Source: a bacterium (GTDB taxonomy: Bacteria; Pseudomonadota; Alphaproteobacteria; SP197). Taken from it: a stretch of 64,000 nt of DNA. A program made the translations under genes and the position numbers. Below the pieces are notes generated by a model. It was not told the origin of the DNA and ran no database searches. It worked only from the letters and a program-made list of their open reading frames with translations. The first letter of the stretch is position 1; every line of letters starts with the position of its first letter. Below are positions 1-64,000 of the stretch, one piece after another. Location: contig JAPPGE010000067.1 in assembly GCA_028821455.1 (NCBI GenBank), forward strand, positions 74,461 through 138,460. Direction: 5' to 3'.

Positions 1-739
1 CGCGCGTCTCGGCACAGAAGGCCGTCGCGACGTAGAGGCCCATGTGCTCCGTGCGTCGCGGCGCCATGGCAGTCCCCTTCGCAAGGCCGGCGCGATAGCC
101 GTCGATACAGTCCTGCAGGTATCCGAATCCAAAGTAGCTCTCGAAGCACAGGGCGCCGATACCACGCTCGCCGGCAGCCACATGCGACTGGACGCTGGAG
201 GCCGCCACCGACAGCGGGGGGTGGGGTTTCTGCACCGGCTTGGGCACGATTTCCCGCGGCGGGATCTTCCACACGGGACCGTCGTGTTCGAGCATGTCGT
301 CACAGAACGCCTTGACGATGACCTCGATGGAATCCGCCCACTGCTGGCGCGTGGTAGCAGGGTCGACACCGAAGGCTTCAAGGGTATGGACATTGTTCGA
401 CCGCGCCGTCGCCAGTTCTGCCCGCCCCCTCGAGACGATATCGAGGGTCGACAGTCTTTCGGCAACCAGGATCGGGTGGTTCCACGCCAACAGCACCGCG
501 CACATGACACGCAACCTGATGGTCTCGGTATGCTGGGCCACCGCGGCATAGAGAACCTCGGGCGCGGCTACGGCAAATCGCGGCGGAGAGAAGTGCTGTT
601 CGGACGTTCCCCAGCAGGAGAACCCGAGGCTGTCGGCCAGCGCCGCCTCTTCGATCATCTCCCAATAGCGCTGGGCGACGTCGACACCCTCCATCAACTC
701 CGCTTCCTGCAAGAGGCCAACCAGCATGGACTTCCTCAT
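1..739 (-). CDS. LLM-class flavin-dependent oxidoreductase (partial, cut by left edge)
   Basis: Reading the minus strand from an ATG at 739 gives an open frame to the window edge, about 246 residues. It starts MRKSMLVGLLQEAELMEGVD and shows bacterial luciferase-like features: an early substrate-pocket segment (GFSCWGTSEQHF), then LVAERLSTLDIVSRGRAELA, and later RTEHMGLYVATAF. Family members are F420- or FMNH2-dependent monooxygenases of the TIM-barrel fold; the C-terminal third is missing, so the substrate cannot be suggested. A second ATG lies four codons in (727), preceded by AGGAAG, and may be the true start. The gene is divergent from the hydrolase at 844, and the roughly 100-bp gap must hold both promoters. 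The plus-strand frame across this region has no recognisable family. Confidence 0.85.
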   Translation of the reverse strand, partial: MRKSMLVGLLQEAELMEGVDVAQRYWEMIEEAALADSLGFSCWGTSEQHFSPPRFAVAAPEVLYAAVAQHTETIRLRVMCAVLLAWNHPILVAERLSTLDIVSRGRAELATARSNNVHTLEAFGVDPATTRQQWADSIEVIVKAFCDDMLEHDGPVWKIPPREIVPKPVQKPHPPLSVAASSVQSHVAAGERGIGALCFESYFGFGYLQDCIDGYRAGLAKGTAMAPRRTEHMGLYVATAFCAETR

Positions 740-843
740 TTCACAGAATTTCCAGAGAACATTACCGTAATTCGTCAACATAGCTTGCGTCAATGACTAT
801 TTTCGTCATACAATGCTTCCTCCATACCGGCGGGGCAACGACG

Positions 844-1701
844 ATGGACCTCTACCGCGGCATGAATGCCGAAGAGCTGGAGTACCAGTACGAGCTGCGC
901 AGCAAGGAGGCCGATTTCGATTCCATTGTGGCGCGTTGGCTCGAGCGCAGCGCGGCACTGCGTGATTCCCGTGACGTGGCGATCGATCTCCCTTATGGAA
1001 GCGGTGAACGCGACAGGCTCGACCTCTTTCGTGCCGCCGCGGGCGGCCCGCTCCTCGTCTACATCCACGGCGGCTACTGGCAGCGCGGCGACAAGGACAT
1101 GTACAGCTTCGTCGCCGAGGCGTTCCTGGACGCCGGAGTCAATGTCGCGATGATCAACTACACGCTCACGCCGGCATGCCGTCTCGGCGACATCGCGCCT
1201 CAGGTGCGACGGTGCATCGCCTGGCTGTGGCACAATGCCGCCGACCTCGGTTTCGATCGCGAGCGCCTTTCGGTCATGGGACATTCGGCCGGCGGGCACC
1301 TGACGGCGATGATGATGGCGACGGACTGGCCGGCCTTCGACTCAGCCCTGCCGGGTGACCTCGTCCGCGCCGCCCTGCCGATCTCGGGGATTTTCGAACT
1401 CGAACCCCTGGTTCACACGTCGATCAATGCCGGACCACGGATGGATGTGGCCGAGGCAAGGCGCGAGAGTCCCCTGTTCATGGAGATGTTCTCCAACGCG
1501 CCCCATCTCGTCATCGCCGGCGGTGACGAAACCCCGGAATTCACCCGCCAGTCAGATGCCTACTGCGACCGCTTCCGCACGGAGCGGCGAACCATGGAAC
1601 GCCACGACGTTCCCGGTGAAAACCACTTTGGCGAACTCGAACGCCTAGCGGAATCAACGAGCGAGGTGTTCTCCCGCTCGCTGAAGCTTGTCGATCGATA
1701 A
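844..1701 (+). CDS. Alpha/beta hydrolase, arylformamidase (kynurenine formamidase)-like
   Basis: A 285-residue alpha/beta hydrolase. Numbered from the ATG at 844, the oxyanion-hole motif HGGYW is at 75-79 and the nucleophile elbow GHSAG at 146-150, with Ser148. A late Asp (GGDETPEF) and His (ENHFGE) complete a plausible triad. HGGYW with a compact size is typical of the KynB-like and carbamate/formamide hydrolase branch, so N-formylkynurenine or a similar formamide is a reasonable guess, but no other kynurenine genes are nearby. An upstream in-frame ATG at 793 would add 17 residues (MTIFVIQCFLHTG...) that look non-conserved, so I prefer 844. Its stop lies just before the regulator gene, suggesting co-transcription. 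Confidence 0.82.
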   Translation: MDLYRGMNAEELEYQYELRSKEADFDSIVARWLERSAALRDSRDVAIDLPYGSGERDRLDLFRAAAGGPLLVYIHGGYWQRGDKDMYSFVAEAFLDAGVNVAMINYTLTPACRLGDIAPQVRRCIAWLWHNAADLGFDRERLSVMGHSAGGHLTAMMMATDWPAFDSALPGDLVRAALPISGIFELEPLVHTSINAGPRMDVAEARRESPLFMEMFSNAPHLVIAGGDETPEFTRQSDAYCDRFRTERRTMERHDVPGENHFGELERLAESTSEVFSRSLKLVDR

Positions 1702-1714
1702 CGTGGAGGCGCCC

Positions 1715-2692
1715 TTGCTGCCGGGCGCCTTTCTCAGACAGGCGCCGGCTCTCGATCCTGCCGACCGCGCCATCGTCGAACACCTCCAGGAGGACGGCCG
1801 TCGATCCTTTGCGCGGATCGCCAGGGCGACGGACCTCACCGAGAAGACCGTGCGCAGCCGGGTGAGGCACCTCATTCATTCCGAAATCATCCAGATCGCC
1901 GCCGTGACCGACCCGCGCGCCCTTGGATATCACAGTTCCGCGCTCCTTGGCCTTGTCCTCGACCCTGCCGCACCGGCCTCGCGGACAGCCCGGAAACTGC
2001 TGTCCGTTGCCGTCATCGACTACGTCGTGGTGGCCACGGGCCGCTACGGCCTCTTCGCCGAAGTCATCTGCCACGACCGCCGTGAACTGCAGGACGTCAT
2101 CGAGAACCGGATCGGCAGGATCATCGGGATCCGGACAATCGAGAGCTTCCCCTACCTGTCGCTCCACTATCAGCTGGCAAACTTCGGCGCGGCGCGGCGC
2201 AAGTCCCTGCAGGAAGCAGGCGTCATCCCGCGCACCCTCGCCGCAACGGACCGCGACATTGTCAAGGCACTCTCCGAAGACGGGCGCATGCCGCTGCAGG
2301 CCGTGGCCGACAGGCTCGGCATCTCGGAATCCCAGGTTCGCAACAGGTTCAACGCCATGGCAGCGAACGGCGTCGTCAGCGTCATTGCCATCGTCAACCC
2401 GATGAGCCTGGGCTACGGAACCGTTGCCTGGGTCGCCGTGCATGTCGGCGGCGGCGTTCAGGCGCGCGACGTCGCCGACGGCCTGTCACGTCTTTCCCAC
2501 GTCACCTACGTGGCGATCTGTGCCGGACGATTCGATATCTTCACGGAGATTGCCTGCCGCGACGAGGCAGAACTTCTGGCCGTCATCGACGATGACATCC
2601 GGCCCCTCGACGGCGTCATGTCAGTCGAGGTCTCGATCTACCAGCACCTGCACTACAAGCGGCTGACACCCATCGGGCGCTCTCGAACCTGA
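1715..2692 (+). CDS. Double-domain Lrp/AsnC-family transcriptional regulator
   Basis: This protein contains two complete Lrp/AsnC units in one chain. Unit 1 has a winged HTH (DRAIVEHLQEDGRRSFARIA...KTVRSRVRHL) followed by a RAM-like ligand domain. Unit 2 repeats this (DRDIVKALSEDGRMPLQAVA...SQVRNRFNAM), then RAM to the C-terminus. Usual Lrp proteins are about 150-160 residues and dimerise or octamerise; a tandem fusion would give a built-in pseudodimer. I place the start at TTG 1715 because GGAGG lies five bases upstream (1705-1709); in-frame GTG 1703 or TTG 1688, inside the previous gene, are alternatives. It probably responds to an amino acid or related metabolite. The target is unknown; the overlapping hydrolase gene or the divergent flavin oxidoreductase are the nearest candidates. 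Confidence 0.88.
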   Translation: MLPGAFLRQAPALDPADRAIVEHLQEDGRRSFARIARATDLTEKTVRSRVRHLIHSEIIQIAAVTDPRALGYHSSALLGLVLDPAAPASRTARKLLSVAVIDYVVVATGRYGLFAEVICHDRRELQDVIENRIGRIIGIRTIESFPYLSLHYQLANFGAARRKSLQEAGVIPRTLAATDRDIVKALSEDGRMPLQAVADRLGISESQVRNRFNAMAANGVVSVIAIVNPMSLGYGTVAWVAVHVGGGVQARDVADGLSRLSHVTYVAICAGRFDIFTEIACRDEAELLAVIDDDIRPLDGVMSVEVSIYQHLHYKRLTPIGRSRT

Positions 2693-2712
2693 GCACGCAC
2701 CTGAAGGATTGG

Positions 2713-3558
2713 TCAGGAAGCCGCGCCGTCGTGTTGCTCCAGGTCGTCGGTGATGTCGTGCCAGGCGGCCTTGGACCCGACGAAGATATGAACGCCGGGT
2801 CTGATACCGGGATCATCCTCGAGGATGCCAAGGGGCACGATGGCCCAGGCGTGTTCGGAGACGACGTAGGGCATCTTCGATCCGCACACCTCGCAAAAGA
2901 CCTGGGTGTGGTATTGGGTGCCTGGCACACGGAAGCTCTTCAGATGGTCAATTCCTTGCGTGAAGTCCAGGTGCTGTATGTCGATCAGGCCATTCGAGGA
3001 ATGGGCCGCGGCGCGTCCCCGGCGGCAGAGGCTGCAATGACAGTTCCAGGCTGATCTGTAGGGACCGGTCGTCCGGAAGGCGACACGGCCGCACATGCAC
3101 CAACCCCGCACTACCCCCGGTGGCGGTGGCGGCACCGGATCCTCCTCGACCCTCGGGTAGCCGGTTTCCGGCGGATAGTCGTCATGACGGGGCAGGTCTC
3201 CCGTCACCTCGTGCCAGGGCGCGCCATGAGGCACGAAGATGTTGCAGTCCGACGGCTTGCCGTCGTCATGGCAGCCACCGGGGGCCACGACGTGCTGATC
3301 GTCTGCCTCGCCGGCATAGGGGACCACCGAGCCACACACGCCGCAAAATCGTCGGACCAGCATGTGGGACGAACGGTAGTCGACCGTAATGTCCTCGCCG
3401 CCGGTCATGCGGAGTTCCCCCTGGCGCATGAACCAGTAGGTTCCGAAGGCCGTGCCATGGGCCTTGCGGCACAGCTTGCAGTGGCAGTTGAACGCCTGGA
3501 ACGGCTCGGTAGCGAGTTCCCAGGTGACGCCGCCACACAGACACCGTCCGGTGTTCAT
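2713..3558 (-). CDS. Tandem GFA/CENP-V-fold zinc protein
   Basis: A 281-residue protein made of two GFA (glutathione-dependent formaldehyde-activating enzyme-like) domains. Each copy has the zinc-binding cysteine pattern: the first opens CLCGGVTW, then CHCKLCRKAHG and CGVCGS; the second has CMCGRVAF, then CHCSLCRRG and CEVCGS. A proline-rich linker (DPVPPPPPG) joins them. Most family members have one domain of about 120-150 residues; the fold binds one or two zinc ions and few members have a proven reaction, so formaldehyde-glutathione chemistry is only a family label. It ends 20 nt from the convergent regulator and lies 16 nt downstream of the SDR stop on the same strand, so the two may share a transcript. 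Confidence 0.88.
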   Translation of the reverse strand: MNTGRCLCGGVTWELATEPFQAFNCHCKLCRKAHGTAFGTYWFMRQGELRMTGGEDITVDYRSSHMLVRRFCGVCGSVVPYAGEADDQHVVAPGGCHDDGKPSDCNIFVPHGAPWHEVTGDLPRHDDYPPETGYPRVEEDPVPPPPPGVVRGWCMCGRVAFRTTGPYRSAWNCHCSLCRRGRAAAHSSNGLIDIQHLDFTQGIDHLKSFRVPGTQYHTQVFCEVCGSKMPYVVSEHAWAIVPLGILEDDPGIRPGVHIFVGSKAAWHDITDDLEQHDGAAS

Positions 3559-3574
3559 GTCCTCATCCTCCGAT

Positions 3575-4300
3575 TCAGATCGTCCATGTTTCGCTGAAGG
3601 GTCTCAGTTCCACCTCGTTGCTCCATGCCGAAGGCGGCTGGCGATGCACCCACCAGTAGCTGTCCGCGACGCCATCAGGATCGGCCAGAGCGGCCGGATC
3701 ATGATGGAGCTTTCGCATGACCGGCACGTCGAGATCGCAGTCGAGTCTCATGTGAACGACATGGACGCCGTCCCGTGCGTGGGCCTTCGCAAGACTCTGC
3801 GCCAGGGCCCTCAGGGCGAACTTGCCGATGGCATAGAGCGGGTGGGTGGCGGATCCTCGAAAGGCGGCGGTGGCACTGGAAAACATGATGGTGCCGCTCC
3901 CTCTCGCGCGCATCGCCGGCAGTACCGAACGGGCCGCCGCGAAGGCGCCCATCACCTCCACCTGGAAGACCTCCTCGAGCTGGTCGTAGGTCATGTCCAG
4001 GGGATCGCAACGGATAAAGTCTCCACGGGCGTTGTAGATGAGGATCTCGATGGCGCCCATCTCTTCCGCAACCCGCGCCATGGCGTCCTCCACGGACACC
4101 GGACGGGTGGCGTCTGCGGCAAAATAGCGCACGTTCACAGAGCCGTTGGCAGCCCTTGCATGCCCCAGGGCAGGTTCGCTGCCCGAGCGTGTCCGTGACA
4201 CCAGGGCAATGTCACAGCCACCAACGGCGAACCGCGCCGCAAGCGAACGGCCAAGCCCCTCGCCGGCTCCGACAATGACACAGACAGGACGGTCGCTCAT
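3575..4300 (-). CDS. Short-chain dehydrogenase/reductase (SDR)
   Basis: A classical-type SDR of 241 residues from the ATG at 4300. The NAD(P)-binding glycine motif is GAGEGLG at 11-17. The usual NNAG is altered to YNARG (89-93). Catalytic Ser is in FSSAT (141/142), with Tyr156 and Lys160 in YAIGK. The C-terminus WSNEVELRPFSETW resembles oxidoreductases that act on small alcohols or ketones, but no substrate can be assigned. An in-frame extension to 4378 exists but lacks family similarity and would reach into the divergent promoter region, so I reject it. It is followed after 16 nt by the tandem GFA gene and is divergent from the PhyH dioxygenase gene. Confidence 0.85.
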   Translation of the reverse strand: MSDRPVCVIVGAGEGLGRSLAARFAVGGCDIALVSRTRSGSEPALGHARAANGSVNVRYFAADATRPVSVEDAMARVAEEMGAIEILIYNARGDFIRCDPLDMTYDQLEEVFQVEVMGAFAAARSVLPAMRARGSGTIMFSSATAAFRGSATHPLYAIGKFALRALAQSLAKAHARDGVHVVHMRLDCDLDVPVMRKLHHDPAALADPDGVADSYWWVHRQPPSAWSNEVELRPFSETWTI

Positions 4301-4479
4301 GGCGTGGATCATGGCACAGCCCGTGGCGGCATGACAGGCCGGGAAACTGGATGAACCGGCCCTTTGCCCGGGAGTCATTTCCTGCTGGCCTGGCCGCTTT
4401 AGTCTGCCCTATGATGCGCACACTCCGTGGATCACGCCGCGACCGGAGGCGCGATCCGGATGCGACTGCCGGAGGAACT

Positions 4480-5328
4480 GTGACGGCGATGAACCTTCCA
4501 GTCTTCGACGCGGCGGTGCCGGCGACTGCTGTCGTGGACGCCCTGCGCACCACCGGCGCAGCGGTCGTGACCGGCCTCCTCGATGCAGATGCTGTCGACT
4601 CCTGCGCGGCGGAAATGCGGCCCGAATTCGACGAACGCGGGCGCCAGCAGGAGAACGATTTCAACGGCTACCGCACCTTGCGCATTTCGAGCGTGCTGGG
4701 CTACACGCCTGCGGCGGCCCCGATGGTTGGCCATCCACTGGTGCTGGAGGTGGCTGATGCCATCCTCCTTCCGCATTGTCTTGCCTACCGGATCGGTAGC
4801 GCCACGGGGATCGAGATTCTTCCCGGCGAGAGCGATCAGGTTCTCCACCGTGACGACACGATCTATCCGATCCACATTCCGGGCATGGAATTCCAGATCG
4901 GCGTGATGTGGGCAATCGACGACTTCACCGAGGAGAACGGCGCCACCCGCGTCGCTCTGGGAAGCCACCGCCTCGCCGACCACGGCGACCCTGCCCTCTC
5001 GTGCGTGGTGCAGGCGTCGATGCCCAGGGGGTCGGCTCTCTTCTACATGGGTTCCCTGTGGCACGGCGGAGGAGCCAACCGATCGAACGGATCGCGCATG
5101 GGTCTCATCAACACCTATGCGCTGGGCTGGCTGCGACAGGAGGTGAACCAGTACCTCGCCGTGCCGCCGGGGGTTGCTGCGCGCTACGACAAGACCATCC
5201 GCCGACTCCTTGGCTACGCCAAGCACGGCGACATTCTGGGCTACGGACACCGCATTGGCGCGTCGCGTATCATAGGTGAGCCCGCGGGCGAACTGGATAA
5301 CGGACTCGACGTCTGGGTCTGGGACTGA
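4480..5328 (+). CDS. Phytanoyl-CoA dioxygenase (PhyH) family oxygenase
   Basis: A non-haem Fe(II)/2-oxoglutarate dioxygenase of about 282 residues. Numbered from GTG 4480, the iron-binding HxD is His123-Arg-Asp125 (LHRDDTIYP), the distal His is His195 (WHGGGANRS), and Arg206 probably binds 2-oxoglutarate. GTG 4480 follows GGAGGA closely; ATG 4489 (MNLPVF) is the alternative start. EctD, the ectoine hydroxylase, also belongs to PhyH, but this protein lacks the extended EctD signature around the HxD motif, so I do not call it EctD. It lies 86 nt upstream of the Rieske oxygenase in the same direction and is probably part of the same unit with the EctC-like gene. Confidence 0.85.
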   Translation: MTAMNLPVFDAAVPATAVVDALRTTGAAVVTGLLDADAVDSCAAEMRPEFDERGRQQENDFNGYRTLRISSVLGYTPAAAPMVGHPLVLEVADAILLPHCLAYRIGSATGIEILPGESDQVLHRDDTIYPIHIPGMEFQIGVMWAIDDFTEENGATRVALGSHRLADHGDPALSCVVQASMPRGSALFYMGSLWHGGGANRSNGSRMGLINTYALGWLRQEVNQYLAVPPGVAARYDKTIRRLLGYAKHGDILGYGHRIGASRIIGEPAGELDNGLDVWVWD

Positions 5329-5414
5329 CGGCCCGCCGGCAGCGATACGCACGGTTGTCCGGTTGCGGCGATTTGGCAATGATGCCGGCTGGCAGCGGCA
5401 CTGTTTATTGATCG

Positions 5415-6575
5415 ATGACGGCAATCGACACACTCCTTGGCGAATTGAAGGCGAACGCGGAACGTCCCTTCGCCGAAGCGCGGGCGGCGCCTCCCGGCAT
5501 CTATTCCAGCGAGGCGTTCCTGGCCCTGGAGAAGGAGCGGATCTTCTCCAGGGAGTGGATCTGCGCCGGCCGCGCCGATGCCATCCCCGAACGGGGTGAC
5601 TATCTCACCTTCAGTCTCGCCGATGAGCCGATCCTGATCGTGCGCGACCATGCCGGGGAGGTCTCGGCCTTCTCGAACGTCTGCCGGCACCGGATGAGCC
5701 TGCTCCTTGCCGGACGCGGCAACCGCAAGGTCATCACCTGCCCCTACCATGCGTGGTCCTACGGCCTCGACGGCCGCCTGCGCCACGCACCGTGGATGGA
5801 AAAGAGCCCGGCCTTCGACAAGCGCGACTATTGCCTGCCCCGCGTTCGCTGCGAAGTCTGGGACGGCTGGATCTACGTCACGCTGGATCCCGACATTCCG
5901 CCTCCGAAGGACCTGTTTCGGCCGGTGGAGGAGGTCGTCACGGGCCGCTACCGCTTCGCCGACTACACCGAGACCTTCCGGGAAGAGCATGTCTGGGAGA
6001 CGAACTGGAAGATTCTCGCCGAGAACTTCATGGAGAGCTATCACCTCTTCCAGCTCCACCGCGGGACCATCGGCGACCAGTCGAAGATCGAGGAGATGGA
6101 CATGCCGGCCGGGGACGCGGTGTTCAACTATCACTGGATCACCAAGGAATCCGACTTCCCGCTCGCCAACGCCCATCCCGACTGCGCCTACCTCGAGGGC
6201 GAGTGGCGCCGGACCACGGCGCTGATCACCATCTACCCCAGCCACATGATCACCCTCACTCCGGGATACTTCTGGTACCTGTCGTTGCAGCCGGATGGCC
6301 CCGGCCGGGTCAGGATTCTCTACGGTGGCGGCATGGCACCCGATTTCATCAACGATCCGAAGGGGGCCGAACACGTCGCCGAGGCCAAGAGGATTCTCGA
6401 TGCCGTCAACGAGGAGGACCGGGTGGGGACCGAAGCCGTGTTCAACGGCACCAGGGCCTCCCTGGCACGCCCCGGACACCTGAGTTATCTGGAACGCCCC
6501 AACTTCGAATTCTGCCAGTACCTCGCGCGCCGCATTGCCGGCAGCAACGCCCTGCCGGAAGCATCCGGTTCCTAG
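5415..6575 (+). CDS. Rieske [2Fe-2S] oxygenase alpha subunit, quaternary-amine type
   Basis: A 386-residue ring-hydroxylating-type oxygenase subunit. The Rieske cluster ligands are Cys90-x-His92 and Cys109-x2-His112. The mononuclear iron site is in NWKILAENFMESYHLFQLH, with His210 and His215. The residue that normally bridges Rieske and iron centres between subunits is Asp in aromatic dioxygenases; here Glu207 occupies it, as is known for carnitine monooxygenase CntA and related quaternary-ammonium oxygenases. This suggests demethylation or C-N cleavage of a betaine-like substrate (inference). No reductase gene is adjacent; the ferredoxin at 10331 is a possible electron donor. The EctC-like gene follows 13 nt downstream, which implies co-transcription. 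Confidence 0.9.
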   Translation: MTAIDTLLGELKANAERPFAEARAAPPGIYSSEAFLALEKERIFSREWICAGRADAIPERGDYLTFSLADEPILIVRDHAGEVSAFSNVCRHRMSLLLAGRGNRKVITCPYHAWSYGLDGRLRHAPWMEKSPAFDKRDYCLPRVRCEVWDGWIYVTLDPDIPPPKDLFRPVEEVVTGRYRFADYTETFREEHVWETNWKILAENFMESYHLFQLHRGTIGDQSKIEEMDMPAGDAVFNYHWITKESDFPLANAHPDCAYLEGEWRRTTALITIYPSHMITLTPGYFWYLSLQPDGPGRVRILYGGGMAPDFINDPKGAEHVAEAKRILDAVNEEDRVGTEAVFNGTRASLARPGHLSYLERPNFEFCQYLARRIAGSNALPEASGS

Positions 6576-6588
6576 AGAGGAGACTGAC

Positions 6589-7413
6589 ATGTTTGTTCGC
6601 ACCCTTGACGAGCGTCGCCGTGCCGGTGCCGAGAAGATCCTGTCCGAAGGCAGGGTCCGCTCGACCCGCTTTCTCACCATTCCCGACGGCATGGGTTTCA
6701 CCCTGTCGGATGTACGGGTCGCCGGCGGCATGTCCAGTGTCCTTTGGTACAGGCACCACTGGGAAGCGAACTACATCATTGCCGGCACGGGCACGGTGCG
6801 TGACCTTGAACGCGACCGGAGCTGGCCACTGGCTCCAGGCACGCTCTACACGGTCGGACCAACCGACCGTCATCGCGTCGACTCCGACGACGACCTGCAC
6901 CTCGTCAGCGTCTTCAATCCGCCTCTTGTCGGCGACGAGGCGCACGACAGCGACGGCGCCTACCCGCCGACCGGCCCGGTTCCCGAGGGCAGGGAATGCA
7001 TGTTCGTGAGGACCGTCGACGAACTCGTTGGCGAGGGACACCGGCTCGTGGTCGCCGGCGGCAGCGCCACGACGGTGCGCATGCTGTTGCGCGATGATGG
7101 TGTCGGGTTCTCGCTCAGCGACGTCCGCCTTGCGGCCGGCAGTCGCAATGTCCTGTGGTACAAGCACCACTGGGAGGCGAACTATGTTCTCGATGGCACG
7201 GGAGAGGTAACGAACCTTGGCTCCGGAGAGGCCTGGCAGATGGAGCCCGGAATGATGTACTGCGTCGGTCCCGAGGACCGCCACAGCATGCATGCCTTCA
7301 GCGACCTCCACCTGCTGTCCATCTTCTGCCCGCCGCTGAGGGGAGACGAACAGCACGACGCCGATGGCGCCCTGGCCGCCAGCGGCGATGCGGTGCCTCC
7401 CGGCCCGGGCTGA
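6589..7413 (+). CDS. Tandem ectoine-synthase-like (EctC) double cupin
   Basis: A 274-residue protein with two full EctC-like cupins in one chain (about 1-130 and 138-265). EctC uses Glu57, Tyr85 and His93 to bind iron. Equivalent residues are Glu59, Tyr87 and His95 in domain 1, and Glu196, Tyr224 and His232 in domain 2. The typical WYxxHxEAxY segment and the (F)NPPLxGxExHD tail are also present. Some substrate-pocket residues of authentic EctC (the Trp and Thr near its residues 21 and 40) seem replaced, so cyclisation of N-acetyl-diaminobutyrate is doubtful. There is no ectA, ectB or ask gene in the window. The start ATG 6589 follows GAGAGGAG. It is convergent with the tauD pair, leaving 6 nt between stops. 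Confidence 0.88.
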   Translation: MFVRTLDERRRAGAEKILSEGRVRSTRFLTIPDGMGFTLSDVRVAGGMSSVLWYRHHWEANYIIAGTGTVRDLERDRSWPLAPGTLYTVGPTDRHRVDSDDDLHLVSVFNPPLVGDEAHDSDGAYPPTGPVPEGRECMFVRTVDELVGEGHRLVVAGGSATTVRMLLRDDGVGFSLSDVRLAAGSRNVLWYKHHWEANYVLDGTGEVTNLGSGEAWQMEPGMMYCVGPEDRHSMHAFSDLHLLSIFCPPLRGDEQHDADGALAASGDAVPPGPG

Positions 7414-7419
7414 CAGGCG

Positions 7420-8274
7420 TCAGGCAGCGAGAGGGCGCGACCCTTTCAGCGTCACGCGATACATGACCCGTTCTTCAGGGCCGTAGTCCCTGGCGGCGTA
7501 GTGCATCGTGCAACGGTTGTCCCAGAATGCCACGTCGCCCTCGGACCAGGTCCAGCGCACCTGGAACGACGACTGCTCCACGTGCTCGAGAAGAAGGTTC
7601 AGCAGTCCGCGGCCCTCGATATCGGGCAAACCGAGGATCCGCCTGGTGAAGCCGCGATTGACGTAGAGCGCGCGGCGTCCCGATTCGGGATGGCGCACCA
7701 CCACGGGATGAACGCTTCCCGGATAGTCGCGCTTGAGCGTCTGCAGACGTTCAGGGCCATCCGCGGCGCCGGATTCGAGGAGGTAGGGGGTGAAGGTCGG
7801 GACACCGTCGTGGAAGGCCTGAAGGCCGTCGACGGCCCTCTTGAAGCGCTCGGACAGGGCATCCCATGCGGCGTACATCGACATGAAGAGCGTGTCGCCG
7901 CCGACGGACGGCAGGGTTTCCGCCTGCAGCATCGAGGCGGCCGGCGGGGTTTCGTCGAACGTCACGTCGCTGTGCCAGGTGGCGTTGAAGATCGCGTCGC
8001 CCTCTCCGTCGCGGGTGGCCGTGACCATCACGTCCGGGTTGTCGGGGTGTCGCTCAAGCCCGGGGTGCAGCGGCTCGATGTCGCCGAAACGCGAGGCTGC
8101 ATGCACCAGTTCGTCAGGTGACAAGCCCTGGCGCGGAAAGAACAGGACCTTGTGTTCGAGCCAGGCCTCGCGCAAGGCCGCGACCGTGCCATCGTCAAGG
8201 CATCTCAGATCGATCCCGGAGATTTCTGCGCCAATGTGACCGGTCAGAGGACGGATGTTGCCCATACCCACCAT
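7420..8274 (-). CDS. TauD/TfdA-family 2-oxoglutarate dioxygenase, copy 2
   Basis: A 284-residue Fe(II)/2-oxoglutarate dioxygenase. The iron triad is His101-x-Asp103 (WHSDVTFDE) and His258 (TMHYAARDYG), and Arg273 should bind the 2-oxoglutarate carboxylate. Family substrates include taurine, alkyl sulfates, 2,4-D and gamma-butyrobetaine, so the substrate is open. It is a close paralogue of the gene just upstream (8311-9165): same length, the same residue numbers for all ligands, and long shared stretches. The start ATG 8274 has GGGAG upstream. It is the last gene of a probable fdx-mnmA-tauD-tauD transcript. Confidence 0.9.
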   Translation of the reverse strand: MVGMGNIRPLTGHIGAEISGIDLRCLDDGTVAALREAWLEHKVLFFPRQGLSPDELVHAASRFGDIEPLHPGLERHPDNPDVMVTATRDGEGDAIFNATWHSDVTFDETPPAASMLQAETLPSVGGDTLFMSMYAAWDALSERFKRAVDGLQAFHDGVPTFTPYLLESGAADGPERLQTLKRDYPGSVHPVVVRHPESGRRALYVNRGFTRRILGLPDIEGRGLLNLLLEHVEQSSFQVRWTWSEGDVAFWDNRCTMHYAARDYGPEERVMYRVTLKGSRPLAA

Positions 8275-8310
8275 GTCCGACTCCCTTTCCTGTTGGCCCG
8301 GTGACCCCGC

Positions 8311-9165
8311 TTATGCAGCCAGGGGACGGGCGCCCTTCAGGGTCACGCGATGCATGATCCGGTCGTGAAGGCCATAGTCGAAGGCGGCGTAGTGCATGGT
8401 AGAGCGGTTGTCCCAGATCGCGACATCGCCTCTCGACCAGGACCACCGCACCTGGAACGAAGCCTGTTCGCAATGCTCGATCAGGAGGTTCAACAATCCG
8501 CGGCTCTCGATATCCGGCAGGCCGAGGATCCGCTGCGTGAAGGCGCGGTTGACGAAGAGCGCCCGGCGGCCTGTCTCGGGGTGGCGCACCACGACCGGAT
8601 GAACGCATCCGGCATGCTCGCGCTTGAGGTTCTCCAGACGCCGGGGCCCGTCCGGCGTACCCGGATCGAGAAGATAGGAGGTGAAACTGGGAATACCGTC
8701 GTGGAATGCCTCCAGACCCTCGACCGTCGCCTTCAGGCGCGGTGACAGGGCGTCGTAGGCCGCCTCCATCGACGTGAAGAGTGTATCGCCGCCGACCGGG
8801 GGCAGCGTCCTGGCGTGCAGTATCGAGGCCGCGGGCGGCATCTCGTCGAACGTGACGTCGCTGTGCCAGATGGCGTTGAACTTGCCACCGCCCTCTCCCT
8901 TGCGGCTCGCAGCGATCATCACGGCGGGATTGTCGGGGTGGCGTTCAAGCCCGGAGTGTGGATGATCGATCTCACCGAAGCAGGACGCCACGCGCACCAG
9001 GTCATCGGCCGACAACTCCTGGCGTGGAAAGAACAGGACCTTGTGTTCGAGCCATGCCTCGCGCAGGGCGGCGACCATAGTCCCGTCGAGTCGCCCGAGA
9101 TCGATCCCGGAGATCTCCGCGCCGATATGACCGGCCAGGGGCCGGATGTTGCCTGAGACCACCAT
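8311..9165 (-). CDS. TauD/TfdA-family 2-oxoglutarate dioxygenase, copy 1
   Basis: The upstream member of the tandem pair, also 284 residues, with His101, Asp103, His258 and Arg273 in the same positions. Differences from its partner are concentrated in the stretch around residues 64-95 and in 165-190, regions that could alter the substrate pocket. Start ATG 9165 has a strong AGGAGG in the 15-nt gap after the mnmA stop, so it is probably translated from the mnmA transcript. Both copies keep every catalytic residue, so neither looks decayed; they may have split substrates or serve gene dosage. Confidence 0.9.
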   Translation of the reverse strand: MVVSGNIRPLAGHIGAEISGIDLGRLDGTMVAALREAWLEHKVLFFPRQELSADDLVRVASCFGEIDHPHSGLERHPDNPAVMIAASRKGEGGGKFNAIWHSDVTFDEMPPAASILHARTLPPVGGDTLFTSMEAAYDALSPRLKATVEGLEAFHDGIPSFTSYLLDPGTPDGPRRLENLKREHAGCVHPVVVRHPETGRRALFVNRAFTQRILGLPDIESRGLLNLLIEHCEQASFQVRWSWSRGDVAIWDNRSTMHYAAFDYGLHDRIMHRVTLKGARPLAA

Positions 9166-9180
9166 GTCCGGTTCCTCCTG

Positions 9181-10329
9181 TCAGGGGCGGGAGTCGGCGC
9201 TTGCGCGCTGTGGCACGGAACTCTGTCCTCCCCCTCTCTCGATCCAGCCGCCACCGAGAAGGCGGCTGCCGTCATACATGACACAGGCCTGGCCCGGGGC
9301 GATGGCCTCGGCGGGCCGGGCGAGCTCGACCCTGGCGCGGTCGTCCCCAAGGGGCAGCACCCGCGCCGGCAGGCGCTCCTGGCGCGAGCGCAACTGGACA
9401 CTGCACGCCACGCCATCCCGAGGCAGGGTTCCCCGACCGATCCAGTTGACGTCCTTCATGGTGAGAGACGACGACTCGAGGGCCTCGCGGGGACCGACGA
9501 CCACCTGGCGGCGTTCCGGATCCAGCGACACCACGAACAGCGGTTCACCCGTGGCAATGCCGAGCCGCCGTCTCTGCCCGACGGTGTAGTGGGCGATTCC
9601 GTCATGGTGACCCAGAACGCGGCCGGAAAGATCGACGATCGTGCCCGCCTCCATGGCGCCGGGGCGCAGGCGGTCAACGATATCCGTATAGCGTCCCTGC
9701 GGCACGAAGCAGATGTCCTGGCTGTCCGGCTTGGCCGACACCGACAGCCCGAACCGCCTGGCGCAGGCCCGCACCTCGTCCTTGGTCATGCCGCCCAGCG
9801 GAAACCGCAGGTCCTGCAACTGGTGCCGGGTTGTCCGGAAGAGAAAGTAGCTCTGGTCGCGGCCGGTTTCGGCACCGCAGTGGAGTTCCGGTCCTTCATG
9901 CCCCTCGATGCGCCGGACGTAGTGTCCGGTTGCCAGGCAATCACCACCAAGTTCCCGCGCCGTCGTCAGCAGATCGGAAAACTTGACCCCCTGGTTGCAG
10001 AGCACGCAGGGGACCGGCGTCTCTCCGGCAAGGTAGCTGTCGGCGAACGCCTCCATCACGGATGACCGGAACCGCTCCTGGTAGTCGAGAACGTAGTGCG
10101 GAATGTCGAGCGTCGCGGCCACGCGGCGGGCATCGCGGATGTCGGCTCCGGCACAGCAGGCGCCGGGTCGGGAGGCCGACCTGCCCTGATCGTAGAGTTG
10201 CAGCGTCACGCCGATGGTCTCGTGACCCTCGGCCTTGAGGAGGGCGGCGACAACCGAACTGTCGACCCCTCCGGACATGGCAACAATGGCGCGTCTGCCC
10301 GTGGAACGGCCCGGTGTCATGGCAGGCAT
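9181..10329 (-). CDS. mnmA: tRNA-specific 2-thiouridylase MnmA
   Basis: A 382-residue PP-loop enzyme that thiolates U34 of tRNA-Lys, -Glu and -Gln in the cytoplasm, using sulfur relayed from a cysteine desulfurase. The ATP pyrophosphatase motif SGGVDSS is at 19-25. The catalytic cysteine in LCNQGVKF is Cys111 and the second, in DICFVPQG, is Cys207; this pair forms the persulfide relay. The C-terminal beta-barrel is complete. The start at 10329 lies 1 nt from the fdx stop; an in-frame ATG three codons in is possible. The order fdx-mnmA may reflect shared use of sulfur-transfer chemistry (inference). Confidence 0.96.
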   Translation of the reverse strand: MPAMTPGRSTGRRAIVAMSGGVDSSVVAALLKAEGHETIGVTLQLYDQGRSASRPGACCAGADIRDARRVAATLDIPHYVLDYQERFRSSVMEAFADSYLAGETPVPCVLCNQGVKFSDLLTTARELGGDCLATGHYVRRIEGHEGPELHCGAETGRDQSYFLFRTTRHQLQDLRFPLGGMTKDEVRACARRFGLSVSAKPDSQDICFVPQGRYTDIVDRLRPGAMEAGTIVDLSGRVLGHHDGIAHYTVGQRRRLGIATGEPLFVVSLDPERRQVVVGPREALESSSLTMKDVNWIGRGTLPRDGVACSVQLRSRQERLPARVLPLGDDRARVELARPAEAIAPGQACVMYDGSRLLGGGWIERGGGQSSVPQRASADSRP

Positions 10330-10330
10330 G

Positions 10331-10663
10331 TCACTCGAAGAGCATGTTGCGGGTTTCGAGGGGCAGCGTCACCGTCAGTCCATCGAGTTCCTCGGTCAGC
10401 AGGATCTGGCATCCCAGTCGGGAGGTGCGGGTGAGACCGAAGGCAAGGTCGAGCATGTCCTCCTCGTCCTCGCTCGGGTCCTCGAGGCGCTCGAAGTCCT
10501 CCGCATCAACGATGACGTGACACGTTGAACAGGCCAGCGATCCCTCACAGGCGCCCTCGATGTCGATATCATACTGCCGTGCGATCTCGAGAAGGGAGAG
10601 TCCTTCCGGCGCATCGATCTCGACACGCTCTCCGCTTCGCACAATGAAGGTCATTTTCGGCAT
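10331..10663 (-). CDS. Adrenodoxin-type [2Fe-2S] ferredoxin
   Basis: A 110-residue ferredoxin whose cluster ligands are Cys39, Cys45, Cys48 and Cys85 ([10 protein letters not shown] and LGCQ), the spacing of adrenodoxin/ISC-type ferredoxins. An acidic stretch ([12 protein letters not shown], about 61-72) is the usual partner-binding helix. The start is ATG 10663 ([11 protein letters not shown]); an internal ATG three codons on is less likely, and the longer frame to 10678 lacks family support. It heads a transcript with mnmA and the two tauD genes. It could supply electrons for Fe-S assembly or for oxygenases such as the Rieske enzyme at 5415; this is not shown by the sequence. Confidence 0.9.
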
Positions 10664-10995
10664 CAAACCCGTCCGCACACGCCAGTCTTGAGTCTAGCGC
10701 CAAAGCCCTGGTGACGGAACACGAAGAGACGCTTGACGCCGGCGATCCATACGGCCTGACGAACCTTACGGCAAGCCTCTCGATGAAGGTGATTGCCGGT
10801 CCTGTCGGAGCCCACGGGGTCCGGGAGGCCCGACAGAACAATCTGACGGCGCGCCTCAAGACCCGCCACGCCGCGGCAACGTATCGTTCCGCTTGCTTTG
10901 GTGGTACAAGACCCTGCCCTGCAACAAGGGGCGGGTCCTGCGGCCGCCGCCACGGCAGCCCGGACACTCAGCAAGCGGAGGAGACTCAAAGACCC
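10664..10995. promoter_or_regulatory. Divergent intergenic region, fdx / ABC binding protein
   Basis: This 332-base gap separates the divergent ferredoxin and binding-protein genes and should carry promoters for both. I see no conserved gene. An imperfect 13-bp inverted repeat (arms 10908-10920 and 10927-10939, loop GCAACA, three mismatches) sits in the presumed leader of the binding-protein gene. A GGAGGAG ribosome-binding site lies about 11 nt before ATG 10996. No clear -35/-10 pair stands out. Confidence 0.4.
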
Positions 10996-12051
10996 ATGAA
11001 AGTGATCAACATCAAGCGTGCAGCCGCGGCCCTTGTCATCGGCTTTGCGGCATCGGCCCATGCGGAAGGAGAACTCAGTGTCCTGACCTGGGAAGGCTAC
11101 ACCGACCCCAGCTTTGTCGAGCCGTTCACTGAGGCCACAGGATGCGCGGTGACACCAACCTACGTCGGCTCCAACGACGAGTTCCCGGCAAAACTCGCCG
11201 GGGGCGGCGGGGTCTATGACCTTGTCTCACCGTCGGTTGACACCACCACGATCCTGATGAAGGCGGGGCTCGTCGAGGAAATCGACGTCAGCCGTATCGA
11301 CCACTGGGGCGAGATCTACGAACAGTTCCGCAACCATGTCGGCGTCAACTACGAGGGCGGGGTCTACGGCGTTCCGTTCACATGGGGATCGATCCCGTTC
11401 ATGTATCGTGCGGACCGGTTCGATGAGGCACCCGACAGCATCGCCTCCTTCTGGGAGGATGAATCCCTGTCAGGCGCTATCAGCTTGTGGGACGACAAGA
11501 CCAACATCTACATCGTCGCCCGCCTCCTCTTCGGCACGGATGTCAATGTCTACGACCTCTCCGATGACCAGCTGGCCGCGGTACGCGACAAGCTCATCGC
11601 CCTCAAACCGCACATCCGCAAGTTCTGGTCGACTGCGGGCGAACTCGTGAACCTCTATGCCAACGGCGAGGTCACGATTTCCAACACCTGGGGGGGATAC
11701 CAGTCCTCGCTGCTGGCCGAACAGGATATCGAGATGGTCGAGTTCATTCCGGTCGAGAAGGCCGATGGCTGGGCGGATGCATGGCAGATCGTCAAGGGTA
11801 CGCCGAACGCTGACTGTGCTTATGAATGGCTCAACTACGCGACGGCATCCGGTGGTCAGTGCGGCGTTGTCGGCGTGACCGGCTATTCCGGATCAAATCC
11901 CGTCGTGCTTCGCGAATGCCTCGACGAAGCGACCTTCGAGGCGCTTAACCAGGCCGACTTCAAGTACATCGACGGACTCGTCCTGTGGGAGGAGCCGGCA
12001 CGGGTCGACGCCTATATCAACACCTGGAACGCCATCAAGGCGGCCCAGTAG
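10996..12051 (+). CDS. PotD/PotF-type ABC transporter substrate-binding protein
   Basis: A 351-residue periplasmic binding protein with a Sec signal peptide (MKVINIKRAAAALVIGFAAS, predicted cut after AHA near 23). The mature part begins EGELSVLTWEGYTDPSFVEP, the usual opening of PotD-like proteins that bind putrescine, spermidine or related cationic solutes. Aromatic residues likely to frame the ligand are plentiful (SNTWGGYQSS, GWADAWQI), but no assignment to a specific polyamine is safe. ATG 10996 follows GGAGGAG; upstream frame extension lacks a signal sequence and is rejected. It is followed by a strong hairpin and then by the ATPase and two permeases, a complete importer. The Rieske and glutamine-synthetase-like genes nearby make an amine ligand plausible. 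Confidence 0.92.
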   Translation: MKVINIKRAAAALVIGFAASAHAEGELSVLTWEGYTDPSFVEPFTEATGCAVTPTYVGSNDEFPAKLAGGGGVYDLVSPSVDTTTILMKAGLVEEIDVSRIDHWGEIYEQFRNHVGVNYEGGVYGVPFTWGSIPFMYRADRFDEAPDSIASFWEDESLSGAISLWDDKTNIYIVARLLFGTDVNVYDLSDDQLAAVRDKLIALKPHIRKFWSTAGELVNLYANGEVTISNTWGGYQSSLLAEQDIEMVEFIPVEKADGWADAWQIVKGTPNADCAYEWLNYATASGGQCGVVGVTGYSGSNPVVLRECLDEATFEALNQADFKYIDGLVLWEEPARVDAYINTWNAIKAAQ

Positions 12052-12068
12052 ACACCTGTCCCAGGCAT

Positions 12069-12104
12069 GGCGGCCGGCCTTCTTGCCGAAGGGGGCCGGC
12101 CGCC
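12069..12104 (+). promoter_or_regulatory. Intercistronic hairpin after the binding-protein gene
   Basis: A perfect 11-bp stem (GGCGGCCGGCC at 12069-12079 with GGCCGGCCGCC at 12094-12104), extended inside by a short TTC/GAA pairing. It lies wholly between the binding-protein stop and the ATPase start, and has no T-run. Such hairpins often protect the 3' end of the abundant binding-protein message or reduce read-through to the ATPase and permease genes. A similar element occurs in the same place in the AEP transporter (23123-23144). Confidence 0.7.
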
Positions 12105-12116
12105 CGATGACGCGAC

Positions 12117-13241
12117 ATGACCAGCATCCTGGAACTCCACCACCTCTCCAAGATCTTCCGGGGAGGAGTCGTGGCGGTCGACGACCTCTCGCTCGACATC
12201 CGTGAGGGCGAGTTCCTGACAATGCTTGGCCCCTCGGGCTGTGGCAAGACGACGACACTGCGCATGATCGGCGGATTCGAATATCCCGACGCCGGTTCGG
12301 TCATGCTCGACGGCCGGGACATCACGAACGATCCACCGTACAGCCGTCCGGTGAACATGATGTTCCAGGATTTTGCCCTGTTCCCCCATATGACGGCCGA
12401 GGAGAACATAGGATACGGACTGAAGATCGCCGGCGTCGGCAAGACTCCGACCGCCGAGAGGGTTCGTGCCATGCTCGACATGATCGAGCTCCCGGGCATG
12501 GGGGCACGCTTTCCATCGGAGCTCTCGGTCGGCCAGCAGCAACGGGTGGCGCTCGCCCGCGCACTCGTCAACAATCCCCGCATCCTGCTGCTTGACGAAC
12601 CGATGTCGGCTCTCGACGCGAAGCTGAAGGAATCGATGCAGGTCGAACTGCGTCACATTCACGACCGGGTGGGGATCACCTTCGTGATGGTGACCCACGA
12701 CCAGACCGAGGCGATGATCATGTCGGACCGCATCATGGTGATGCATGCAGGCCGCATCGAACAGATCGGAACTCCCACCGATCTCTACGATCATCCCCGG
12801 ACCGCCTACGTTGCCGAGTTCCTCGGCGCCTCCAACATGATCCCTGCCACCATCAGGCGCGACGGTGGCGACGTCGTGGCATGCGCGGGCTCCATGACCG
12901 TCCGCCTCGACCGCAACACCGGTGACAGCGGCACGCGATCATTGTTCATGCGCCCGGAGAAGATCCGGCTGGTGCCCCGGGAGAGCGAGGCCGGAGACGG
13001 GTCCAGCACGTTCTCGGGAACCGTGAAGGAGCTTTTCTTCAGCGGCAACATGGTCCGTATCGACCTCGACGTGGGTGCCGAAAGACCCGTGATCGTCCAC
13101 CGGCAACTCGACACCGAACTCGCTGCGGCGGGCCTGCCGGGTGTCGGTGACATCGTCACCTGCGCGGTCAATCCAGAAGCACTGAAACTGTTCGACACTG
13201 CCGAGGTCGCCGCCATGAAGGCCGAAGAGGCCGCGGCATGA
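12117..13241 (+). CDS. ABC transporter ATP-binding protein (PotA-like)
   Basis: A 374-residue ATPase of the spermidine/putrescine-type importer. Walker A GPSGCGKTT is at 38-46, the signature LSVGQ at 136-140, and Walker B LLLDEP at 157-162, followed by the H-loop VTHDQTEA. The C-terminal part (from about 240) is a TOBE/OB-type regulatory domain (RPEKIRLVPRE). The frame opens MTSILELHHLSKIF. Its stop overlaps the first permease start by 4 nt (ATGA at 13238), so translation is coupled. It energises the importer whose binding protein is encoded at 10996. Confidence 0.95.
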   Translation: MTSILELHHLSKIFRGGVVAVDDLSLDIREGEFLTMLGPSGCGKTTTLRMIGGFEYPDAGSVMLDGRDITNDPPYSRPVNMMFQDFALFPHMTAEENIGYGLKIAGVGKTPTAERVRAMLDMIELPGMGARFPSELSVGQQQRVALARALVNNPRILLLDEPMSALDAKLKESMQVELRHIHDRVGITFVMVTHDQTEAMIMSDRIMVMHAGRIEQIGTPTDLYDHPRTAYVAEFLGASNMIPATIRRDGGDVVACAGSMTVRLDRNTGDSGTRSLFMRPEKIRLVPRESEAGDGSSTFSGTVKELFFSGNMVRIDLDVGAERPVIVHRQLDTELAAAGLPGVGDIVTCAVNPEALKLFDTAEVAAMKAEEAAA

Positions 13242-14107
13242 AACCACGCACTAGACGGCTCCTGAACTTCTGGTCCCTCTTTACGGGACCAGCGCTCTGG
13301 TGGGGCACGGTGCTGCTGGTTCCCTACCTCATGATGCTGGCGATCAGCTTCTATACCCGCCAGTTCCCCTTCCACGTACCGGACTTCCAGTTCGGCAACT
13401 ACGTGACACTGATTGCGGATTCCCAGTACTTCACGGTCCTCCTGCGCAGCCTGTGGATCGCGCTGGCGGTGTCCGTCACCACGTTCTGCCTGAGCTACCC
13501 CCTCGCCTACTTCCTGGCCTTCAAGGTGCGCTCCAACCGGTTGCGTCTCTTTCTCTACACGGCCGCCATCGTGCCGCTGTGGGTGAGTTACCTGCTTCGG
13601 GCCTACACGTGGAAGACGATTCTCGGCAGCGAGGGCATCCTCAACTCCTTTCTCATGTGGATCGGGATCATCAGCGAGCCTTCCACCATCTTCCTCTACA
13701 ATCAGGGCGCGATGGTGGTGACCATGGCCTACATCTTCACGCCGTTCATGGTGATGCCGATCTATGCCTCCCTCGAGAAGATTCCACGCAGTCTCATCGA
13801 GGCCTCGAAGGACCTCGGCGCACCGCGTTTCACGACATTCCGCAAGATCACGCTGCCGCTTTCGATGCCTGGCGTCCTGGCCGGATTCACCTTCACGTTC
13901 GGGCTTTCGATCGGTGATTTCATCTCGCCCATCCTCGTCGGCGGTCCCTACTCCAACATGATTGCCAACGTCGTGGCGACGCAGTTCGGCATGGCGATGA
14001 ACTGGCCTCTGGGTTCGGCGCTGGGCGTCGTCCTCCTCGTCATTGTCCTCGGCATCATCACGGCCTCCGACAAGCTGGAACGGATCGGCCGGATCAACCT
14101 CGGCTAG
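13238..14107 (+). CDS. ABC transporter permease (PotB-like)
   Basis: A 289-residue inner-membrane permease with about six membrane spans; the first is around residues 20-40 (GTVLLVPYLMMLAISFY). The EAA cytoplasmic loop that docks on the ATPase is EASKDLGAPRFTTFRKITLPLS. The fold and the order ATPase-permease-permease match the PotB role. It overlaps the ATPase gene by 4 nt and is followed after 10 nt by the second permease. Confidence 0.94.
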   Translation: MKPRTRRLLNFWSLFTGPALWWGTVLLVPYLMMLAISFYTRQFPFHVPDFQFGNYVTLIADSQYFTVLLRSLWIALAVSVTTFCLSYPLAYFLAFKVRSNRLRLFLYTAAIVPLWVSYLLRAYTWKTILGSEGILNSFLMWIGIISEPSTIFLYNQGAMVVTMAYIFTPFMVMPIYASLEKIPRSLIEASKDLGAPRFTTFRKITLPLSMPGVLAGFTFTFGLSIGDFISPILVGGPYSNMIANVVATQFGMAMNWPLGSALGVVLLVIVLGIITASDKLERIGRINLG

Positions 14108-14117
14108 GAGACCTCTC

Positions 14118-14966
14118 ATGGCGACCGTCACCTTGCATGACGCCGGGACGCGCAAGAAGCCGATCGATGCCGGCACGACGGGACTGGGTGTCGCCGCGCT
14201 GTGCGTCCTGGCATTCCTCTACACCCCGATTGCCACGCTGATCGTCTTCAGCTTCAACTCGAACTCCATCACGCGCCTGCCGCTCGAGGACTTCACCTTC
14301 GACTGGTACACCCGGGCACTGGGCAATCCCGACCTCATGACGGCTGTCTGGAACTCGGTGTTTGTCGGCGTGTCGGCGGTGATGATCTGCCTTGCCATCG
14401 GCATCCCGACGGCACTTGCCCTGGATCGCCATGACTTTCCCGGCAAGACGGTGTTTCGCCGTCTCGTCATCCTTCCCATCACCCTGCCGGGGCTGATCAC
14501 CGGCGTGTCGATGCTGACGTTCTTCCGCTCGGTGGGAGTGGATCTCAGCATCTGGACCGTCATCATCGGCCACGGGACAGCGTTGACGGCCATCGTCGTC
14601 ACCAATGTCTTTGCCCGGCTGCAGCGATTCGACCGACGCATCGAGGAAGCCTCGGCCGATCTCGGCGCCCGGCCATGGCAGACATTCCGTCATGTCACGC
14701 TGCCCAACATCCGCTCGGCCATCATCGGTTCCTCGCTGATCTCGTTCACGCTCTCGTTCGACGAGATTCCGGTGACATTCTTCCTGACCGGACGCGACAA
14801 TACGCTGCCGATGTACATCTGGTCGGTCATCCGTCGCGGCATCACGCCGGAAATCAATGCGGTCGGCACGATCATCGTCATCGTCTCGATCACGCTCATC
14901 CTGATCTCGGTCTTCATGATGCACCGCGAGAATGACAGGGCAGGCCCTGTTCGCCCGGCCAGATGA
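14118..14966 (+). CDS. ABC transporter permease (PotC-like)
   Basis: A 282-residue second permease of the same importer. Membrane spans are visible near residues 18-38, 70-95 and onward, and the EAA loop is EASADLGARPWQTFRHVTLPNI. I place the start at ATG 14118 (MATVTLHDAGTRKK) because TAGGAG lies nine bases before; a longer in-frame start at 14043 would sit deep inside the previous gene. It ends MMHRENDRAGPVRPAR. The stop overlaps the ATG of a 54-codon frame with a twin-arginine-like start (see 14963-15127). Confidence 0.93.
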   Translation: MATVTLHDAGTRKKPIDAGTTGLGVAALCVLAFLYTPIATLIVFSFNSNSITRLPLEDFTFDWYTRALGNPDLMTAVWNSVFVGVSAVMICLAIGIPTALALDRHDFPGKTVFRRLVILPITLPGLITGVSMLTFFRSVGVDLSIWTVIIGHGTALTAIVVTNVFARLQRFDRRIEEASADLGARPWQTFRHVTLPNIRSAIIGSSLISFTLSFDEIPVTFFLTGRDNTLPMYIWSVIRRGITPEINAVGTIIVIVSITLILISVFMMHRENDRAGPVRPAR

Positions 14967-15127
14967 CGTTCAGCCGCCGGGATCTCGTGATCGGCGGAAC
15001 AGTCAGGACACCCGCAAGCCTTTCAAGGCCGGGCGCGACATGGCGCGGCATGTTTCCACCCTTCCTTGCGATGGCGCGAGGGCCGGTTTCCGGAATCCGG
15101 TCTCTCCTTCTTCGCCAGACCTTCTGA
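14963..15127 (+). pseudogene. Possible stub of a Tat-exported protein gene
   Basis: An ATG overlaps the permease stop in the ATGA arrangement common here, opening a 54-codon frame. It begins MTFSRRDLVIGGTV, which has the SRRDxxxxG pattern of a twin-arginine signal peptide. After about 14 residues the sequence loses any resemblance to a signal peptide hydrophobic core or to a known family, then stops at 15127, 6 nt before the MFS gene. I read this as the 5' end of a gene that lost the rest by deletion, though a chance frame cannot be excluded. Confidence 0.3.
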
Positions 15128-15133
15128 CCGACG

Positions 15134-16348
15134 ATGGCTGACAGCTCCGAAGCCGGAGGACACCGCGTCGGACTTGCCGTGGTCATCGCCAGCATGGCGG
15201 CGATTGCCACCTTCTATGGATATTCGGGCCAGCTGCTGTCGTTCGTGCTCGAGAGCGAGGGAGAAAGCGGTTCCCTGATCGGCCTTTCGGGCGCCGTGCA
15301 GATGGCCGGCATCTTCGTCATCATGCCGGTGCTGCCGCGGCTCATGCGGCGCCTGGGACCGGCACGACTCATGATGGCAGGCGCCAGCCTCGCCCTTGCC
15401 TGCATCATCGCCATGGCGCTTCTTGTCGACGTCTGGGCCTGGTTCCCGCTGCGCCTGGCGTTGGGTGCATCCCAGTCGATGATGTGGACCACGGGAGAGA
15501 CCTGGCTCAACCACCAGTCGGATGACCGCAACCGCGGCCGGACCATCAGTCTCTTCATGTTCGCCATCGCCATCGGGTTCGCCGCAGGCCCCTTCATCCT
15601 CGCCGAAACCGGTTCGGCCGGTGCCGGCCCGTTCATCACGGCCGGCGCCATGGTCGTTGCGATCATGATTCCGCTCACATTCAGCCTCAAGGTCAGAATC
15701 GCACGCGACGACCAGCCGTCTGCACGCCTGCACCAGTACGTCCGCCTGGCGCCCGTTCCCATGGTGGCCAACTTCATGTTCGGCATGGTCGGCAGTGCCT
15801 TCATGGCGCTTCTGGCGGTCTACGGCCTGCGTCTCGGCCTCGACGAGGCGCTCTCGGCACGCATGCTCGGATGGCAGGGCTGGGGCGGCGCCATCATGAC
15901 CCTGCTTCTTGCCTGGCTGGCATCCAGGTTCGATCGCACCCTGCTGCTCGCCGCCTTCACCATCGCCGGTGTGCTGGCGTCCCTGGCTCTCCCCTTCATT
16001 CCGTGGATGCGCGACGTCACGACACCCGCCCTGCCATGGATCGACGACATCGGGGGTTTGCTCCTGATCGGCTATCTCATGGTGTTCGGCGGGCTGCGGG
16101 CAGCACACTACGGCATCGCGGTGATGCTGGTGGGCGATCGCTTCCGTGGCGCCGACCTGCCGTCCGCCACCACGGTGTTCGGCGTGATGTTCTGCACGGG
16201 ATCCATCATGGGACCGGCCATTGGCGGACTGGCGATGGATATCTGGGACCCGCATGGCCTGGCCGGCGCCGTGCTCCTGTTTCATCTCCTGCTCCTTCCG
16301 CTGCCGCTTGTGGCATGGATGCGGCGGCAAGCGCGGCTCCGCGGTTGA
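15134..16348 (+). CDS. MFS transporter, YcaD-like
   Basis: A 404-residue membrane carrier with about 12 spans in two six-helix halves. The MFS loop 2-3 motif is degenerate (PRLMRRLGPARLMMAGA). The segment TTGETWLNHQSDDRNRGRT is typical of the YcaD-like branch, whose members keep an acidic Glu-Trp-Leu stretch in helix 4-5. Substrates of this branch are mostly unknown. It lies between an amine-type ABC importer and a glutamine-synthetase-like ligase, so it may move a related amine or its product (inference). There is no clear Shine-Dalgarno before ATG 15134. Confidence 0.85.
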   Translation: MADSSEAGGHRVGLAVVIASMAAIATFYGYSGQLLSFVLESEGESGSLIGLSGAVQMAGIFVIMPVLPRLMRRLGPARLMMAGASLALACIIAMALLVDVWAWFPLRLALGASQSMMWTTGETWLNHQSDDRNRGRTISLFMFAIAIGFAAGPFILAETGSAGAGPFITAGAMVVAIMIPLTFSLKVRIARDDQPSARLHQYVRLAPVPMVANFMFGMVGSAFMALLAVYGLRLGLDEALSARMLGWQGWGGAIMTLLLAWLASRFDRTLLLAAFTIAGVLASLALPFIPWMRDVTTPALPWIDDIGGLLLIGYLMVFGGLRAAHYGIAVMLVGDRFRGADLPSATTVFGVMFCTGSIMGPAIGGLAMDIWDPHGLAGAVLLFHLLLLPLPLVAWMRRQARLRG

Positions 16349-16380
16349 TCAGCCGCAGACCCTCCACTACGGTTCGGGCC

Positions 16381-17682
16381 ATGACGAAGAATGGATCCAG
16401 GCAGTTGCCGGACGGCATGCACAGTGTCGCCCTGGGAGCCGGCGACCTTAACGGAATCCTCAGAGGCAAGAGGATTCCTGCCACCTACTGGAAGCAGGCA
16501 AGCGAACATGGCATCGCGCTGTCGGCCGCCATCTTCGCCATCGACATGACCAGCGATATCTGGGACACGCCCTACTGCAACATGGAAACCGGCTATCACG
16601 ACTGTCACATGTTTCCGGCCGGCGATGTCGTGCCGCTGCCCTGGGAAGAGGGTGTCGGATTCTGCTTCGGTCGCGTCGAGGAGAGCCACGGCGCACCCGT
16701 TCCCATCGATCCGCGGGGCGTCCTCATCGATGTTCTGGAGCGGGCCTCGGCCATGGGATTCGAGGTCACCATCGGCAGCGAGCTCGAATTCCATCTCCTT
16801 GATCCGCAGACCAGGCGGCCGCGGGACACCGGCATCCAGGTCTACAGCCTGACCCGCGCCGCCGAGCTTGACCACGTCGTCGGCCCGATCCGCCGACATC
16901 TCGATGCCATCGGCATTCCCGTCGAACAGTCCAATCCGGAGTACGCCGCCGGACAGGTCGAGGTGAACATCGCCTACGACGAGGCCCTGGTGACGGCTGA
17001 CAGGTCCGTCGTGTTCAGAAGCATGGTGAAGCAGATTGCCCACGCGCACGGCTATCTCGCGACCTTCATGGCCAAGCCTCTGAAAGGAGAAGCGGGCAAC
17101 GGATTTCACCTCCACCATTCGCTGTGGCGGGAAGGCCAGTCGGTGTTCCATGGCCAGGATGGCGCGCTCTCGCCACCGGGACGCCACTACCTCGCCGGAA
17201 TCCAGGGAAGGATGGCGGAAATCTCCCTCGCCGGCTCGACGACGCCCAACGCCTACCGGCGGCGGCGGCCCGACAGTTTCTGTCCGATCAACAACGCCTG
17301 GGGCTACGACAACAGGTCCGCGGCCCTGCGGGTCATCGGACATTCGCCCCGTACCATGCGGATCGAGGTGCGCGACGGAGCGGCCGACTGCAATCCCTAC
17401 TACCTTATCGCCGCCCAGATCGCTGCCGGTCTCGACGGCATCGAGCGGCAGCTGGAACCGTCGGCGCCCTGCACGGGCAACGCCTATGAATCCCCCGGCC
17501 ACGAGCCGTTGCCCATCACCATCGACGACGCCATCGCCAGGGCGCGGGCATCGACGTTCCTGGCGGACCTCCTGGGCGATGACCGGCTCACCATCCTGAT
17601 CAGCCAGGCGGAACGGGAACGCGATCTGGTGGCCGACGACATTACCGCGGTCGAGATCGATCGCTACCTCGGGAACTTCTGA
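16381..17682 (+). CDS. Glutamine-synthetase-family ligase (PuuA-like)
   Basis: A 433-residue member of the glutamine synthetase superfamily. The beta-grasp segment is GAGDLNGILRGKRIP (19-33). Metal and nucleotide ligands include Glu134 and Glu136 (GSELEFHLL), Glu187 and Glu194, and His243 in GNGFHLHHS. Divergence from true GlnA (no DGSS-type segment, and RRRPDSFCPINNAWGYDNR in place of the usual) points to gamma-glutamyl-amide ligases such as gamma-glutamylputrescine synthetase or isopropylamide/methylamide ligases. Next to a PotABCD-type importer, an amine as acceptor is likely. No PuuB, PuuC or PuuD homologue is adjacent, so a full Puu pathway is not supported. Confidence 0.85.
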   Translation: MTKNGSRQLPDGMHSVALGAGDLNGILRGKRIPATYWKQASEHGIALSAAIFAIDMTSDIWDTPYCNMETGYHDCHMFPAGDVVPLPWEEGVGFCFGRVEESHGAPVPIDPRGVLIDVLERASAMGFEVTIGSELEFHLLDPQTRRPRDTGIQVYSLTRAAELDHVVGPIRRHLDAIGIPVEQSNPEYAAGQVEVNIAYDEALVTADRSVVFRSMVKQIAHAHGYLATFMAKPLKGEAGNGFHLHHSLWREGQSVFHGQDGALSPPGRHYLAGIQGRMAEISLAGSTTPNAYRRRRPDSFCPINNAWGYDNRSAALRVIGHSPRTMRIEVRDGAADCNPYYLIAAQIAAGLDGIERQLEPSAPCTGNAYESPGHEPLPITIDDAIARARASTFLADLLGDDRLTILISQAERERDLVADDITAVEIDRYLGNF

Positions 17683-17697
17683 ACCGGAAACGGCTTC

Positions 17698-18642
17698 TTG
17701 GACAACAAAGCCGGACTTCATCCAAGCCTCAGGTCCTTCCTGGCACAGGCCTCCAGCGATGCCGACCAGCTGGTCGATCCCCTTGACCCCGGCCCTTCCC
17801 GGCGCGCCCTGGAACGCGAGCTGGCAGATCTCGACACCGAGGGCCCTGACGTCTGGCGGGTCTCTGACACCCTTCTTGACACCGGCAGACGTGTTCGCGT
17901 CTACGAACCGCAGCCGGGCACGCGCCGTCCGGCCCTCGTCTTCTTCCATGGCGGCGGTTATGTCCGGTGCTCGATCGACACCCACGACTCGATGTGCCGC
18001 CTGCTTTCCCTGAAAGCCGGCGTGGTGGTGGTGTCCGTCGACTATCGCCTGGCGCCCGAGGCGAAGTTCCCGGAGCCTCTCGAGGACTGCCACGGGGCCG
18101 CTGCCTCCGTCCATGCCCGGGCCCGGGACTTCGGTATCGACCCCGAGCGCATGGCGGTGGGAGGCGACAGTGCCGGTGGCAACCTCACCGCCGGGGTCAT
18201 CAGGCTCGCGAGGCAACGGGGCGGACCCGAGTTCCGCCACCAGCTTCTCATCTATCCCCATGTCGACATGAGGGCCGATACACGGTCCATGTGTCTCTAT
18301 TCGAAGGGCTTCTTCCTCGATCTCATGGAGTTCTATGTCGCCTGCTACACCCGTGACGAGACGGACTTCGACGACCCGCTGTGCTCGCCGCTCAGGGCCG
18401 GTGACCTTGCCGGCCAGCCCCCGGCCACCGTCGTCGTGTGCGGTTTCGACCCGCTGCGCGACGAGGGTCGGGCCTATGCCCGGAAACTTGCGGACGCCGG
18501 CGTCACTGTCGAGCTCATCGAGCATGCGGACATGCTGCACGGCTTTCTCCTGCTGCGCAGTATTGTCGGCGAGGAGGTAGATCGGGCCTTCGCGGAGTAC
18601 GGGCGGGCTCTTGCCCGGGCCCTGGCTGTGGCTTCTTCATGA
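17698..18642 (+). CDS. HSL-type esterase (alpha/beta hydrolase)
   Basis: A 314-residue hormone-sensitive-lipase family esterase. The oxyanion motif HGGG is at 84-87 and the nucleophile motif GDSAG at 156-160 with Ser158; Asp250 (CGFDPL) and His280 (LHGF) complete the triad. DYRLAPE at 115-121 is another HSL-family marker. The start is TTG 17698, since no ATG lies in the first 90 codons before the HGGG motif; GGAAA just upstream is a weak ribosome-binding site. The stop overlaps the monooxygenase ATG by 4 nt. An esterase paired with a Baeyer-Villiger enzyme is a known arrangement: the monooxygenase makes an ester from a ketone and the esterase cleaves it. Confidence 0.9.
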   Translation: MDNKAGLHPSLRSFLAQASSDADQLVDPLDPGPSRRALERELADLDTEGPDVWRVSDTLLDTGRRVRVYEPQPGTRRPALVFFHGGGYVRCSIDTHDSMCRLLSLKAGVVVVSVDYRLAPEAKFPEPLEDCHGAAASVHARARDFGIDPERMAVGGDSAGGNLTAGVIRLARQRGGPEFRHQLLIYPHVDMRADTRSMCLYSKGFFLDLMEFYVACYTRDETDFDDPLCSPLRAGDLAGQPPATVVVCGFDPLRDEGRAYARKLADAGVTVELIEHADMLHGFLLLRSIVGEEVDRAFAEYGRALARALAVASS

Positions 18643-20123
18643 GGGAGACCGTGGAGCGAGCGAGCACCCATGTCGATGTCGTCATCGTCGGCGCCGGGAT
18701 TTCCGGAATCGGCAGTGCATGGCACCTCATGCGCCACTGCCCGTCGAAGAGTTTCACCATACTCGAAGGCCGCGAGACCATCGGCGGCACCTGGGATCTC
18801 TTCCGCTATCCGGGCGTGCGCTCCGACAGCGACATGCACACGCTGGGCTACGCCTTCAAGCCGTGGCTGGAAGCCCGTGCCATCGCCGATGGCCCGTCGA
18901 TCCTCTCCTACATCAACGAGACGGCTGACGAGTTCGATATCCGGCGCCATGTCCGCTTCGGCCATCGCGTGACGGCGGCATCCTGGTCGAGCAGCGAGGC
19001 TCTCTGGACCGTCGAGGCGGAACACGGGGATACAGCGGTTCGTCTGACCTGCAACATGCTGCTGCTATGCGGCGGATACTACGATTACGAAGACCCCTAC
19101 CGGCCGACCTGGGAAGGCGAGGACCTGTTTTCCGGCAACATCGTGCATCCGCAGTTCTGGCCCGAAAACCTGGATTGCCGAGGCAAGCGGTTTGCCGTCA
19201 TCGGTTCGGGTGCAACGGCCATGACCCTGGTGCCGGCACTGGCGAGGGAGGGAGCCTCTCGCGTCGTCATGGTCCAGCGTTCGCCGACATACGTCCTGTC
19301 CTGGCCGAGCGAGGACAGGGTCGCCAACCTCCTCGCCAGGTTCCTGCCGAACCGCCTGGCCTATGCCATCACGCGGCGGCGGAACGTCAGGCGGGATGTC
19401 GAGTTCTATCGCAGGACCCGGACCGAACCGGACAAGGTGAAGGCCGAACTCGTCGGTCTCGTACGCCGGGCGCTCAAGCCCGAAATCGATGTCGCAAAGC
19501 ACTTCACTCCCCGCTACGGTCCCTGGGACCAGCGCCTGTGCCTCATTCCGGACGACGACCTCTACGACGCCCTCAACAGCGGGAAGGCGACCGTCCGGAC
19601 CGACGCCATCGCGGGTTTCACGCCTGAAGGCCTGGAACTGGGCAGTGGCGAGACCGTGGAGGCCGACATCATCGTCGTTGCCACGGGCCTGAGGATGAAG
19701 ATCCTCAACGGCATCAGGCTCTCCGTGGACGGTTCCGCCGTCAATCCGCCCGAACACTGGTCCTACAAGGGCATGATGCTCTCGGATGTCCCCAATCTCG
19801 TCCAGACATTCGGCTACATCAATGCCAGCTGGACCCTGCGCGCCGATCTGACAGCCGCCTGGGCCTGTCGCCTGATCAACACCATGGACAGGAGAGGCGC
19901 GCGACAGGCCACACCCCGGCTCGACGGCGCATACCGGAACATGACTCCACGTCCCTGGATCGACGACTTTCCGGCGGGCTACGTCCTGCGTGCCCTCGAC
20001 TTCCTGCCCCGGCAGGGAAACCGCGATCCGTGGCGCAACACCCAGGACTACGCCCTTGATGTCCGCATGGTGAAGCGCTCGCCAATCGAGGACGGAGCAC
20101 TCGAACTCGCCGGTACGCGATGA
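18639..20123 (+). CDS. EtaA-like Baeyer-Villiger flavoprotein monooxygenase
   Basis: A 494-residue FAD/NADPH monooxygenase. The FAD Rossmann motif is GAGISG (18-23), the second, NADPH-binding one GSGATA (189-194), and the Baeyer-Villiger fingerprint is FSGNIVHPQFWP (164-175). From memory, the overall sequence, including GGTWDLFRYPGVRSDSDMHTLG and GPWDQRLCLIP, resembles mycobacterial EtaA, which oxidises ketones and thioamides. The expected reaction inserts oxygen beside a carbonyl to give an ester or lactone. ATG 18639 overlaps the esterase stop by 4 nt, and its own stop overlaps the next gene by 4 nt, so the three genes form one translationally coupled unit. Confidence 0.92.
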   Translation: MRETVERASTHVDVVIVGAGISGIGSAWHLMRHCPSKSFTILEGRETIGGTWDLFRYPGVRSDSDMHTLGYAFKPWLEARAIADGPSILSYINETADEFDIRRHVRFGHRVTAASWSSSEALWTVEAEHGDTAVRLTCNMLLLCGGYYDYEDPYRPTWEGEDLFSGNIVHPQFWPENLDCRGKRFAVIGSGATAMTLVPALAREGASRVVMVQRSPTYVLSWPSEDRVANLLARFLPNRLAYAITRRRNVRRDVEFYRRTRTEPDKVKAELVGLVRRALKPEIDVAKHFTPRYGPWDQRLCLIPDDDLYDALNSGKATVRTDAIAGFTPEGLELGSGETVEADIIVVATGLRMKILNGIRLSVDGSAVNPPEHWSYKGMMLSDVPNLVQTFGYINASWTLRADLTAAWACRLINTMDRRGARQATPRLDGAYRNMTPRPWIDDFPAGYVLRALDFLPRQGNRDPWRNTQDYALDVRMVKRSPIEDGALELAGTR

Positions 20124-21790
20124 CGGCAGCCGATGACCTGCCGCAACTGCGTCCTCCCGGTGAGGTCATGCGCCTCGAACGCATGGGAGCATCCTTCCCC
20201 ACACGGCTGAGTTTCATGCGCCAACTGGTCCGCCGCATGACGCGGGAACGCTGGCGTTTCGAGCGAATGCGCCTCGATCTCGATCATGACGGGGTTGGCC
20301 GCTCCATCCACGCCGTTCACGGTCCCCGCCGGACCTACAGCCTGGTGGGGTTTTCAGGGGTCATCGACCCCCAGGAGAGAACGGACCGGGTCATCGCCAA
20401 CGTCTGGGACACCACGTTCTCGCTCTTTGACGGTGTCCCCGACGCGACGGACATCGAACGCCTCGAGGCGAACACGCCCCGCCAGGAGGCGGGGCGATTC
20501 AGGGCCAGTGAACTGGTCCTGGCGCGGGCCAACAGGAGCGGCAGGATCTTCGATCACGTGGTGGAGAGCCTGGCCGGTGGCCGGCAGCCCTGTCGTGATC
20601 TCGTGTCCGACGTGGGCTACCTGATGCGTACCACAGCGGTCTACGGAAGCGGCAAGTTCGGCTGCGCCGATCGCGGCCGGATCGCAGGCCGGGAGGAGCT
20701 GCAGGCCCCCTTCCAGGCCGAACTTCTCGCCGTCTACCTCATCCGCTGGATGAGTGTCGATCTCGTCAACCACATCGCCCGGCAACGGTCAGGGCACCAA
20801 GCAGTGGAACTCTCGGAGGATCTTGCAAGGACACTCGGTATCGGCAATGCCACGGGCCTCGGCATGGCGCCCTTTCTCGTCAAGCACCCCCTGTTGATCA
20901 ACAGCTGGGTCATGGCGCGGGAACGTGCCCTCCTGCGCGTGCGGGAGGTGGAACGGGCCGCCCCCGACGCCATCGCGGAGTTCCGTGACCTTCTGGACGA
21001 CGCGCGGCGCCACGTCGCTGCCTGGACGGTCGATGATCCGGTGCAGTCGGCACGCATCTCGAGACTCGGCCAGGACCTCGCGTACCTCGCCTCGTGGTGC
21101 GGCGACGGGCTCGACGGCGAACGCCCCTGGGATGCTCTCTGGCGCCTTGCGTCGCGGCGATTTTCCCTCGAAGGCCAGGAAATGGTGGTCGCCCTGTTGC
21201 TCGAACATCAGGGAGCGCTGATCGACGGGCTCTGCGAGTCCATGAGTTCCGGCGGCCTGCCGGCCGTGAGACCGGCCATGCGGGTCGGGGATCTCATCGA
21301 CCGCATCGACGACAGCTACGGCTGGGCTCTTGCCATCGATCATGCCGCCCCGGAGTCCCGCCAGCGCTTCTGGTACTACTCGCAGGAAAAGCTGGAACCG
21401 CGGGTGGGGGATCGCTACGCCGAGCCAGGCGCCGACATGGAGATGGCCGTGGCCATCGGCCGCGATGTCGCCATGCTGAAGGCACGGCTCCTGGATCACG
21501 ATCTTCGGGAATGCGTCGCCGACTTTCTCATCAAGGCGCCGGAATGGCGAAGCACGGTGCGCCGCGTCCAGCACCTCGCGCAGAGTCCCTATGCGGAGAT
21601 TCGCGACAATCTCCTGGCAGCCGACCGGCGCCCGCTCGATATCCTGCGCTTCAAGCTCGCCTTCTTCGGCGCCAACGGCTTCGATCCCAAGTCCGACCTC
21701 TGGACCCGCGTGACCCTGTACCAGGGGGCGCCGCTTCCCGCTGACATCGCCGACGGCAAGGAGCCACAGTGGCTCTTTCCCCTTCCGTAG
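20120..21790 (+). CDS. Conserved-looking protein of unknown family, coupled to the Baeyer-Villiger gene
   Basis: A 556-residue protein that I do not recognise. It has no signal peptide, no obvious membrane span and no nucleotide-binding motif. It is rich in Arg, Asp and aromatic residues and appears mostly alpha-helical. Potentially functional pieces include an N-terminal region with SFPTRLSFMRQLVRRM, a centre with ELLAVYLIRWMSVDLVNHIARQ, and a C-terminal half containing RFWYYSQEKLEPRVGDR and EWRSTVRRVQHLAQ. ATG 20120 overlaps the monooxygenase stop by 4 nt, so it is translated with that enzyme. Good ribosome coupling, length and codon use typical of the neighbours argue that it is a real gene. 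A role as partner or auxiliary of the monooxygenase is only suggested by position. Confidence 0.75.
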   Translation: MTAADDLPQLRPPGEVMRLERMGASFPTRLSFMRQLVRRMTRERWRFERMRLDLDHDGVGRSIHAVHGPRRTYSLVGFSGVIDPQERTDRVIANVWDTTFSLFDGVPDATDIERLEANTPRQEAGRFRASELVLARANRSGRIFDHVVESLAGGRQPCRDLVSDVGYLMRTTAVYGSGKFGCADRGRIAGREELQAPFQAELLAVYLIRWMSVDLVNHIARQRSGHQAVELSEDLARTLGIGNATGLGMAPFLVKHPLLINSWVMARERALLRVREVERAAPDAIAEFRDLLDDARRHVAAWTVDDPVQSARISRLGQDLAYLASWCGDGLDGERPWDALWRLASRRFSLEGQEMVVALLLEHQGALIDGLCESMSSGGLPAVRPAMRVGDLIDRIDDSYGWALAIDHAAPESRQRFWYYSQEKLEPRVGDRYAEPGADMEMAVAIGRDVAMLKARLLDHDLRECVADFLIKAPEWRSTVRRVQHLAQSPYAEIRDNLLAADRRPLDILRFKLAFFGANGFDPKSDLWTRVTLYQGAPLPADIADGKEPQWLFPLP

Positions 21791-22081
21791 ACGGAACTTC
21801 ATCGGGTCAGAGTTGACCACCGGGAGTTTGAAGACGTGGCCACGTTGAGAGTGGTCCCACCGCCGGGCCGCCGATCAACCGGCGGACATTGTCGTTGACG
21901 CCGGTGCGGCCCCGCGATCACTCCGGCTTGCGCGAACGGTGCGGGAATTGTGCGTCGTGTCATCGAACCGTCACGTTCCCGGTCTGCGGGTCACGCCGGA
22001 GGAGGAGGCGAAGAACGCCCGTACTATCTTTTTTTGTCCGTCACCCTATTCTGGCTGATGTCACACTGGGGAGATCCAATC
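21791..22081 (+). promoter_or_regulatory. Leader/promoter region of the AEP transporter
   Basis: This 291-base gap has no gene. It contains a 7-bp inverted repeat (CCGCCGG at about 21871 and CCGGCGG at about 21890) that might end the preceding transcript, a T-run at about 22028-22036, and GGGGAG before ATG 22082. TACTAT at 22022-22027 could be a -10 element, but I find no convincing -35 partner. Confidence 0.35.
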
Positions 22082-23104
22082 ATGTTGCGTAAAGCACCAC
22101 TGGCGGTCTCGTTCGCCGCGGCCGCGCTGTTCTGGACGGCGGCGAACGCTCAGACCGAACTGACTGTCTATACCGCCTTCGAGGCCGAGGACCTCAAGCG
22201 CTACGCCGATACCTTCAACGAGGACCATCCCGACATCACCATCAACTGGGTGCGGGACTCCACGGGAATCGTCACGGCGAAACTGCTGGCCGAGAAGAAC
22301 AATCCGCAGGCCGATGTCGTGTGGGGACTGGCCGCCACGTCGCTGCTGCTGCTCAAGAGCGAGGGCATGCTTGAGCCCTATGCTCCGGTGGGCGTGGAGT
22401 TGCTCGATCCCAAGTTCGTCGACAATGACGATCCGCCGGCCTGGGTCGGCCAGGATGCCTGGGTCGCGTCGATCTGCTTCAACACCGTCGAGGGCGAGGC
22501 CAACGGCCTGACCGCGCCAGAATCCTGGAGGGACCTCTTGGACCCGATGTACAGGGGCCACGTGATCATGCCGAACCCGAACTCTTCCGGCACCGGATTT
22601 CTCGACGTGTCGAGCTGGCTGCAGATGTTCGGCGAGGAGGAGGGCTGGGCCTTCATGGACGCCCTCCACGAGAACATCGCCCGCTACACCCATTCGGGCT
22701 CGAAGCCCTGCAAGCTGGCCGCCGCCGGCGAGATCCCGATCGGCGTGTCCTTCGCCTTCCGCGGCGCCAAGTCGAAGGCCGCCGGCGCACCGCTCGAGAT
22801 CATCGTGCCGAGCGAAGGCGTGGGCTGGGACATGGAAGCCGGTGGCATCATCGCCGGAACCGCCAATCTCGAGGCCGCGCAGACCCTGCTGGACTGGGCC
22901 GTGACCCGCAAGGCGATGGAGATGTACAACGTCGGCTATGCGGTGATCGCCATGCCCGGCGTCGCCAAGCCGGTCGAGCATTTCCCTGAAGGTCTGCTTG
23001 ACGCCATGATCGACAACGACTTCGAGTGGGCCGCCAACAACCGCGCCGCGATCCTCGCCGAATGGCAGTCGCGGTACGACGGCAAGTCGGAGCCCAAGAG
23101 CTAA
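22082..23104 (+). CDS. phnS: 2-aminoethylphosphonate ABC transporter substrate-binding protein
   Basis: A 340-residue periplasmic protein with a signal peptide (first 23 residues, cut after NAQ or ANA). The mature N-terminus is TELTVYTAFEAEDLKRYADTF, the form seen in iron/phosphonate-type class binding proteins, and PNPNSSGTGFLDV is a ligand-loop segment common to the AEP-specific group. The following ATPase and double permease and the downstream phnW-phnA-phnY genes support AEP as ligand. ATG 22082 is set by GGGGAG and by the signal peptide; the longer frame to 21950 is rejected. Confidence 0.88.
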   Translation: MLRKAPLAVSFAAAALFWTAANAQTELTVYTAFEAEDLKRYADTFNEDHPDITINWVRDSTGIVTAKLLAEKNNPQADVVWGLAATSLLLLKSEGMLEPYAPVGVELLDPKFVDNDDPPAWVGQDAWVASICFNTVEGEANGLTAPESWRDLLDPMYRGHVIMPNPNSSGTGFLDVSSWLQMFGEEEGWAFMDALHENIARYTHSGSKPCKLAAAGEIPIGVSFAFRGAKSKAAGAPLEIIVPSEGVGWDMEAGGIIAGTANLEAAQTLLDWAVTRKAMEMYNVGYAVIAMPGVAKPVEHFPEGLLDAMIDNDFEWAANNRAAILAEWQSRYDGKSEPKS

Positions 23105-23122
23105 GGCTTGATCCGGGTTCTA

Positions 23123-23144
23123 CGGGGCGGCGCGAGCCGCCCCG
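23123..23144 (+). promoter_or_regulatory. Intercistronic hairpin after the AEP binding-protein gene
   Basis: A perfect 9-bp GC stem, CGGGGCGGC and GCCGCCCCG, closes a GCGA tetraloop of the stable GNRA class. It sits 18 nt after the binding-protein stop and before the ATPase gene, with no T-run. It probably stabilises the upstream message or limits read-through, so that the binding protein exceeds the other components. Confidence 0.7.
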
Positions 23145-23175
23145 TCCCCGTCCGCTTCGACCGGGGATCAGCCCC

Positions 23176-24279
23176 ATGACTGTCACTCTCACCCCGGATG
23201 TCAGTCTGCAAATCTCCGGATTGTGGAAGACCTTCGGGGATTTCGTGGCTTTGAAGGACATCTCGCTCGAGGTGATGGATGGTGAGTTCGTCTGTTTCCT
23301 GGGGCCGTCGGGCTGTGGCAAGACCACGTTGCTCAGAGCCATCGCCGGACTCGATCTGCAGACACGGGGTACCGTCATCCAGGACGGCAGGGACGTGTCC
23401 GCCCTGCCGCCCTCGCAGCGGGACTTCGGGATTGTCTTCCAGTCCTACGCTCTCTTCCCGAACCTCACCGTCCACCGCAACATCGCCTACGGTCTCGAGA
23501 ACCAGGGGCGCACCAGGAGCGAGATCCGGGCGCGGGTGGCGGAACTGCTGGAGACCATGGGACTGCCCGACCAGAGCGACAAGTATCCGGCCCAGCTGTC
23601 CGGTGGACAGCAGCAACGGGTGGCGCTGGCCCGGGCGATCGCCACCTCGCCCGGTCTGCTGCTGCTCGACGAACCCCTGTCGGCGCTGGATGCCAAGGTA
23701 CGGGTGCGTCTGCGCCACGAGATCAAGGACCTGCAGCGCAGGCTGGGCGTGACCACGATCATGGTGACCCACGATCAGGAAGAGGCGCTCTCGATGGCCG
23801 ACCGGATTGTCGTCATGAACCACGGCGTCATCGAGCAGATCGGCTCGCCGACAGCGGTCTACCGCGATCCAGTGTCGCTGTTCGTCGCCGGTTTCATCGG
23901 CGAGATGAACCAGTTCGACGCCCGCGTCGTCGACAGCGGCAGGGTGCGGGTCGGCCAGAGCGAGTTCTGTTGCCGCACCCATGACCACGAGGCCGGCGCA
24001 GCGGTCGTCGCGGCCATCCGGCCCGACGAGATCGTGCCGCTCGGCACCGGGTACCGGCCTTCTCCCGAAGACGTCAACTGCGAGAAAGTCACCCTGGCCG
24101 ACATGGCGTTCCTGGGGTCCTTCTGGCGCTGCCTTCTCCACAGCGAGGATTTCGGCAGAGAGGCGCTGATGGCCGATTTCCCGACGAACGCCGTGCGACG
24201 CCTGTCGCTCGAAGCCGGTCAGGACATTCACGTCTCTCTCCAGGAATCCGGCCTCATGGCCTTTGCCCGAGATGTCTGA
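23176..24279 (+). CDS. phnT: AEP ABC transporter ATP-binding protein
   Basis: A 367-residue ATPase. Walker A GPSGCGKT is at 43-50, the LSGGQ signature at 141-145, Walker B LLLLDEP at 161-167, and the H-loop VTHDQEEA follows. The last 120 residues form a TOBE-like regulatory domain. It powers AEP import with the products of the flanking genes. ATG 23176 is the start at the family N-terminus (MTVTLTPDVSLQISGLWKTF); a frame extending to 23026 runs into the previous gene. It overlaps the permease start by 8 nt. Confidence 0.92.
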   Translation: MTVTLTPDVSLQISGLWKTFGDFVALKDISLEVMDGEFVCFLGPSGCGKTTLLRAIAGLDLQTRGTVIQDGRDVSALPPSQRDFGIVFQSYALFPNLTVHRNIAYGLENQGRTRSEIRARVAELLETMGLPDQSDKYPAQLSGGQQQRVALARAIATSPGLLLLDEPLSALDAKVRVRLRHEIKDLQRRLGVTTIMVTHDQEEALSMADRIVVMNHGVIEQIGSPTAVYRDPVSLFVAGFIGEMNQFDARVVDSGRVRVGQSEFCCRTHDHEAGAAVVAAIRPDEIVPLGTGYRPSPEDVNCEKVTLADMAFLGSFWRCLLHSEDFGREALMADFPTNAVRRLSLEAGQDIHVSLQESGLMAFARDV

Positions 24280-26284
24280 GAGCGTCGCGGCCCTCCCGAA
24301 GGGGGGCCGCGTCAGAGCGAAACTTGACCGCGACGATGTGATGATGCGGCTGTGGATGGTCGTCATCGCCCTCTATCTGGTCGTGACGCTCGCGTTTCCC
24401 CTCTACGCCATGCTGTCGAAGTCCGTGTCGACGTTCCGCTTCGATCTCACCTGGTTCGAGTTCCAGGTCTCTGACGAGGAGGGTCATTTCAACACCGCGC
24501 CGATCCTCGCCAGCGCGCTGAACGCCGATCTGGACCTCTATGGCGAGACCGATCTTGCGACGGGCAGCGACGGACGCCTGCCGGCGACGACGTTCTTCCC
24601 CGAGTTCAGTTTCCGCAGTCCCGTGATGTACCGGATCCGCGGCACGGTCGACGACGCGACGTTCCTCGTCGGCTCGACGCGCCATCAGGGCCGGGAGTGG
24701 GTGGAACTCGATTCCAACACCTTCCGCCGCGTGCAACTGCGTCCCGCCGCCTCCTCAGGCCTCGACAACTTCCGCACCTACTTCGCCACGCCGGCGCTCT
24801 CCAACTCGATCACGAACTCCCTCGTGATCGCCACCGTGAGCACGATCGTCACCATCGTCCTGGCGTTCGCCTTTGCCTACGCCCTCAATCGGTCCTGCGC
24901 GCGCTTCAAGGGATTCTTCCGTCTCGTGGCCATGGCGCCGATCCTGGTGCCGTCCCTGCTTCCCGGGATCGCTCTCGTCTACCTTTTCGGCAACCAGGGG
25001 ATGCTGAAGGGCCTGCTCATGGGAGAGAGCATCTACGGCCCCATCGGCATCGTGATCGGGGCGGTCTTCTTCACCTTCCCGCACGCCTTCCTCATCATTT
25101 CAACGGCGTTGGCGATCTCCGACGCCCGGCTCTACGAAGCCGCCTCCGCGCTTCGCGCGTCGCCGTGGAAGACCTTCTGGACCGTCACCATTCCCGGGGC
25201 CCGATACGGCCTGATCTCGGCGGCCTTCGTCGTCTTCAACCTGGTGATCACGGACTTCGGCCTCCCGAAGGTCATCGGCGGCCAGTACAACGTGCTGGCC
25301 GTGGACATCTACAAGCAGGTCATCGGCCAGCAGAACTTCGAAATGGGTGCGGTGGTATCGGTGGTGCTGGTCATCCCGGCGCTGCTGGCGTTCGCCGTGG
25401 ACCGCTTCGTGCAGCGCCGCCAGGTGGCACAGCTCACGGCCCGTTCGGTGCCCTTCCAGCCCAAGCCCGATCGCGCGCGCGATCGCGCCTGGTTCGCGTG
25501 CTGCGCCGTCATCGCCGTCTTCATTCTCGGCATTCTCGGTGTCTGTCAGTTCGCGGCCCTGGTCAAGTTCTGGCCTTATGACCTCAGTCTCAGTCTCAAC
25601 AACTACCGCTTCGATCTCATGGATGGTGGCGGCTGGGCGAGCTACTACAACTCGATCAAGATGGGCCTCATCACCGCTGCCATCGGTACCGTGATCATCT
25701 TCTTCGGCGCCTTCCTGGTCGAGAAATCGAATGGCTTCACGACGGGCCGCAACATCTTTCAGATGTTTGCAATGCTGCCGATGGCCATTCCCGGCATGGT
25801 GCTCGGGCTGGCCTACATATTCTTCTTCAACGATCCGGCCAACCCGCTGAACGTGCTCTACGGAACCATGGCCATCCTGGTCATCTGCACGATCACCCAT
25901 TTCTACACGGTGTCCCACCTGACAGCCGTCACGGCGCTGAAACAGATGGACCGCGAGTTCGAGGCTGTCTCGGCATCACTGAAGCAGCCGGCCATGAAGC
26001 TGTTCTCCCGGGTGACCGTTCCGGTCTGCCTGCCGGCCATCCTCGACATTTCGATCTATCTCTTCGTCAACGCGATGACGACGGTCTCCGCCGTGGTCTT
26101 CCTCTATTCGCCAAAGACGTCGCTGGCCTCGATTGCGGTCCTCAACATGGACGACGCCGGGGACATCGCGCCCGCCGCGGCCATGGGCATGATGATCTTC
26201 TATACCAATGCCGCGGCGCGCATCATTCATCTGGCGCTTTCGCGCGGCGTGATGAAGCGGACGCAGGCCTGGCGCTTTCGCTGA
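24272..26284 (+). CDS. phnU: AEP ABC transporter, fused double permease
   Basis: A 670-residue permease that fuses two six-span halves, each with its own EAA loop: EAASALRASPWKTFWTVTIP near 290 and EAVSASLKQPAMKLFSRVTV near 570. This matches the PhnU2/FbpB type, in which one chain does the work of two permeases. A large periplasmic-facing insert separates the first span (about 25-45) from the rest. The start is ATG 24272 (MSESVAALPK), overlapping the ATPase gene by 8 nt; a TTG at 24263 is an alternative. The 3' end overlaps the convergent lysR gene by 62 nt, so the two transcripts must run into each other. Confidence 0.92.
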   Translation: MSESVAALPKGGRVRAKLDRDDVMMRLWMVVIALYLVVTLAFPLYAMLSKSVSTFRFDLTWFEFQVSDEEGHFNTAPILASALNADLDLYGETDLATGSDGRLPATTFFPEFSFRSPVMYRIRGTVDDATFLVGSTRHQGREWVELDSNTFRRVQLRPAASSGLDNFRTYFATPALSNSITNSLVIATVSTIVTIVLAFAFAYALNRSCARFKGFFRLVAMAPILVPSLLPGIALVYLFGNQGMLKGLLMGESIYGPIGIVIGAVFFTFPHAFLIISTALAISDARLYEAASALRASPWKTFWTVTIPGARYGLISAAFVVFNLVITDFGLPKVIGGQYNVLAVDIYKQVIGQQNFEMGAVVSVVLVIPALLAFAVDRFVQRRQVAQLTARSVPFQPKPDRARDRAWFACCAVIAVFILGILGVCQFAALVKFWPYDLSLSLNNYRFDLMDGGGWASYYNSIKMGLITAAIGTVIIFFGAFLVEKSNGFTTGRNIFQMFAMLPMAIPGMVLGLAYIFFFNDPANPLNVLYGTMAILVICTITHFYTVSHLTAVTALKQMDREFEAVSASLKQPAMKLFSRVTVPVCLPAILDISIYLFVNAMTTVSAVVFLYSPKTSLASIAVLNMDDAGDIAPAAAMGMMIFYTNAAARIIHLALSRGVMKRTQAWRFR

Positions 26285-27158
26285 CCGGATCCATGAGGGC
26301 GCCGCCGCGGGCGAACTCCATGAACTGCCGGATCAGCCTCACGTTTCGCCGCTGCGACAGGTGGACGATCGATTCGGCCATGCGAGCGCCGAGGTCGGTG
26401 ACCTCGATGGCAACGACGTCCGGGTCGGGAGTGTGCTCGGCACGCGACACGAACCCCACCCCGCCGCCGGACAGCACGAGGTCGCGCACGGCATCGCGCC
26501 CCTCGGCCTCGATCGCCACGTCGAGGCCGATGCCAAGCACCTCGGCCCGGTCGAGAACCTGGCGGCGCGTCGCCGAGCCCGGCTCGCGCAGGACCAGGGG
26601 ATAGCCGGCAAGATCCCGCATCGTCATGGCCGCGATGCCGTGCGGAACGACACCCCGCGCGGCAAAGGCGATGATGGGTGTCGATCCGAGATCGAGCGAA
26701 TCGAGATCGATGGCTGCCGGCACCTGGCCAACGACGCCAATGTCGGCGTCCCAGTTGCGCAGGGCATCGAGAATGGTGCCGGTGTTGCCGGGTCTCAGCT
26801 GAATCCTCACCTCCGGATGGCGGCGGCGGAAACGGGCGAGAATGTCCGTGATGTGACGCGCCGAATCGGCGTGGATGCGAAGGCGCCCGGATGTCGTGGC
26901 GGCACGCTCCTCGAGAAAGGCGTCGATCTCGTCCTCGATCTCGAAATACCGCCTGGTGAGAACCTGCAGCCTGGAGCCAACCTCGGTGAGCCGGACACGC
27001 TTGCGGTGGCGGTGGAACAGCCGCAGGTCATGGGCCTGTTCCAGGCGGCGGACCTGTTCGGAGACCGCCGGTTGTGTGAGATGCAACGCTTCGGCAGCCC
27101 GCGAAAATCCCCCGAGCCTCGCCACCGCGTGGAAGGCGCGGATCTGCGTGTGGTTCAT
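26223..27158 (-). CDS. LysR-family regulator of AEP use
   Basis: A 311-residue LysR protein. The N-terminal winged HTH is at about 16-37 (GGFSRAAEALHLTQPAVSEQVRRLE) and the effector domain covers about 90 to the C-terminus, with the usual HxDSARHITDIL opening. It is divergent from phnW and lies between the transporter and catabolic genes, so AEP or a catabolite such as phosphonoacetaldehyde is the probable effector (inference). I prefer ATG 27158 (MNHTQIRAFHAV), as LysR proteins start just before the first helix; a frame from 27197 would cover the putative operator at 27181-27196. Confidence 0.9.
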   Translation of the reverse strand: MNHTQIRAFHAVARLGGFSRAAEALHLTQPAVSEQVRRLEQAHDLRLFHRHRKRVRLTEVGSRLQVLTRRYFEIEDEIDAFLEERAATTSGRLRIHADSARHITDILARFRRRHPEVRIQLRPGNTGTILDALRNWDADIGVVGQVPAAIDLDSLDLGSTPIIAFAARGVVPHGIAAMTMRDLAGYPLVLREPGSATRRQVLDRAEVLGIGLDVAIEAEGRDAVRDLVLSGGGVGFVSRAEHTPDPDVVAIEVTDLGARMAESIVHLSQRRNVRLIRQFMEFARGGALMDPVSESARPASASSRRAKAPDE

Positions 27159-27180
27159 GGTCGACAGACTATCCATAAAT

Positions 27181-27196
27181 TGAATTGATCGATTCA
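27181..27196. promoter_or_regulatory. Candidate LysR operator in the lysR-phnW gap
   Basis: TGAATTGATCGATTCA is a 16-bp dyad with one imperfect pair, in the only AT-rich stretch of the region. It lies 23 bases from the lysR start and 53 bases before phnW. LysR proteins bind dyads of the T-N11-A type between divergent genes, which this fits. It may serve both autorepression and phnW activation (inference). Confidence 0.55.
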
Positions 27197-27248
27197 TCGT
27201 AAGGTAAGATTTTATCCCGGACCAGCACGGGTGCTATCCGGTGGTGCC

Positions 27249-28412
27249 ATGACACGAGCCGATCCCTCCGCGCCTTACCTGTTGACGCCCGGTCCCCTGA
27301 CGACCGCGCCGTCGGTCAGGCAGGCGATGTTGCGCGACTGGGGCAGCCGCGATGACGACTTCATTGCCCTCACACGGGAGATGCGCACGCGGCTTGTCGC
27401 CATGCTCGAAGAGGCTCACGAGGACTACGACTGCGTACCGATGCAGGGAAGCGGCACCTTCTCGGTCGAGGCCATGCTCAACTCCTTCATTCCGGCCGGC
27501 GGCAAGGCCCTGATTCCCTCGAACGGCGCCTATGCCCGGCGAATCGCGAAGGTGATGGACTGCCTCGGCCGCGCCGCGACGGTTCTCGAGAAGGGCGACG
27601 GCCAGCCGCTCTGCGGCGCGGACATCTCCGAGGCCCTGGCCCGCGATCCGGCGATTACCCATGTCGTCGCGGTCCATTGCGAGACGAGTTCGGGCATGCT
27701 CAATCCGCTGAGCGCCATGGCATCGGCAACCCGGCAGGCCGGACGGCGGTTTCTGATCGATTCCATGTCGGCCTTCGGCGCCCTCCCGCTGTCTCCTTCA
27801 GACGTCCCGTTCGACGCCGTGGTGTCATCGGCCAACAAGTGCATCGAAGGGGTGCCCGGCTTCGCCTTCATCGTCGCCCGCAAGGACGCCCTTGAGGAGG
27901 CCTGCGGGAACAGCCGGTCGCTCAGCCTTGATGTTCACGACCAGTGGTCGCACATGAACCGGACGGGCCAGTGGCGCTTCACGCCCCCCACCCAGTGCAT
28001 CGCGGCCTTCGTGGAGGCCCTGCGTCTTCACGAGGCGGAGGGCGGGGTTGCCGGGCGGGGCGCCCGCTATGCCCGTAACCGCGACGTTCTGGTGTCGGGC
28101 ATGCGGGACGCGGGCTTCGTCACCCTGCTCGATGACCGCTGGCAAAGCCCGGTCATTGTCACGTTCCTGTGTCCGGCAGACGCCGCGTTCGACTTCGACC
28201 TGTTCTATGAGCGGATGAAGGCAAGGGGATTCGTGATCTATCCCGGCAAGCAGACCGCGGTCGAGAGTTTCCGCATCGGCTGCATCGGGGATCTCGACGA
28301 GGACGTCATGCGCCAGGTCGTGGCCGCGGCACGCGCCTCGCTTTCGGACATGGGCGTCGCCAGCGCGGCACCATTGCTCGTACAATCCAGCGCAGAGGAA
28401 TCACAACGATGA
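27249..28412 (+). CDS. phnW: 2-Aminoethylphosphonate-pyruvate transaminase PhnW
   Basis: A 387-residue fold-type I aminotransferase that converts AEP and pyruvate to phosphonoacetaldehyde and alanine (EC 2.6.1.37). The opening YLLTPGPLTTAPSVRQAMLRD is diagnostic of PhnW. The PLP-binding lysine is Lys197 (SSANKCIEG), with Asp171 (DSMSAFGA) for the pyridine nitrogen. The start is ATG 27249. It begins the catabolic operon and overlaps phnA by 4 nt (28409-28412). Confidence 0.96.
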   Translation: MTRADPSAPYLLTPGPLTTAPSVRQAMLRDWGSRDDDFIALTREMRTRLVAMLEEAHEDYDCVPMQGSGTFSVEAMLNSFIPAGGKALIPSNGAYARRIAKVMDCLGRAATVLEKGDGQPLCGADISEALARDPAITHVVAVHCETSSGMLNPLSAMASATRQAGRRFLIDSMSAFGALPLSPSDVPFDAVVSSANKCIEGVPGFAFIVARKDALEEACGNSRSLSLDVHDQWSHMNRTGQWRFTPPTQCIAAFVEALRLHEAEGGVAGRGARYARNRDVLVSGMRDAGFVTLLDDRWQSPVIVTFLCPADAAFDFDLFYERMKARGFVIYPGKQTAVESFRIGCIGDLDEDVMRQVVAAARASLSDMGVASAAPLLVQSSAEESQR

Positions 28413-29653
28413 ACGCCACGGCAGCGGTCGAGACCAACGGTCGTCTCTATCCCTTTCCCAGGGTGCCGGTCATCGCCATCTGTCTGGACGGATGCGAACC
28501 GGACTATCTCGACAGGGCGATCGAAGACGGCCTGATGCCGTGCCTGGCGCGGATCCGCGAGACCGGAACCGACCGCCTTGCGGACGCCGTGGTGCCGACC
28601 TTCACCAATCCCAACAATCTGTCGATTGCCACCGGTGTGCCGCCTTCGGTGCACGGGATCTGCGGCAACTTCCTCTTCGATCCGGAGACAGGCGAGGAAG
28701 TGATGATGAACGATGTCCGGTTCCTGAGGACGGGCACAATCTTCCGCGACCTCCAGAATGCCGGCGCCCGGGTCGGCATCGTCACGGCCAAGGACAAGTT
28801 GCGGGCCCTGCTCGGCGCCGGGCTCACCATGTCGCAAGACCGGGGACGCTGCTTTTCCGCCGAACGTTGCGACAGCACGACCGTCGCCGAACACGGTATC
28901 GAGAACGCCAGCGCGTGGCTCGGCCGGCCCAGGCCCGAGGTCTATTCGGGCGAGCTGAGCGAGTTCGTCTTCGCCGCCGGCGTCAAGCTGTTGCGGGAGT
29001 GGTGTCCGGATGTGCTCTATCTCACCACGAGCGACTACATCCAGCACAAGTTCGCGCCCGAGGACTCCGAAGCCAAGGCCTTCTACGCCATGTTCGACCG
29101 TTATCTTGACGCCATGGACGCGGCCGGCGCGGTGATCGTGCTGACAGCCGATCACGGAATGAAGCCCAAGCATCTCGCCGACGGCTCCCCCTGTGTCGTC
29201 TACGCCCAGGACCTGCTGGATGGCTGGCTCGGCCGGGATGCCGCCAGGGTCATCCTGCCGATCACCGATCCCTATGTGGTGCATCACGGCGCCCTGGGCT
29301 CCTACGCCACCGCCTACCTGCCGTCCGATGCCGAAGTGGACGCCATCATCGGGAGGTTCCTGAAGACGAAGGGAATCACCCACGTGCTGACCCGGGCCGA
29401 AGCCGTCTCGCGGTTCGAGCTGCCGGCCGACCGCATCGGCGACATCGTCATCATTTCAGGGGCCCATGTCTGCATCGGCACCTCGCGTGACCGTCACGAT
29501 CTCGATCTCCTGCGGGAACCCCTGCGCAGCCATGGCGGCCTGACGGAGCAGGTGGTCCCGTTCATCGTCAATCGTGTCGTCGACATTCCCGACGAGCCGC
29601 GCCTGCGCAATTTCGACGCCTTCTTCCACGCCACCGCCGCGGCCGCCGCCTGA
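28409..29653 (+). CDS. phnA: Phosphonoacetate hydrolase PhnA
   Basis: A 414-residue alkaline-phosphatase-superfamily enzyme that splits the C-P bond of phosphonoacetate to acetate and phosphate (EC 3.11.1.2). The two-zinc site is complete: Asp27, the nucleophile Thr66 in TFTNPNN, Asp209 and His213 (SDYIQH), Asp248 and His249 (ADHG), and His375 (SHGG). It belongs to the AEP pathway after PhnW and PhnY. It overlaps phnW by 4 nt and its stop shares one base with the phnY start, so translation is coupled. Confidence 0.96.
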
Positions 29654-31098
29654 TGGGCCGGGAGTTTCGTCACGAAGGCATGAGGATCGGCGGCGAGACC
29701 GTCTTCACCGATGACGTCATTCCCGTGCATTACCCCTATACGGGAGAGGTCGTCGGCTCGGTTCCGGCGGGCACGGCCGAACACGCCGCCCGCGCCTTCG
29801 AGATCGCTGCCGGCTACCGGGCGACGCTCAGCCGCTACGAACGGCAGAGGATCCTCCTGGGGACGGCCGAACTCATCGAACGCAAACGCGACTGGCTCGC
29901 CCGCTGGCTCACGCTGGAACTCGGCATCTGCCACCGTCATGCCCTCTACGAGACGGGACGGGCCTGCGATGTCTTCACCTTCGCCGGACAGATGGCGCTG
30001 GTCGATGACGGCACGATCTTTTCCTGCGATCTCACGCCGCAGGGCAAGGAGCGCAAGATCTACACGAGGCGTGAACCGGTGCGCGCCATCAGCGCCATCA
30101 CCCCTTTCAATCACCCTCTCAACATGGTCAGCCACAAGGTGGCGCCGTCCGTCGCGACCAACAACTGCATGGTCTGCAAGCCCACGGAGCGCACGCCCCT
30201 GACGGCCATCGCCCTCGCCGACATCCTCTACGAGGCCGGGCTTCCGCCCGAGATGTTCCAGGTTGTCACCGGCCGGCCCGCCGACATCGGCGACGAGATG
30301 ATCACCAACCGGAACATCGACATCATCACCTTCACCGGCGGGGTGCCTGTCGGCAAGATGATCGCCGAAAAGGCCGGGTTCCGGCGCACCGCCCTGGAAC
30401 TCGGCGGCAACGATCCCCTGATCGTCCTCAACGACCTCGGCGACGACGATCTCCACAAGGCAGCCGGCATCGCAGTCGCCGGAGCCACCGGCAACTCCGG
30501 CCAGCGCTGCACCGCCGTCAAGCGCATCCTCGTGCAGGAGAGCGTGGCGGAAACGTTCGTCGCCCGTGTCCTCGCGCTGGCCCGCGCCATCAGGTTCGGC
30601 GACCCCGAGGACCCGGCCACGGAACTCGGCTGCGTCATCGATGCCGAGGCCGCGGCGCTCTTCGAGAAGAGGGTCCTCGACGCCGCCGGGGCCGGCGCCC
30701 GGATTCTCTATCACCCGGAGCGGCGGGGAGCTCTCCTGCCACCGATCGTCGTCGACCATGTGCCCCATGACAGCGAGCTCGTGATGGAGGAGACATTCGG
30801 CCCGGTCATTCCGATCCTCCGCGTACCCGATGACGATGCCGCCGTCATGGCCATTTCGAACAGTACGCCCTTCGGCCTCTCCTCGGGGGTTTGCACGAAC
30901 GATCTCGGGCGCGCCATCGCCTTCATCAACGGGCTCGACGTCGGCACCTGCAACATCTGGGAGCAGCCCGGCTATCGTATCGAGATGTCGCCCTTCGGCG
31001 GAATCAAGGACAGCGGCAATGGCGTCAAGGAGGGTGTCGTGGAGGCCATGAGGTTCTTCACCAACGTCAAGACCTACTCACTTCCGTGGCCCGGATGA
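29653..31098 (+). CDS. phnY: Phosphonoacetaldehyde dehydrogenase PhnY
   Basis: A 481-residue aldehyde dehydrogenase that oxidises phosphonoacetaldehyde to phosphonoacetate with NAD+. Catalytic residues are Cys286 (NSGQRCTA), Glu249 (LELGGNDP), Asn153 (PFNHPLN) and Lys176 (CKPTERTP). Its place between phnA and the ammonia-lyase gene, and the PhnY-typical N-terminus, separate it from generic aldehyde dehydrogenases. The start overlaps the phnA stop by one base and its stop overlaps the next gene by 4 nt. Confidence 0.95.
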
Positions 31099-32450
31099 CT
31101 GGCCCGGTCGTTCACGGGGAAGGCGAATCCAATCTCTCGGCGGCACGACGCGCCTGGACATCAGGCACCCGTTCCGCGCCGCTTCTCGAGCGCGACGCCA
31201 GCGCCTTCCTGCACCAGAGTCTCTCCACGCCCTGCCTGACGACCATCCGGCATGCCGAGGGTATCTGGATTGAGGATCATGACGGGCGCCGTTTCATGGA
31301 CCTTCACGGCAACTCCGTCCATCACATCGGCTACGGTCACCCCAGGGTCATTGCGGCGATCAAGGGCCAGCTCGACGCCTTGCCGTTCTCACCGCGACGC
31401 TTCACCAACGAGCCGGCCATCCGCCTCGCCGAGCGGCTGGGTGAACTCGCGCCGGGCGGGAACGCGAAGGTGCTGTTCACCACCGGAGGCTCCGATGCCA
31501 ACGAGGTGGCCCTCAAGATTGCCCGCGCGGCGACGGGGCGTTTCAAGACCGTCTCGTTCTGGGACTCCTTCCACGGCGCCGGACTGGGGGCGGCGGCGAT
31601 CGGCGGCGAGGCGACCTTCCGCAGCCATATCGCCGGACCGCTGCTGCCGGGCACGGAACACGTGGCGCCGTTCGCCTGCTACCGTTGCCCCTACAACCAT
31701 GCCGGGCCGCATGTCTGCGGTCTGGCCTGCGCGCGGATGGTCGACTATGTGCTCGAGCGCGAGGGCGACGTTGCCGCCGTCATCGGCGAACCCATGCGGG
31801 CGGTTCCCCATGTTCCGCCCCCCGGATTCTGGAGGGCGGTGCGCGAGGCCTGCGATCGCCACGGCGCCCTGCTGATCCTCGACGAGATTCCCACCGGCCT
31901 CGGCAAGACCGGCCGGATGTTCGCCTGTGAACACGACGATGTCGTTCCCGACATCGTGACCCTGGGAAAGGCCCTGGGCGGTGGCGTTCTTCCGATCGCG
32001 GCCTGCCTGGCGCGTCCCGGCCTCGATGTCGGCGGCGACTTCGCCATCGGTCACTACACCCACGAGAAGAACCCGGTGACGGCGGCGGCGGCCCTCGCCA
32101 CTCTCGAGGTCATCGAGGAGGAAGGCCTCGTCGAGAGGGCTGCCGACCTCGGCGCCCATGCCCTGGCAAGGCTGCGCTGCTTCGGGGCCGATCAGCCCCT
32201 CGTCGGCGATGTGCGCGGCCGCGGACTGATGCTCGGGGTCGAGATCGTGAAGGACCGGGCGACACGGGAGGAGAATCACGAGGCAGCCGAGCGGATCTTC
32301 TACCGCTGCCTCGAGGGCGGCGTGAGCTTCAAGATCAGCCAGGGGTGCGTTCTCACCCTGTCGCCACCGCTCGTGATCTCCAGGGAGGATCTCGACCGGG
32401 CCCTCGATGTCGTCCAACAGGCGATCGAACAGGAGGGTCGCCGTCGATGA
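31095..32450 (+). CDS. pbfA: PbfA-like (R)-1-hydroxy-2-aminoethylphosphonate ammonia-lyase
   Basis: A 451-residue PLP enzyme of the class III (omega-) aminotransferase fold. Lys292 (TLGKALGGG) is the Schiff-base lysine and Asp263-Glu264 ([10 protein letters not shown]) the cofactor-contacting pair. In AEP operons such proteins are usually PbfA, a lyase that removes ammonia from (R)-1-hydroxy-2-aminoethylphosphonate to give phosphonoacetaldehyde, feeding PhnY. The cysteine-rich insert [18 protein letters not shown] (195-212) is a notable feature of this protein. A true transaminase function cannot be excluded from sequence alone. It overlaps both neighbours by 4 nt. Confidence 0.82.
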
Positions 32451-33463
32451 AGATCGTCCGGACCGATTGCGAGATCAACACTCCGCGAATCGACGAAGGG
32501 CTCTGCCGGGACGGACACGATCTTGTCCTGTTGCCCCACGTCATCCCCGAGGCACGCCTGATCGAGGCCCTGGCCGGCGCCGATGTCCTCCTTGCGTGCT
32601 ACACACCCGTCACCGAGAAGGTCATCGCCGCCGCCACCCGCTTGCGCGGTATCGTCAAGTATGGTGTCGGCATCGATGCCATCGACATCGCGGCGGCAAA
32701 GCATCGCGGCATTACGGTGGTCAACATCCCGACCTACGCCGAAGAGACCGTGGCCGAAGCTGCCTTCGCCCTCATCATCGCTCTCGCAAGACGCCTGCCG
32801 GATCTCCATCGTCACATGCAACAACACGGCTGGGCCTGGCCGGAACCGGCCTGGATCGGTTCGGACATCGCCGGCCAGACGATCGGCATCGTCGGACTTG
32901 GCAGGATCGGCCGCAGCCTGGCGCGCATGGCCGGATGCGGCTTTCGCGCCCGCGTCGTGGCCTTTGACCCTTGCGTATCCGCCGCCGACATGGAAACCCT
33001 CGGCGTCGTGAAGCTCGATACCCTCGACGATCTCATGGCAGCCGCCGATGCGGTGGCGGTGCTGGCGGTTCTCGACAGCACCACCCGGGGCATGATCGGT
33101 GCCCGCGAACTCGCCCTGATGAAGCCGACGGCGATCCTTGTCAATGTCTCGCGCGGCGCCATCGTCGACGAGACAGCGCTCGTGGAGGCACTCCTGGAGC
33201 ACCGCATCGCCGGTGCCGGACTGGATGTCTTCGACGACGAGCCCCTGGCATGCAAGGGGCACCCCCTGTCCGGGCTCTACGGCATGCCGAACGTCATTCT
33301 CACACCGCACCTTGCCTTCTACACGCGCGAGGCGATGGCGCGCCTCGAACGCGAGACCCTGGAACGGTGTCGCGAACTTGTGAACGGCGAACCGGTGCGG
33401 ATCAGATCGACCGACAGCCGGCTCGCGGGTCAGGCCAACGTCACGTACACGCCAGCGTCCTGA
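32447..33463 (+). CDS. D-2-hydroxyacid dehydrogenase family protein in the phosphonate operon
   Basis: A 338-residue NAD(P)-dependent dehydrogenase. The Rossmann motif GLGRIG is at 150-155, Asp174 suits NAD+, and the catalytic residues are Arg236 (NVSRGAIVDE), Glu265 (DDEPL) and His288 (TPHLAF). This is the D-lactate, phosphoglycerate and glyoxylate reductase family. Phosphite dehydrogenase PtxD also belongs here, but its substrate-lysine environment is not matched. ATG 32447 overlaps pbfA by 4 nt, so it is part of the operon. It may process a hydroxyacid side product or recycle pyruvate for PhnW (inference); no characterised AEP route needs it. Confidence 0.85.
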   Translation: MKIVRTDCEINTPRIDEGLCRDGHDLVLLPHVIPEARLIEALAGADVLLACYTPVTEKVIAAATRLRGIVKYGVGIDAIDIAAAKHRGITVVNIPTYAEETVAEAAFALIIALARRLPDLHRHMQQHGWAWPEPAWIGSDIAGQTIGIVGLGRIGRSLARMAGCGFRARVVAFDPCVSAADMETLGVVKLDTLDDLMAAADAVAVLAVLDSTTRGMIGARELALMKPTAILVNVSRGAIVDETALVEALLEHRIAGAGLDVFDDEPLACKGHPLSGLYGMPNVILTPHLAFYTREAMARLERETLERCRELVNGEPVRIRSTDSRLAGQANVTYTPAS

Positions 33464-33701
33464 CAATCGCGCCCTCGACGACATGATCGGGGAGCATGGC
33501 GAGGGTGGCGACGGTCTCCTTCCTGATCCTGGATTCTTCGCGCCAGACATGTCTGGATGGGAACGCGTTCGATGTTGAAGGCCATGAGGCGACCGTTGTG
33601 GGAACACATGACGGTTTACGCATTCCAGTCACGCCATTTACAACCCTGATACAGCGAGTTAGACAAGTTGAGGGTCAAATGAGTTCCGCCTAGAGTCCGG
33701 C
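33464..33701. other. Gap after the phosphonate operon, with a possible transposase fragment
   Basis: This 238-base gap has no intact gene. On the minus strand 33441-33632 reads a short frame containing WREESRIRKETVATLAMLP, which resembles the N-terminus of IS1634-type DDE transposases (WREGKRIRKKTxANLxxLP). It has no continuation on either side, so it would be a small relic. The right part of the gap, before ATG 33702, is comparatively AT-rich and may contain the next promoter. Confidence 0.35.
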
Positions 33702-34391
33702 ATGGCAACGTCTCCTGCCCTTCTGTCGCTCAACGAGATTCTCTTCCATCTCTCCCGTGCCGCCGCCGGCGCCGGTGCCCCCGTCGGCATCTGCGAGGAG
33801 TTTGCCGACACGGCGGCGTGGCTTGCCTTCATCGACATGGACCCGGCCCGGGCGGCACTGCCGGCGCTTGATGCCCTGGCCAGAACCGAAAGCAGCGGTG
33901 ACCTCGTGATCCGGGACAATCGGGTTGCCTGTCCGGACGGCAGGACGGTATCGGCGATCTTCGCCGGCCCCGTCGTCACGGACCGGCTCGCCATGGCGCC
34001 GGCCGAACCCATGACACTCCAGGTGGAAGAAGTGGATGTCCCGCTTCTTCTTGCGGGCGCCGTGGCCGCTGCCGGCTCGGGCCACGTCCGCCTTTCCTGG
34101 CGGAGAGGCGCCGAAGCGGTCATCGACGTCGCCGGGAACATGGTGGCGGTGAAGGGAGACACCACCCGGGGCCGGGCAGCGGTGACGGTCGTGGCGAATG
34201 CCCCGGGCGCCGCCGTTCCCTCCGGCGTCCCCCTCTACGCCATCGACGAGGGACGACAAGCGGCACTGGATCACGGCATTGCCGCTGACGGCGCGGCCTG
34301 GTCCGGCGTTCTCGCCTACTATGGCAAGACACTGGTGCCCTCGACCGAGCGGTCGAGAAGCGAGGGTGCGGGACCGGCTGACGGAACGTGA
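33702..34391 (+). CDS. DUF3726 family protein
   Basis: A 229-residue protein whose N-terminal region (LSLNEILFHLSRAAAGAGAP, then GICEEFADTAAWL) matches DUF3726, a soluble family of unknown function seen mostly in alphaproteobacteria. There is no signal peptide, membrane span or catalytic motif that I can name. The C-terminus (GVLAYYGKTLVPSTERSRSEG) is the usual short tail. It stands alone, preceded by a possible promoter region and followed by a convergent amidohydrolase 150 nt downstream. Confidence 0.75.
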   Translation: MATSPALLSLNEILFHLSRAAAGAGAPVGICEEFADTAAWLAFIDMDPARAALPALDALARTESSGDLVIRDNRVACPDGRTVSAIFAGPVVTDRLAMAPAEPMTLQVEEVDVPLLLAGAVAAAGSGHVRLSWRRGAEAVIDVAGNMVAVKGDTTRGRAAVTVVANAPGAAVPSGVPLYAIDEGRQAALDHGIAADGAAWSGVLAYYGKTLVPSTERSRSEGAGPADGT

Positions 34392-34544
34392 CTGCACGTT
34401 GAATTCCCCACCGCGGCACGGAGAGGGTGCAAGACATCGGTTCCGGGAGACTGGCAAGGCACACCAGGTGACCGTACTGGATCCTGACCTGGTCCCAGGG
34501 ATTCCGCACCTTGCGTTACGGTCGTCCGAACTCTCCAAAGCTCG

Positions 34545-36206
34545 TCATGCACGATAGACGAAGCGGCCGTCTACCACGGTTGCATCCGGCTTCAGTGTCT
34601 CCAGAGTTCTCTCGTCCACGGTCGTCGGATCACAGGGGAGGATCGAGAAATCGGCCAGCTTGCCCGGGGTCAGGCTACCCTTGAGATCCTCCTCGAACGA
34701 AAGGCGTGCGGCCTCGATGGTGCAGGTTCTCAATGCCGCCATGCCATCGAGCCTCTGATCCGGCCCGATGCACCGTCCGGTGACATGCTCGCGCCTTTGA
34801 CGCGTCACGGCCATGGCCTTGAACAGGGAAACGGGAATGTTGTCCGTGCCGATCGCAACGGTGATGCCGGTCTCCAGCAGGGACTTGTGTGCCGCGACCT
34901 CGTTGCCTTCATTCGGCGCGTTGAAGTACTCATCTCCGTTCTTCCAGAGTTGATAGACAGGAATGGTGGTGATGATGAGACCGAGTCGGCGCACCCGTTG
35001 GTAGTCGGATGGCGCGAGCTGGCCGACATGCTCCATCACCCAACGGCGCCTCGCGATGGGATAGCGCTCGGCGAGTCGCTCGAAGATCGGCAGAACCCGT
35101 CCCAGATCCTCGAGGATCACCGTGTGAACACGCAGGTCGAATTCGGCAGCCAGGGAAACAAGCGCGGCGTACTGTTCTTCGTCGTTGCACCATTCGACGA
35201 AGCCGGCCCATCCGGTATCGGGCAGCGATTCACGCATCAGTTCCAAGATACAGGCGTTCCCTCCGAAACCGATGTAGACACCCGATACGCGCAGCCATTC
35301 ATCGCCCAGTCCGCGGCCTCGGGCAAAGCCCAGCCAGTCGCGCATGATTCGACGGGCTTCGTCCGTGTTGCTCCAGGTCGGGCTGATCGTCAATGACACG
35401 CGGACGCTGAGTTTCCGCTCCTCCCAGAGCTGCCGGTAGAGTCCGACGCTCATGGCGTAGGAGCCATGGCCTTCGTAGACGCTGGTCGTTCCGGCGTCAT
35501 TGTAGACTCTCATGGAGCGCTGAATGGCTTCGAAGCGCTGGTGCCAGGTGAAACCTGGCAGGCTCTTCAAGAGATCGAATTCCAGGCTTGGGCGCTCGTT
35601 TCGCTCGATGATGATGCCACTGGGAACGCCGTCCGAATCGCACACGATTTCGACGCCGTCGCAGCGTGCCCTGGCTCCCTCAAGAATGCCGGCACGTTCC
35701 AGTGCCAGGCTGTTCAATGCCGCATGTGTCGGCACCCGGCTCCAGGTGCCGAAGGGAGCCATAATGTAGACCGCATGGTCGGGAGCCACGTCGTCAAGCT
35801 CCCAACGGTTCGGCAGGCGACCTTCCACGAGTGCCAAAGCACCGTCGAGATAGTAGGGAGCGGTTCCGACCGGCATTGTGACGATCCATTCGCCTTTCGG
35901 TGTCACGGCAGCAGCAGCGGCCACCCGCGACAGGACATCGTCGAGTGAACGTGCGTCCGCCAGACTGATCCGAATGTCCTTGAGGCCCTCGCGCTCCATG
36001 TGGGCATGGGCGTCGATCAGCCCGGGAATGACGCATCGGCCCTCGAGATCGACCGTCTCGGTTCCGGAAGGAAGGTCGCCAGCGATCTCGTCGTTGCGAC
36101 CGACCTCGACTATCCGGCCATCGCGAACCAGCATGGCCTCGGCACGGGGCGAGGTAGCATCCATGGTCACGATGTTTCCGCCACGCAAGAACAATGGATG
36201 GCTCAC
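34545..36206 (-). CDS. YtcJ-like amidohydrolase
   Basis: A 553-residue metal-dependent amidohydrolase. The first metal motif is His67-x-His69 (LIDAHAHME), later ligands include the His of WVMEHVGQL and Asp in GTDNIPVSLF. The N-terminal FLRGGNIVTMDATSPRAEAM and the C-terminal LTPGKLADFSIL segments form the second small domain typical of YtcJ/Amidohydro_3. Substrates range over N-acyl and formyl amides. It is transcribed after an NMT1/SsuA-type importer (30 nt gap to the permease), so it probably hydrolyses the imported compound (inference). Confidence 0.88.
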   Translation of the reverse strand: MSHPLFLRGGNIVTMDATSPRAEAMLVRDGRIVEVGRNDEIAGDLPSGTETVDLEGRCVIPGLIDAHAHMEREGLKDIRISLADARSLDDVLSRVAAAAAVTPKGEWIVTMPVGTAPYYLDGALALVEGRLPNRWELDDVAPDHAVYIMAPFGTWSRVPTHAALNSLALERAGILEGARARCDGVEIVCDSDGVPSGIIIERNERPSLEFDLLKSLPGFTWHQRFEAIQRSMRVYNDAGTTSVYEGHGSYAMSVGLYRQLWEERKLSVRVSLTISPTWSNTDEARRIMRDWLGFARGRGLGDEWLRVSGVYIGFGGNACILELMRESLPDTGWAGFVEWCNDEEQYAALVSLAAEFDLRVHTVILEDLGRVLPIFERLAERYPIARRRWVMEHVGQLAPSDYQRVRRLGLIITTIPVYQLWKNGDEYFNAPNEGNEVAAHKSLLETGITVAIGTDNIPVSLFKAMAVTRQRREHVTGRCIGPDQRLDGMAALRTCTIEAARLSFEEDLKGSLTPGKLADFSILPCDPTTVDERTLETLKPDATVVDGRFVYRA

Positions 36207-36236
36207 GACCCGACTTCCCTCATTTTACTCGAACGA

Positions 36237-37124
36237 TCATCGCGCTTCGGCGCCGTACCAGGGAAAAATCCTGTCGAGTGACGCTGCAAACAGCGTGTCG
36301 GCCAGGAAACCCAGGGCGCCCAGCGCCATCAGCCCGACGAACATCATGTCAACTCTGAACACCAGGTGAGAAAACGAGATAAGATATCCCAGACCACTGC
36401 TTGCCCCGACCAGTTCTGCGGCGACCAGGATGACAAAGGCAACGGCCGTGGCTTGGCGCAGGCCTGCAATGATGAACGGCAATGCTGCTGGCAGAACAAC
36501 CTGCAGCATGATCCCTGCGGGTGAAGCCCCCAGACTTGCCGCCGACCGAACATAGATGTTGGGCACGTCACGAACGCCGATGAACGTGTTCACCCAGACG
36601 GGGAAGAATGTGCCCCAGGTGATCAGGGCGATCTTGGGCGTTTCGCCCAGGCCAAACCAGACGATGGCCAGCGGAACGAAGGCGATCGACGGTATCGACC
36701 TCAGGCTGTGCAGCACGGGATCGGACAGGTCGCGCAGCATCATGAGGCGGCCTGTCAGCAAGCCGACAAGGATACCGGCTGTCGAGCCCAGCACGAAGCC
36801 GGCAACCGCTCGCTTCAGGCTCGACCACGCATGACCGGCAAGTTCACCGCTGGCAATCAGGTCCCACAGGGTTCCGACAACGCCGGAAGGCGGGGGAAAC
36901 ATCTGCAGGTTCACTCCGGGAACCACGCGTGGAGCGACCTCCCAGAGGATCAAGAACAGGATCACACCCGCAATGTTCAGCATCAGGCGCTGAACCCGGC
37001 GGCGGTGGCGACTGCGTTGCAGGTCGTAGCGAAACCTCTCCTCGATCTTTTGCACAAGATCCGGCGTCAAATCATCCCGTCCACCAGCATGAGCGGAACG
37101 AAAGTCCCTTTCCATCTCCGTCAT
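36237..37124 (-). CDS. ABC transporter permease (SsuC/TauC-like)
   Basis: A 295-residue permease with about six spans; the first is LMLNIAGVILFLILWEVAP around 46-64. The EAA-like loop is VRSAASLGASPAGIMLQVVLPAALPF. This family serves sulfonate, nitrate, taurine and pyrimidine-precursor importers. The start overlaps the ATPase stop by 4 nt (37121-37124). Confidence 0.92.
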   Translation of the reverse strand: MTEMERDFRSAHAGGRDDLTPDLVQKIEERFRYDLQRSRHRRRVQRLMLNIAGVILFLILWEVAPRVVPGVNLQMFPPPSGVVGTLWDLIASGELAGHAWSSLKRAVAGFVLGSTAGILVGLLTGRLMMLRDLSDPVLHSLRSIPSIAFVPLAIVWFGLGETPKIALITWGTFFPVWVNTFIGVRDVPNIYVRSAASLGASPAGIMLQVVLPAALPFIIAGLRQATAVAFVILVAAELVGASSGLGYLISFSHLVFRVDMMFVGLMALGALGFLADTLFAASLDRIFPWYGAEAR

Positions 37125-37957
37125 GACGCTGATACTCCTTGCCGATGGAAGATACCGTTGACCTTTGCATAGAGCCGACCGAACTCCAGCTCGCTCCGGT
37201 TCCGTGGCCGAGCGATGTCCACTTCGACAGTTTCCTGTATCTGGCCGGGATTGGGTGACATCACAACAATGCGGTCCCCGAGATAGACGGCTTCCTCGAT
37301 ATTGTGCGTGATGAAGAAGATCGTGATGCCGATCTCCTCCCAGATCCTCAGCAATTCGGTCTGAAGGGAGGCGCGGGTCAGGGCATCGACTGCTGCAAAG
37401 GGTTCATCCATCAGCAGGATCCGGGGATGATTCACCAGCGCGCGCGCGACAGCCACCCGCTGACGCATGCCGCCAGAAAGCTCGAAAGGATAGCGTCGGG
37501 CGGCATCTGCCAGACCGACGAGATTCAATGCCTCGTTCGCGCGTTCCCTTCGCTCGGCCTTCGCCATGCCCTGCATTTTCAGACCGAACTCAACGTTGCG
37601 CTGTGCTGTCAACCAGGGAAAAAGGGCATACTCCTGGAAAACGACACCGCGTTCAGGCGCCGGCCCGGAGATCGGCGTCTTGTCGAAGCGAAGTTCGCCG
37701 CGCGTCGGTTCGATGAAGCCGGCGATCAGGTTGAGGAGCGTCGTCTTTCCGCACCCGCTCGGACCGATCGCGCACATGAACTCCCCGTCCCGGATGGACA
37801 GCGACACGTCGAGAAGCGCCCAGGTAGACTCGCCCTCCGTCGAGGGAAAGAGCTTGGAGACATGTTCGATCGCGACCACGCCTTCATCAGGCCGCTCGGA
37901 CACATGGCCTCTACTGGAGGATCGAGCCGCCTCGCTTCCCCGCGCGACTCGTCTCAC
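37121..37957 (-). CDS. ABC transporter ATP-binding protein (SsuB/TauB-like)
   Basis: A 278-residue ATPase. Walker A is GPSGCGKT in CAIGPSGCGKTTLLNLIAGF, the signature LSGGMRQRVAVARAL, and Walker B ILLMDEPFAAVDALT. The frame could also begin at an internal GTG (VSERPDEGVVAIEHV), since the first 18 residues (MRRVARGSEAARSSSRGH) are basic and not family-like. It serves the permease and binding protein that flank it. Confidence 0.93.
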   Translation of the reverse strand: MRRVARGSEAARSSSRGHVSERPDEGVVAIEHVSKLFPSTEGESTWALLDVSLSIRDGEFMCAIGPSGCGKTTLLNLIAGFIEPTRGELRFDKTPISGPAPERGVVFQEYALFPWLTAQRNVEFGLKMQGMAKAERRERANEALNLVGLADAARRYPFELSGGMRQRVAVARALVNHPRILLMDEPFAAVDALTRASLQTELLRIWEEIGITIFFITHNIEEAVYLGDRIVVMSPNPGQIQETVEVDIARPRNRSELEFGRLYAKVNGIFHRQGVSAS

Positions 37958-37982
37958 GCTCTTCCCTCGCCACCACCTGAAA

Positions 37983-38993
37983 TCAGCTCGACAGGTTCAC
38001 GCGCTCAGGTGCCAACTTCTGGAGAGCGTCCTCGTAAACCGCACCCCTGAAGAGAGCACGCAGGTCGCCATCGTATTCCGGTGAGATACCCTGACCAATT
38101 GCCCACTCGGCCTCCGCAACCATGACGTCGACCAGGCCGTCATCGAGTATCACCCCGATATCCAGCAGATCCATCCCCGTGGAGGTGTCATCGATGGAGG
38201 TCGCGGTCCGTTCGGCAACATGCTCGATTGCCTGAGAGCGGTCCGTGTTGATCAAGTCTTCCGCATCCAACAGGCTCTGCACCGCCATTTCGATCGTCTC
38301 CGGTGATTCCTCGACCAGTCTGCTGTGGGCGACAAGAATCAGGCGGTACGCCCAGATCTCCTCTATGCCTTCCCGATCCAGCACGACGATGTCTTCGCCT
38401 GCCTGGTTCTGGGCCGCAATGGCTGTCAGCCAGTCCCAGGCAAACGCGTCGACATCTCCGCGAACAACCGCGGTCACCATTTCCGGACCACCCATGTTCA
38501 CCAGTTCAACATCACCCAATGTCATGCCATGAAGCGCCAGCCATTGATTGAGGAAGAAATGGCCACTCGTGCCGACCTTGGTGGCGATTTTTCTGCCCTT
38601 GAGGTCGGAGGGTTCGGAAACGCCCAGTGTCCTGTTGGCGGCCACCAGCATTTCCCTGGAGGAGCGGCTGAAATCAGCCACGATACGTGGTTCCAGGCCG
38701 CGCATCAGCGCAAGCAATGTCGGGCTCTGGGTCGTGGTGCAAAAGTCGGCATTTTCCGTCAGCACCGCATCAAGCGCCAGACGACCGGCCGTAAACTTGG
38801 CGACGCTGGCCTCCAGGCCATTCTTGGCCCACAGGCCGGCGGCGTCTGCCGTATAAACCACGGCCCAGCCGTGTCCTTCGCTCTCCGCGACGGTTATGGA
38901 AGTCCCGGCGTGCGCCGGAACGACAACGCAAGGAACGACAGCGGCCAATCCCAGGCCGCTAGTTGTTTGGAGAAAATTACGACGGGAAATCAT
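37983..38993 (-). CDS. NMT1/SsuA-type ABC substrate-binding protein with Tat-like signal
   Basis: A 336-residue binding protein. The signal peptide begins MISRRNFLQTTSGLGLAAVV, with the twin-arginine RRNFLQ pattern, and cleavage is likely after PAHA near 27-31. Downstream, ESEGHGWAVVYTADAAGLWAKNGL is the typical first strand and loop. Members bind sulfonates, nitrate or thiamin/pyrimidine precursors; the aspartate-rich C-terminal half does not settle which. ATG 38993 is chosen because of GAGGAGG just upstream and the signal peptide; a start at 39059 would add unrelated residues. Confidence 0.9.
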   Translation of the reverse strand: MISRRNFLQTTSGLGLAAVVPCVVVPAHAGTSITVAESEGHGWAVVYTADAAGLWAKNGLEASVAKFTAGRLALDAVLTENADFCTTTQSPTLLALMRGLEPRIVADFSRSSREMLVAANRTLGVSEPSDLKGRKIATKVGTSGHFFLNQWLALHGMTLGDVELVNMGGPEMVTAVVRGDVDAFAWDWLTAIAAQNQAGEDIVVLDREGIEEIWAYRLILVAHSRLVEESPETIEMAVQSLLDAEDLINTDRSQAIEHVAERTATSIDDTSTGMDLLDIGVILDDGLVDVMVAEAEWAIGQGISPEYDGDLRALFRGAVYEDALQKLAPERVNLSS

Positions 38994-39367
38994 GTCTTGG
39001 TCCTCCTCATTCCATTGTTGCATCCAAATGGTGCCAGTCATGGCTCTTGAAACGGCCATGTTGTGTTGACTGGCAAGTATGAAGCATTTTCACATCTTTT
39101 TCATCACAATCCTCGCCATCGTCTTGGAAGATAAGTGAATCTCTCGGTGTCGCTGGACTTCGTGATCCTCTTTCCCCTTCCTGGTTGCTTTGGTCGTGTT
39201 CCCAGCATCGACCATCACGGATCCGGTACAGGGTTGGGCCAACGCAAGACCAACCTGTGCGGTGGTCGAACTGGTGCACGCCCCGACAGTATCACCACCC
39301 TCCCCTTCACATTGTCCGGTGTCTTCGCCAAGATGTGGCGCCCGTCCTCCAGCCATCCGGACAGCCG
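38994..39367. promoter_or_regulatory. Divergent intergenic region, binding protein / pntAA
   Basis: This 374-base gap lies between the minus-strand binding-protein gene and pntAA. It is less GC-rich than its surroundings, particularly around 39079-39125 (long runs of T and A), as expected for two promoters. I see no gene and no long inverted repeat. Confidence 0.4.
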
Positions 39368-40516
39368 ATGAAGTGTGCAGTACTGCGGGAGCGACATCCC
39401 GGCGAGACCAGGGTTGCCGCCTCTCCGGACATGGTCAAGAGGCTGAAGAACCAGGGTGTCGCAGTCGCCATTGAAGCGGGCGCAGGCGAGTTCGCCGGCT
39501 GGACGGACGACACGTTTCGCGAGGCCGGCGCCATCGTGTCCGCCGATGCCGCAGATGTCCTGACCGGCGCCGACGTCGTCTTCAAGGTTGGCCGGCCGGT
39601 TGTCACGGATGACGTCGACGAGCTGGCCCTCATCCCCGAAGGATGCATCGTCGTCGGCCTCATCAATCCCCTCGTCGACCGCGAACAGTACGCCGGCTAC
39701 GCCGCCAGGCGGCTGACCGTGCTGGCCATGGAGCTGATCCCCAGGATCAGCCGCGCCCAGTCGATGGACGCCCTCACATCCCAGGCCAGTCTGGCCGGTT
39801 ACAAGGCGGTGCTGGACGCCTGCATTTTCTTCGGACGCGCCATGCCCATGATGATGACGGCCGCCGGAACGATCGCGCCGGCGCGGGTGCTGGTCCTTGG
39901 CGCCGGCGTGGCGGGGCTCCAGGCCATCGCCACGGCACGACGGCTTGGCGCCGTGGTCGAGGCCTTCGATGTTCGCGCCGCTGTCAAGGAGGAGGTGGAG
40001 AGTCTTGGCGCCACCTTCGTGGAGGTCCCCGGCGCCGGTGACGCCGAGACCCGGGAAGGCTACGCCCGGGAGATGGATGATGCCTATCTCGTCCGGCAGG
40101 GCGAAGTGATCGCGAGCGCCCTGAAGAAAACCGACATCTGTATTACCACCGCGCGCATCCCCGGGCGCCCGGCGCCGCGGCTCGTGACCGCCGCCATGGT
40201 TCAAGACATGAAACCAGGTTCCGTCATCGTCGACCTCGCGGTCGAGGACGGTGGCAACTGCGACAGCAGCCGCTGCGGCGAAGTCGTCGAAGCCGGCGGT
40301 GTCGCCATCGTCGGATTCTCCAACGTGGCGGGACGCCTGGCGGCCGATGCCTCGACCTTCTACGCACGCAACCTGTTCAATCTCATCACGCCCTTCATCG
40401 ACACCTCTGCCGGGCGCCTGGCGCTTGATCACACAGACGAGGTGATCAATGGAATGTGCGTGATGCGCGACGGCTTGCTCGTCCACCCCCTGCTCTGCGA
40501 CACGAAGGAGTGCTGA
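39368..40516 (+). CDS. pntAA: NAD(P) transhydrogenase subunit alpha part 1
   Basis: A 382-residue cytoplasmic NAD(H)-binding subunit of proton-translocating transhydrogenase. It begins MKCAVLRERHPGETRVAASP, and the NAD Rossmann segment is VLGAGVAGLQAIATARRLGA. The loop RAQSMDALTSQASLAGYKAV (domain 1) is typical. In alphaproteobacteria PntA is split into AA and AB, as here; AB starts 4 nt after this stop. The enzyme uses the proton gradient to make NADPH from NADH. A frame extending to 39185 lies in the promoter region and is rejected. Confidence 0.96.
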   Translation: MKCAVLRERHPGETRVAASPDMVKRLKNQGVAVAIEAGAGEFAGWTDDTFREAGAIVSADAADVLTGADVVFKVGRPVVTDDVDELALIPEGCIVVGLINPLVDREQYAGYAARRLTVLAMELIPRISRAQSMDALTSQASLAGYKAVLDACIFFGRAMPMMMTAAGTIAPARVLVLGAGVAGLQAIATARRLGAVVEAFDVRAAVKEEVESLGATFVEVPGAGDAETREGYAREMDDAYLVRQGEVIASALKKTDICITTARIPGRPAPRLVTAAMVQDMKPGSVIVDLAVEDGGNCDSSRCGEVVEAGGVAIVGFSNVAGRLAADASTFYARNLFNLITPFIDTSAGRLALDHTDEVINGMCVMRDGLLVHPLLCDTKEC

Positions 40517-40520
40517 GCTC

Positions 40521-40831
40521 ATGGAAGCGGCAGTCGATCCGTTCTTCTTTCGGCTGACAATCTTCGTGCTCGCCATCTTTGTCGGGTACCACGTGGTCTG
40601 GGCCGTGACTCCGGCACTGCATACGCCACTGATGTCGGTCACCAACGCGATTTCCAGCGTCATCATCGTCGGCGCGCTGATCGCCGCCGGCCCGGAGGGA
40701 ATGGACCTCTCGGGCATCCTCGGTTTCGTCGCCGTCACCCTGGCGGCCATCAACATCTTTGGCGGCTTCGCCGTGACCCAGCGCATGCTCGAGATGTTCC
40801 GCAGGAAGGACGGCGCAAGGGGACAGGATCC

Positions 40832-40835
<4 letters not shown>
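40521..40835 (+). CDS. pntAB: NAD(P) transhydrogenase subunit alpha part 2
   Basis: A 104-residue membrane subunit with three or four predicted spans (LTIFVLAIFVGYHVVWAVTP, then around 40-85). It corresponds to the C-terminal membrane part of the fused PntA of enterobacteria. It overlaps pntB by 4 nt. Confidence 0.95.
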
Positions 40836-42217
<1,382 letters not shown>

Positions 42218-42224
42218 AGGGGAC

Positions 42225-42449
42225 TCAGGCGTTGCCTTCCCTCAGAGCCCGCTTGCGGGCCATCTTGCGGGCCCGGCGCACGCCTTCGGCGCGCTCGCGC
42301 TTCTTCTTCTCCGACGGCTTCTCGAAGTGGCGGCGCAGTTTCATCTCACGATAGACGCCCTCGCGCTGCAGCTTCTTCTTCAGCGCCCGCAGGGCCTGGT
42401 CGACGTTGTTGTCGCGGACAATGATGTGAACGATGGGTCTTCTCCTCAC
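42225..42449 (-). CDS. rpsU: 30S ribosomal protein S21 (start codon uncertain)
   Basis: A small basic ribosomal protein: [20 protein letters not shown], then [20 protein letters not shown] and a basic tail. The body is certain; the start is not. In-frame GTG at 42449 gives 74 residues but has no Shine-Dalgarno. A GAGGAGA ribosome-binding site lies at the best distance before ATC 42434, which would give 69 residues, matching the usual S21 length. No ATG is near. I give the GTG, with the ATC start as a real alternative. Confidence 0.9.
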
Positions 42450-42537
42450 GGTTCGGCCGGCATCGTGATATCCCGGCGCGTGTGCTATTAGCATGGTATC
42501 CAGGTCCTTGTGAAGGGTGCATGGTGCTAGGGAACCG

Positions 42538-42861
42538 ATGACGGTGATGCTTGGAGATATCCGCCTCGACCGGATCGAGGAGTCTTCGGACATCGGCAAT
42601 GTCCCCCATCTGGACTTTCCCGACGCCACGCCCGAGGCGCTGGCGCCATACCTGGGGTGGCTTGTGCCGGCTGCAATTGATTCGGGGATGGCGGCGGCGA
42701 ACCGTCGACGCATCCTCGAACAACTGACCGATTCCGGCGTCCTGGTGCTCACACAGCACTTTCCGGCACCCTCGGCCGGACAAGTCTTTTCCGCCCGAAC
42801 CGGTATCGGCTTCCGCCACCTCGAAGGCGGCATGGCGATGGGCGAGGAGCTCCACCGGTGA
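42538..42861 (+). pseudogene. Internally deleted MBL-fold hydrolase remnant upstream of def
   Basis: A 107-residue frame from ATG 42538. Its first half ([14 protein letters not shown], then [19 protein letters not shown]) resembles the N-terminus of metallo-beta-lactamase-fold hydrolases, and its second half ([20 protein letters not shown], then [10 protein letters not shown]) their C-terminus. The middle, with the HxHxDH metal motif, is absent, so it cannot be an active hydrolase. The frame is intact, has an AGGGA ribosome-binding site and overlaps def by 4 nt (GTGA), so it may survive because its translation drives def. It could be a new small protein rather than debris. Confidence 0.6.
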
Positions 42862-43376
42862 CGCTGCTGAAGATTGCGCGCATGGGGCACCCGGTGCTGG
42901 CCGGGCGCGCCGCGGAGGTGGCGGATCCGACGGCGCCCGAAGTACGCCGGCTCGTCGACGACATGATCGAGACCATGCACGACGCAGGCGGCGTGGGTCT
43001 CGCCGCACCCCAGGTCCATGTCCCCTTGCGCATCGTGGTGTTCATGCCTCCCGATGCTCCGGAGGACGAACCGGTCCTGGCGCTCGTCAACCCCCGCCAC
43101 GAGATCCTCACCGACGAGCGCATCGAGGGCTGGGAGGGATGCCTTTCGGTCCCCGGGTTGCAGGGGCTTGTGCCGCGCGCGCCCAGCATCAGCTACACCG
43201 GCACCACGCCTGACGGCGTCGAGGTCTCGAGGACCGTGGACGGCTATCATGCGGTGGTGGTCCAGCACGAATTCGACCATCTCGACGGCATCCTCTACCC
43301 GCAGCGCATGACGGACATGCGACATCTCATCTTCACCTCGGAACGGCACTGGCGCGCCGATGAGGACGAGTCATGA
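42858..43376 (+). CDS. def: Peptide deformylase
   Basis: A 172-residue metalloenzyme that removes the formyl group from nascent proteins. The three motifs are complete: GVGLAAPQ (45-52), EGCLS with metal ligand Cys95, and HEFDH with His137, Glu138 and His141. The start is GTG 42858, in a GTGA overlap with the upstream frame, and its stop overlaps coq9 by 4 nt. It lacks the fmt partner that usually follows; coq9 takes its place. Confidence 0.94.
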
Positions 43377-44026
43377 CGACGGCTTCCGCCACCAGGCAGG
43401 AACTCCGGCGGCGGCTTCTTGCCGCCACCCTTCCCCATGTGCCCTTTGACGGCTGGACCCGCGCGTCGATCGATGCCGGCGCCGCCGATGCCGGGATGGC
43501 GGCGGGCGAGGCGCGGCGGCTGTTTCCGGAAGGGGCCGGCGAGATGGTGTCCTTCTTTCTCGCCGAGGGCGATCGCGCCATGCTTGACGAACTCTCGGAG
43601 ATCAATCTGGCAGACATGAGGGTGCGCGACCGCATCGCCACGGCGGTGAGGATCCGGCTCGAGGTCGACGGCAAGCATCGCGAGGCGGTGCTGAGGGCTG
43701 CCGCCATGAAGACCGGCCCCTCCGGCGCCAGGGCGCTCTGGCGCACGGTCGACGCCATCTGGCATGCCGCCGGAGACACGGCAACCGACTTCAACTACTA
43801 CACCAAGCGGCTGCTGCTGGCGGGCGTCCATTCGGCGACGCTGCTCTGCTGGCTCAACGACGACAGCCCGGGCCGTGAAACGACCTGGGCCTTTCTCGAC
43901 CGCCGCATTGCCGATGTCATGACCATCAGCACGCTGAAGGCGCGTCTCCCCCGGCTGCGACCGGGACCAATAGCCCGCTTCGCCATGTCACGATCACCCC
44001 TATCCGGCTGCCGGCCCGATCGTTGA
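43373..44026 (+). CDS. coq9: COQ9-family ubiquinone biosynthesis protein
   Basis: A 217-residue COQ9 protein. The family signature is the C-terminal AGDTATDFNYYTKRLLLAGV, followed by HSATLLCWLNDDS. COQ9 binds ubiquinone precursors and presents them to COQ7. The N-terminal half (LAATLPHVPFDGWTRASIDA) is the TetR-like fold region. It overlaps def by 4 nt. Its stop lies inside a 15-bp repeat (44021-44035), and the last 20 or so residues look less conserved, which suggests the 3' end was altered by the repeat formation. Confidence 0.92.
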   Translation: MTTASATRQELRRRLLAATLPHVPFDGWTRASIDAGAADAGMAAGEARRLFPEGAGEMVSFFLAEGDRAMLDELSEINLADMRVRDRIATAVRIRLEVDGKHREAVLRAAAMKTGPSGARALWRTVDAIWHAAGDTATDFNYYTKRLLLAGVHSATLLCWLNDDSPGRETTWAFLDRRIADVMTISTLKARLPRLRPGPIARFAMSRSPLSGCRPDR

Positions 44027-44080
44027 CGGCGCCGGCGCTGCCATGGCCGCTCCAGCATGCTGGAGCGTTGACGGCGCCGG
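44021..44080. repeat. Direct repeat pair flanking a palindrome at the coq9 end
   Basis: CGTTGACGGCGCCGG occurs exactly at 44021-44035 and 44066-44080. Between them lies the perfect 20-bp palindrome CGCTCCAGCATGCTGGAGCG (44048-44067). The unit repeats every 45 bp. The first copy contains the coq9 stop codon. The palindrome could end transcription from coq9, as no T-run terminator follows. Confidence 0.75.
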
Positions 44081-44193
44081 GTTTCGCGCTTTCGACAGGT
44101 CTCTCACGCGGCCCGGAAACCGGTCAGGACATTGAACTCTCCCGGAACGGCGCCGAATCGCGTGCGTGACATGGCACGTGCACAGGCCCTCGC

Positions 44194-44706
44194 TCATTCT
44201 TCCTGGCCCAACTCCCACGGCGTCAGCCTGGGAATCCAACGCGGTACGTTTGCCTTGTAATGCCGATAGTCCTCGCCGAGCCGTCGTTCGAGGCCCGGCT
44301 CCTCCACCAGCACGAAGTAGAGCGAGTTGAGAAGGAAGAAGCCAAGCATCCAGCCCGCGACGGGCCATGAGCCAAGAATGAGGGATTCGCCGGCGAGCAT
44401 GAAAAGGACGCCCGTGATCATCGGATTTCGGACATAGCGATAGGGACCGCGGACGACCAGTCTCCGCGGCGGCGCCCACGGAGCTGGGGTGCCCTTGCCC
44501 ACGGTCAGGAACAGCCTGACCGTCCAAACGGCGATAGCGAGTCCGATCACGACTGCAACGAGGCCAATCCAGAGTCGCGTCCCGGTGATCTCTGCCGGCA
44601 CCATGTCTGCGGAGGTCCCGGCCGCGATCCAGAGCAGGGCGCCGGGAACGTACACGAGCGCTGTCCCTGGCAGGATCACAATGGCCTTGATGAGTTCCGC
44701 GTTCAT
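44194..44706 (-). CDS. ICMT/phospholipid-methyltransferase-like membrane protein
   Basis: A 170-residue integral membrane methyltransferase of the isoprenylcysteine carboxyl methyltransferase superfamily. Four spans are likely (about 6-30, 47-70, 95-115, 117-135), and the conserved C-terminal catalytic segment is present: RGPYRYVRNPMITGVL and then EEPGLERRLGEDYRHYK. Bacterial members methylate lipids or small molecules rather than prenyl-cysteine. ATG 44706 overlaps the stop of the truncated toxin frame by 4 nt. Confidence 0.88.
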   Translation of the reverse strand: MNAELIKAIVILPGTALVYVPGALLWIAAGTSADMVPAEITGTRLWIGLVAVVIGLAIAVWTVRLFLTVGKGTPAPWAPPRRLVVRGPYRYVRNPMITGVLFMLAGESLILGSWPVAGWMLGFFLLNSLYFVLVEEPGLERRLGEDYRHYKANVPRWIPRLTPWELGQEE

Positions 44707-44954
44707 GCGGGAGTTTCCGACAACGGGTGCTTTCCCTGATCCCATGTACTCGATCGATCAGCGAGATCGCGCCGCAGCTTGTCCGGAATCAGACGACCTA
44801 TGCCATCGGGTATCTCCCAGACGGTGACGGAAGCGAGCCCAAGGCTGTCATCGGCGATCAGGTCGAGACAGCAAGCGGCCCCAGCCTCCGGCTTTGAGCC
44901 TATCATTTCGGAAACGACGTTGGTCGCTATGGGCCACGCGAGCGGAGCGGTCAC
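44703..44954 (-). pseudogene. Truncated PIN-domain (VapC/FitB) toxin
   Basis: A frame of 83 codons from GTG 44954 that overlaps the antitoxin stop by 4 nt. NVVSEMIGSKPEAG and LGLASVTVWEIPDGIGRL are the first strand/helix and second helix of a FitB-like PIN domain. Two defects are visible: the first catalytic Asp is Ala (IATN instead of xDTN), and the second half, with the remaining acidic residues, is missing after DLADR. It then ends in unrelated residues at the start of the methyltransferase gene. Ribonuclease activity is not expected. Confidence 0.75.
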
Positions 44955-45196
44955 TCCTCGCCCTTGCCGGAGAATGACGTCGACTTGTGGCCACTCCGCA
45001 CCGGAACCGGAAGCTCGATGCCGTACTGCTCCCCGAAATGACGCGCGAAGGCCTCGGACGGCTTCGGGCGACGCTCGGTCTTCGCGCGCTTCTCGCGGAT
45101 CAACTGGCGAACCATCTCTTCCATCGAGACGCCGCGTTGCCGCGAGTAGCACCGGAGCCAGGACTTGTCTCCCGGATCGATGTCGCGGACGGTCAT
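44951..45196 (-). CDS. FitA/VapB-type antitoxin
   Basis: An 81-residue protein with an N-terminal ribbon-helix-helix (MTVRDIDPGDKSWLRCYSRQ, then VSMEEMVRQLIRE) and a C-terminal toxin-binding tail (FGEQYGIELPVPVRSGHKST). It starts at ATG 45196. It appears intact although its toxin is damaged, so it may now be an orphan DNA-binding protein. Confidence 0.82.
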   Translation of the reverse strand: MTVRDIDPGDKSWLRCYSRQRGVSMEEMVRQLIREKRAKTERRPKPSEAFARHFGEQYGIELPVPVRSGHKSTSFSGKGEE

Positions 45197-45529
45197 GCTG
45201 GTGCCCACTCTCTCGCCTCCTGTTCGGTCGGGAACCCTCCTGCGGCCCTCCATCAATCAAATCATGCTATCAGCAAGTGCGGGTCAACGTCTTCTTCCGT
45301 CCGCTCTTCGAGGGCACGGACAACGCAGGTTTCATGCGGGAGTGCGAGCGAGTTTCCGAGCGGGTGACGACTCCCGCCAGGCTCATTCGAGCGAACGGCG
45401 TCCCGGTCTGTGCAGCCGAGCGCACTCAAGGGATCGTCAACACAACTTGCCATCGCGCGCCGGATGTACCCGGTGGAAGGTTCGACAGACGGTGACAGCG
45501 CCGATCCGACTCACAGGCGAGGGAGAGTC
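45197..45529. other. Gap between antitoxin and purK
   Basis: This 333-base region has no recognisable gene. An AT-rich stretch at about 45253-45275 lies upstream of the antitoxin and may be its promoter. The rest has no repeats or terminator that I can see before the purK stop. Confidence 0.4.
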
Positions 45530-46606
45530 TCACTCCAATGGGAACAGCCGCGTGACGTGGCCCATCTTGCGGCCTGGCCGTGCCTGGGTCTTGCCGTAGA
45601 GGTGAAGCTTGGCATCGCCCTCGCAGAGAATGTCGCGCCAAGAGGATGCGTCGTCACCCAGAAGATTGGTCATCACGGCGTTGCTGTGGCGTGACGGATC
45701 GCCCAGGGGCAGTCCGGCCACGGCGCGGATGAACTGTTCGAACTGGCTGGTGCGGCAGGCATCGATGGTCCAGTGCCCCGAATTGTGGGGCCTGGCGGCA
45801 AGTTCGTTCACCAGAAGACGATCGCCGGGGGCAACGAACATCTCCACTGCCAGGAGACCGACGAGGCCGAGAGCCTCTGCCAGCCGGCCGGCCATGGCAA
45901 CGGCGGCAGCGGCCACGTCCCCGGGCAGGGGTGCGGGCGCCCGGGTCTCCGCGAGGATGCCGTCTCGATGGGTGTTCCGGACAACATCGAAAGCCCGGAT
46001 GGCGCCCCTGATGTCGCGGGCAACGATGGCCGAGACCTCCATGGTGAAGTCGACGACGCCCTCCAGGATGGCCTCCCGGCGCCCCATGGCCACCCAGGCG
46101 TCCTCGAGATCCCGCTGCTGTGTGACGCGGACCTGACCCTTGCCGTCATAGCCCATGCGCGCCGTCTTCAGGATCGCCGGGCTGCCTGTCGCTGCGAGTC
46201 TCTCACCGGGTCCGGGAAGGGCGGCGTAGGGCGCAGTGGCGCAACCCTGGCGGTTGAGAAAATCCTTCTCGCTCACCCGGTGCTGGGTCATCTCCAGGCA
46301 ACGCCAGTGGGGGCGCACCGGAGCATGCCGGGCCATGTGCCGGAAGGACGCAACCGGCAGGTTCTCGAACTCGAAGGTGATGACATCCACCGCCGAGGCA
46401 AAGGTCTCGATACTGCCGGCATCATCGTATGCTCCGATGGTCGCGGCGTGGGCCACCTCCACGGCCGGACTTTCCTCTGCCGGGCAGAACACATGGCAAC
46501 GGTAGCCCAGCGCCGCGGCGGCGAGGGCCACCATGCGACCGAGCTGACCGCCGCCGACGATACCGATGACACCGCCCGGCGGCACCACCCGGCGGTCGTC
46601 ATCCAT
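45530..46606 (-). CDS. purK: 5-(Carboxyamino)imidazole ribonucleotide synthase PurK
   Basis: A 358-residue ATP-grasp enzyme that carboxylates AIR with bicarbonate in purine synthesis. The N-terminal glycine motif is [13 protein letters not shown], and ATP-grasp segments include [14 protein letters not shown] and the metal site [23 protein letters not shown] 46606 overlaps purE by 8 nt. A frame to 46807 enters purE and is rejected. Confidence 0.95.
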
Positions 46607-47084
46607 CGGCGTCAGGGTGCTCGGCCACGGACCCGGTCTGCTGGCTCCGCCAGTCCTCCAGGGCCCGGGCCACGTGCGGATTGACGAGACCGACGATGGC
46701 GGCGGCCAGAAGGGCGGCATTGATGGCGCCCGACTTGCCGATGGCAAGCGTGCCGACCGGCACTCCGGTCGGCATCTGCACGATGGAAAGCAGGCTGTCG
46801 AGGCCATTGAGTGCCCGGCTTTCCACAGGCACGCCGAGCACCGGAAGGGAGGTCTTGGCCGCCGTCATGCCCGGAAGATGCGCCGCGCCGCCGGCACCGG
46901 CGATGATGACCTTGAGGCCGCGGTCATGGGCGGCCTCGGCATAGGCAAACATGCGATCGGGCGTACGGTGGGCCGAAACGATCCTGACCTCGTGCGGGAC
47001 GCCGATCTCGCCCAGTGTTTCGGCGGCATGGCGCATGGTGTCCCAGTCCGACTGGCTTCCCATGATGATGCCCACTTCAACCAT
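46599..47084 (-). CDS. purE: N5-carboxyaminoimidazole ribonucleotide mutase PurE
   Basis: A 161-residue class I Pur[24 protein letters not shown] and [11 protein letters not shown] are the three substrate-binding segments; His in SAHRTP is catalytic. Start ATG 47084 follows GGGGAGG. It is the first gene of purEK. Confidence 0.96.
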
Positions 47085-47310
47085 GACCCGTCGCCTCCCC
47101 ATCAAGGCAGCTCCGCACCGATCCTACACCCGGTCGATTCCGCGAAACAGCCGGGGTAGAGGACACGAGCGCCCGGCAATCGACCGCTCTCGCATAGCCA
47201 CCACGTCACTTCCTTCCTATACTGTCCGTCAGGTCCTGACCGGACAGGATGTTCGCCTTGCGGCGATGTCCGGCAAGGAACCGGAAACAGGAATCCTGGC
47301 GGAGGAATCG

Positions 47311-47490
47311 ATGACAAACCCCGATGATTTGGCTGTCCTGGAAGCGCGGCATGCAGCACTCGAGCAGGAAATCCATGATGAATCCCATCGCCCGCTACCG
47401 AACCAGACCCATCTCACGGATCTCAAGCGCAGGAAACTTCAGATCAAGGAGCAGATTGAACGAATGTCGGCCGTGAACGGTCCTGCCTGA
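47311..47490 (+). CDS. YdcH-family (DUF465) small protein
   Basis: A 59-residue coiled-coil protein: LAVLEARHAALEQEIHDESH, then HLTDLKRRKLQIKEQIERM. This is the YdcH/DUF465 pattern, small helical proteins of unknown role common in proteobacteria. ATG 47311 has a GGAGG site eight bases upstream; an earlier ATG at 47266 is less likely. Confidence 0.85.
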   Translation: MTNPDDLAVLEARHAALEQEIHDESHRPLPNQTHLTDLKRRKLQIKEQIERMSAVNGPA

Positions 47491-47535
47491 CCCTGCCAGG
47501 CACAGGGGGCCCCGAAGCGAGGTGTTGCGGGGCGG

Positions 47536-49020
47536 TCATCTCCCGTCGGCGTCGGAAGCCATCCGGGTCACGGTCGCGGTGGTGCTGAACCCCTCTACCA
47601 GATCGGCAAGGTAGACCCTGCCACCATAGGAGGTCACGATATCGGCGCCGACGACCTCGTCGAGGCGGTAATCCGACCCCTTCACCAGAACGTCAGGGCG
47701 CAGGTGTTCGATCAGGGTTAACGGCGTCGCTTCGCTGAAGACGACCACCAGGTCCACGTCCGCCATCGAGGCGAGGATCTGGGCCCTGGAAATCTCGGAC
47801 TGCACGGGACGGCCAGGACCCTTGAGACCCCGGACGGAGCTATCGTTGTTGAGCGCCACCACCAGCCGGTCACACTGCTGGCGTGCCTGGCGCAGGAGCG
47901 ATACATGGCCGGGATGGAGCAGATCGAAACAGCCGTTGGTGAAGCCGATCCGATCTGCAGAGTCACGCCACGAGGCGACCATGTCCTGGGCCGTCTCGAG
48001 GGACACGATCTTCGCTTCGTTGCTCTCGAAGGCCTGGCCATGCAGGACATGCCGCAGATCGTCGGTGCCGACCACCGCTGTCCCGCTCTTGCCCACGGCC
48101 GCACCACCGGCAAGGTTGGCCAGCCGGGCAGCAGTCTCCAGCGCGAGGCCCTGACCCAGGGCGGCAGCGAACACCGCGACCACGGTGTCTCCGGCGCCGG
48201 AAACGTCATAGACCTCGCGCACCTCCGCCGGCAGATGAAGTGTCGCGCCGTTGCGCTCGACGAGGGACATGCCGGAGGCACTCCGTGTGACCAGGATGCA
48301 CCCGGCATCCGATTCTTCCATCACGGCTCGGGCCGCCGCGACAACGTCCCCGTCGCCGTTCACGTCCATGCGGGCCGCCATGGCCAGTTCCTGGCGGTTG
48401 GGAGTGAGAACACTGGCCCCGCGGTAACGCGAGAATGTGTGACTCTTGGGGTCGACGACGACGGGGATGCCCGCGTGACGCGCCGCGGCAATGACGGCAC
48501 CGGTCACCTCCGCTGTCATCACGCCCTTGGCATAGTCCGACAGGACAAGCACATCGACACCCGACATGGCGTGGGCGGCGATGTCGACGATCCTGGACGC
48601 CGTCTCCGGCAGAATGGCGCGATCCGTCTCATGATCGGCGCGCAACAGCTGGTGCCCACCGTCGACGAATCGGTCCTTGCGGGTGGAAAGCCGGTTCCGC
48701 TCCACCAGTACGTAAGGTTCCACACCCTCTTCTCGGGCGATCATGGAAATCAGATCGCGACCGACCTGGTCGTCTCCCACGACGGCCACGAAACACACCC
48801 GTGCGCCGATGGCGACCAGGTTGCGCAGGACATTGCCGGCACCTCCCGGCATGGATTCCTCGGTCTCGACGCGCAGCACGGGAACGGGTGCCTCGGGAGA
48901 GATCCGCTCCACACCCCCGTAGATGAAACGGTCGAGCATGACGTCGCCGATCACCATGATACGGGCGCCGGCAAGCCGGTCGATCGCTGCCGCAAGATCG
49001 GGAGACTGGTTCGTCGACAT
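47536..49020 (-). CDS. hldE: Bifunctional heptose-7-phosphate kinase/heptose-1-phosphate adenylyltransferase HldE
   Basis: A 494-residue two-domain enzyme of ADP-heptose synthesis for LPS. The N-terminal ribokinase-fold kinase (about 1-325) has GDVMLDRFIYGGVERISPEA, GGAGNVLRN and the catalytic DVSGAGDTVVAV. The C-terminal nucleotidyltransferase (about 350-494) has FTNGCFDLLHPGHVSLLRQA with the HxGH motif. It supports a Gram-negative LPS-bearing host. ATG 49020 has AGGAAGGGG before it; divergent from prpE. Confidence 0.95.
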   Translation of the reverse strand: MSTNQSPDLAAAIDRLAGARIMVIGDVMLDRFIYGGVERISPEAPVPVLRVETEESMPGGAGNVLRNLVAIGARVCFVAVVGDDQVGRDLISMIAREEGVEPYVLVERNRLSTRKDRFVDGGHQLLRADHETDRAILPETASRIVDIAAHAMSGVDVLVLSDYAKGVMTAEVTGAVIAAARHAGIPVVVDPKSHTFSRYRGASVLTPNRQELAMAARMDVNGDGDVVAAARAVMEESDAGCILVTRSASGMSLVERNGATLHLPAEVREVYDVSGAGDTVVAVFAAALGQGLALETAARLANLAGGAAVGKSGTAVVGTDDLRHVLHGQAFESNEAKIVSLETAQDMVASWRDSADRIGFTNGCFDLLHPGHVSLLRQARQQCDRLVVALNNDSSVRGLKGPGRPVQSEISRAQILASMADVDLVVVFSEATPLTLIEHLRPDVLVKGSDYRLDEVVGADIVTSYGGRVYLADLVEGFSTTATVTRMASDADGR

Positions 49021-49143
49021 GCCCCTTCCTTGCACCGATGGGCCTTTTGCGTCAATCGACCGGCCGGAGAACGCTAGGGCGTGGCTTTCAGGTCGTGCCA
49101 AAGGACCCTACGATAGTGACCGGTTGGACCAGGAGCTGGAGCG

Positions 49144-51045
49144 ATGTCGCAGGCTTTTGAGAGCATCTACCATCAATCGCTGGCCGATCCGGCCGGTTAC
49201 TGGGATGAGCTGGCCGGTAACATCTGCTGGACGAGGCGCTGGGAACGGGTGCTCGACGACACCCGGGCGCCCTTCTATCGCTGGTTCCCCGGAGGCGAGA
49301 CCAACACCTGCTGGAATGCCATTGATCGCCACGTGGACGCCGGACGCGGCGATCAACTCGCGCTGATCTGGGAAAGTCCGATCACCGGTGCCAGGCGAAC
49401 GCTGACCTACAGCGAACTCAAGCGCGAGGTGGCGACCTTTGCCGGTGTCCTGAGCAACCACGCGGTCACCCGGGGAGACCGTGTCGTGATCTACATGCCT
49501 GCCGTGCCCGAGGCAGTCATTGCAATGCTGGCCTGTGCCCGCATCGGTGCCGTCCACTCGGTGGTGTTCGGCGGGTTTGCCGCGGCGGAGGTCGCCAAGC
49601 GCCTTGATGACGCGACGCCGAAAGTGGTTCTCACTGCCACTTGCGGTATCGAACCGGGCCGCATCATCCCCTACCTCCCCATACTCGAGGAGGCTTTCAC
49701 CCTCGCATCACACGTCCCCGAAACAATGATCGTCCTGGCGCGGGAACAGCAATCCGCCGGACTGAAGGCGGGACGCGATCATGACTGGCACGAGGAAATG
49801 GTCCGGGCGGCACCCGTCGACTGGGTCCCTGTGGCCGCCACCGACCCGCTCTACATCCTCTATACCTCCGGGACCACGGGCAAGCCGAAGGGTGTCGTGC
49901 GGGACAATGGCGGGCACGCCGTGGCGCTCATGTGGACCATGAAGGCGATCTATGACGTGGCGCCGGGCGAATGCTGGTGGGCGGCGAGCGACATCGGCTG
50001 GGTCGTCGGTCACAGCTACATCGTCTATGCGCCTCTCCTCCACGGGAATCCGACAATTCTCTTCGAGGGCAAGCCGGTCGGCACACCCGATGCCGGGGTC
50101 TTCTGGCGCGTCATCGAAAGGAACGGCGTGGCAGCCCTCTTTACGGCGCCGACCGCGATCCGCGCCATCCGCCGTGACGATCCGGAAGGCGAATTCCTCG
50201 CGGAAGCGGATCTCTCGGCGTTCCGCACCCTCTTCCTTGCCGGTGAACGCGCCGATCCGGACACCATCGCATGGGCGGAGGAGAAGCTGTCGCGGCCGGT
50301 GGTCGACCACTGGTGGCAAACGGAGACGGGTTGGGCGATGGCTGCCTATTGCCGTGGCATCGACGATCTCCCGGTACGGCACGGCTCGCCGGGTCGGCCG
50401 ACACCCGGATATGCCATCGACATTCTCAATGCGCGAGGCCATCGCCTGCCTGCCGGCACCACGGGCGCCGTCTGCGTGCGTCTCCCTCTGCCGCCGAGCT
50501 CGCTGCCCACCCTGTGGAACAACGACGAAGGCTTTGTCTCGAGCTATCTCGAGGAGTACCCCGGATACTATTCGACGGGAGATGCCGGCATGTACGACAG
50601 CGACGGCTATCTCTACATCATGGGCCGCACCGACGATGTCATGAACGTCGCCGGACACCGCCTGTCGACAGGCGCCATGGAAGAAATCCTGGCCACGTTG
50701 CCGGACGTTGCCGAGTGCGCCGTGATCGGCGTTGCCGATGCGTTGCGCGGCCAGGTTCCCGTCGGACTTCTGGTGCTCAATGCGACGTCGACCGCCTCCC
50801 ACGCCGACATCGTGAACGATGCCGTGCGGCGGGTGCGCAACGATGTTGGCGCGGTGGCGAATTTCCGCAAGGCGGTGATCGTTCCGCGCCTTCCCAAGAC
50901 CCGCTCGGGCAAGATCCTGCGCCGTTCCATGCGGCAGATCGCCGACGGTGAAGCCGTGCCCATGCCGGCCACGATCGAGGATCCCGGCGCGCTTGACGAG
51001 ATCAGGGAGGCCCTGGCGACAATCGGCTACCCGGCAGACAGCTGA
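49144..51045 (+). CDS. prpE: Propionyl-CoA synthetase PrpE
   Basis: A 633-residue acyl-CoA synthetase of the ANL superfamily. The P-loop-like motif is YTSGTTGKPKGVVRDNGGHA, the core A5/A7 motifs are HWWQTETGW and YYSTGDAGMYD, and the acetylatable lysine is in PKTRSGKILRRSMR. The first 30 residues (YHQSLADPAGYWDELAGNIC) and the GGHAVAL variant after the P-loop favour propionate over acetate. Its stop abuts the convergent rnd stop. Confidence 0.92.
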   Translation: MSQAFESIYHQSLADPAGYWDELAGNICWTRRWERVLDDTRAPFYRWFPGGETNTCWNAIDRHVDAGRGDQLALIWESPITGARRTLTYSELKREVATFAGVLSNHAVTRGDRVVIYMPAVPEAVIAMLACARIGAVHSVVFGGFAAAEVAKRLDDATPKVVLTATCGIEPGRIIPYLPILEEAFTLASHVPETMIVLAREQQSAGLKAGRDHDWHEEMVRAAPVDWVPVAATDPLYILYTSGTTGKPKGVVRDNGGHAVALMWTMKAIYDVAPGECWWAASDIGWVVGHSYIVYAPLLHGNPTILFEGKPVGTPDAGVFWRVIERNGVAALFTAPTAIRAIRRDDPEGEFLAEADLSAFRTLFLAGERADPDTIAWAEEKLSRPVVDHWWQTETGWAMAAYCRGIDDLPVRHGSPGRPTPGYAIDILNARGHRLPAGTTGAVCVRLPLPPSSLPTLWNNDEGFVSSYLEEYPGYYSTGDAGMYDSDGYLYIMGRTDDVMNVAGHRLSTGAMEEILATLPDVAECAVIGVADALRGQVPVGLLVLNATSTASHADIVNDAVRRVRNDVGAVANFRKAVIVPRLPKTRSGKILRRSMRQIADGEAVPMPATIEDPGALDEIREALATIGYPADS

Positions 51046-52194
51046 TCACTCGAGCGGAACCAGCTTCAGCGTTCCCTTCTCCAGGGCGAGCGCCAGCGTT
51101 CCGTCGCGCAGGCGTTCGATGTCCCGCCCAAGCAGGTCATAGCGCCAGCCACATGCCAGCGGACTGTCGCCCGGCGGCGTGGCGGCGAACCGGCGGATCT
51201 CGTCAGAACTGGCGATCAGCGCCTGGGCCACGCCGAGTTCCTCGCAACGGGCGTTGATCAGGGTGCGGATGAGATCGGCGAGGGCCAGCGGCACACGCGC
51301 AGACTGCCTTTCTTCGAACTGCGGCAGGGCGTCCGTACCGAGCGCCATGGCACGATTGACAGCCTCGATGATCTGGCGTCCCCGGGAACCTCCAGCCATG
51401 CCGCGCGGAATCAGCCGGACTCCCCCGAGCGCCTCCTCGGTCTGCGGCCGGGAGGTGGCGATGGCGACAAGGGCGTCATCGGTCATGACGCGCCGGCGGG
51501 GAAGGTTCCTTTCCTGCGCCAATCGCTCCCGCCATGCCGCGACCTCGCGCAACACCGCCAGATCGCGCGGCCGCCGGGGTTTCTTCCTGATGCGGATCCA
51601 GGCCTGGGAAATGTCATTGCGGTAGGTTTGCGGGTCGTTGAGCCATGCCATTCTGTCGCCGACCCACGCCTCGCGCCCCTTGCTGGCCAGTTCCGAGGAG
51701 AGGTGTTCGTAGACATGGCGAAGACTGGTCACATCTTCGAGGGCATAGGCAATCTGCTTCCTGGAGAGCGGCCGCTTCGACCAGTCCGTGATCTGCGCTC
51801 CCTTGCCGATGGTCCTTCCGGTGACAGCCTCGACAATCCGCGCGTAGCCGACCTGTTCACCATGACCGCAGGCCATGGCCGCCACCTGGGTATCGAAGAC
51901 CGGACCCGGCAGCGCGCCCGAAAGATGGAGAAGGATCTCCAGATCCTGGCGGCCCGCATGGAACACCTTGAGCACATTCCTGTCGGCCATGAGATCGAAG
52001 ACGGGACCCAGATCGACACCGTCCGCCAGGGCATCGACAACCGCCGCCTCGCCGGCGCCGGCGATTTGGACGAGACACAACTGCGGCCAGTACGTGCGCT
52101 CCGGAATGAACTCCGTATCAACGGTGATCCAGGTGTCGCCCCGCAGTCGGCGACAGAACCCGGCAATGCTCTGCGTGTCGGCAAGTACCTGCAT
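51046..52194 (-). CDS. rnd: Ribonuclease D
   Basis: A 382-residue 3'-exonuclease for tRNA processing. The DEDD residues include Asp26 and Glu28 (TVDTEFIPERTYWP), Asp84 (HAGRQDLE) and the C-terminal motif with YALEDV. An HRDC domain occupies about 210-290. ATG 52194 is chosen at the family N-terminus (MQVLADTQSIAGF); an upstream frame to 52359 has no similarity. It is divergent from aspS. Confidence 0.93.
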   Translation of the reverse strand: MQVLADTQSIAGFCRRLRGDTWITVDTEFIPERTYWPQLCLVQIAGAGEAAVVDALADGVDLGPVFDLMADRNVLKVFHAGRQDLEILLHLSGALPGPVFDTQVAAMACGHGEQVGYARIVEAVTGRTIGKGAQITDWSKRPLSRKQIAYALEDVTSLRHVYEHLSSELASKGREAWVGDRMAWLNDPQTYRNDISQAWIRIRKKPRRPRDLAVLREVAAWRERLAQERNLPRRRVMTDDALVAIATSRPQTEEALGGVRLIPRGMAGGSRGRQIIEAVNRAMALGTDALPQFEERQSARVPLALADLIRTLINARCEELGVAQALIASSDEIRRFAATPPGDSPLACGWRYDLLGRDIERLRDGTLALALEKGTLKLVPLE

Positions 52195-52431
52195 GGCGGC
52201 CTCTCTACCGGCGCGCTTCCCGGAAGTCCACAAGGACGAGTCTTGCGTTCGGAGCGCGATTGTCGCGGATCCACCGGCGAGGGACGGAGCTGTTGCCGTC
52301 ACGGCGCCCATGTCATGGCAGCGCTGCGAATGACCGAGCGGGGAACGCGCCGGCAGCATGCCATCCGCCGCTTGACAAACAGGTGGCGTTGCGTTGTCTA
52401 GCCTTCACACCTGCTTCCCGGATTGTCGTTC
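52195..52431. promoter_or_regulatory. Divergent rnd/aspS intergenic region
   Basis: A 237-base gap between two divergent housekeeping genes, which should hold both promoters. I see no gene; no clear promoter boxes can be assigned by eye. Confidence 0.4.
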
Positions 52432-54201
52432 ATGCACCGTTATCGCACACACACCTGCGGTGAACTTCGCCGCGACCATGTCGGCACCTCCGTGCGCCTT
52501 TCTGGCTGGGTTCACCGCAAGCGGGATCACGGCAACCTTCTCTTCGTTGATCTGCGCGACCAGTACGGCATGACCCAGTGTGTCATCGAGACCGATGATC
52601 CCGGGTTCGCCGCCGTGGAGGGGATTCGCCCGGAAAGTGTGGTCACCATCGAAGGCGAACTGGTGTCCCGCGATGACGACACCGTGAACCCGGAAATCGA
52701 CACCGGCGAGGTCGAGGTGCGCATCCGGGAGTTCCGCGTGCTGTCGGAGGCCGAGCCGTTGCCGATGCCGGTGTTCGGCGAGGTCGACTATCCCGAGGAC
52801 GTGCGTCTGCGATACAGGTTTCTCGACCTGCGCAGACCATCGATGCACGCCAACATCGTGCTGCGCTCGAGGATCATCGAATCCATACGCCGGCGCATGA
52901 TCCAGGGCGGTTTCCTCGAGTTCCAGACTCCCATACTGACCGCTTCGAGTCCGGAAGGGGCGCGGGACTTCCTGGTTCCCAGCCGCCTTCACCACGGCTC
53001 CTTCTACGCCCTCCCCCAGGCGCCGCAGCAGTTCAAGCAGCTTGTCATGGCCTCCGGCTTCGACCGCTACTTCCAGATCGCGCCATGTTTCCGTGACGAG
53101 GATGCGCGCGCCGACCGGTCGCCCGGGGAATTCTACCAGCTCGACGTGGAGATGGCCTTCGCGACGCAGGAGGACGTGTTCGCGGCCATCGAACCCGTCA
53201 TCGGCGGACTGTTCCGGGAGTTCACGTCGTTTTCGGTCACGGAGCCGCCGTTCCCCCGCATCACCTATGCCGACGCTATGCTGAAGTACGGCACCGACAA
53301 GCCGGACCTGCGCAATCCCCTCATCAACGTCGACGCCACGGCGCCCTTTGCCGATTCCGACTTCAGGATCTTCCGCCGGCAGATCAGCGAAGGCGCGGTG
53401 GTCCGCGCCATTCCCGTGCCGGGAGGCGCGGCGTCGCCGCGCAGCTTCTTCGATCGCATGATCGCCTTTGCCCAGGAGAACGGGGCGGGAGGCTTGGCCT
53501 GGATCGTTTTCCAGGACGGCGCCGGCAAGGGACCCGTCGCACGGCTTCTCAAAGACGGAGAACTCGACGCAATCCGATCACTCGCCGGACTTGGCGACGG
53601 CGATGCGGTGTTCTTTTCCTGCGATTCGAGGGATGCGGCCGAGCGCATCGCCGGGCTGGTGCGCGCCCGTGTCTGCGATGAGCTTTCTCTCGCCAAAGGG
53701 GACAGTTTCCGGTTCTGCTGGATCGTCGACTATCCGATGTACGAATACGATCCGGAGAGGAAGAGGATCGATTTCAGCCACAATCCCTTTTCCATGCCCC
53801 AGGGCGGTCTCGTGGCCCTGGAGTCCCGGGACCCTCTCGACATCCTGGCCTACCAGTACGACATCGTGTGCAACGGCGTCGAACTCTCCAGCGGCGCCAT
53901 CCGCAATCACGAACCGGCCACCATGATCAAGGCTTTCGAGATCGCCGGCTACCCGGCGAGTGAGGTCGAGGCGCGGTTCGGCGCCCTCCACGACGCCTTC
54001 CGCTACGGGTGTCCCCCGCACGGCGGCATCGCTCCCGGAATCGACCGCATCGTCATGCTGCTCGCAGGGGAATCGAACATCCGCGAAGTCACGCTCTTCC
54101 CGATGAATCAGCAGGCCCAGGACCTGATGATGGGGGCGCCGGGAGAGGTTTCCGGGCAACAGCTGAGAGAACTCGGCATCCGTCTCGCCAAACCGTCATG
54201 A
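52432..54201 (+). CDS. aspS: Aspartyl-tRNA synthetase, probably non-discriminating
   Basis: A 589-residue class II synthetase of the bacterial type with an OB-fold anticodon domain (about 1-105), the catalytic core and the GAD insert. Motif 2 is [19 protein letters not shown] and motif 3 [13 protein letters not shown]. In the anticodon domain [10 protein letters not shown] has His33 where discriminating enzymes have Leu; this His is known from non-discriminating AspRS that also charge tRNA-Asn and depend on GatCAB. ATG 52432 is preferred to TTG 52423. Confidence 0.95.
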
Positions 54202-55018
54202 ACAGCCGTCGGTTTAGCGACCTCGGCCGCAAATGGAAACCACTCCGTCACGGCATGAAACAACGGTACGATCTCGGTCAGACATGAAGCGCTGTCTCGC
54301 ACGGCGCACCGATCAACATGATCGCAACACGACGCGTTGCTCGTTGTGCGCCATTCAGCAACTCCTGGAGCAAGTATTCGTTCAGGCCGTGGAATCAACC
54401 GGCATCAGGGCGCGATGCTGAGGAGCGTGGCGTTTGCATCGAACGTCCCCGCAGCCGGCGAGAGACTCGTTCGGCAGCGGTGAAGTGCTGATCTAGCAGG
54501 GTTGCTGGTGGTTCGCGGCGGCGCAGCGTGCGGTGAAGAGCGGGCGGACCGGATTCCAGCTGGTCGGCGTTCGGGAAACCACGACAGCCGAAGACCGGAG
54601 ACGCACGTTGGGTCTCGCGGGACTGGCAAGGTCGTCCACCCCTCCACCGGACCAGAGAGCCAGGAACTTGCAGAGCTCTGGACACTGCCTGACGAGCAGT
54701 CGCTTGGACGACAGCCTCCGCACAGGCGTCTCTGAACGTCGACCTCCGTCCTGCCGGTCTTGCGGAACGTCTCGGAGCGGGATGCGCCTATGCCCATAGT
54801 GCGGCACGACGACCGCCATACCGGATCCAGCCGAAGTTCCGCCTGCTTTCAGCAACACAAACACGGTCGAGTGTCGCCTGAATTTGCAAAGCTGCGTTTC
54901 GCCGTCGAGTCAGCCGGATTGCCAGCCCGCTGAAGTGAAGCCGAATGTGCGGTATGGCTGGCGTCAGACAACGTCCTTGAACGCCAGAAGCGTCAAGAAT
55001 TCATGTGATCGATATGAA
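54202..55018. other. Gene-poor stretch of 817 bases
   Basis: No intact gene is recognisable on either strand. Short frames exist but have no known motif, no convincing ribosome-binding site and compositions unlike neighbouring genes. The base composition is slightly lower in GC than its surroundings. It could be the debris of a lost gene or mobile element, but I cannot identify one. No terminator after aspS is evident. Confidence 0.5.
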
Positions 55019-56143
55019 TCAGCTGCCGGTGTCGAGAGTCGTGAACGCGTCGTTCTCGATGCGATCCGCCTGGATGGCGAGGCCGAGCCCCGGACCATTC
55101 GGCAATGTGGCATTGCCTTGCAGGTCGGTACGGATCGGATTGGCCGCGCCGTAATCGAAATGCTCGACCGGCACCGGCTGTTCAAAGTAGCTGCAGCCCC
55201 TCACTCCGAGCATCAGCGCAAGGTTGGCGGCCTGGGCAAGCGGATATCCGTAGCTTTGCAACTCGGTCTTCAGACCCCGCGCACCGGCGAGCGCCATCGC
55301 TTTGATCGCTTGGCTGATTCCGCCACAATTGTTGGGGTCGCAGCGAAGTCTTGCCCAGGCGCCGGCATCCAGTGCATGGACCATATCCGCGAGATCGACC
55401 AACGTGTTGCCGGCAGGAATGATGTCGACTCCGACGGCCCGGTTGAGTTCCGCATAGGCATCGATGTCACTGTCGTTGAACGGAGCCTCAAGCCAGTCGC
55501 ATGGCATGGTCTCGAGCTCTCTGCCAAGTGACAGGGCATCATCGAAGCCGTAGCTCTGTTCAAGATCGAGCATGAACCGGAGATTTCCACCGAATCGACT
55601 GGTTACGGATCGCGCAAGCTCGGCTTCGAATGGCGGCGCACTCATGACGTTGAACTTGACTGCGCGGTAGCCTGCTGCCACCAGCTTGTCGCAATAGTCC
55701 AGGTAGTCCTCCGGATCTTCGAACACTGGAGAGCTGGCATAGCTCGGAATACGCTCCTGAAAGCCGCCCAACAGCGCTGCCATTCCGATATCTGCTTGAC
55801 GTGCGAAAGCATCCCACATGGCGATGTCGATCAGCGATTCCGCCTCGGGCACTGGCATGGATCGATTGGCCAGCAGATCGAGTGTCTTGGCGGACCTGTG
55901 AACTGTGTTGAAACCGACGAGATCTCCGATCAATGGTTCAAGGGCTGCAACAGCCGGCCCAGGCGGTGCCAGCGGTTGTCCGGAGTCGTCGCCAGACCAT
56001 CCTGAGGCGCCGCCAGCCGTATCGACTCTCACCACGGTGTATGCGAGCCGCCGGGCCGGCCGGTGGCCCACAAATCGGTAGGGCGGTGTGTCGGCCGGTG
56101 TAATGCCGTAGACACGGACGCGGCTGATCTCAAACTCCCTCAC
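55019..56143 (-). CDS. Enolase-superfamily (MR/MLE) protein, copy B
   Basis: A 374-residue mandelate racemase/muconate lactonising enzyme family protein. The (beta/alpha)7-beta barrel metal ligands appear as Asp in FMLDLEQSYGF, Glu in WLEAPFNDSD and Asn in IIPAGNTLVD. Asn as the third ligand occurs in the glucarate dehydratase group. The usual KxK base motif reads KFN here, so the acid-base chemistry may differ from classic MR. GTG 56143 overlaps the stop of the partner by 4 nt and has an upstream GGCGAGG. Substrate unknown. Confidence 0.85.
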   Translation of the reverse strand: MREFEISRVRVYGITPADTPPYRFVGHRPARRLAYTVVRVDTAGGASGWSGDDSGQPLAPPGPAVAALEPLIGDLVGFNTVHRSAKTLDLLANRSMPVPEAESLIDIAMWDAFARQADIGMAALLGGFQERIPSYASSPVFEDPEDYLDYCDKLVAAGYRAVKFNVMSAPPFEAELARSVTSRFGGNLRFMLDLEQSYGFDDALSLGRELETMPCDWLEAPFNDSDIDAYAELNRAVGVDIIPAGNTLVDLADMVHALDAGAWARLRCDPNNCGGISQAIKAMALAGARGLKTELQSYGYPLAQAANLALMLGVRGCSYFEQPVPVEHFDYGAANPIRTDLQGNATLPNGPGLGLAIQADRIENDAFTTLDTGS

Positions 56144-57297
56144 TGTACCTCGCCTGACACGTCGTGAACTACAAGGGTGTCTGCCTCGACCTTCTGCCAA
56201 TTGATATCGAGGCCGAGGCCCGATGCTGGGGGTGCGTGCATCAAACCGTCCGCATCTGGTCGGGGCGGACACATCATTTCGTATTCGTAGTGTTCAAACG
56301 GCACCGGTATCTCGAAGAACGAGCAGTTGCCACAGCCCAGAGCGAGATGGAGGTTGGCGAGCTTTCGTCCCTCGAAACCATACGATTGCAATTCGACATT
56401 GACCCCGCGTGATTCCGCAAGCGCCATTGCTCGGCGTGCCGCACCGATGCCGCCAACATGCGTAGCGCCCGTTCGCATGCTGCTCCATGCGCCCATGACA
56501 AGACCGGCGTCGAGGCAGTCAAGGGCGTTGATGGTGTTGCCGGCACAGATTATCGGAACATCGACGGCACGCCGCAGCTCCGCATAGGCCTCAAGATCAG
56601 TATCCGGCAGAGGTGCCTCGAACCAGATGGCATTGTGGTGCGCCAGTTCGCGGCCCATGACGACAGCGTCATCAAAGCTGTAGCGTTGTTCCACGTCGAG
56701 CATGAGACGAATGTCTCCCTCAAAACGCTTGGCGAGGCGCCGTATGAGCTCCAGATCGCGTTGTGGCTCGCACCACACATGGATCTTGGCGGCGCCAAAT
56801 CCTCGTTGACTCAGGTTGACCAGGAGATCTTCGTATGCCTCGACCGTATCAAGCACTGGCGTACTGGCGTAGGCTGGAATTGTACGCCGAGCGCCTCCCA
56901 GCAGGGTCCAGAGCGGCAGGCCAATCGCCTTGCCCGTGAGATCCCACAGAGCGATATCGATCAGCGACTCGGCTTGGCGGCGAGGATCGTTGCTGTCCGC
57001 GAGACAACGATCATTGAACAGTTCACGCTCGATCGGATTGCCGCCGACCACCGACGGTGCAATTCCCGCGAGGCGGTCGGCGAGCGCGCGATCTGCCTGG
57101 CGCGACGTGCTGCCATCCTCGCCTTGCGGAACATTCGACGTATTGCTGGCAACACCCTCCAGGCCGCAGCGAGCCGTCAATCGCACGATGTTGTTCGTGA
57201 CGCGCACAAACCCGTCCTTCCCGCTCCACCGATAGAGTGGAGTTGAGGTCGGCGCTACCGCATAGACGCGCACTCTCACGATATCGAGTTCATGCAT
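56140..57297 (-). CDS. Enolase-superfamily (MR/MLE) protein, copy A
   Basis: A 385-residue paralogue of the next gene. Metal ligands are seen in LMLDVEQRYSF (Asp), WFEAPLPDTD (Glu) and IICAGNTINA (Asn). The KxK region is KIH (AAKIHVWCEPQRD), and the capping domain opens RVRVYAVAPTSTPLYRW, similar to RVRVYGITPADTPPYRF in copy B. It is the first gene of the pair. Start ATG 57297 (MHELDIVRVRV) is where the family begins; a frame to 57369 is rejected. The two may form a hetero-oligomer or act on stereoisomers (inference). Confidence 0.85.
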   Translation of the reverse strand: MHELDIVRVRVYAVAPTSTPLYRWSGKDGFVRVTNNIVRLTARCGLEGVASNTSNVPQGEDGSTSRQADRALADRLAGIAPSVVGGNPIERELFNDRCLADSNDPRRQAESLIDIALWDLTGKAIGLPLWTLLGGARRTIPAYASTPVLDTVEAYEDLLVNLSQRGFGAAKIHVWCEPQRDLELIRRLAKRFEGDIRLMLDVEQRYSFDDAVVMGRELAHHNAIWFEAPLPDTDLEAYAELRRAVDVPIICAGNTINALDCLDAGLVMGAWSSMRTGATHVGGIGAARRAMALAESRGVNVELQSYGFEGRKLANLHLALGCGNCSFFEIPVPFEHYEYEMMCPPRPDADGLMHAPPASGLGLDINWQKVEADTLVVHDVSGEVQ

Positions 57298-57611
57298 CAC
57301 AGATAATGTCCGCGCGGGCTCGGGGGCGTGCCCCCAGTGGTGGCGTAGCAGTTCTGGCTCCGCTGGCAACTGCGGGCTTCAAGGACTCGGCGGCACGATT
57401 GGTGGGGGTGAGTTTCACCTTGGCAATTCGCTTTTCCATCCCCGAAATGGTGCTGCTAACTCGTTTCGAGCCAACTCACAATCAACACCATGACTCAGAT
57501 TCCTGACGATCGGCGGCGCCGCTTGTCGCCCCTGATCGATGCAGCCCAACTAATAGGTCAAGCCTCTACGCGGACTTTGGCTCGTTTCTGGCTCACGGCG
57601 CTTGTTGACAG
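57298..57611. promoter_or_regulatory. Gap between the enolase-superfamily genes and the DUF427 gene
   Basis: This 314-base gap lies upstream of the enolase-superfamily pair and downstream of the DUF427 gene, all on the minus strand. A tight inverted repeat GGGGGC-GT-GCCCCC is at 57322-57335, 25 bases before the start of the first gene. It may be an operator or a structured leader. No gene is seen. Confidence 0.4.
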
Positions 57612-58370
57612 TCAGGATGGCGACCACGCTGTCTGCGGCCGCCCGACGGGCTTGCCGTCCACGAGGATCCGGTCGACCCGTTCGTTGTAGAAGGCGATGT
57701 GACCGGCAATGCGGGGGCACTCCGGAATTGGATCGGGATAGACCCAGGCGATGTCCTCGTGAGCGACGCCATCGAGGACGAGCGAAAGGTGCGTGGCCAC
57801 ACCCTTGTAGGGGCAGCGCGTGGTGGTCGGCGATTCGACAAGGAGATCCCGCCGCACGTCCTCTGGCGGAACGTAGTAGCGGGTCGGAAGACCGGTTTCG
57901 AAGAGGAACTGCGCCCGGCTGCTCGTCGCCAGCACCTCGCCGGCATGGATCACCTCGACGGGCCGGTGGCTCAGCAGCGTGTCGACCCTGACGCGCGGAT
58001 CCCGGGCATGGACGAAAACCTCCTCGTCCTCCTCGTACCAGTGATCGAGGCTCTGCCAGTAGAAAGCGATGCGATCCTGCAGCGCGGAAGCCTCTTCCAG
58101 CGGCTCGGGATAGGCCCAGGCTGCATTCTCCGCCGCGTGACCTTCGGCATGGATGGTCCAGTAACAGGCGTCCCCCTTCCATGGACAATGCGTCTTGTTT
58201 GCGGTGGGGGTGAGCAGGTCCATGGCGACATCGTCGCGAGGAAAATAGTAGACCGGAACATGGCCCGTCTCGCGCACCAGCAGGACGTCCGTACTGTCGA
58301 CGACCGTCTCGTCCCGCAACACCGCCCTCACCCGCCTGGGAGAGGGTTCATACTCCACGCGATGCGTCAT
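57612..58370 (-). CDS. Tandem DUF427 protein
   Basis: A 252-residue protein with two DUF427 domains. In each copy a conserved Tyr-Tyr, Cys-Pro-x-Lys-Gly and WxYPxP run is seen: VYYFPRDDVAMDLL, CPWKGDACY and AWAYPEP in the first, and RYYVPPEDVRRDLL, CPYKGVATH and AWVYPDP in the second. DUF427 is a small cytosolic beta fold of unknown function. The start ATG 58370 (MTHRVEYEPSPRRVRA) is clear. Confidence 0.88.
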   Translation of the reverse strand: MTHRVEYEPSPRRVRAVLRDETVVDSTDVLLVRETGHVPVYYFPRDDVAMDLLTPTANKTHCPWKGDACYWTIHAEGHAAENAAWAYPEPLEEASALQDRIAFYWQSLDHWYEEDEEVFVHARDPRVRVDTLLSHRPVEVIHAGEVLATSSRAQFLFETGLPTRYYVPPEDVRRDLLVESPTTTRCPYKGVATHLSLVLDGVAHEDIAWVYPDPIPECPRIAGHIAFYNERVDRILVDGKPVGRPQTAWSPS

Positions 58371-58443
58371 GGTCGCCTCCCGTTTCGTCCTCTATCGATC
58401 CTATGCACCCGCCATGCTCCGATCAACGCTGGAACTCCGTTCC

Positions 58444-59277
58444 TCACCTGGCGGCCCTTTTCCGGCGCTTGGCGAAGGTGTGTTCGGGTCCCGGAAAGCG
58501 CCGGCTGCGGACATCGCTGGCATAGGCCATGACCGCCTCTTCCACGATCTTTCCGACCTCGGCATAGCGCTTCACGAACTTCGGCGTGAAGGTGTCGAAC
58601 ATGCCGGTCATGTCCTCGGTGACGAGGATCTGCCCGTCGCAGGCGACCGATGCGCCAATGCCGATGATGGGAACGGTTGAGGCTTGCGTGATGTCGCGCG
58701 CAACGCTCTCGACAACTCCCTCGACGACGATGGCGAACGCCCCGGCCTGGGCAATCGCCCGGGCATCTTTCAGGATGCGTCGCCGGGTGGTGTCCGAATG
58801 GCCCCTAGAGCGCATCTGCGCGACGCTTCGCGCCTGCTGCGGCATCAGGCCGACATGGCCCATCACGGGAATGCCGTCCGCGACGGCAGCCTCGACCGTC
58901 CCGGCAAGACTGTCCCCGCCTTCCATCTTCACGGCATCGCAGCCCGTCTCGGCGAGCATGCGCCGGGCATTCGAGAGCGCCACGTCCCGGTTGTGCTCAT
59001 AGGTACCAAAGGGCATGTCGATGACGACCAGGGTGTTGGCCGCGGCCTGTGCCACAGCCCGGCCATGGCGGATCATCGTGTCGATGTCGATGGTCCGTGT
59101 CGTTGACATGCCGTAGAGCACCATGGCAACCGAATCGCCGACCAGGATGAAGTCCACATGCCGGTCGATCCTGGCAGCCATGGGCGCCGTGTAGGCCGTC
59201 AGGCCGACGATCGGCTCGCCACCCCGGGGACCGAGCAGTCCGCTTGGATCAGGTTTGTCCGGCAGGCCGGGCGCCAT
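58444..59277 (-). CDS. panB: 3-Methyl-2-oxobutanoate hydroxymethyltransferase PanB
   Basis: A 277-residue enzyme that makes ketopantoate from 2-oxoisovalerate and methylene-tetrahydrofolate. Magnesium- and substrate-binding residues are in ILVGDSVAMVLYG, DMPFGTYE and VKMEGG, and the MGHVGLMPQ loop and the catalytic Glu of VVEGV are present. It starts 3 nt after the panC stop. Confidence 0.95.
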   Translation of the reverse strand: MAPGLPDKPDPSGLLGPRGGEPIVGLTAYTAPMAARIDRHVDFILVGDSVAMVLYGMSTTRTIDIDTMIRHGRAVAQAAANTLVVIDMPFGTYEHNRDVALSNARRMLAETGCDAVKMEGGDSLAGTVEAAVADGIPVMGHVGLMPQQARSVAQMRSRGHSDTTRRRILKDARAIAQAGAFAIVVEGVVESVARDITQASTVPIIGIGASVACDGQILVTEDMTGMFDTFTPKFVKRYAEVGKIVEEAVMAYASDVRSRRFPGPEHTFAKRRKRAAR

Positions 59278-59280
59278 GTC

Positions 59281-60132
59281 TCACGTCCCTCCCGGCAGCG
59301 TCACCGCCACGTTGTCGATCAACCGGGTCCCCCCAAGACGCACCGCGGACAGCAGTCTTGCCGCACGGGTCTGCGTCTCGACCACACCAAGCGTGACGGA
59401 GTCGCGCAACGAGAGGTAGTCGACGGCATCGAAGGCTGCTCTCAGGCTCCTCGATGCGTCAGCGATCGCGGCCGCCGCAGGCTCTCCCCGATCAAGGACA
59501 TCGCGTGTCTCCGTCAGGATGCGGAAGAGTCCGGCCGCGCGGCGACGGTCTTCGGCGCCGAGGTAGGCATTGCGCGAGGACATGGCGAGACCGTCGGCCT
59601 CGCGCACCGTGGCCACCGATACGATGTCGATCCGAAGGTCGAGGTCGCGGACCATCTGCCGCACGACGACAAGCTGCTGGAAGTCCTTTTCGCCGAACAC
59701 CGCCACGTCGGCGCCTGTCTGCATGAAGAGCTTGAGCACCACGGTGGCAACGCCTGAAAAGAACCCCTCCCGGTAGTCGGCCTCGAGCCCCTGTGCAGCA
59801 CCGCCCGGCGTGACAGTCGTGGCAAAGCCCTGCGGGTACATGTCCTGTGTCCCCGGGGCATAGACGAGATCGACGCCCGCCTCGAGAAAACGCGCCACGT
59901 CCCCCGCCTCGTCCCTCGGATAGCAGGCAAAATCCTCGCCCGGGGCAAACTGGGCGGGATTGACGAAGAGGCTCGCCACCACGCGGCAGGCACGTTCCCT
60001 CGCCACTCGGACCAGGGCCATGTGTCCATCATGCAGGGCCCCCATCGTCGGAACGAGGGCAACGGTGTCCCCGGCCACCCGCCATTCATCCAGCTGACGG
60101 CGCAGCGCCGCCACGGTGCGTACAGGTGTCAT
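59281..60132 (-). CDS. panC: Pantothenate synthetase PanC
   Basis: A 283-residue enzyme that joins pantoate to beta-alanine with ATP. The HIGH-like motif is PTMGALHDGHMALV, the substrate segments are FVNPAQF, FGEKDFQQL and the KMSKS-like MSSRNAYL. ATG 60132 gives the usual length; a longer frame continues upstream without similarity. First gene of panCB. Confidence 0.96.
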   Translation of the reverse strand: MTPVRTVAALRRQLDEWRVAGDTVALVPTMGALHDGHMALVRVARERACRVVASLFVNPAQFAPGEDFACYPRDEAGDVARFLEAGVDLVYAPGTQDMYPQGFATTVTPGGAAQGLEADYREGFFSGVATVVLKLFMQTGADVAVFGEKDFQQLVVVRQMVRDLDLRIDIVSVATVREADGLAMSSRNAYLGAEDRRRAAGLFRILTETRDVLDRGEPAAAAIADASRSLRAAFDAVDYLSLRDSVTLGVVETQTRAARLLSAVRLGGTRLIDNVAVTLPGGT

Positions 60133-60233
60133 GACCGCCCCGCACTTGTCATTGTGCAGTGCAGCATAAACCGTTTGCGACGGCTCTGCCACACGCCGGA
60201 GCGAGCGACCATGCTGATCAGCGCGCCAGGATT

Positions 60234-61202
60234 TCAGGAGTGTGCATGGAGAGGGCTGTTCCGGCTCCACCGCACCGTCTCGAAGATGGGTCCCTCGACA
60301 TCGCCTGCCAGGATCGCCTCCCTGGCGGCTTCCCACAGACCGGCCCACGCTTGCGCATCCCGCAGGACCGAACCGGGTGCGGCCCGGCTCCTGGCGACAA
60401 AGCAGGGAAAGGCGGGCCGGCCAGTCGCCTGGCCGACGGGCTGATAGCGCAGATCGAAACTCATGCGGATATCGTCGCTCCGGTTGGGCAGCGACGCGTG
60501 GTGGGTCAGCTTGTCGAACAGCACGAGACCGCCACGGCGTACGGGCAACGCAACGGGCGAACCGGGCGCCAGATCGGTATCGGGAATATAGTTCGATTCT
60601 CCCGGAGCATCGATGACATGGCGGGTCAGGGTATCGCCGAGGTGCCGATGACTGCCGGGGATGACCAGGAGGCAGCCGTTCTCCACCGTGACATCGGTCA
60701 GGGCGACCCAGACAGTCAGAATGTCCGAATTCAGTGCCTCGTCCAGCAGGCCTGCGAGATCCTGATGCCATGTCGTCGCATCATCTCCGCCGGGAACCTT
60801 CAGGCGCAGATGCTGGGTCGGATTGGAGACGATTTCGGGTCCCAGGATGTCTTCCGCCACATCGAGGATGGCGGGATGGCGCAACAGGTCGAACACTGCC
60901 GGATGGGCGAACACCGGAGCGTCCGCCGCCATGTCATCGACAACAGGCAGAGTAATGTCCAGATGGCTGTACACATCGGGGCGCATCCGGGCGATACGGG
61001 CATAGCGTTCACCGAAGGCGAGTTCCGCAAAGGTGTCCGCAATCAATCCGCTTGCCGCGAACTGCCGGGCAACCTGGTCAAGGCGGGTCTCATAGGCATT
61101 CCAGAGCGGTTCCAAGTCGCTGTCGTCGAGCAACCCTTCGACGACGAGATAACCGTCCCTCCGGAACTGCTCCAGATCGCCACGGTCAAGGCGCCGCGTC
61201 AT
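60234..61202 (-). CDS. Phytanoyl-CoA dioxygenase family oxygenase, second copy
   Basis: A 322-residue Fe(II)/2-oxoglutarate dioxygenase. His146-x-Asp148 (TWHQDLAG) and a distal His at 234 or 235 (THHAS) are the iron ligands, and Arg246 (RMSFDLRYQP) binds 2-oxoglutarate. The tail (PCFVARSRAAPGS) resembles PhyH members that act on small soluble substrates. It is not close to the PhyH at 4480. ATG 61202 is preferred to 61235. Confidence 0.87.
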   Translation of the reverse strand: MTRRLDRGDLEQFRRDGYLVVEGLLDDSDLEPLWNAYETRLDQVARQFAASGLIADTFAELAFGERYARIARMRPDVYSHLDITLPVVDDMAADAPVFAHPAVFDLLRHPAILDVAEDILGPEIVSNPTQHLRLKVPGGDDATTWHQDLAGLLDEALNSDILTVWVALTDVTVENGCLLVIPGSHRHLGDTLTRHVIDAPGESNYIPDTDLAPGSPVALPVRRGGLVLFDKLTHHASLPNRSDDIRMSFDLRYQPVGQATGRPAFPCFVARSRAAPGSVLRDAQAWAGLWEAAREAILAGDVEGPIFETVRWSRNSPLHAHS

Positions 61203-61293
61203 GGATGGAAGCCGGTTCGCACACCACGTCGCCACCAGTGCCGGGTGTCTCTCACACCCCAGAGGCTCGTCATCAGCGATGCCCGGAATCGAA

Positions 61294-61390
61294 TTGGCGC
61301 ATGTTGGCGTATCTCACGGCTGCGATCCAGACCGCGTCCCTGCCAGTCGCATCCGTCAGCGCTCTTGGTATGTACGCCATTTTGGCGCAT
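61294..61390. promoter_or_regulatory. Operator-like repeats upstream of the TacA-TacT module
   Basis: TTGGCGCAT occurs at 61294-61302 and again at 61382-61390, and TTGGCGTAT at 61304-61312. An inverted copy, TACGCCA, is at 61373-61379, so the last pair makes a short dyad directly before the antitoxin gene. Repeated sites are expected for ribbon-helix-helix antitoxins that repress their own operon. Confidence 0.65.
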
Positions 61391-61423
61391 TTGTTGTCAC
61401 CACCTTCCTTGAGAGGCATCGCG

Positions 61424-61708
61424 ATGGCGGAAGCAACCGGGACGAAACACGAGCGGGTCCACCTGCGCCTCGACACCAAGAGCAAGCACAAGCTTGAACG
61501 CGCGGCAGCCTACGAGGAAACCACGGTCAGTCGTTTTGTGCTGCACAACGCCGTCACCGCTGCCGAACGCGTGATCGAGGCGCACGAGCGAAACGTGCTT
61601 CCGGCAACGGACTGGAATGCCTTCCATGATGCGCTGCTCAACCCGCCCGAGCCTAATGCGGTGCTGAGGCGCGCCGCGCGCCGCTATCGCGAGCGCATGG
61701 GTGGATGA
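61424..61708 (+). CDS. TacA-like (DUF1778) antitoxin
   Basis: A 94-residue antitoxin. RVHLRLDTKSKHKLERAAAY is the ribbon-helix-helix and ETTVSRFVLHNAVTAAERVI the dimerising helix; the C-terminal part (LPATDWNAFHDALLNPPEPN) is the known toxin-neutralising tail. ATG 61424 has GAGAGG before it. It overlaps the toxin gene by 8 nt, so the pair is coupled. Confidence 0.92.
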   Translation: MAEATGTKHERVHLRLDTKSKHKLERAAAYEETTVSRFVLHNAVTAAERVIEAHERNVLPATDWNAFHDALLNPPEPNAVLRRAARRYRERMGG

Positions 61709-62210
61709 ATCGCCACTCAACGTCGAGCCGCTTGGTCCGAATCACGACCGCAGGTCCTTCTCCTGTGGCGAGCCGTCGTTCGATGCCTACATCCGTCGGC
61801 AGGCTTTGCAGGACGCCAGGCGGCGCGCGGCGCGGGTCTTCGTGGCGTCGGGAGACCCTCCCGAACGGATTGCCGGCTACTACACGCTGAGCGCGGCAAG
61901 CTTCGAGAAGGACAACCTGCCCGCGGAAGTCGCCAGGCGTCTGCCGCATTATCCCGTGCCGGCGGCCGTCATCGGGCGGTTGGCGGTCGATCTTCGCAGC
62001 CAGGGGATCGGGCTCGGTGAGCTTCTGTTGCTCGACGCGATCAATCGGGTAGTCCGCGCGGGCGACACGATGGGGGTCTATGCAGTCGTCGTCGATGCGT
62101 TGCACGACCGCGCCAGCGCCTTCTATGAACGGTACGGCTTCGTGCCCTTCCCGTCGCGACCGTTACGCCTCTATCTGCCGCTTCGGACCTTCGATCAACT
62201 CAGGCTGTAG
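61701..62210 (+). CDS. TacT-like GNAT acetyltransferase toxin
   Basis: A 169-residue GNAT enzyme of the TacT/AtaT group, which blocks translation by acetylating charged tRNA. The CoA-binding segment is LAVDLRSQGIGLGELLLLDA (Q/RxxGxG/A), and the conserved catalytic Tyr is in FYERYGFVPFP. DRRSFSCGEPSFDAYIRRQA is the typical N-terminus. The start is GTG 61701. Both toxin and antitoxin look intact. Confidence 0.92.
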   Translation: MDESPLNVEPLGPNHDRRSFSCGEPSFDAYIRRQALQDARRRAARVFVASGDPPERIAGYYTLSAASFEKDNLPAEVARRLPHYPVPAAVIGRLAVDLRSQGIGLGELLLLDAINRVVRAGDTMGVYAVVVDALHDRASAFYERYGFVPFPSRPLRLYLPLRTFDQLRL

Positions 62211-62315
62211 TGTCCTCCTCGGCCTCCCGGCAAGATGCGCGGTCGCTGCCAGATCCGGAAACCGCCGTTTCCGGGGCGCCTGCCTCTTCCGCTCGTTCAA
62301 CGAGAAGAGAGATTG

Positions 62316-62350
62316 CAAAAAAATGGGGGTGAGCCGGAACCCACCCCCAA
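62316..62350 (-). terminator. Rho-independent terminator of nrdJ
   Basis: Read on the minus strand, TGGGGGTG pairs with CACCCCCA (about 62324-62349) and is followed by a run of seven T. This is a textbook intrinsic terminator about 80 nt after the nrdJ stop. Confidence 0.88.
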
Positions 62351-62428
62351 GTTGGGGAGGACACACCATGAAATCAGGTAGTCAGCCGGCCGATCGCCAG
62401 ACCCGACCACCCATGCCAGCAACGGGAG

Positions 62429-64000
62429 TCACGAGCATCCACTTGTCGCACCACAGGTGACGCACTTGAGACAGGTCCCGTTGCGGACCAGTGTGAGGTT
62501 GCCGCATTCTTCGCACGGATCCCCCTCATAGCCTTGCATGCGTGCCGCATCGGCGGCGGTGACGCCTGCAAACATTTCGTGTTGGGCCGCGGCCACCCTG
62601 ACCGGCTCTGTCTGGCGGCCGCCATCGAGCACCTGGAGGTGCCGGCCCCGCATGTAACCCCTGCTGGCGACCTGCTCGAGCAGGCTCTGGACCTCGGCCA
62701 TGCCGTCATCGTTCTCGGCGAACTCCTCGCCGGCATCGCCGCGACCCACCGTATCCGGCATCAGGTCGCCGGGCTCGACATGGGCGAGATCGTTGCGGGC
62801 GAGATAGCTGATCGCCAGCTCGCGGAAGATGTAGTCAAGGATGGACGTCGACATCTTGATGGTGTCGTTGCCCTCGACCATGCCGCTGGGCTCGAAGCGG
62901 GTGAAGGTGTAGGCGTCAACGAACTCCTCGAGCGGCACGCCGTACTGCAGGCCGATCGACACGGCGATCGCGAAATTGTTCATCAGGCTGCGGAAGGCCG
63001 CACCTTCCTTGTGCATGTCGATGAAGATCTCGCCGAGACTGCCGTCGACATATTCGCCGGTCTTCAGGTAGACCTTGTGACCGCCGACGATGGCCTTCTG
63101 GGTATAGCCGCGACGACGGTTGTCGAGGCGCCGGCGCTCGTGGCGCACGATGGTGGTGACGACCTTGCGGATCGCCTCGGGGCGGTCTTCCGCCTCCTCG
63201 AGTTCCTCTGCCAGGTCGCCGAGATGCATGGCGGAGAGGGGCTGCGAGAGTTTCGAACCGTCGCGGTAGAGCGCGTTCGCCTTGAGGCCAAGGCGCCAGG
63301 ACAGCTTGTAGGTGTCGCGGCATTCCTCGACCGAGGCCGTGGCGGGCATGTTGATCGTCTTGGAGATGGCGCCCGAGATGAAAGGCTGGGCCGCCGCCAT
63401 CATCCTGATGTGACTGTCGGTCGACAGGAACCGTCTGCCCAGACGGCCGCAGGGATTGGCACAGTCGAACACCGCGAGATGCTCGTCACGGATGTGCGGT
63501 GCTCCCTCGAGTGTCATGGTGCCACAGCAGAAGCTGTTGGCGGCCTCGATGTCGGTCCGGCTGAAGCCGATGGCCGCCAGGAGATCGAAGGCAGGATCGT
63601 CGAGTTCTTCGGATTCGAGTTCCAGCACCCCGGTGCAGAAATCTTCGCCGAGGGTCCATCTGTTGAAGACGAAACGGATGTCGAACGCCGCCTTCAGGGA
63701 ACCCTCGACCTTCTCCAGGACGTCGTCCGTGAATCCCTTCGCGCGAAGGGCCTCGTGATTCACCAACGGCGCGCCGGCGAGCGTGCCGTGGCCTACGGCA
63801 TGGGTGATCATCGCCGTGATCTCGCGCTCGCTGTAACCCAGCATGGCAAGCGCCACCGGCACCGTCCGGTTGATGATCTTGAAGTAGCCGCCGCCGGCCA
63901 GCTTCTTGAACTTCACCAGCGCGAAGTCGGGTTCGATTCCCGTGGTGTCGCAATCCATGACGAGGCCGATGGTCCCCGTCGGCGCGATCACCGTCGCCTG
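62429..64000 (-). CDS. nrdJ: B12-dependent ribonucleotide reductase NrdJ, C-terminal part (partial)
   Basis: The last 523 or so residues of a class II ribonucleotide reductase; the frame is open to the right edge, so the start is outside. Recognisable parts are [40 protein letters not shown] and [19 protein letters not shown]. The C-terminus is a zinc-ribbon-like tail ([20 protein letters not shown], then CGATSGCS) that includes the redox-active cysteines used to re-reduce the enzyme. It makes deoxynucleotides with adenosylcobalamin and works with or without oxygen. Confidence 0.96.

Follow-up and report, generated by a model that had tools for sequence, protein, structure and literature searches.

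A fused double EctC-like protein encoded directly behind a Rieske oxygenase: a variant of the orphan EctC class with a possible role in amine catabolism

The EctC protein of P. lautus is a cupin whose iron is bound by Glu57, Tyr84 and His92 and whose substrate is contacted by Trp21, Arg25, Asn38, Thr40, Tyr52 and Glu57; replacement of Trp21 by Ala leaves 9.7% of the activity (PMC6344544). EctC can also form ADPC from glutamine in a reversible reaction whose equilibrium favours the hydrolysed form; homoectoine and DHMICA are further compounds that it hydrolyses (PMC5924519). Relatives of EctC occur outside ect clusters. The survey by Czech et al. lists 145 such orphan EctC-type proteins, including that of P. 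syringae, and describes Trp21 as conserved among them, sometimes shifted by two positions. The main structural paper on EctC states the function of the orphan proteins as an open question (PMC6344544). Here we describe a locus in which two EctC domains are fused in one protein, designated EctC2, whose gene lies behind that of a Rieske oxygenase. Neither fused double EctCs nor tandem arrays are mentioned in the accessible part of the Czech et al. survey, and a search of the literature on double EctC proteins, EctC with Rieske enzymes and homarine-type pathways yielded nothing direct. The double EctC is a new variant of a class that is known but unexplained.

The window, a stretch of 64,000 nucleotides of contig JAPPGE010000067.1, belongs to an alphaproteobacterial genome of 4.36 Mb that is 98.6% complete (G000). 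An earlier note on this DNA had described an oxygenase island with a PhyH dioxygenase, a Rieske oxygenase, a double EctC-like protein and twin TauD dioxygenases, and this gene content was borne out by Pfam and NCBIfam matches. On the forward strand, a gene for a PhyH-type 2-oxoglutarate dioxygenase (4489-5328; PF05721, 87.6 bits) is followed after 86 nt by the gene for the alpha subunit of a Rieske oxygenase of the quaternary-amine type (5415-6575; PF00355 and PF00848). The start of the EctC2 gene (6589-7413; 274 aa) lies 13 nt beyond the Rieske stop codon, as the note had reported, and the two genes are probably cotranscribed. Two genes for TauD-family dioxygenases (7420-8274 and 8311-9165; PF02668, 226 and 219.5 bits, respectively) lie on the reverse strand and point towards the EctC2 gene and are therefore outside its operon. 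The PotD/A/B/C-type ABC importer (10996-14966, forward strand) that had been placed next to the island was present but was separated from it by mnmA (9181-10278, reverse strand). Upstream of the island are genes for an Lrp/AsnC regulator with two complete modules in one chain (1688-2692, forward strand), a two-domain GFA protein (2713-3558, reverse strand; PF04828) and an SDR oxidoreductase (3575-4312, reverse strand). The two-module regulator is a candidate for control of the locus, and the GFA protein is possibly a formaldehyde-related neighbour. Elsewhere in the window (22082-32450), a full cluster for 2-aminoethylphosphonate uptake and catabolism was detected, comprising phnS2, phnT2, phnU2, phnW, phnA (phosphonoacetate hydrolase), a phosphonoacetaldehyde dehydrogenase gene and pbfA, with every gene scoring over its NCBIfam cut-off.

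In three sister loci (L003, L004 and L007; 86-88% identity), the block running from the Lrp gene, through the SDR gene, to mnmA is conserved. Comparison with the three sister genomes gave dN/dS values of 0.17-0.20 for EctC2; those of the Rieske gene were 0.14-0.20, and both lie near the 0.17 of mnmA, indicating that both are working genes. The combined range for EctC2, PhyH and the Rieske oxygenase (0.14-0.20) resembled that of the housekeeping gene mnmA and is that of purifying selection. Since the gene order is also kept in the three sister genomes, the gene content described in the note is no accident of the sequence.

EctC2 matched PF06339 in two domains, with a score of 236.6 bits against a cut-off of 27, and matched NF009806 with 243.7 bits. 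Residues are numbered here as in P. lautus EctC, which provided the best solved relatives (5ONM-5ONO). The metal ligands Glu57, Tyr84 and His92 are present in both the N-terminal half (aa 1-130; 6589-6978, forward strand) and the C-terminal half (aa 138-265; 7000-7383, forward strand), as are Tyr52 and Arg25; EctC2 also retains Phe106, His55 and the GxExHD motif of the C-terminal EctC lid. In contrast, three substrate residues of the P. lautus enzyme are replaced in both halves, Trp21 by Val in the N-terminal and Ala in the C-terminal half, Asn38 by Ser and Thr40 by Val in each. The C-terminal half also has Thr in place of Ser23. EctC2 shares a Ser at position 104 with the orphan proteins and differs from them at position 21. 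In an alignment of all 48 double EctC genes collected, no Trp was found at this position in any readable half, a few halves being unreadable where genes had been called too short at the start. As Trp21 is reported to be conserved in the orphans, the double EctCs look like a separate group. The metal ligands were mostly kept across the alignment, with the exception of one paralogue clade (L080:9915-10727, L085:10903-11715, L086:7505-8326 and L082:4497-5306). The N-terminal half carries H92Y in all four members of this clade and E57K in three.

In an AlphaFold model of EctC2 (mean pLDDT of 95), the strands are arranged as in two cupin barrels. The best full-length structural matches were quercetin dioxygenase, oxalate decarboxylase and (S)-ureidoglycine aminohydrolase, with TM scores of about 0.7. 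These bicupins likewise have two barrels per chain, but the matches were at only 8-17% identity, with 11-17% for the comparison with ureidoglycine aminohydrolase and other bicupins, and the metal ligands of these proteins differ from those of EctC2. The matches to the model show the architecture of EctC2 and not its reaction; the variety of chemistries among them, with dioxygenases at one end and aminohydrolases at the other, weighs against the catabolic reading favoured below.

Across the whole G000 genome, ectA was absent, no gene scored above the curated ectB cut-off, and the EctC2 gene was the only match to PF06339. The absence of ectA and ectB noticed at the island thus extends to the genome, and there is no ectAB operon for which EctC2 could serve as the only EctC; the presence of one would, according to the earlier note, have spoken against its view. 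As ectAB is missing and the substrate-reading residues are replaced, the claim that this protein does not act in ectoine synthesis held up; the prediction that EctC2 is not an ectoine synthase is well supported by genome context and residues. Known ectoine catabolism in the host was also ruled out, as no ectoine hydrolase (EutD/DoeA) was found over the cut-off in G000 (best score, 144 of 613 bits). The PhyH protein had no NCBIfam match, and EctD was absent among its 45 solved-structure matches, ruling out its identity with EctD. Described ectoine catabolic clusters (eutABCDE/doeABCD with an AsnC regulator) resemble the present system in the Lrp/AsnC gene near the window locus and in the AstE/AspA hydrolases of relatives. 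They differ in their EutD, of which G000 has none over the cut-off, in their DoeB, to which the AstE/AspA-like proteins are only distantly related, and in having an M24-type hydrolase where an EctC-like protein is found here.

A scan of the genome collection detected 14 double-EctC loci. Within the host's order, 13 of the 16 genomes encode a double EctC; two others (G005 and G015) have single-domain matches only and one (G008) has none. Full-length double EctCs were restricted to two families in a class sample of 385 genomes and, at an E value of <= 1e-40, to the window's genome in a phylum sample of 398. The contig scan of the collection also detected them in metagenome-assembled genomes labelled Hyphomicrobiales and Gammaproteobacteria. 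Tandem arrays were observed in several relatives. In G002, six double EctCs lie within 6.2 kb, five of them adjacent and the sixth past a GcvT gene; G012 has four, and so does each of two loci from beyond the host's family. The tree contained about five old double-EctC paralogue groups in the host's family, of which the window lineage keeps one.

The nearest solved structure to the Rieske protein was that of the carnitine monooxygenase CntA. In group Va Rieske enzymes, an aromatic residue at CntA position 203 holds the quaternary ammonium group. The motif ENFMESYH of the window protein places a Phe at this position (Y203 in CntA, a pi-cation contact) and includes the bridging Glu of group V (CntA, OxyBAC, GbcA and Stc2). 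This motif was identical in 12 of 13 orthologues, that is, in all those from which it was extracted, the fragmentary G009 copy being outside the count. By motif and nearest solved relative, the protein appears to be of the quaternary-amine, group V-like type. It differs from described members in its low similarity to them, and the Cys-X-X-Cys found beside the mononuclear iron in some is missing, with ESYHL where ECYHC would be expected. No Rieske reductase, of the CntB type or otherwise, was seen among the locus genes that were examined, which weighs against the pairing described below. The nearest NCBIfam model was that of GbcA (NF058607), and a score of 139 bits against a cut-off of 670 ruled out identity with glycine betaine monooxygenase.

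Orthologues of the window Rieske protein (63-92% identity) were present in exactly those 13 of the 16 order genomes that have a double EctC, the G009 orthologue (77%) being a fragment at the edge of a contig. In the remaining three, the best Rieske match was a paralogue of 44-46% identity. The orthologue lies within 10 kb of a double EctC in 9 of the 13 genomes, in two different gene arrangements. One is that of the window; in the other, AstE/AspA-family genes, a small cupin gene and, in some genomes, a GcvT-type gene surround at least one double EctC. The gap between the two genes is 1-13 nt in four genomes. In G001-G004 the Rieske orthologue and the double EctC are on separate contigs, and hence linkage is not demonstrated there. 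In G008, an in-frame deletion scar (L111:11879-12175) joins the Rieske N terminus to the final part of a GST gene, with everything between lost; a single deletion removed both genes, and this event therefore gives no independent support for co-occurrence. Proximity to a Rieske gene says little by itself, because G000 has 43 Rieske homologues (about one per 100 kb; 20-52 per genome in the order), and the weight of the pairing comes only from orthology and tight spacing. The co-occurrence rests on few independent evolutionary events, which, like the wealth of Rieske genes, limits confidence. Other Rieske genes near double EctCs, in G003 and G004 and in the second family, were rejected as the same gene at 31-33% identity, and for that of the second family the reciprocal comparison with G000 had another gene as best match. 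An apparent Rieske-GcvT fusion in L087 (817 aa) was also discarded; its extra part is upstream sequence without a domain match and hence a start-site artefact. A gene of the M24 family resembling the DMSP lyase gene dddP (399 of 600 bits) was observed in G003 (L107:2628-3875), where the Rieske orthologue is about 6 kb away.

The conserved linkage that the earlier note had proposed as a check was thus found in relatives for the Rieske oxygenase and the double EctC. It did not extend to the TauD genes, and the picture of a single oxygenase island was not sustained. TauD 1 (7420-8274) is missing in L003 and decayed in L004 and is at best accessory, while TauD 2 (8311-9165) is present in all four closest genomes; neither reached the cut-off of 313 bits for taurine dioxygenase NF007104 (285 and 271 bits). 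A version of the Pot importer with 51-55% identity was present in one sister genome. The sister genomes ruled out the TauD proteins and the importer as conserved partners of EctC2. PhyH is retained in all three sister genomes but adjoins the Rieske and EctC2 pair in only two. In L003, a 5.7-kb stretch splits PhyH from the Rieske gene, and genes of an aromatic meta-cleavage type (BphC-like, aldehyde dehydrogenase, FAA hydrolase and RraA-like) lie between them at L003:3285-7694. For the remaining oxygenases and the importer, the data show proximity to the pair, not partnership. A relative of the SDR (67-70%) adjoins a double EctC in L013. The genes beside the double-EctC arrays of relatives encode GcvT (PF01571), AstE/AspA (PF24827), small cupin and SDR proteins. 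The sole NCBIfam relative of the AstE/AspA-like proteins was DoeB/EutE, and the score of 32 of 403 bits ruled out their identity with DoeB. The closest models to the GcvT-like protein were trimethylamine N-oxide demethylase, GcvT and DMSP demethylase. Relatives of the GcvT and AstE genes are carried by G000 on contigs other than that of the window. GcvT orthologues were patchily distributed, and AstE genes remain in G008 despite the loss of EctC2.

The explanation that we tentatively favour, with a little less than even confidence, is that EctC2 is a metal-dependent bicupin derived from an orphan EctC and acts with the Rieske oxygenase to break down a small nitrogen compound, either an N-methylated or a cyclic amine. 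The Rieske enzyme would oxidise or demethylate this substrate, and EctC2 may then hydrolyse, or close, an amide- or amidine-type bond in the product. As EctC chemistry is reversible, a doubled and re-tuned EctC in the company of a Rieske oxygenase could act hydrolytically on an amide or amidine that oxidation has formed or exposed. In relatives, the AstE/AspA-like amidohydrolases and the GcvT-like protein might take the released acyl and C1 units. That the substrate broken down resembles a betaine or an amino acid, as the earlier note suggested, is something we still infer, made likelier by the Rieske type and by the GcvT and AstE-family neighbours in relatives.

Among the explanations considered, we rank this catabolic role first, at the same somewhat less than even strength. 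That the double EctC is an unrelated gene behind a Rieske gene, the two having been kept together by common descent, is unlikely. The abundance of Rieske homologues in 4.36 Mb, the split of the pair between contigs in G001-G004 and the divergence of the nearby Rieske genes in G003, G004 and the other family would fit such an accident, but one specific orthologue recurs within 10 kb in nine genomes despite two quite different arrangements, its gap to the EctC2 gene is 1-13 nt in four, and co-occurrence is perfect across the 16 genomes. A smaller chance is given to a bicupin with other metal chemistry (that of a dioxygenase, lyase or aminohydrolase) and no EctC-like condensation or hydrolysis. 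The identity of the top full-length structural matches, the changed substrate pocket and the clade without intact ligands in one half are consistent with it; however, the Glu/Tyr/His ligands and the lid are kept, against the His-rich sites of those bicupins, and matches of such low identity show the fold only.

The EctC2 arrays could also be cyclodehydratases acting on a small natural product, with PhyH and the Rieske enzyme as tailoring oxygenases. Ring closure is the native direction of EctC, the closest solved relatives of PhyH include the fungal biosynthetic enzymes SwnH1 and SptF, and up to six diverged double EctCs lie close by each other. Such a biosynthetic role is nevertheless improbable: no carrier-protein, NRPS/PKS or amino-acid ligase gene was seen among the genes examined near the island, and the GcvT and AstE families are typically catabolic. 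It is highly improbable that EctC2 is a salvage ectoine synthase, cyclising imported N-gamma-ADABA in the way proposed for Pseudomonas syringae and its solitary EctC. This orphan precedent (PMC5924519), the PF06339 and NF009806 scores well over cut-off and the retained metal ligands, Tyr52, Arg25, Phe106 and His55 speak for such a function. It is opposed by the replacement of Trp21, Asn38 and Thr40 in both halves, by partner genes that are oxidative or hydrolytic and by several diverged tandem paralogues, which are hard to square with a single product.

Returning to the favoured catabolic reading, a bolder form of it, which we consider rather doubtful, is that double EctCs are a distinct class opening or closing cyclic amidine or amide rings in an unknown aerobic pathway for N-methylated amines. 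A dedicated Rieske oxygenase would begin this pathway, and different members of the four- to six-gene arrays may handle different substrates. The locus indicates that a strong EctC match need not mean ectoine production, as a genome-annotation model would call EctC2 an ectoine synthase. It points to a few candidate partners and one conserved gene pair, and its residue changes predict a different substrate. If double EctCs are indeed such a distinct class, this would be the first catabolic role for orphan EctC proteins.
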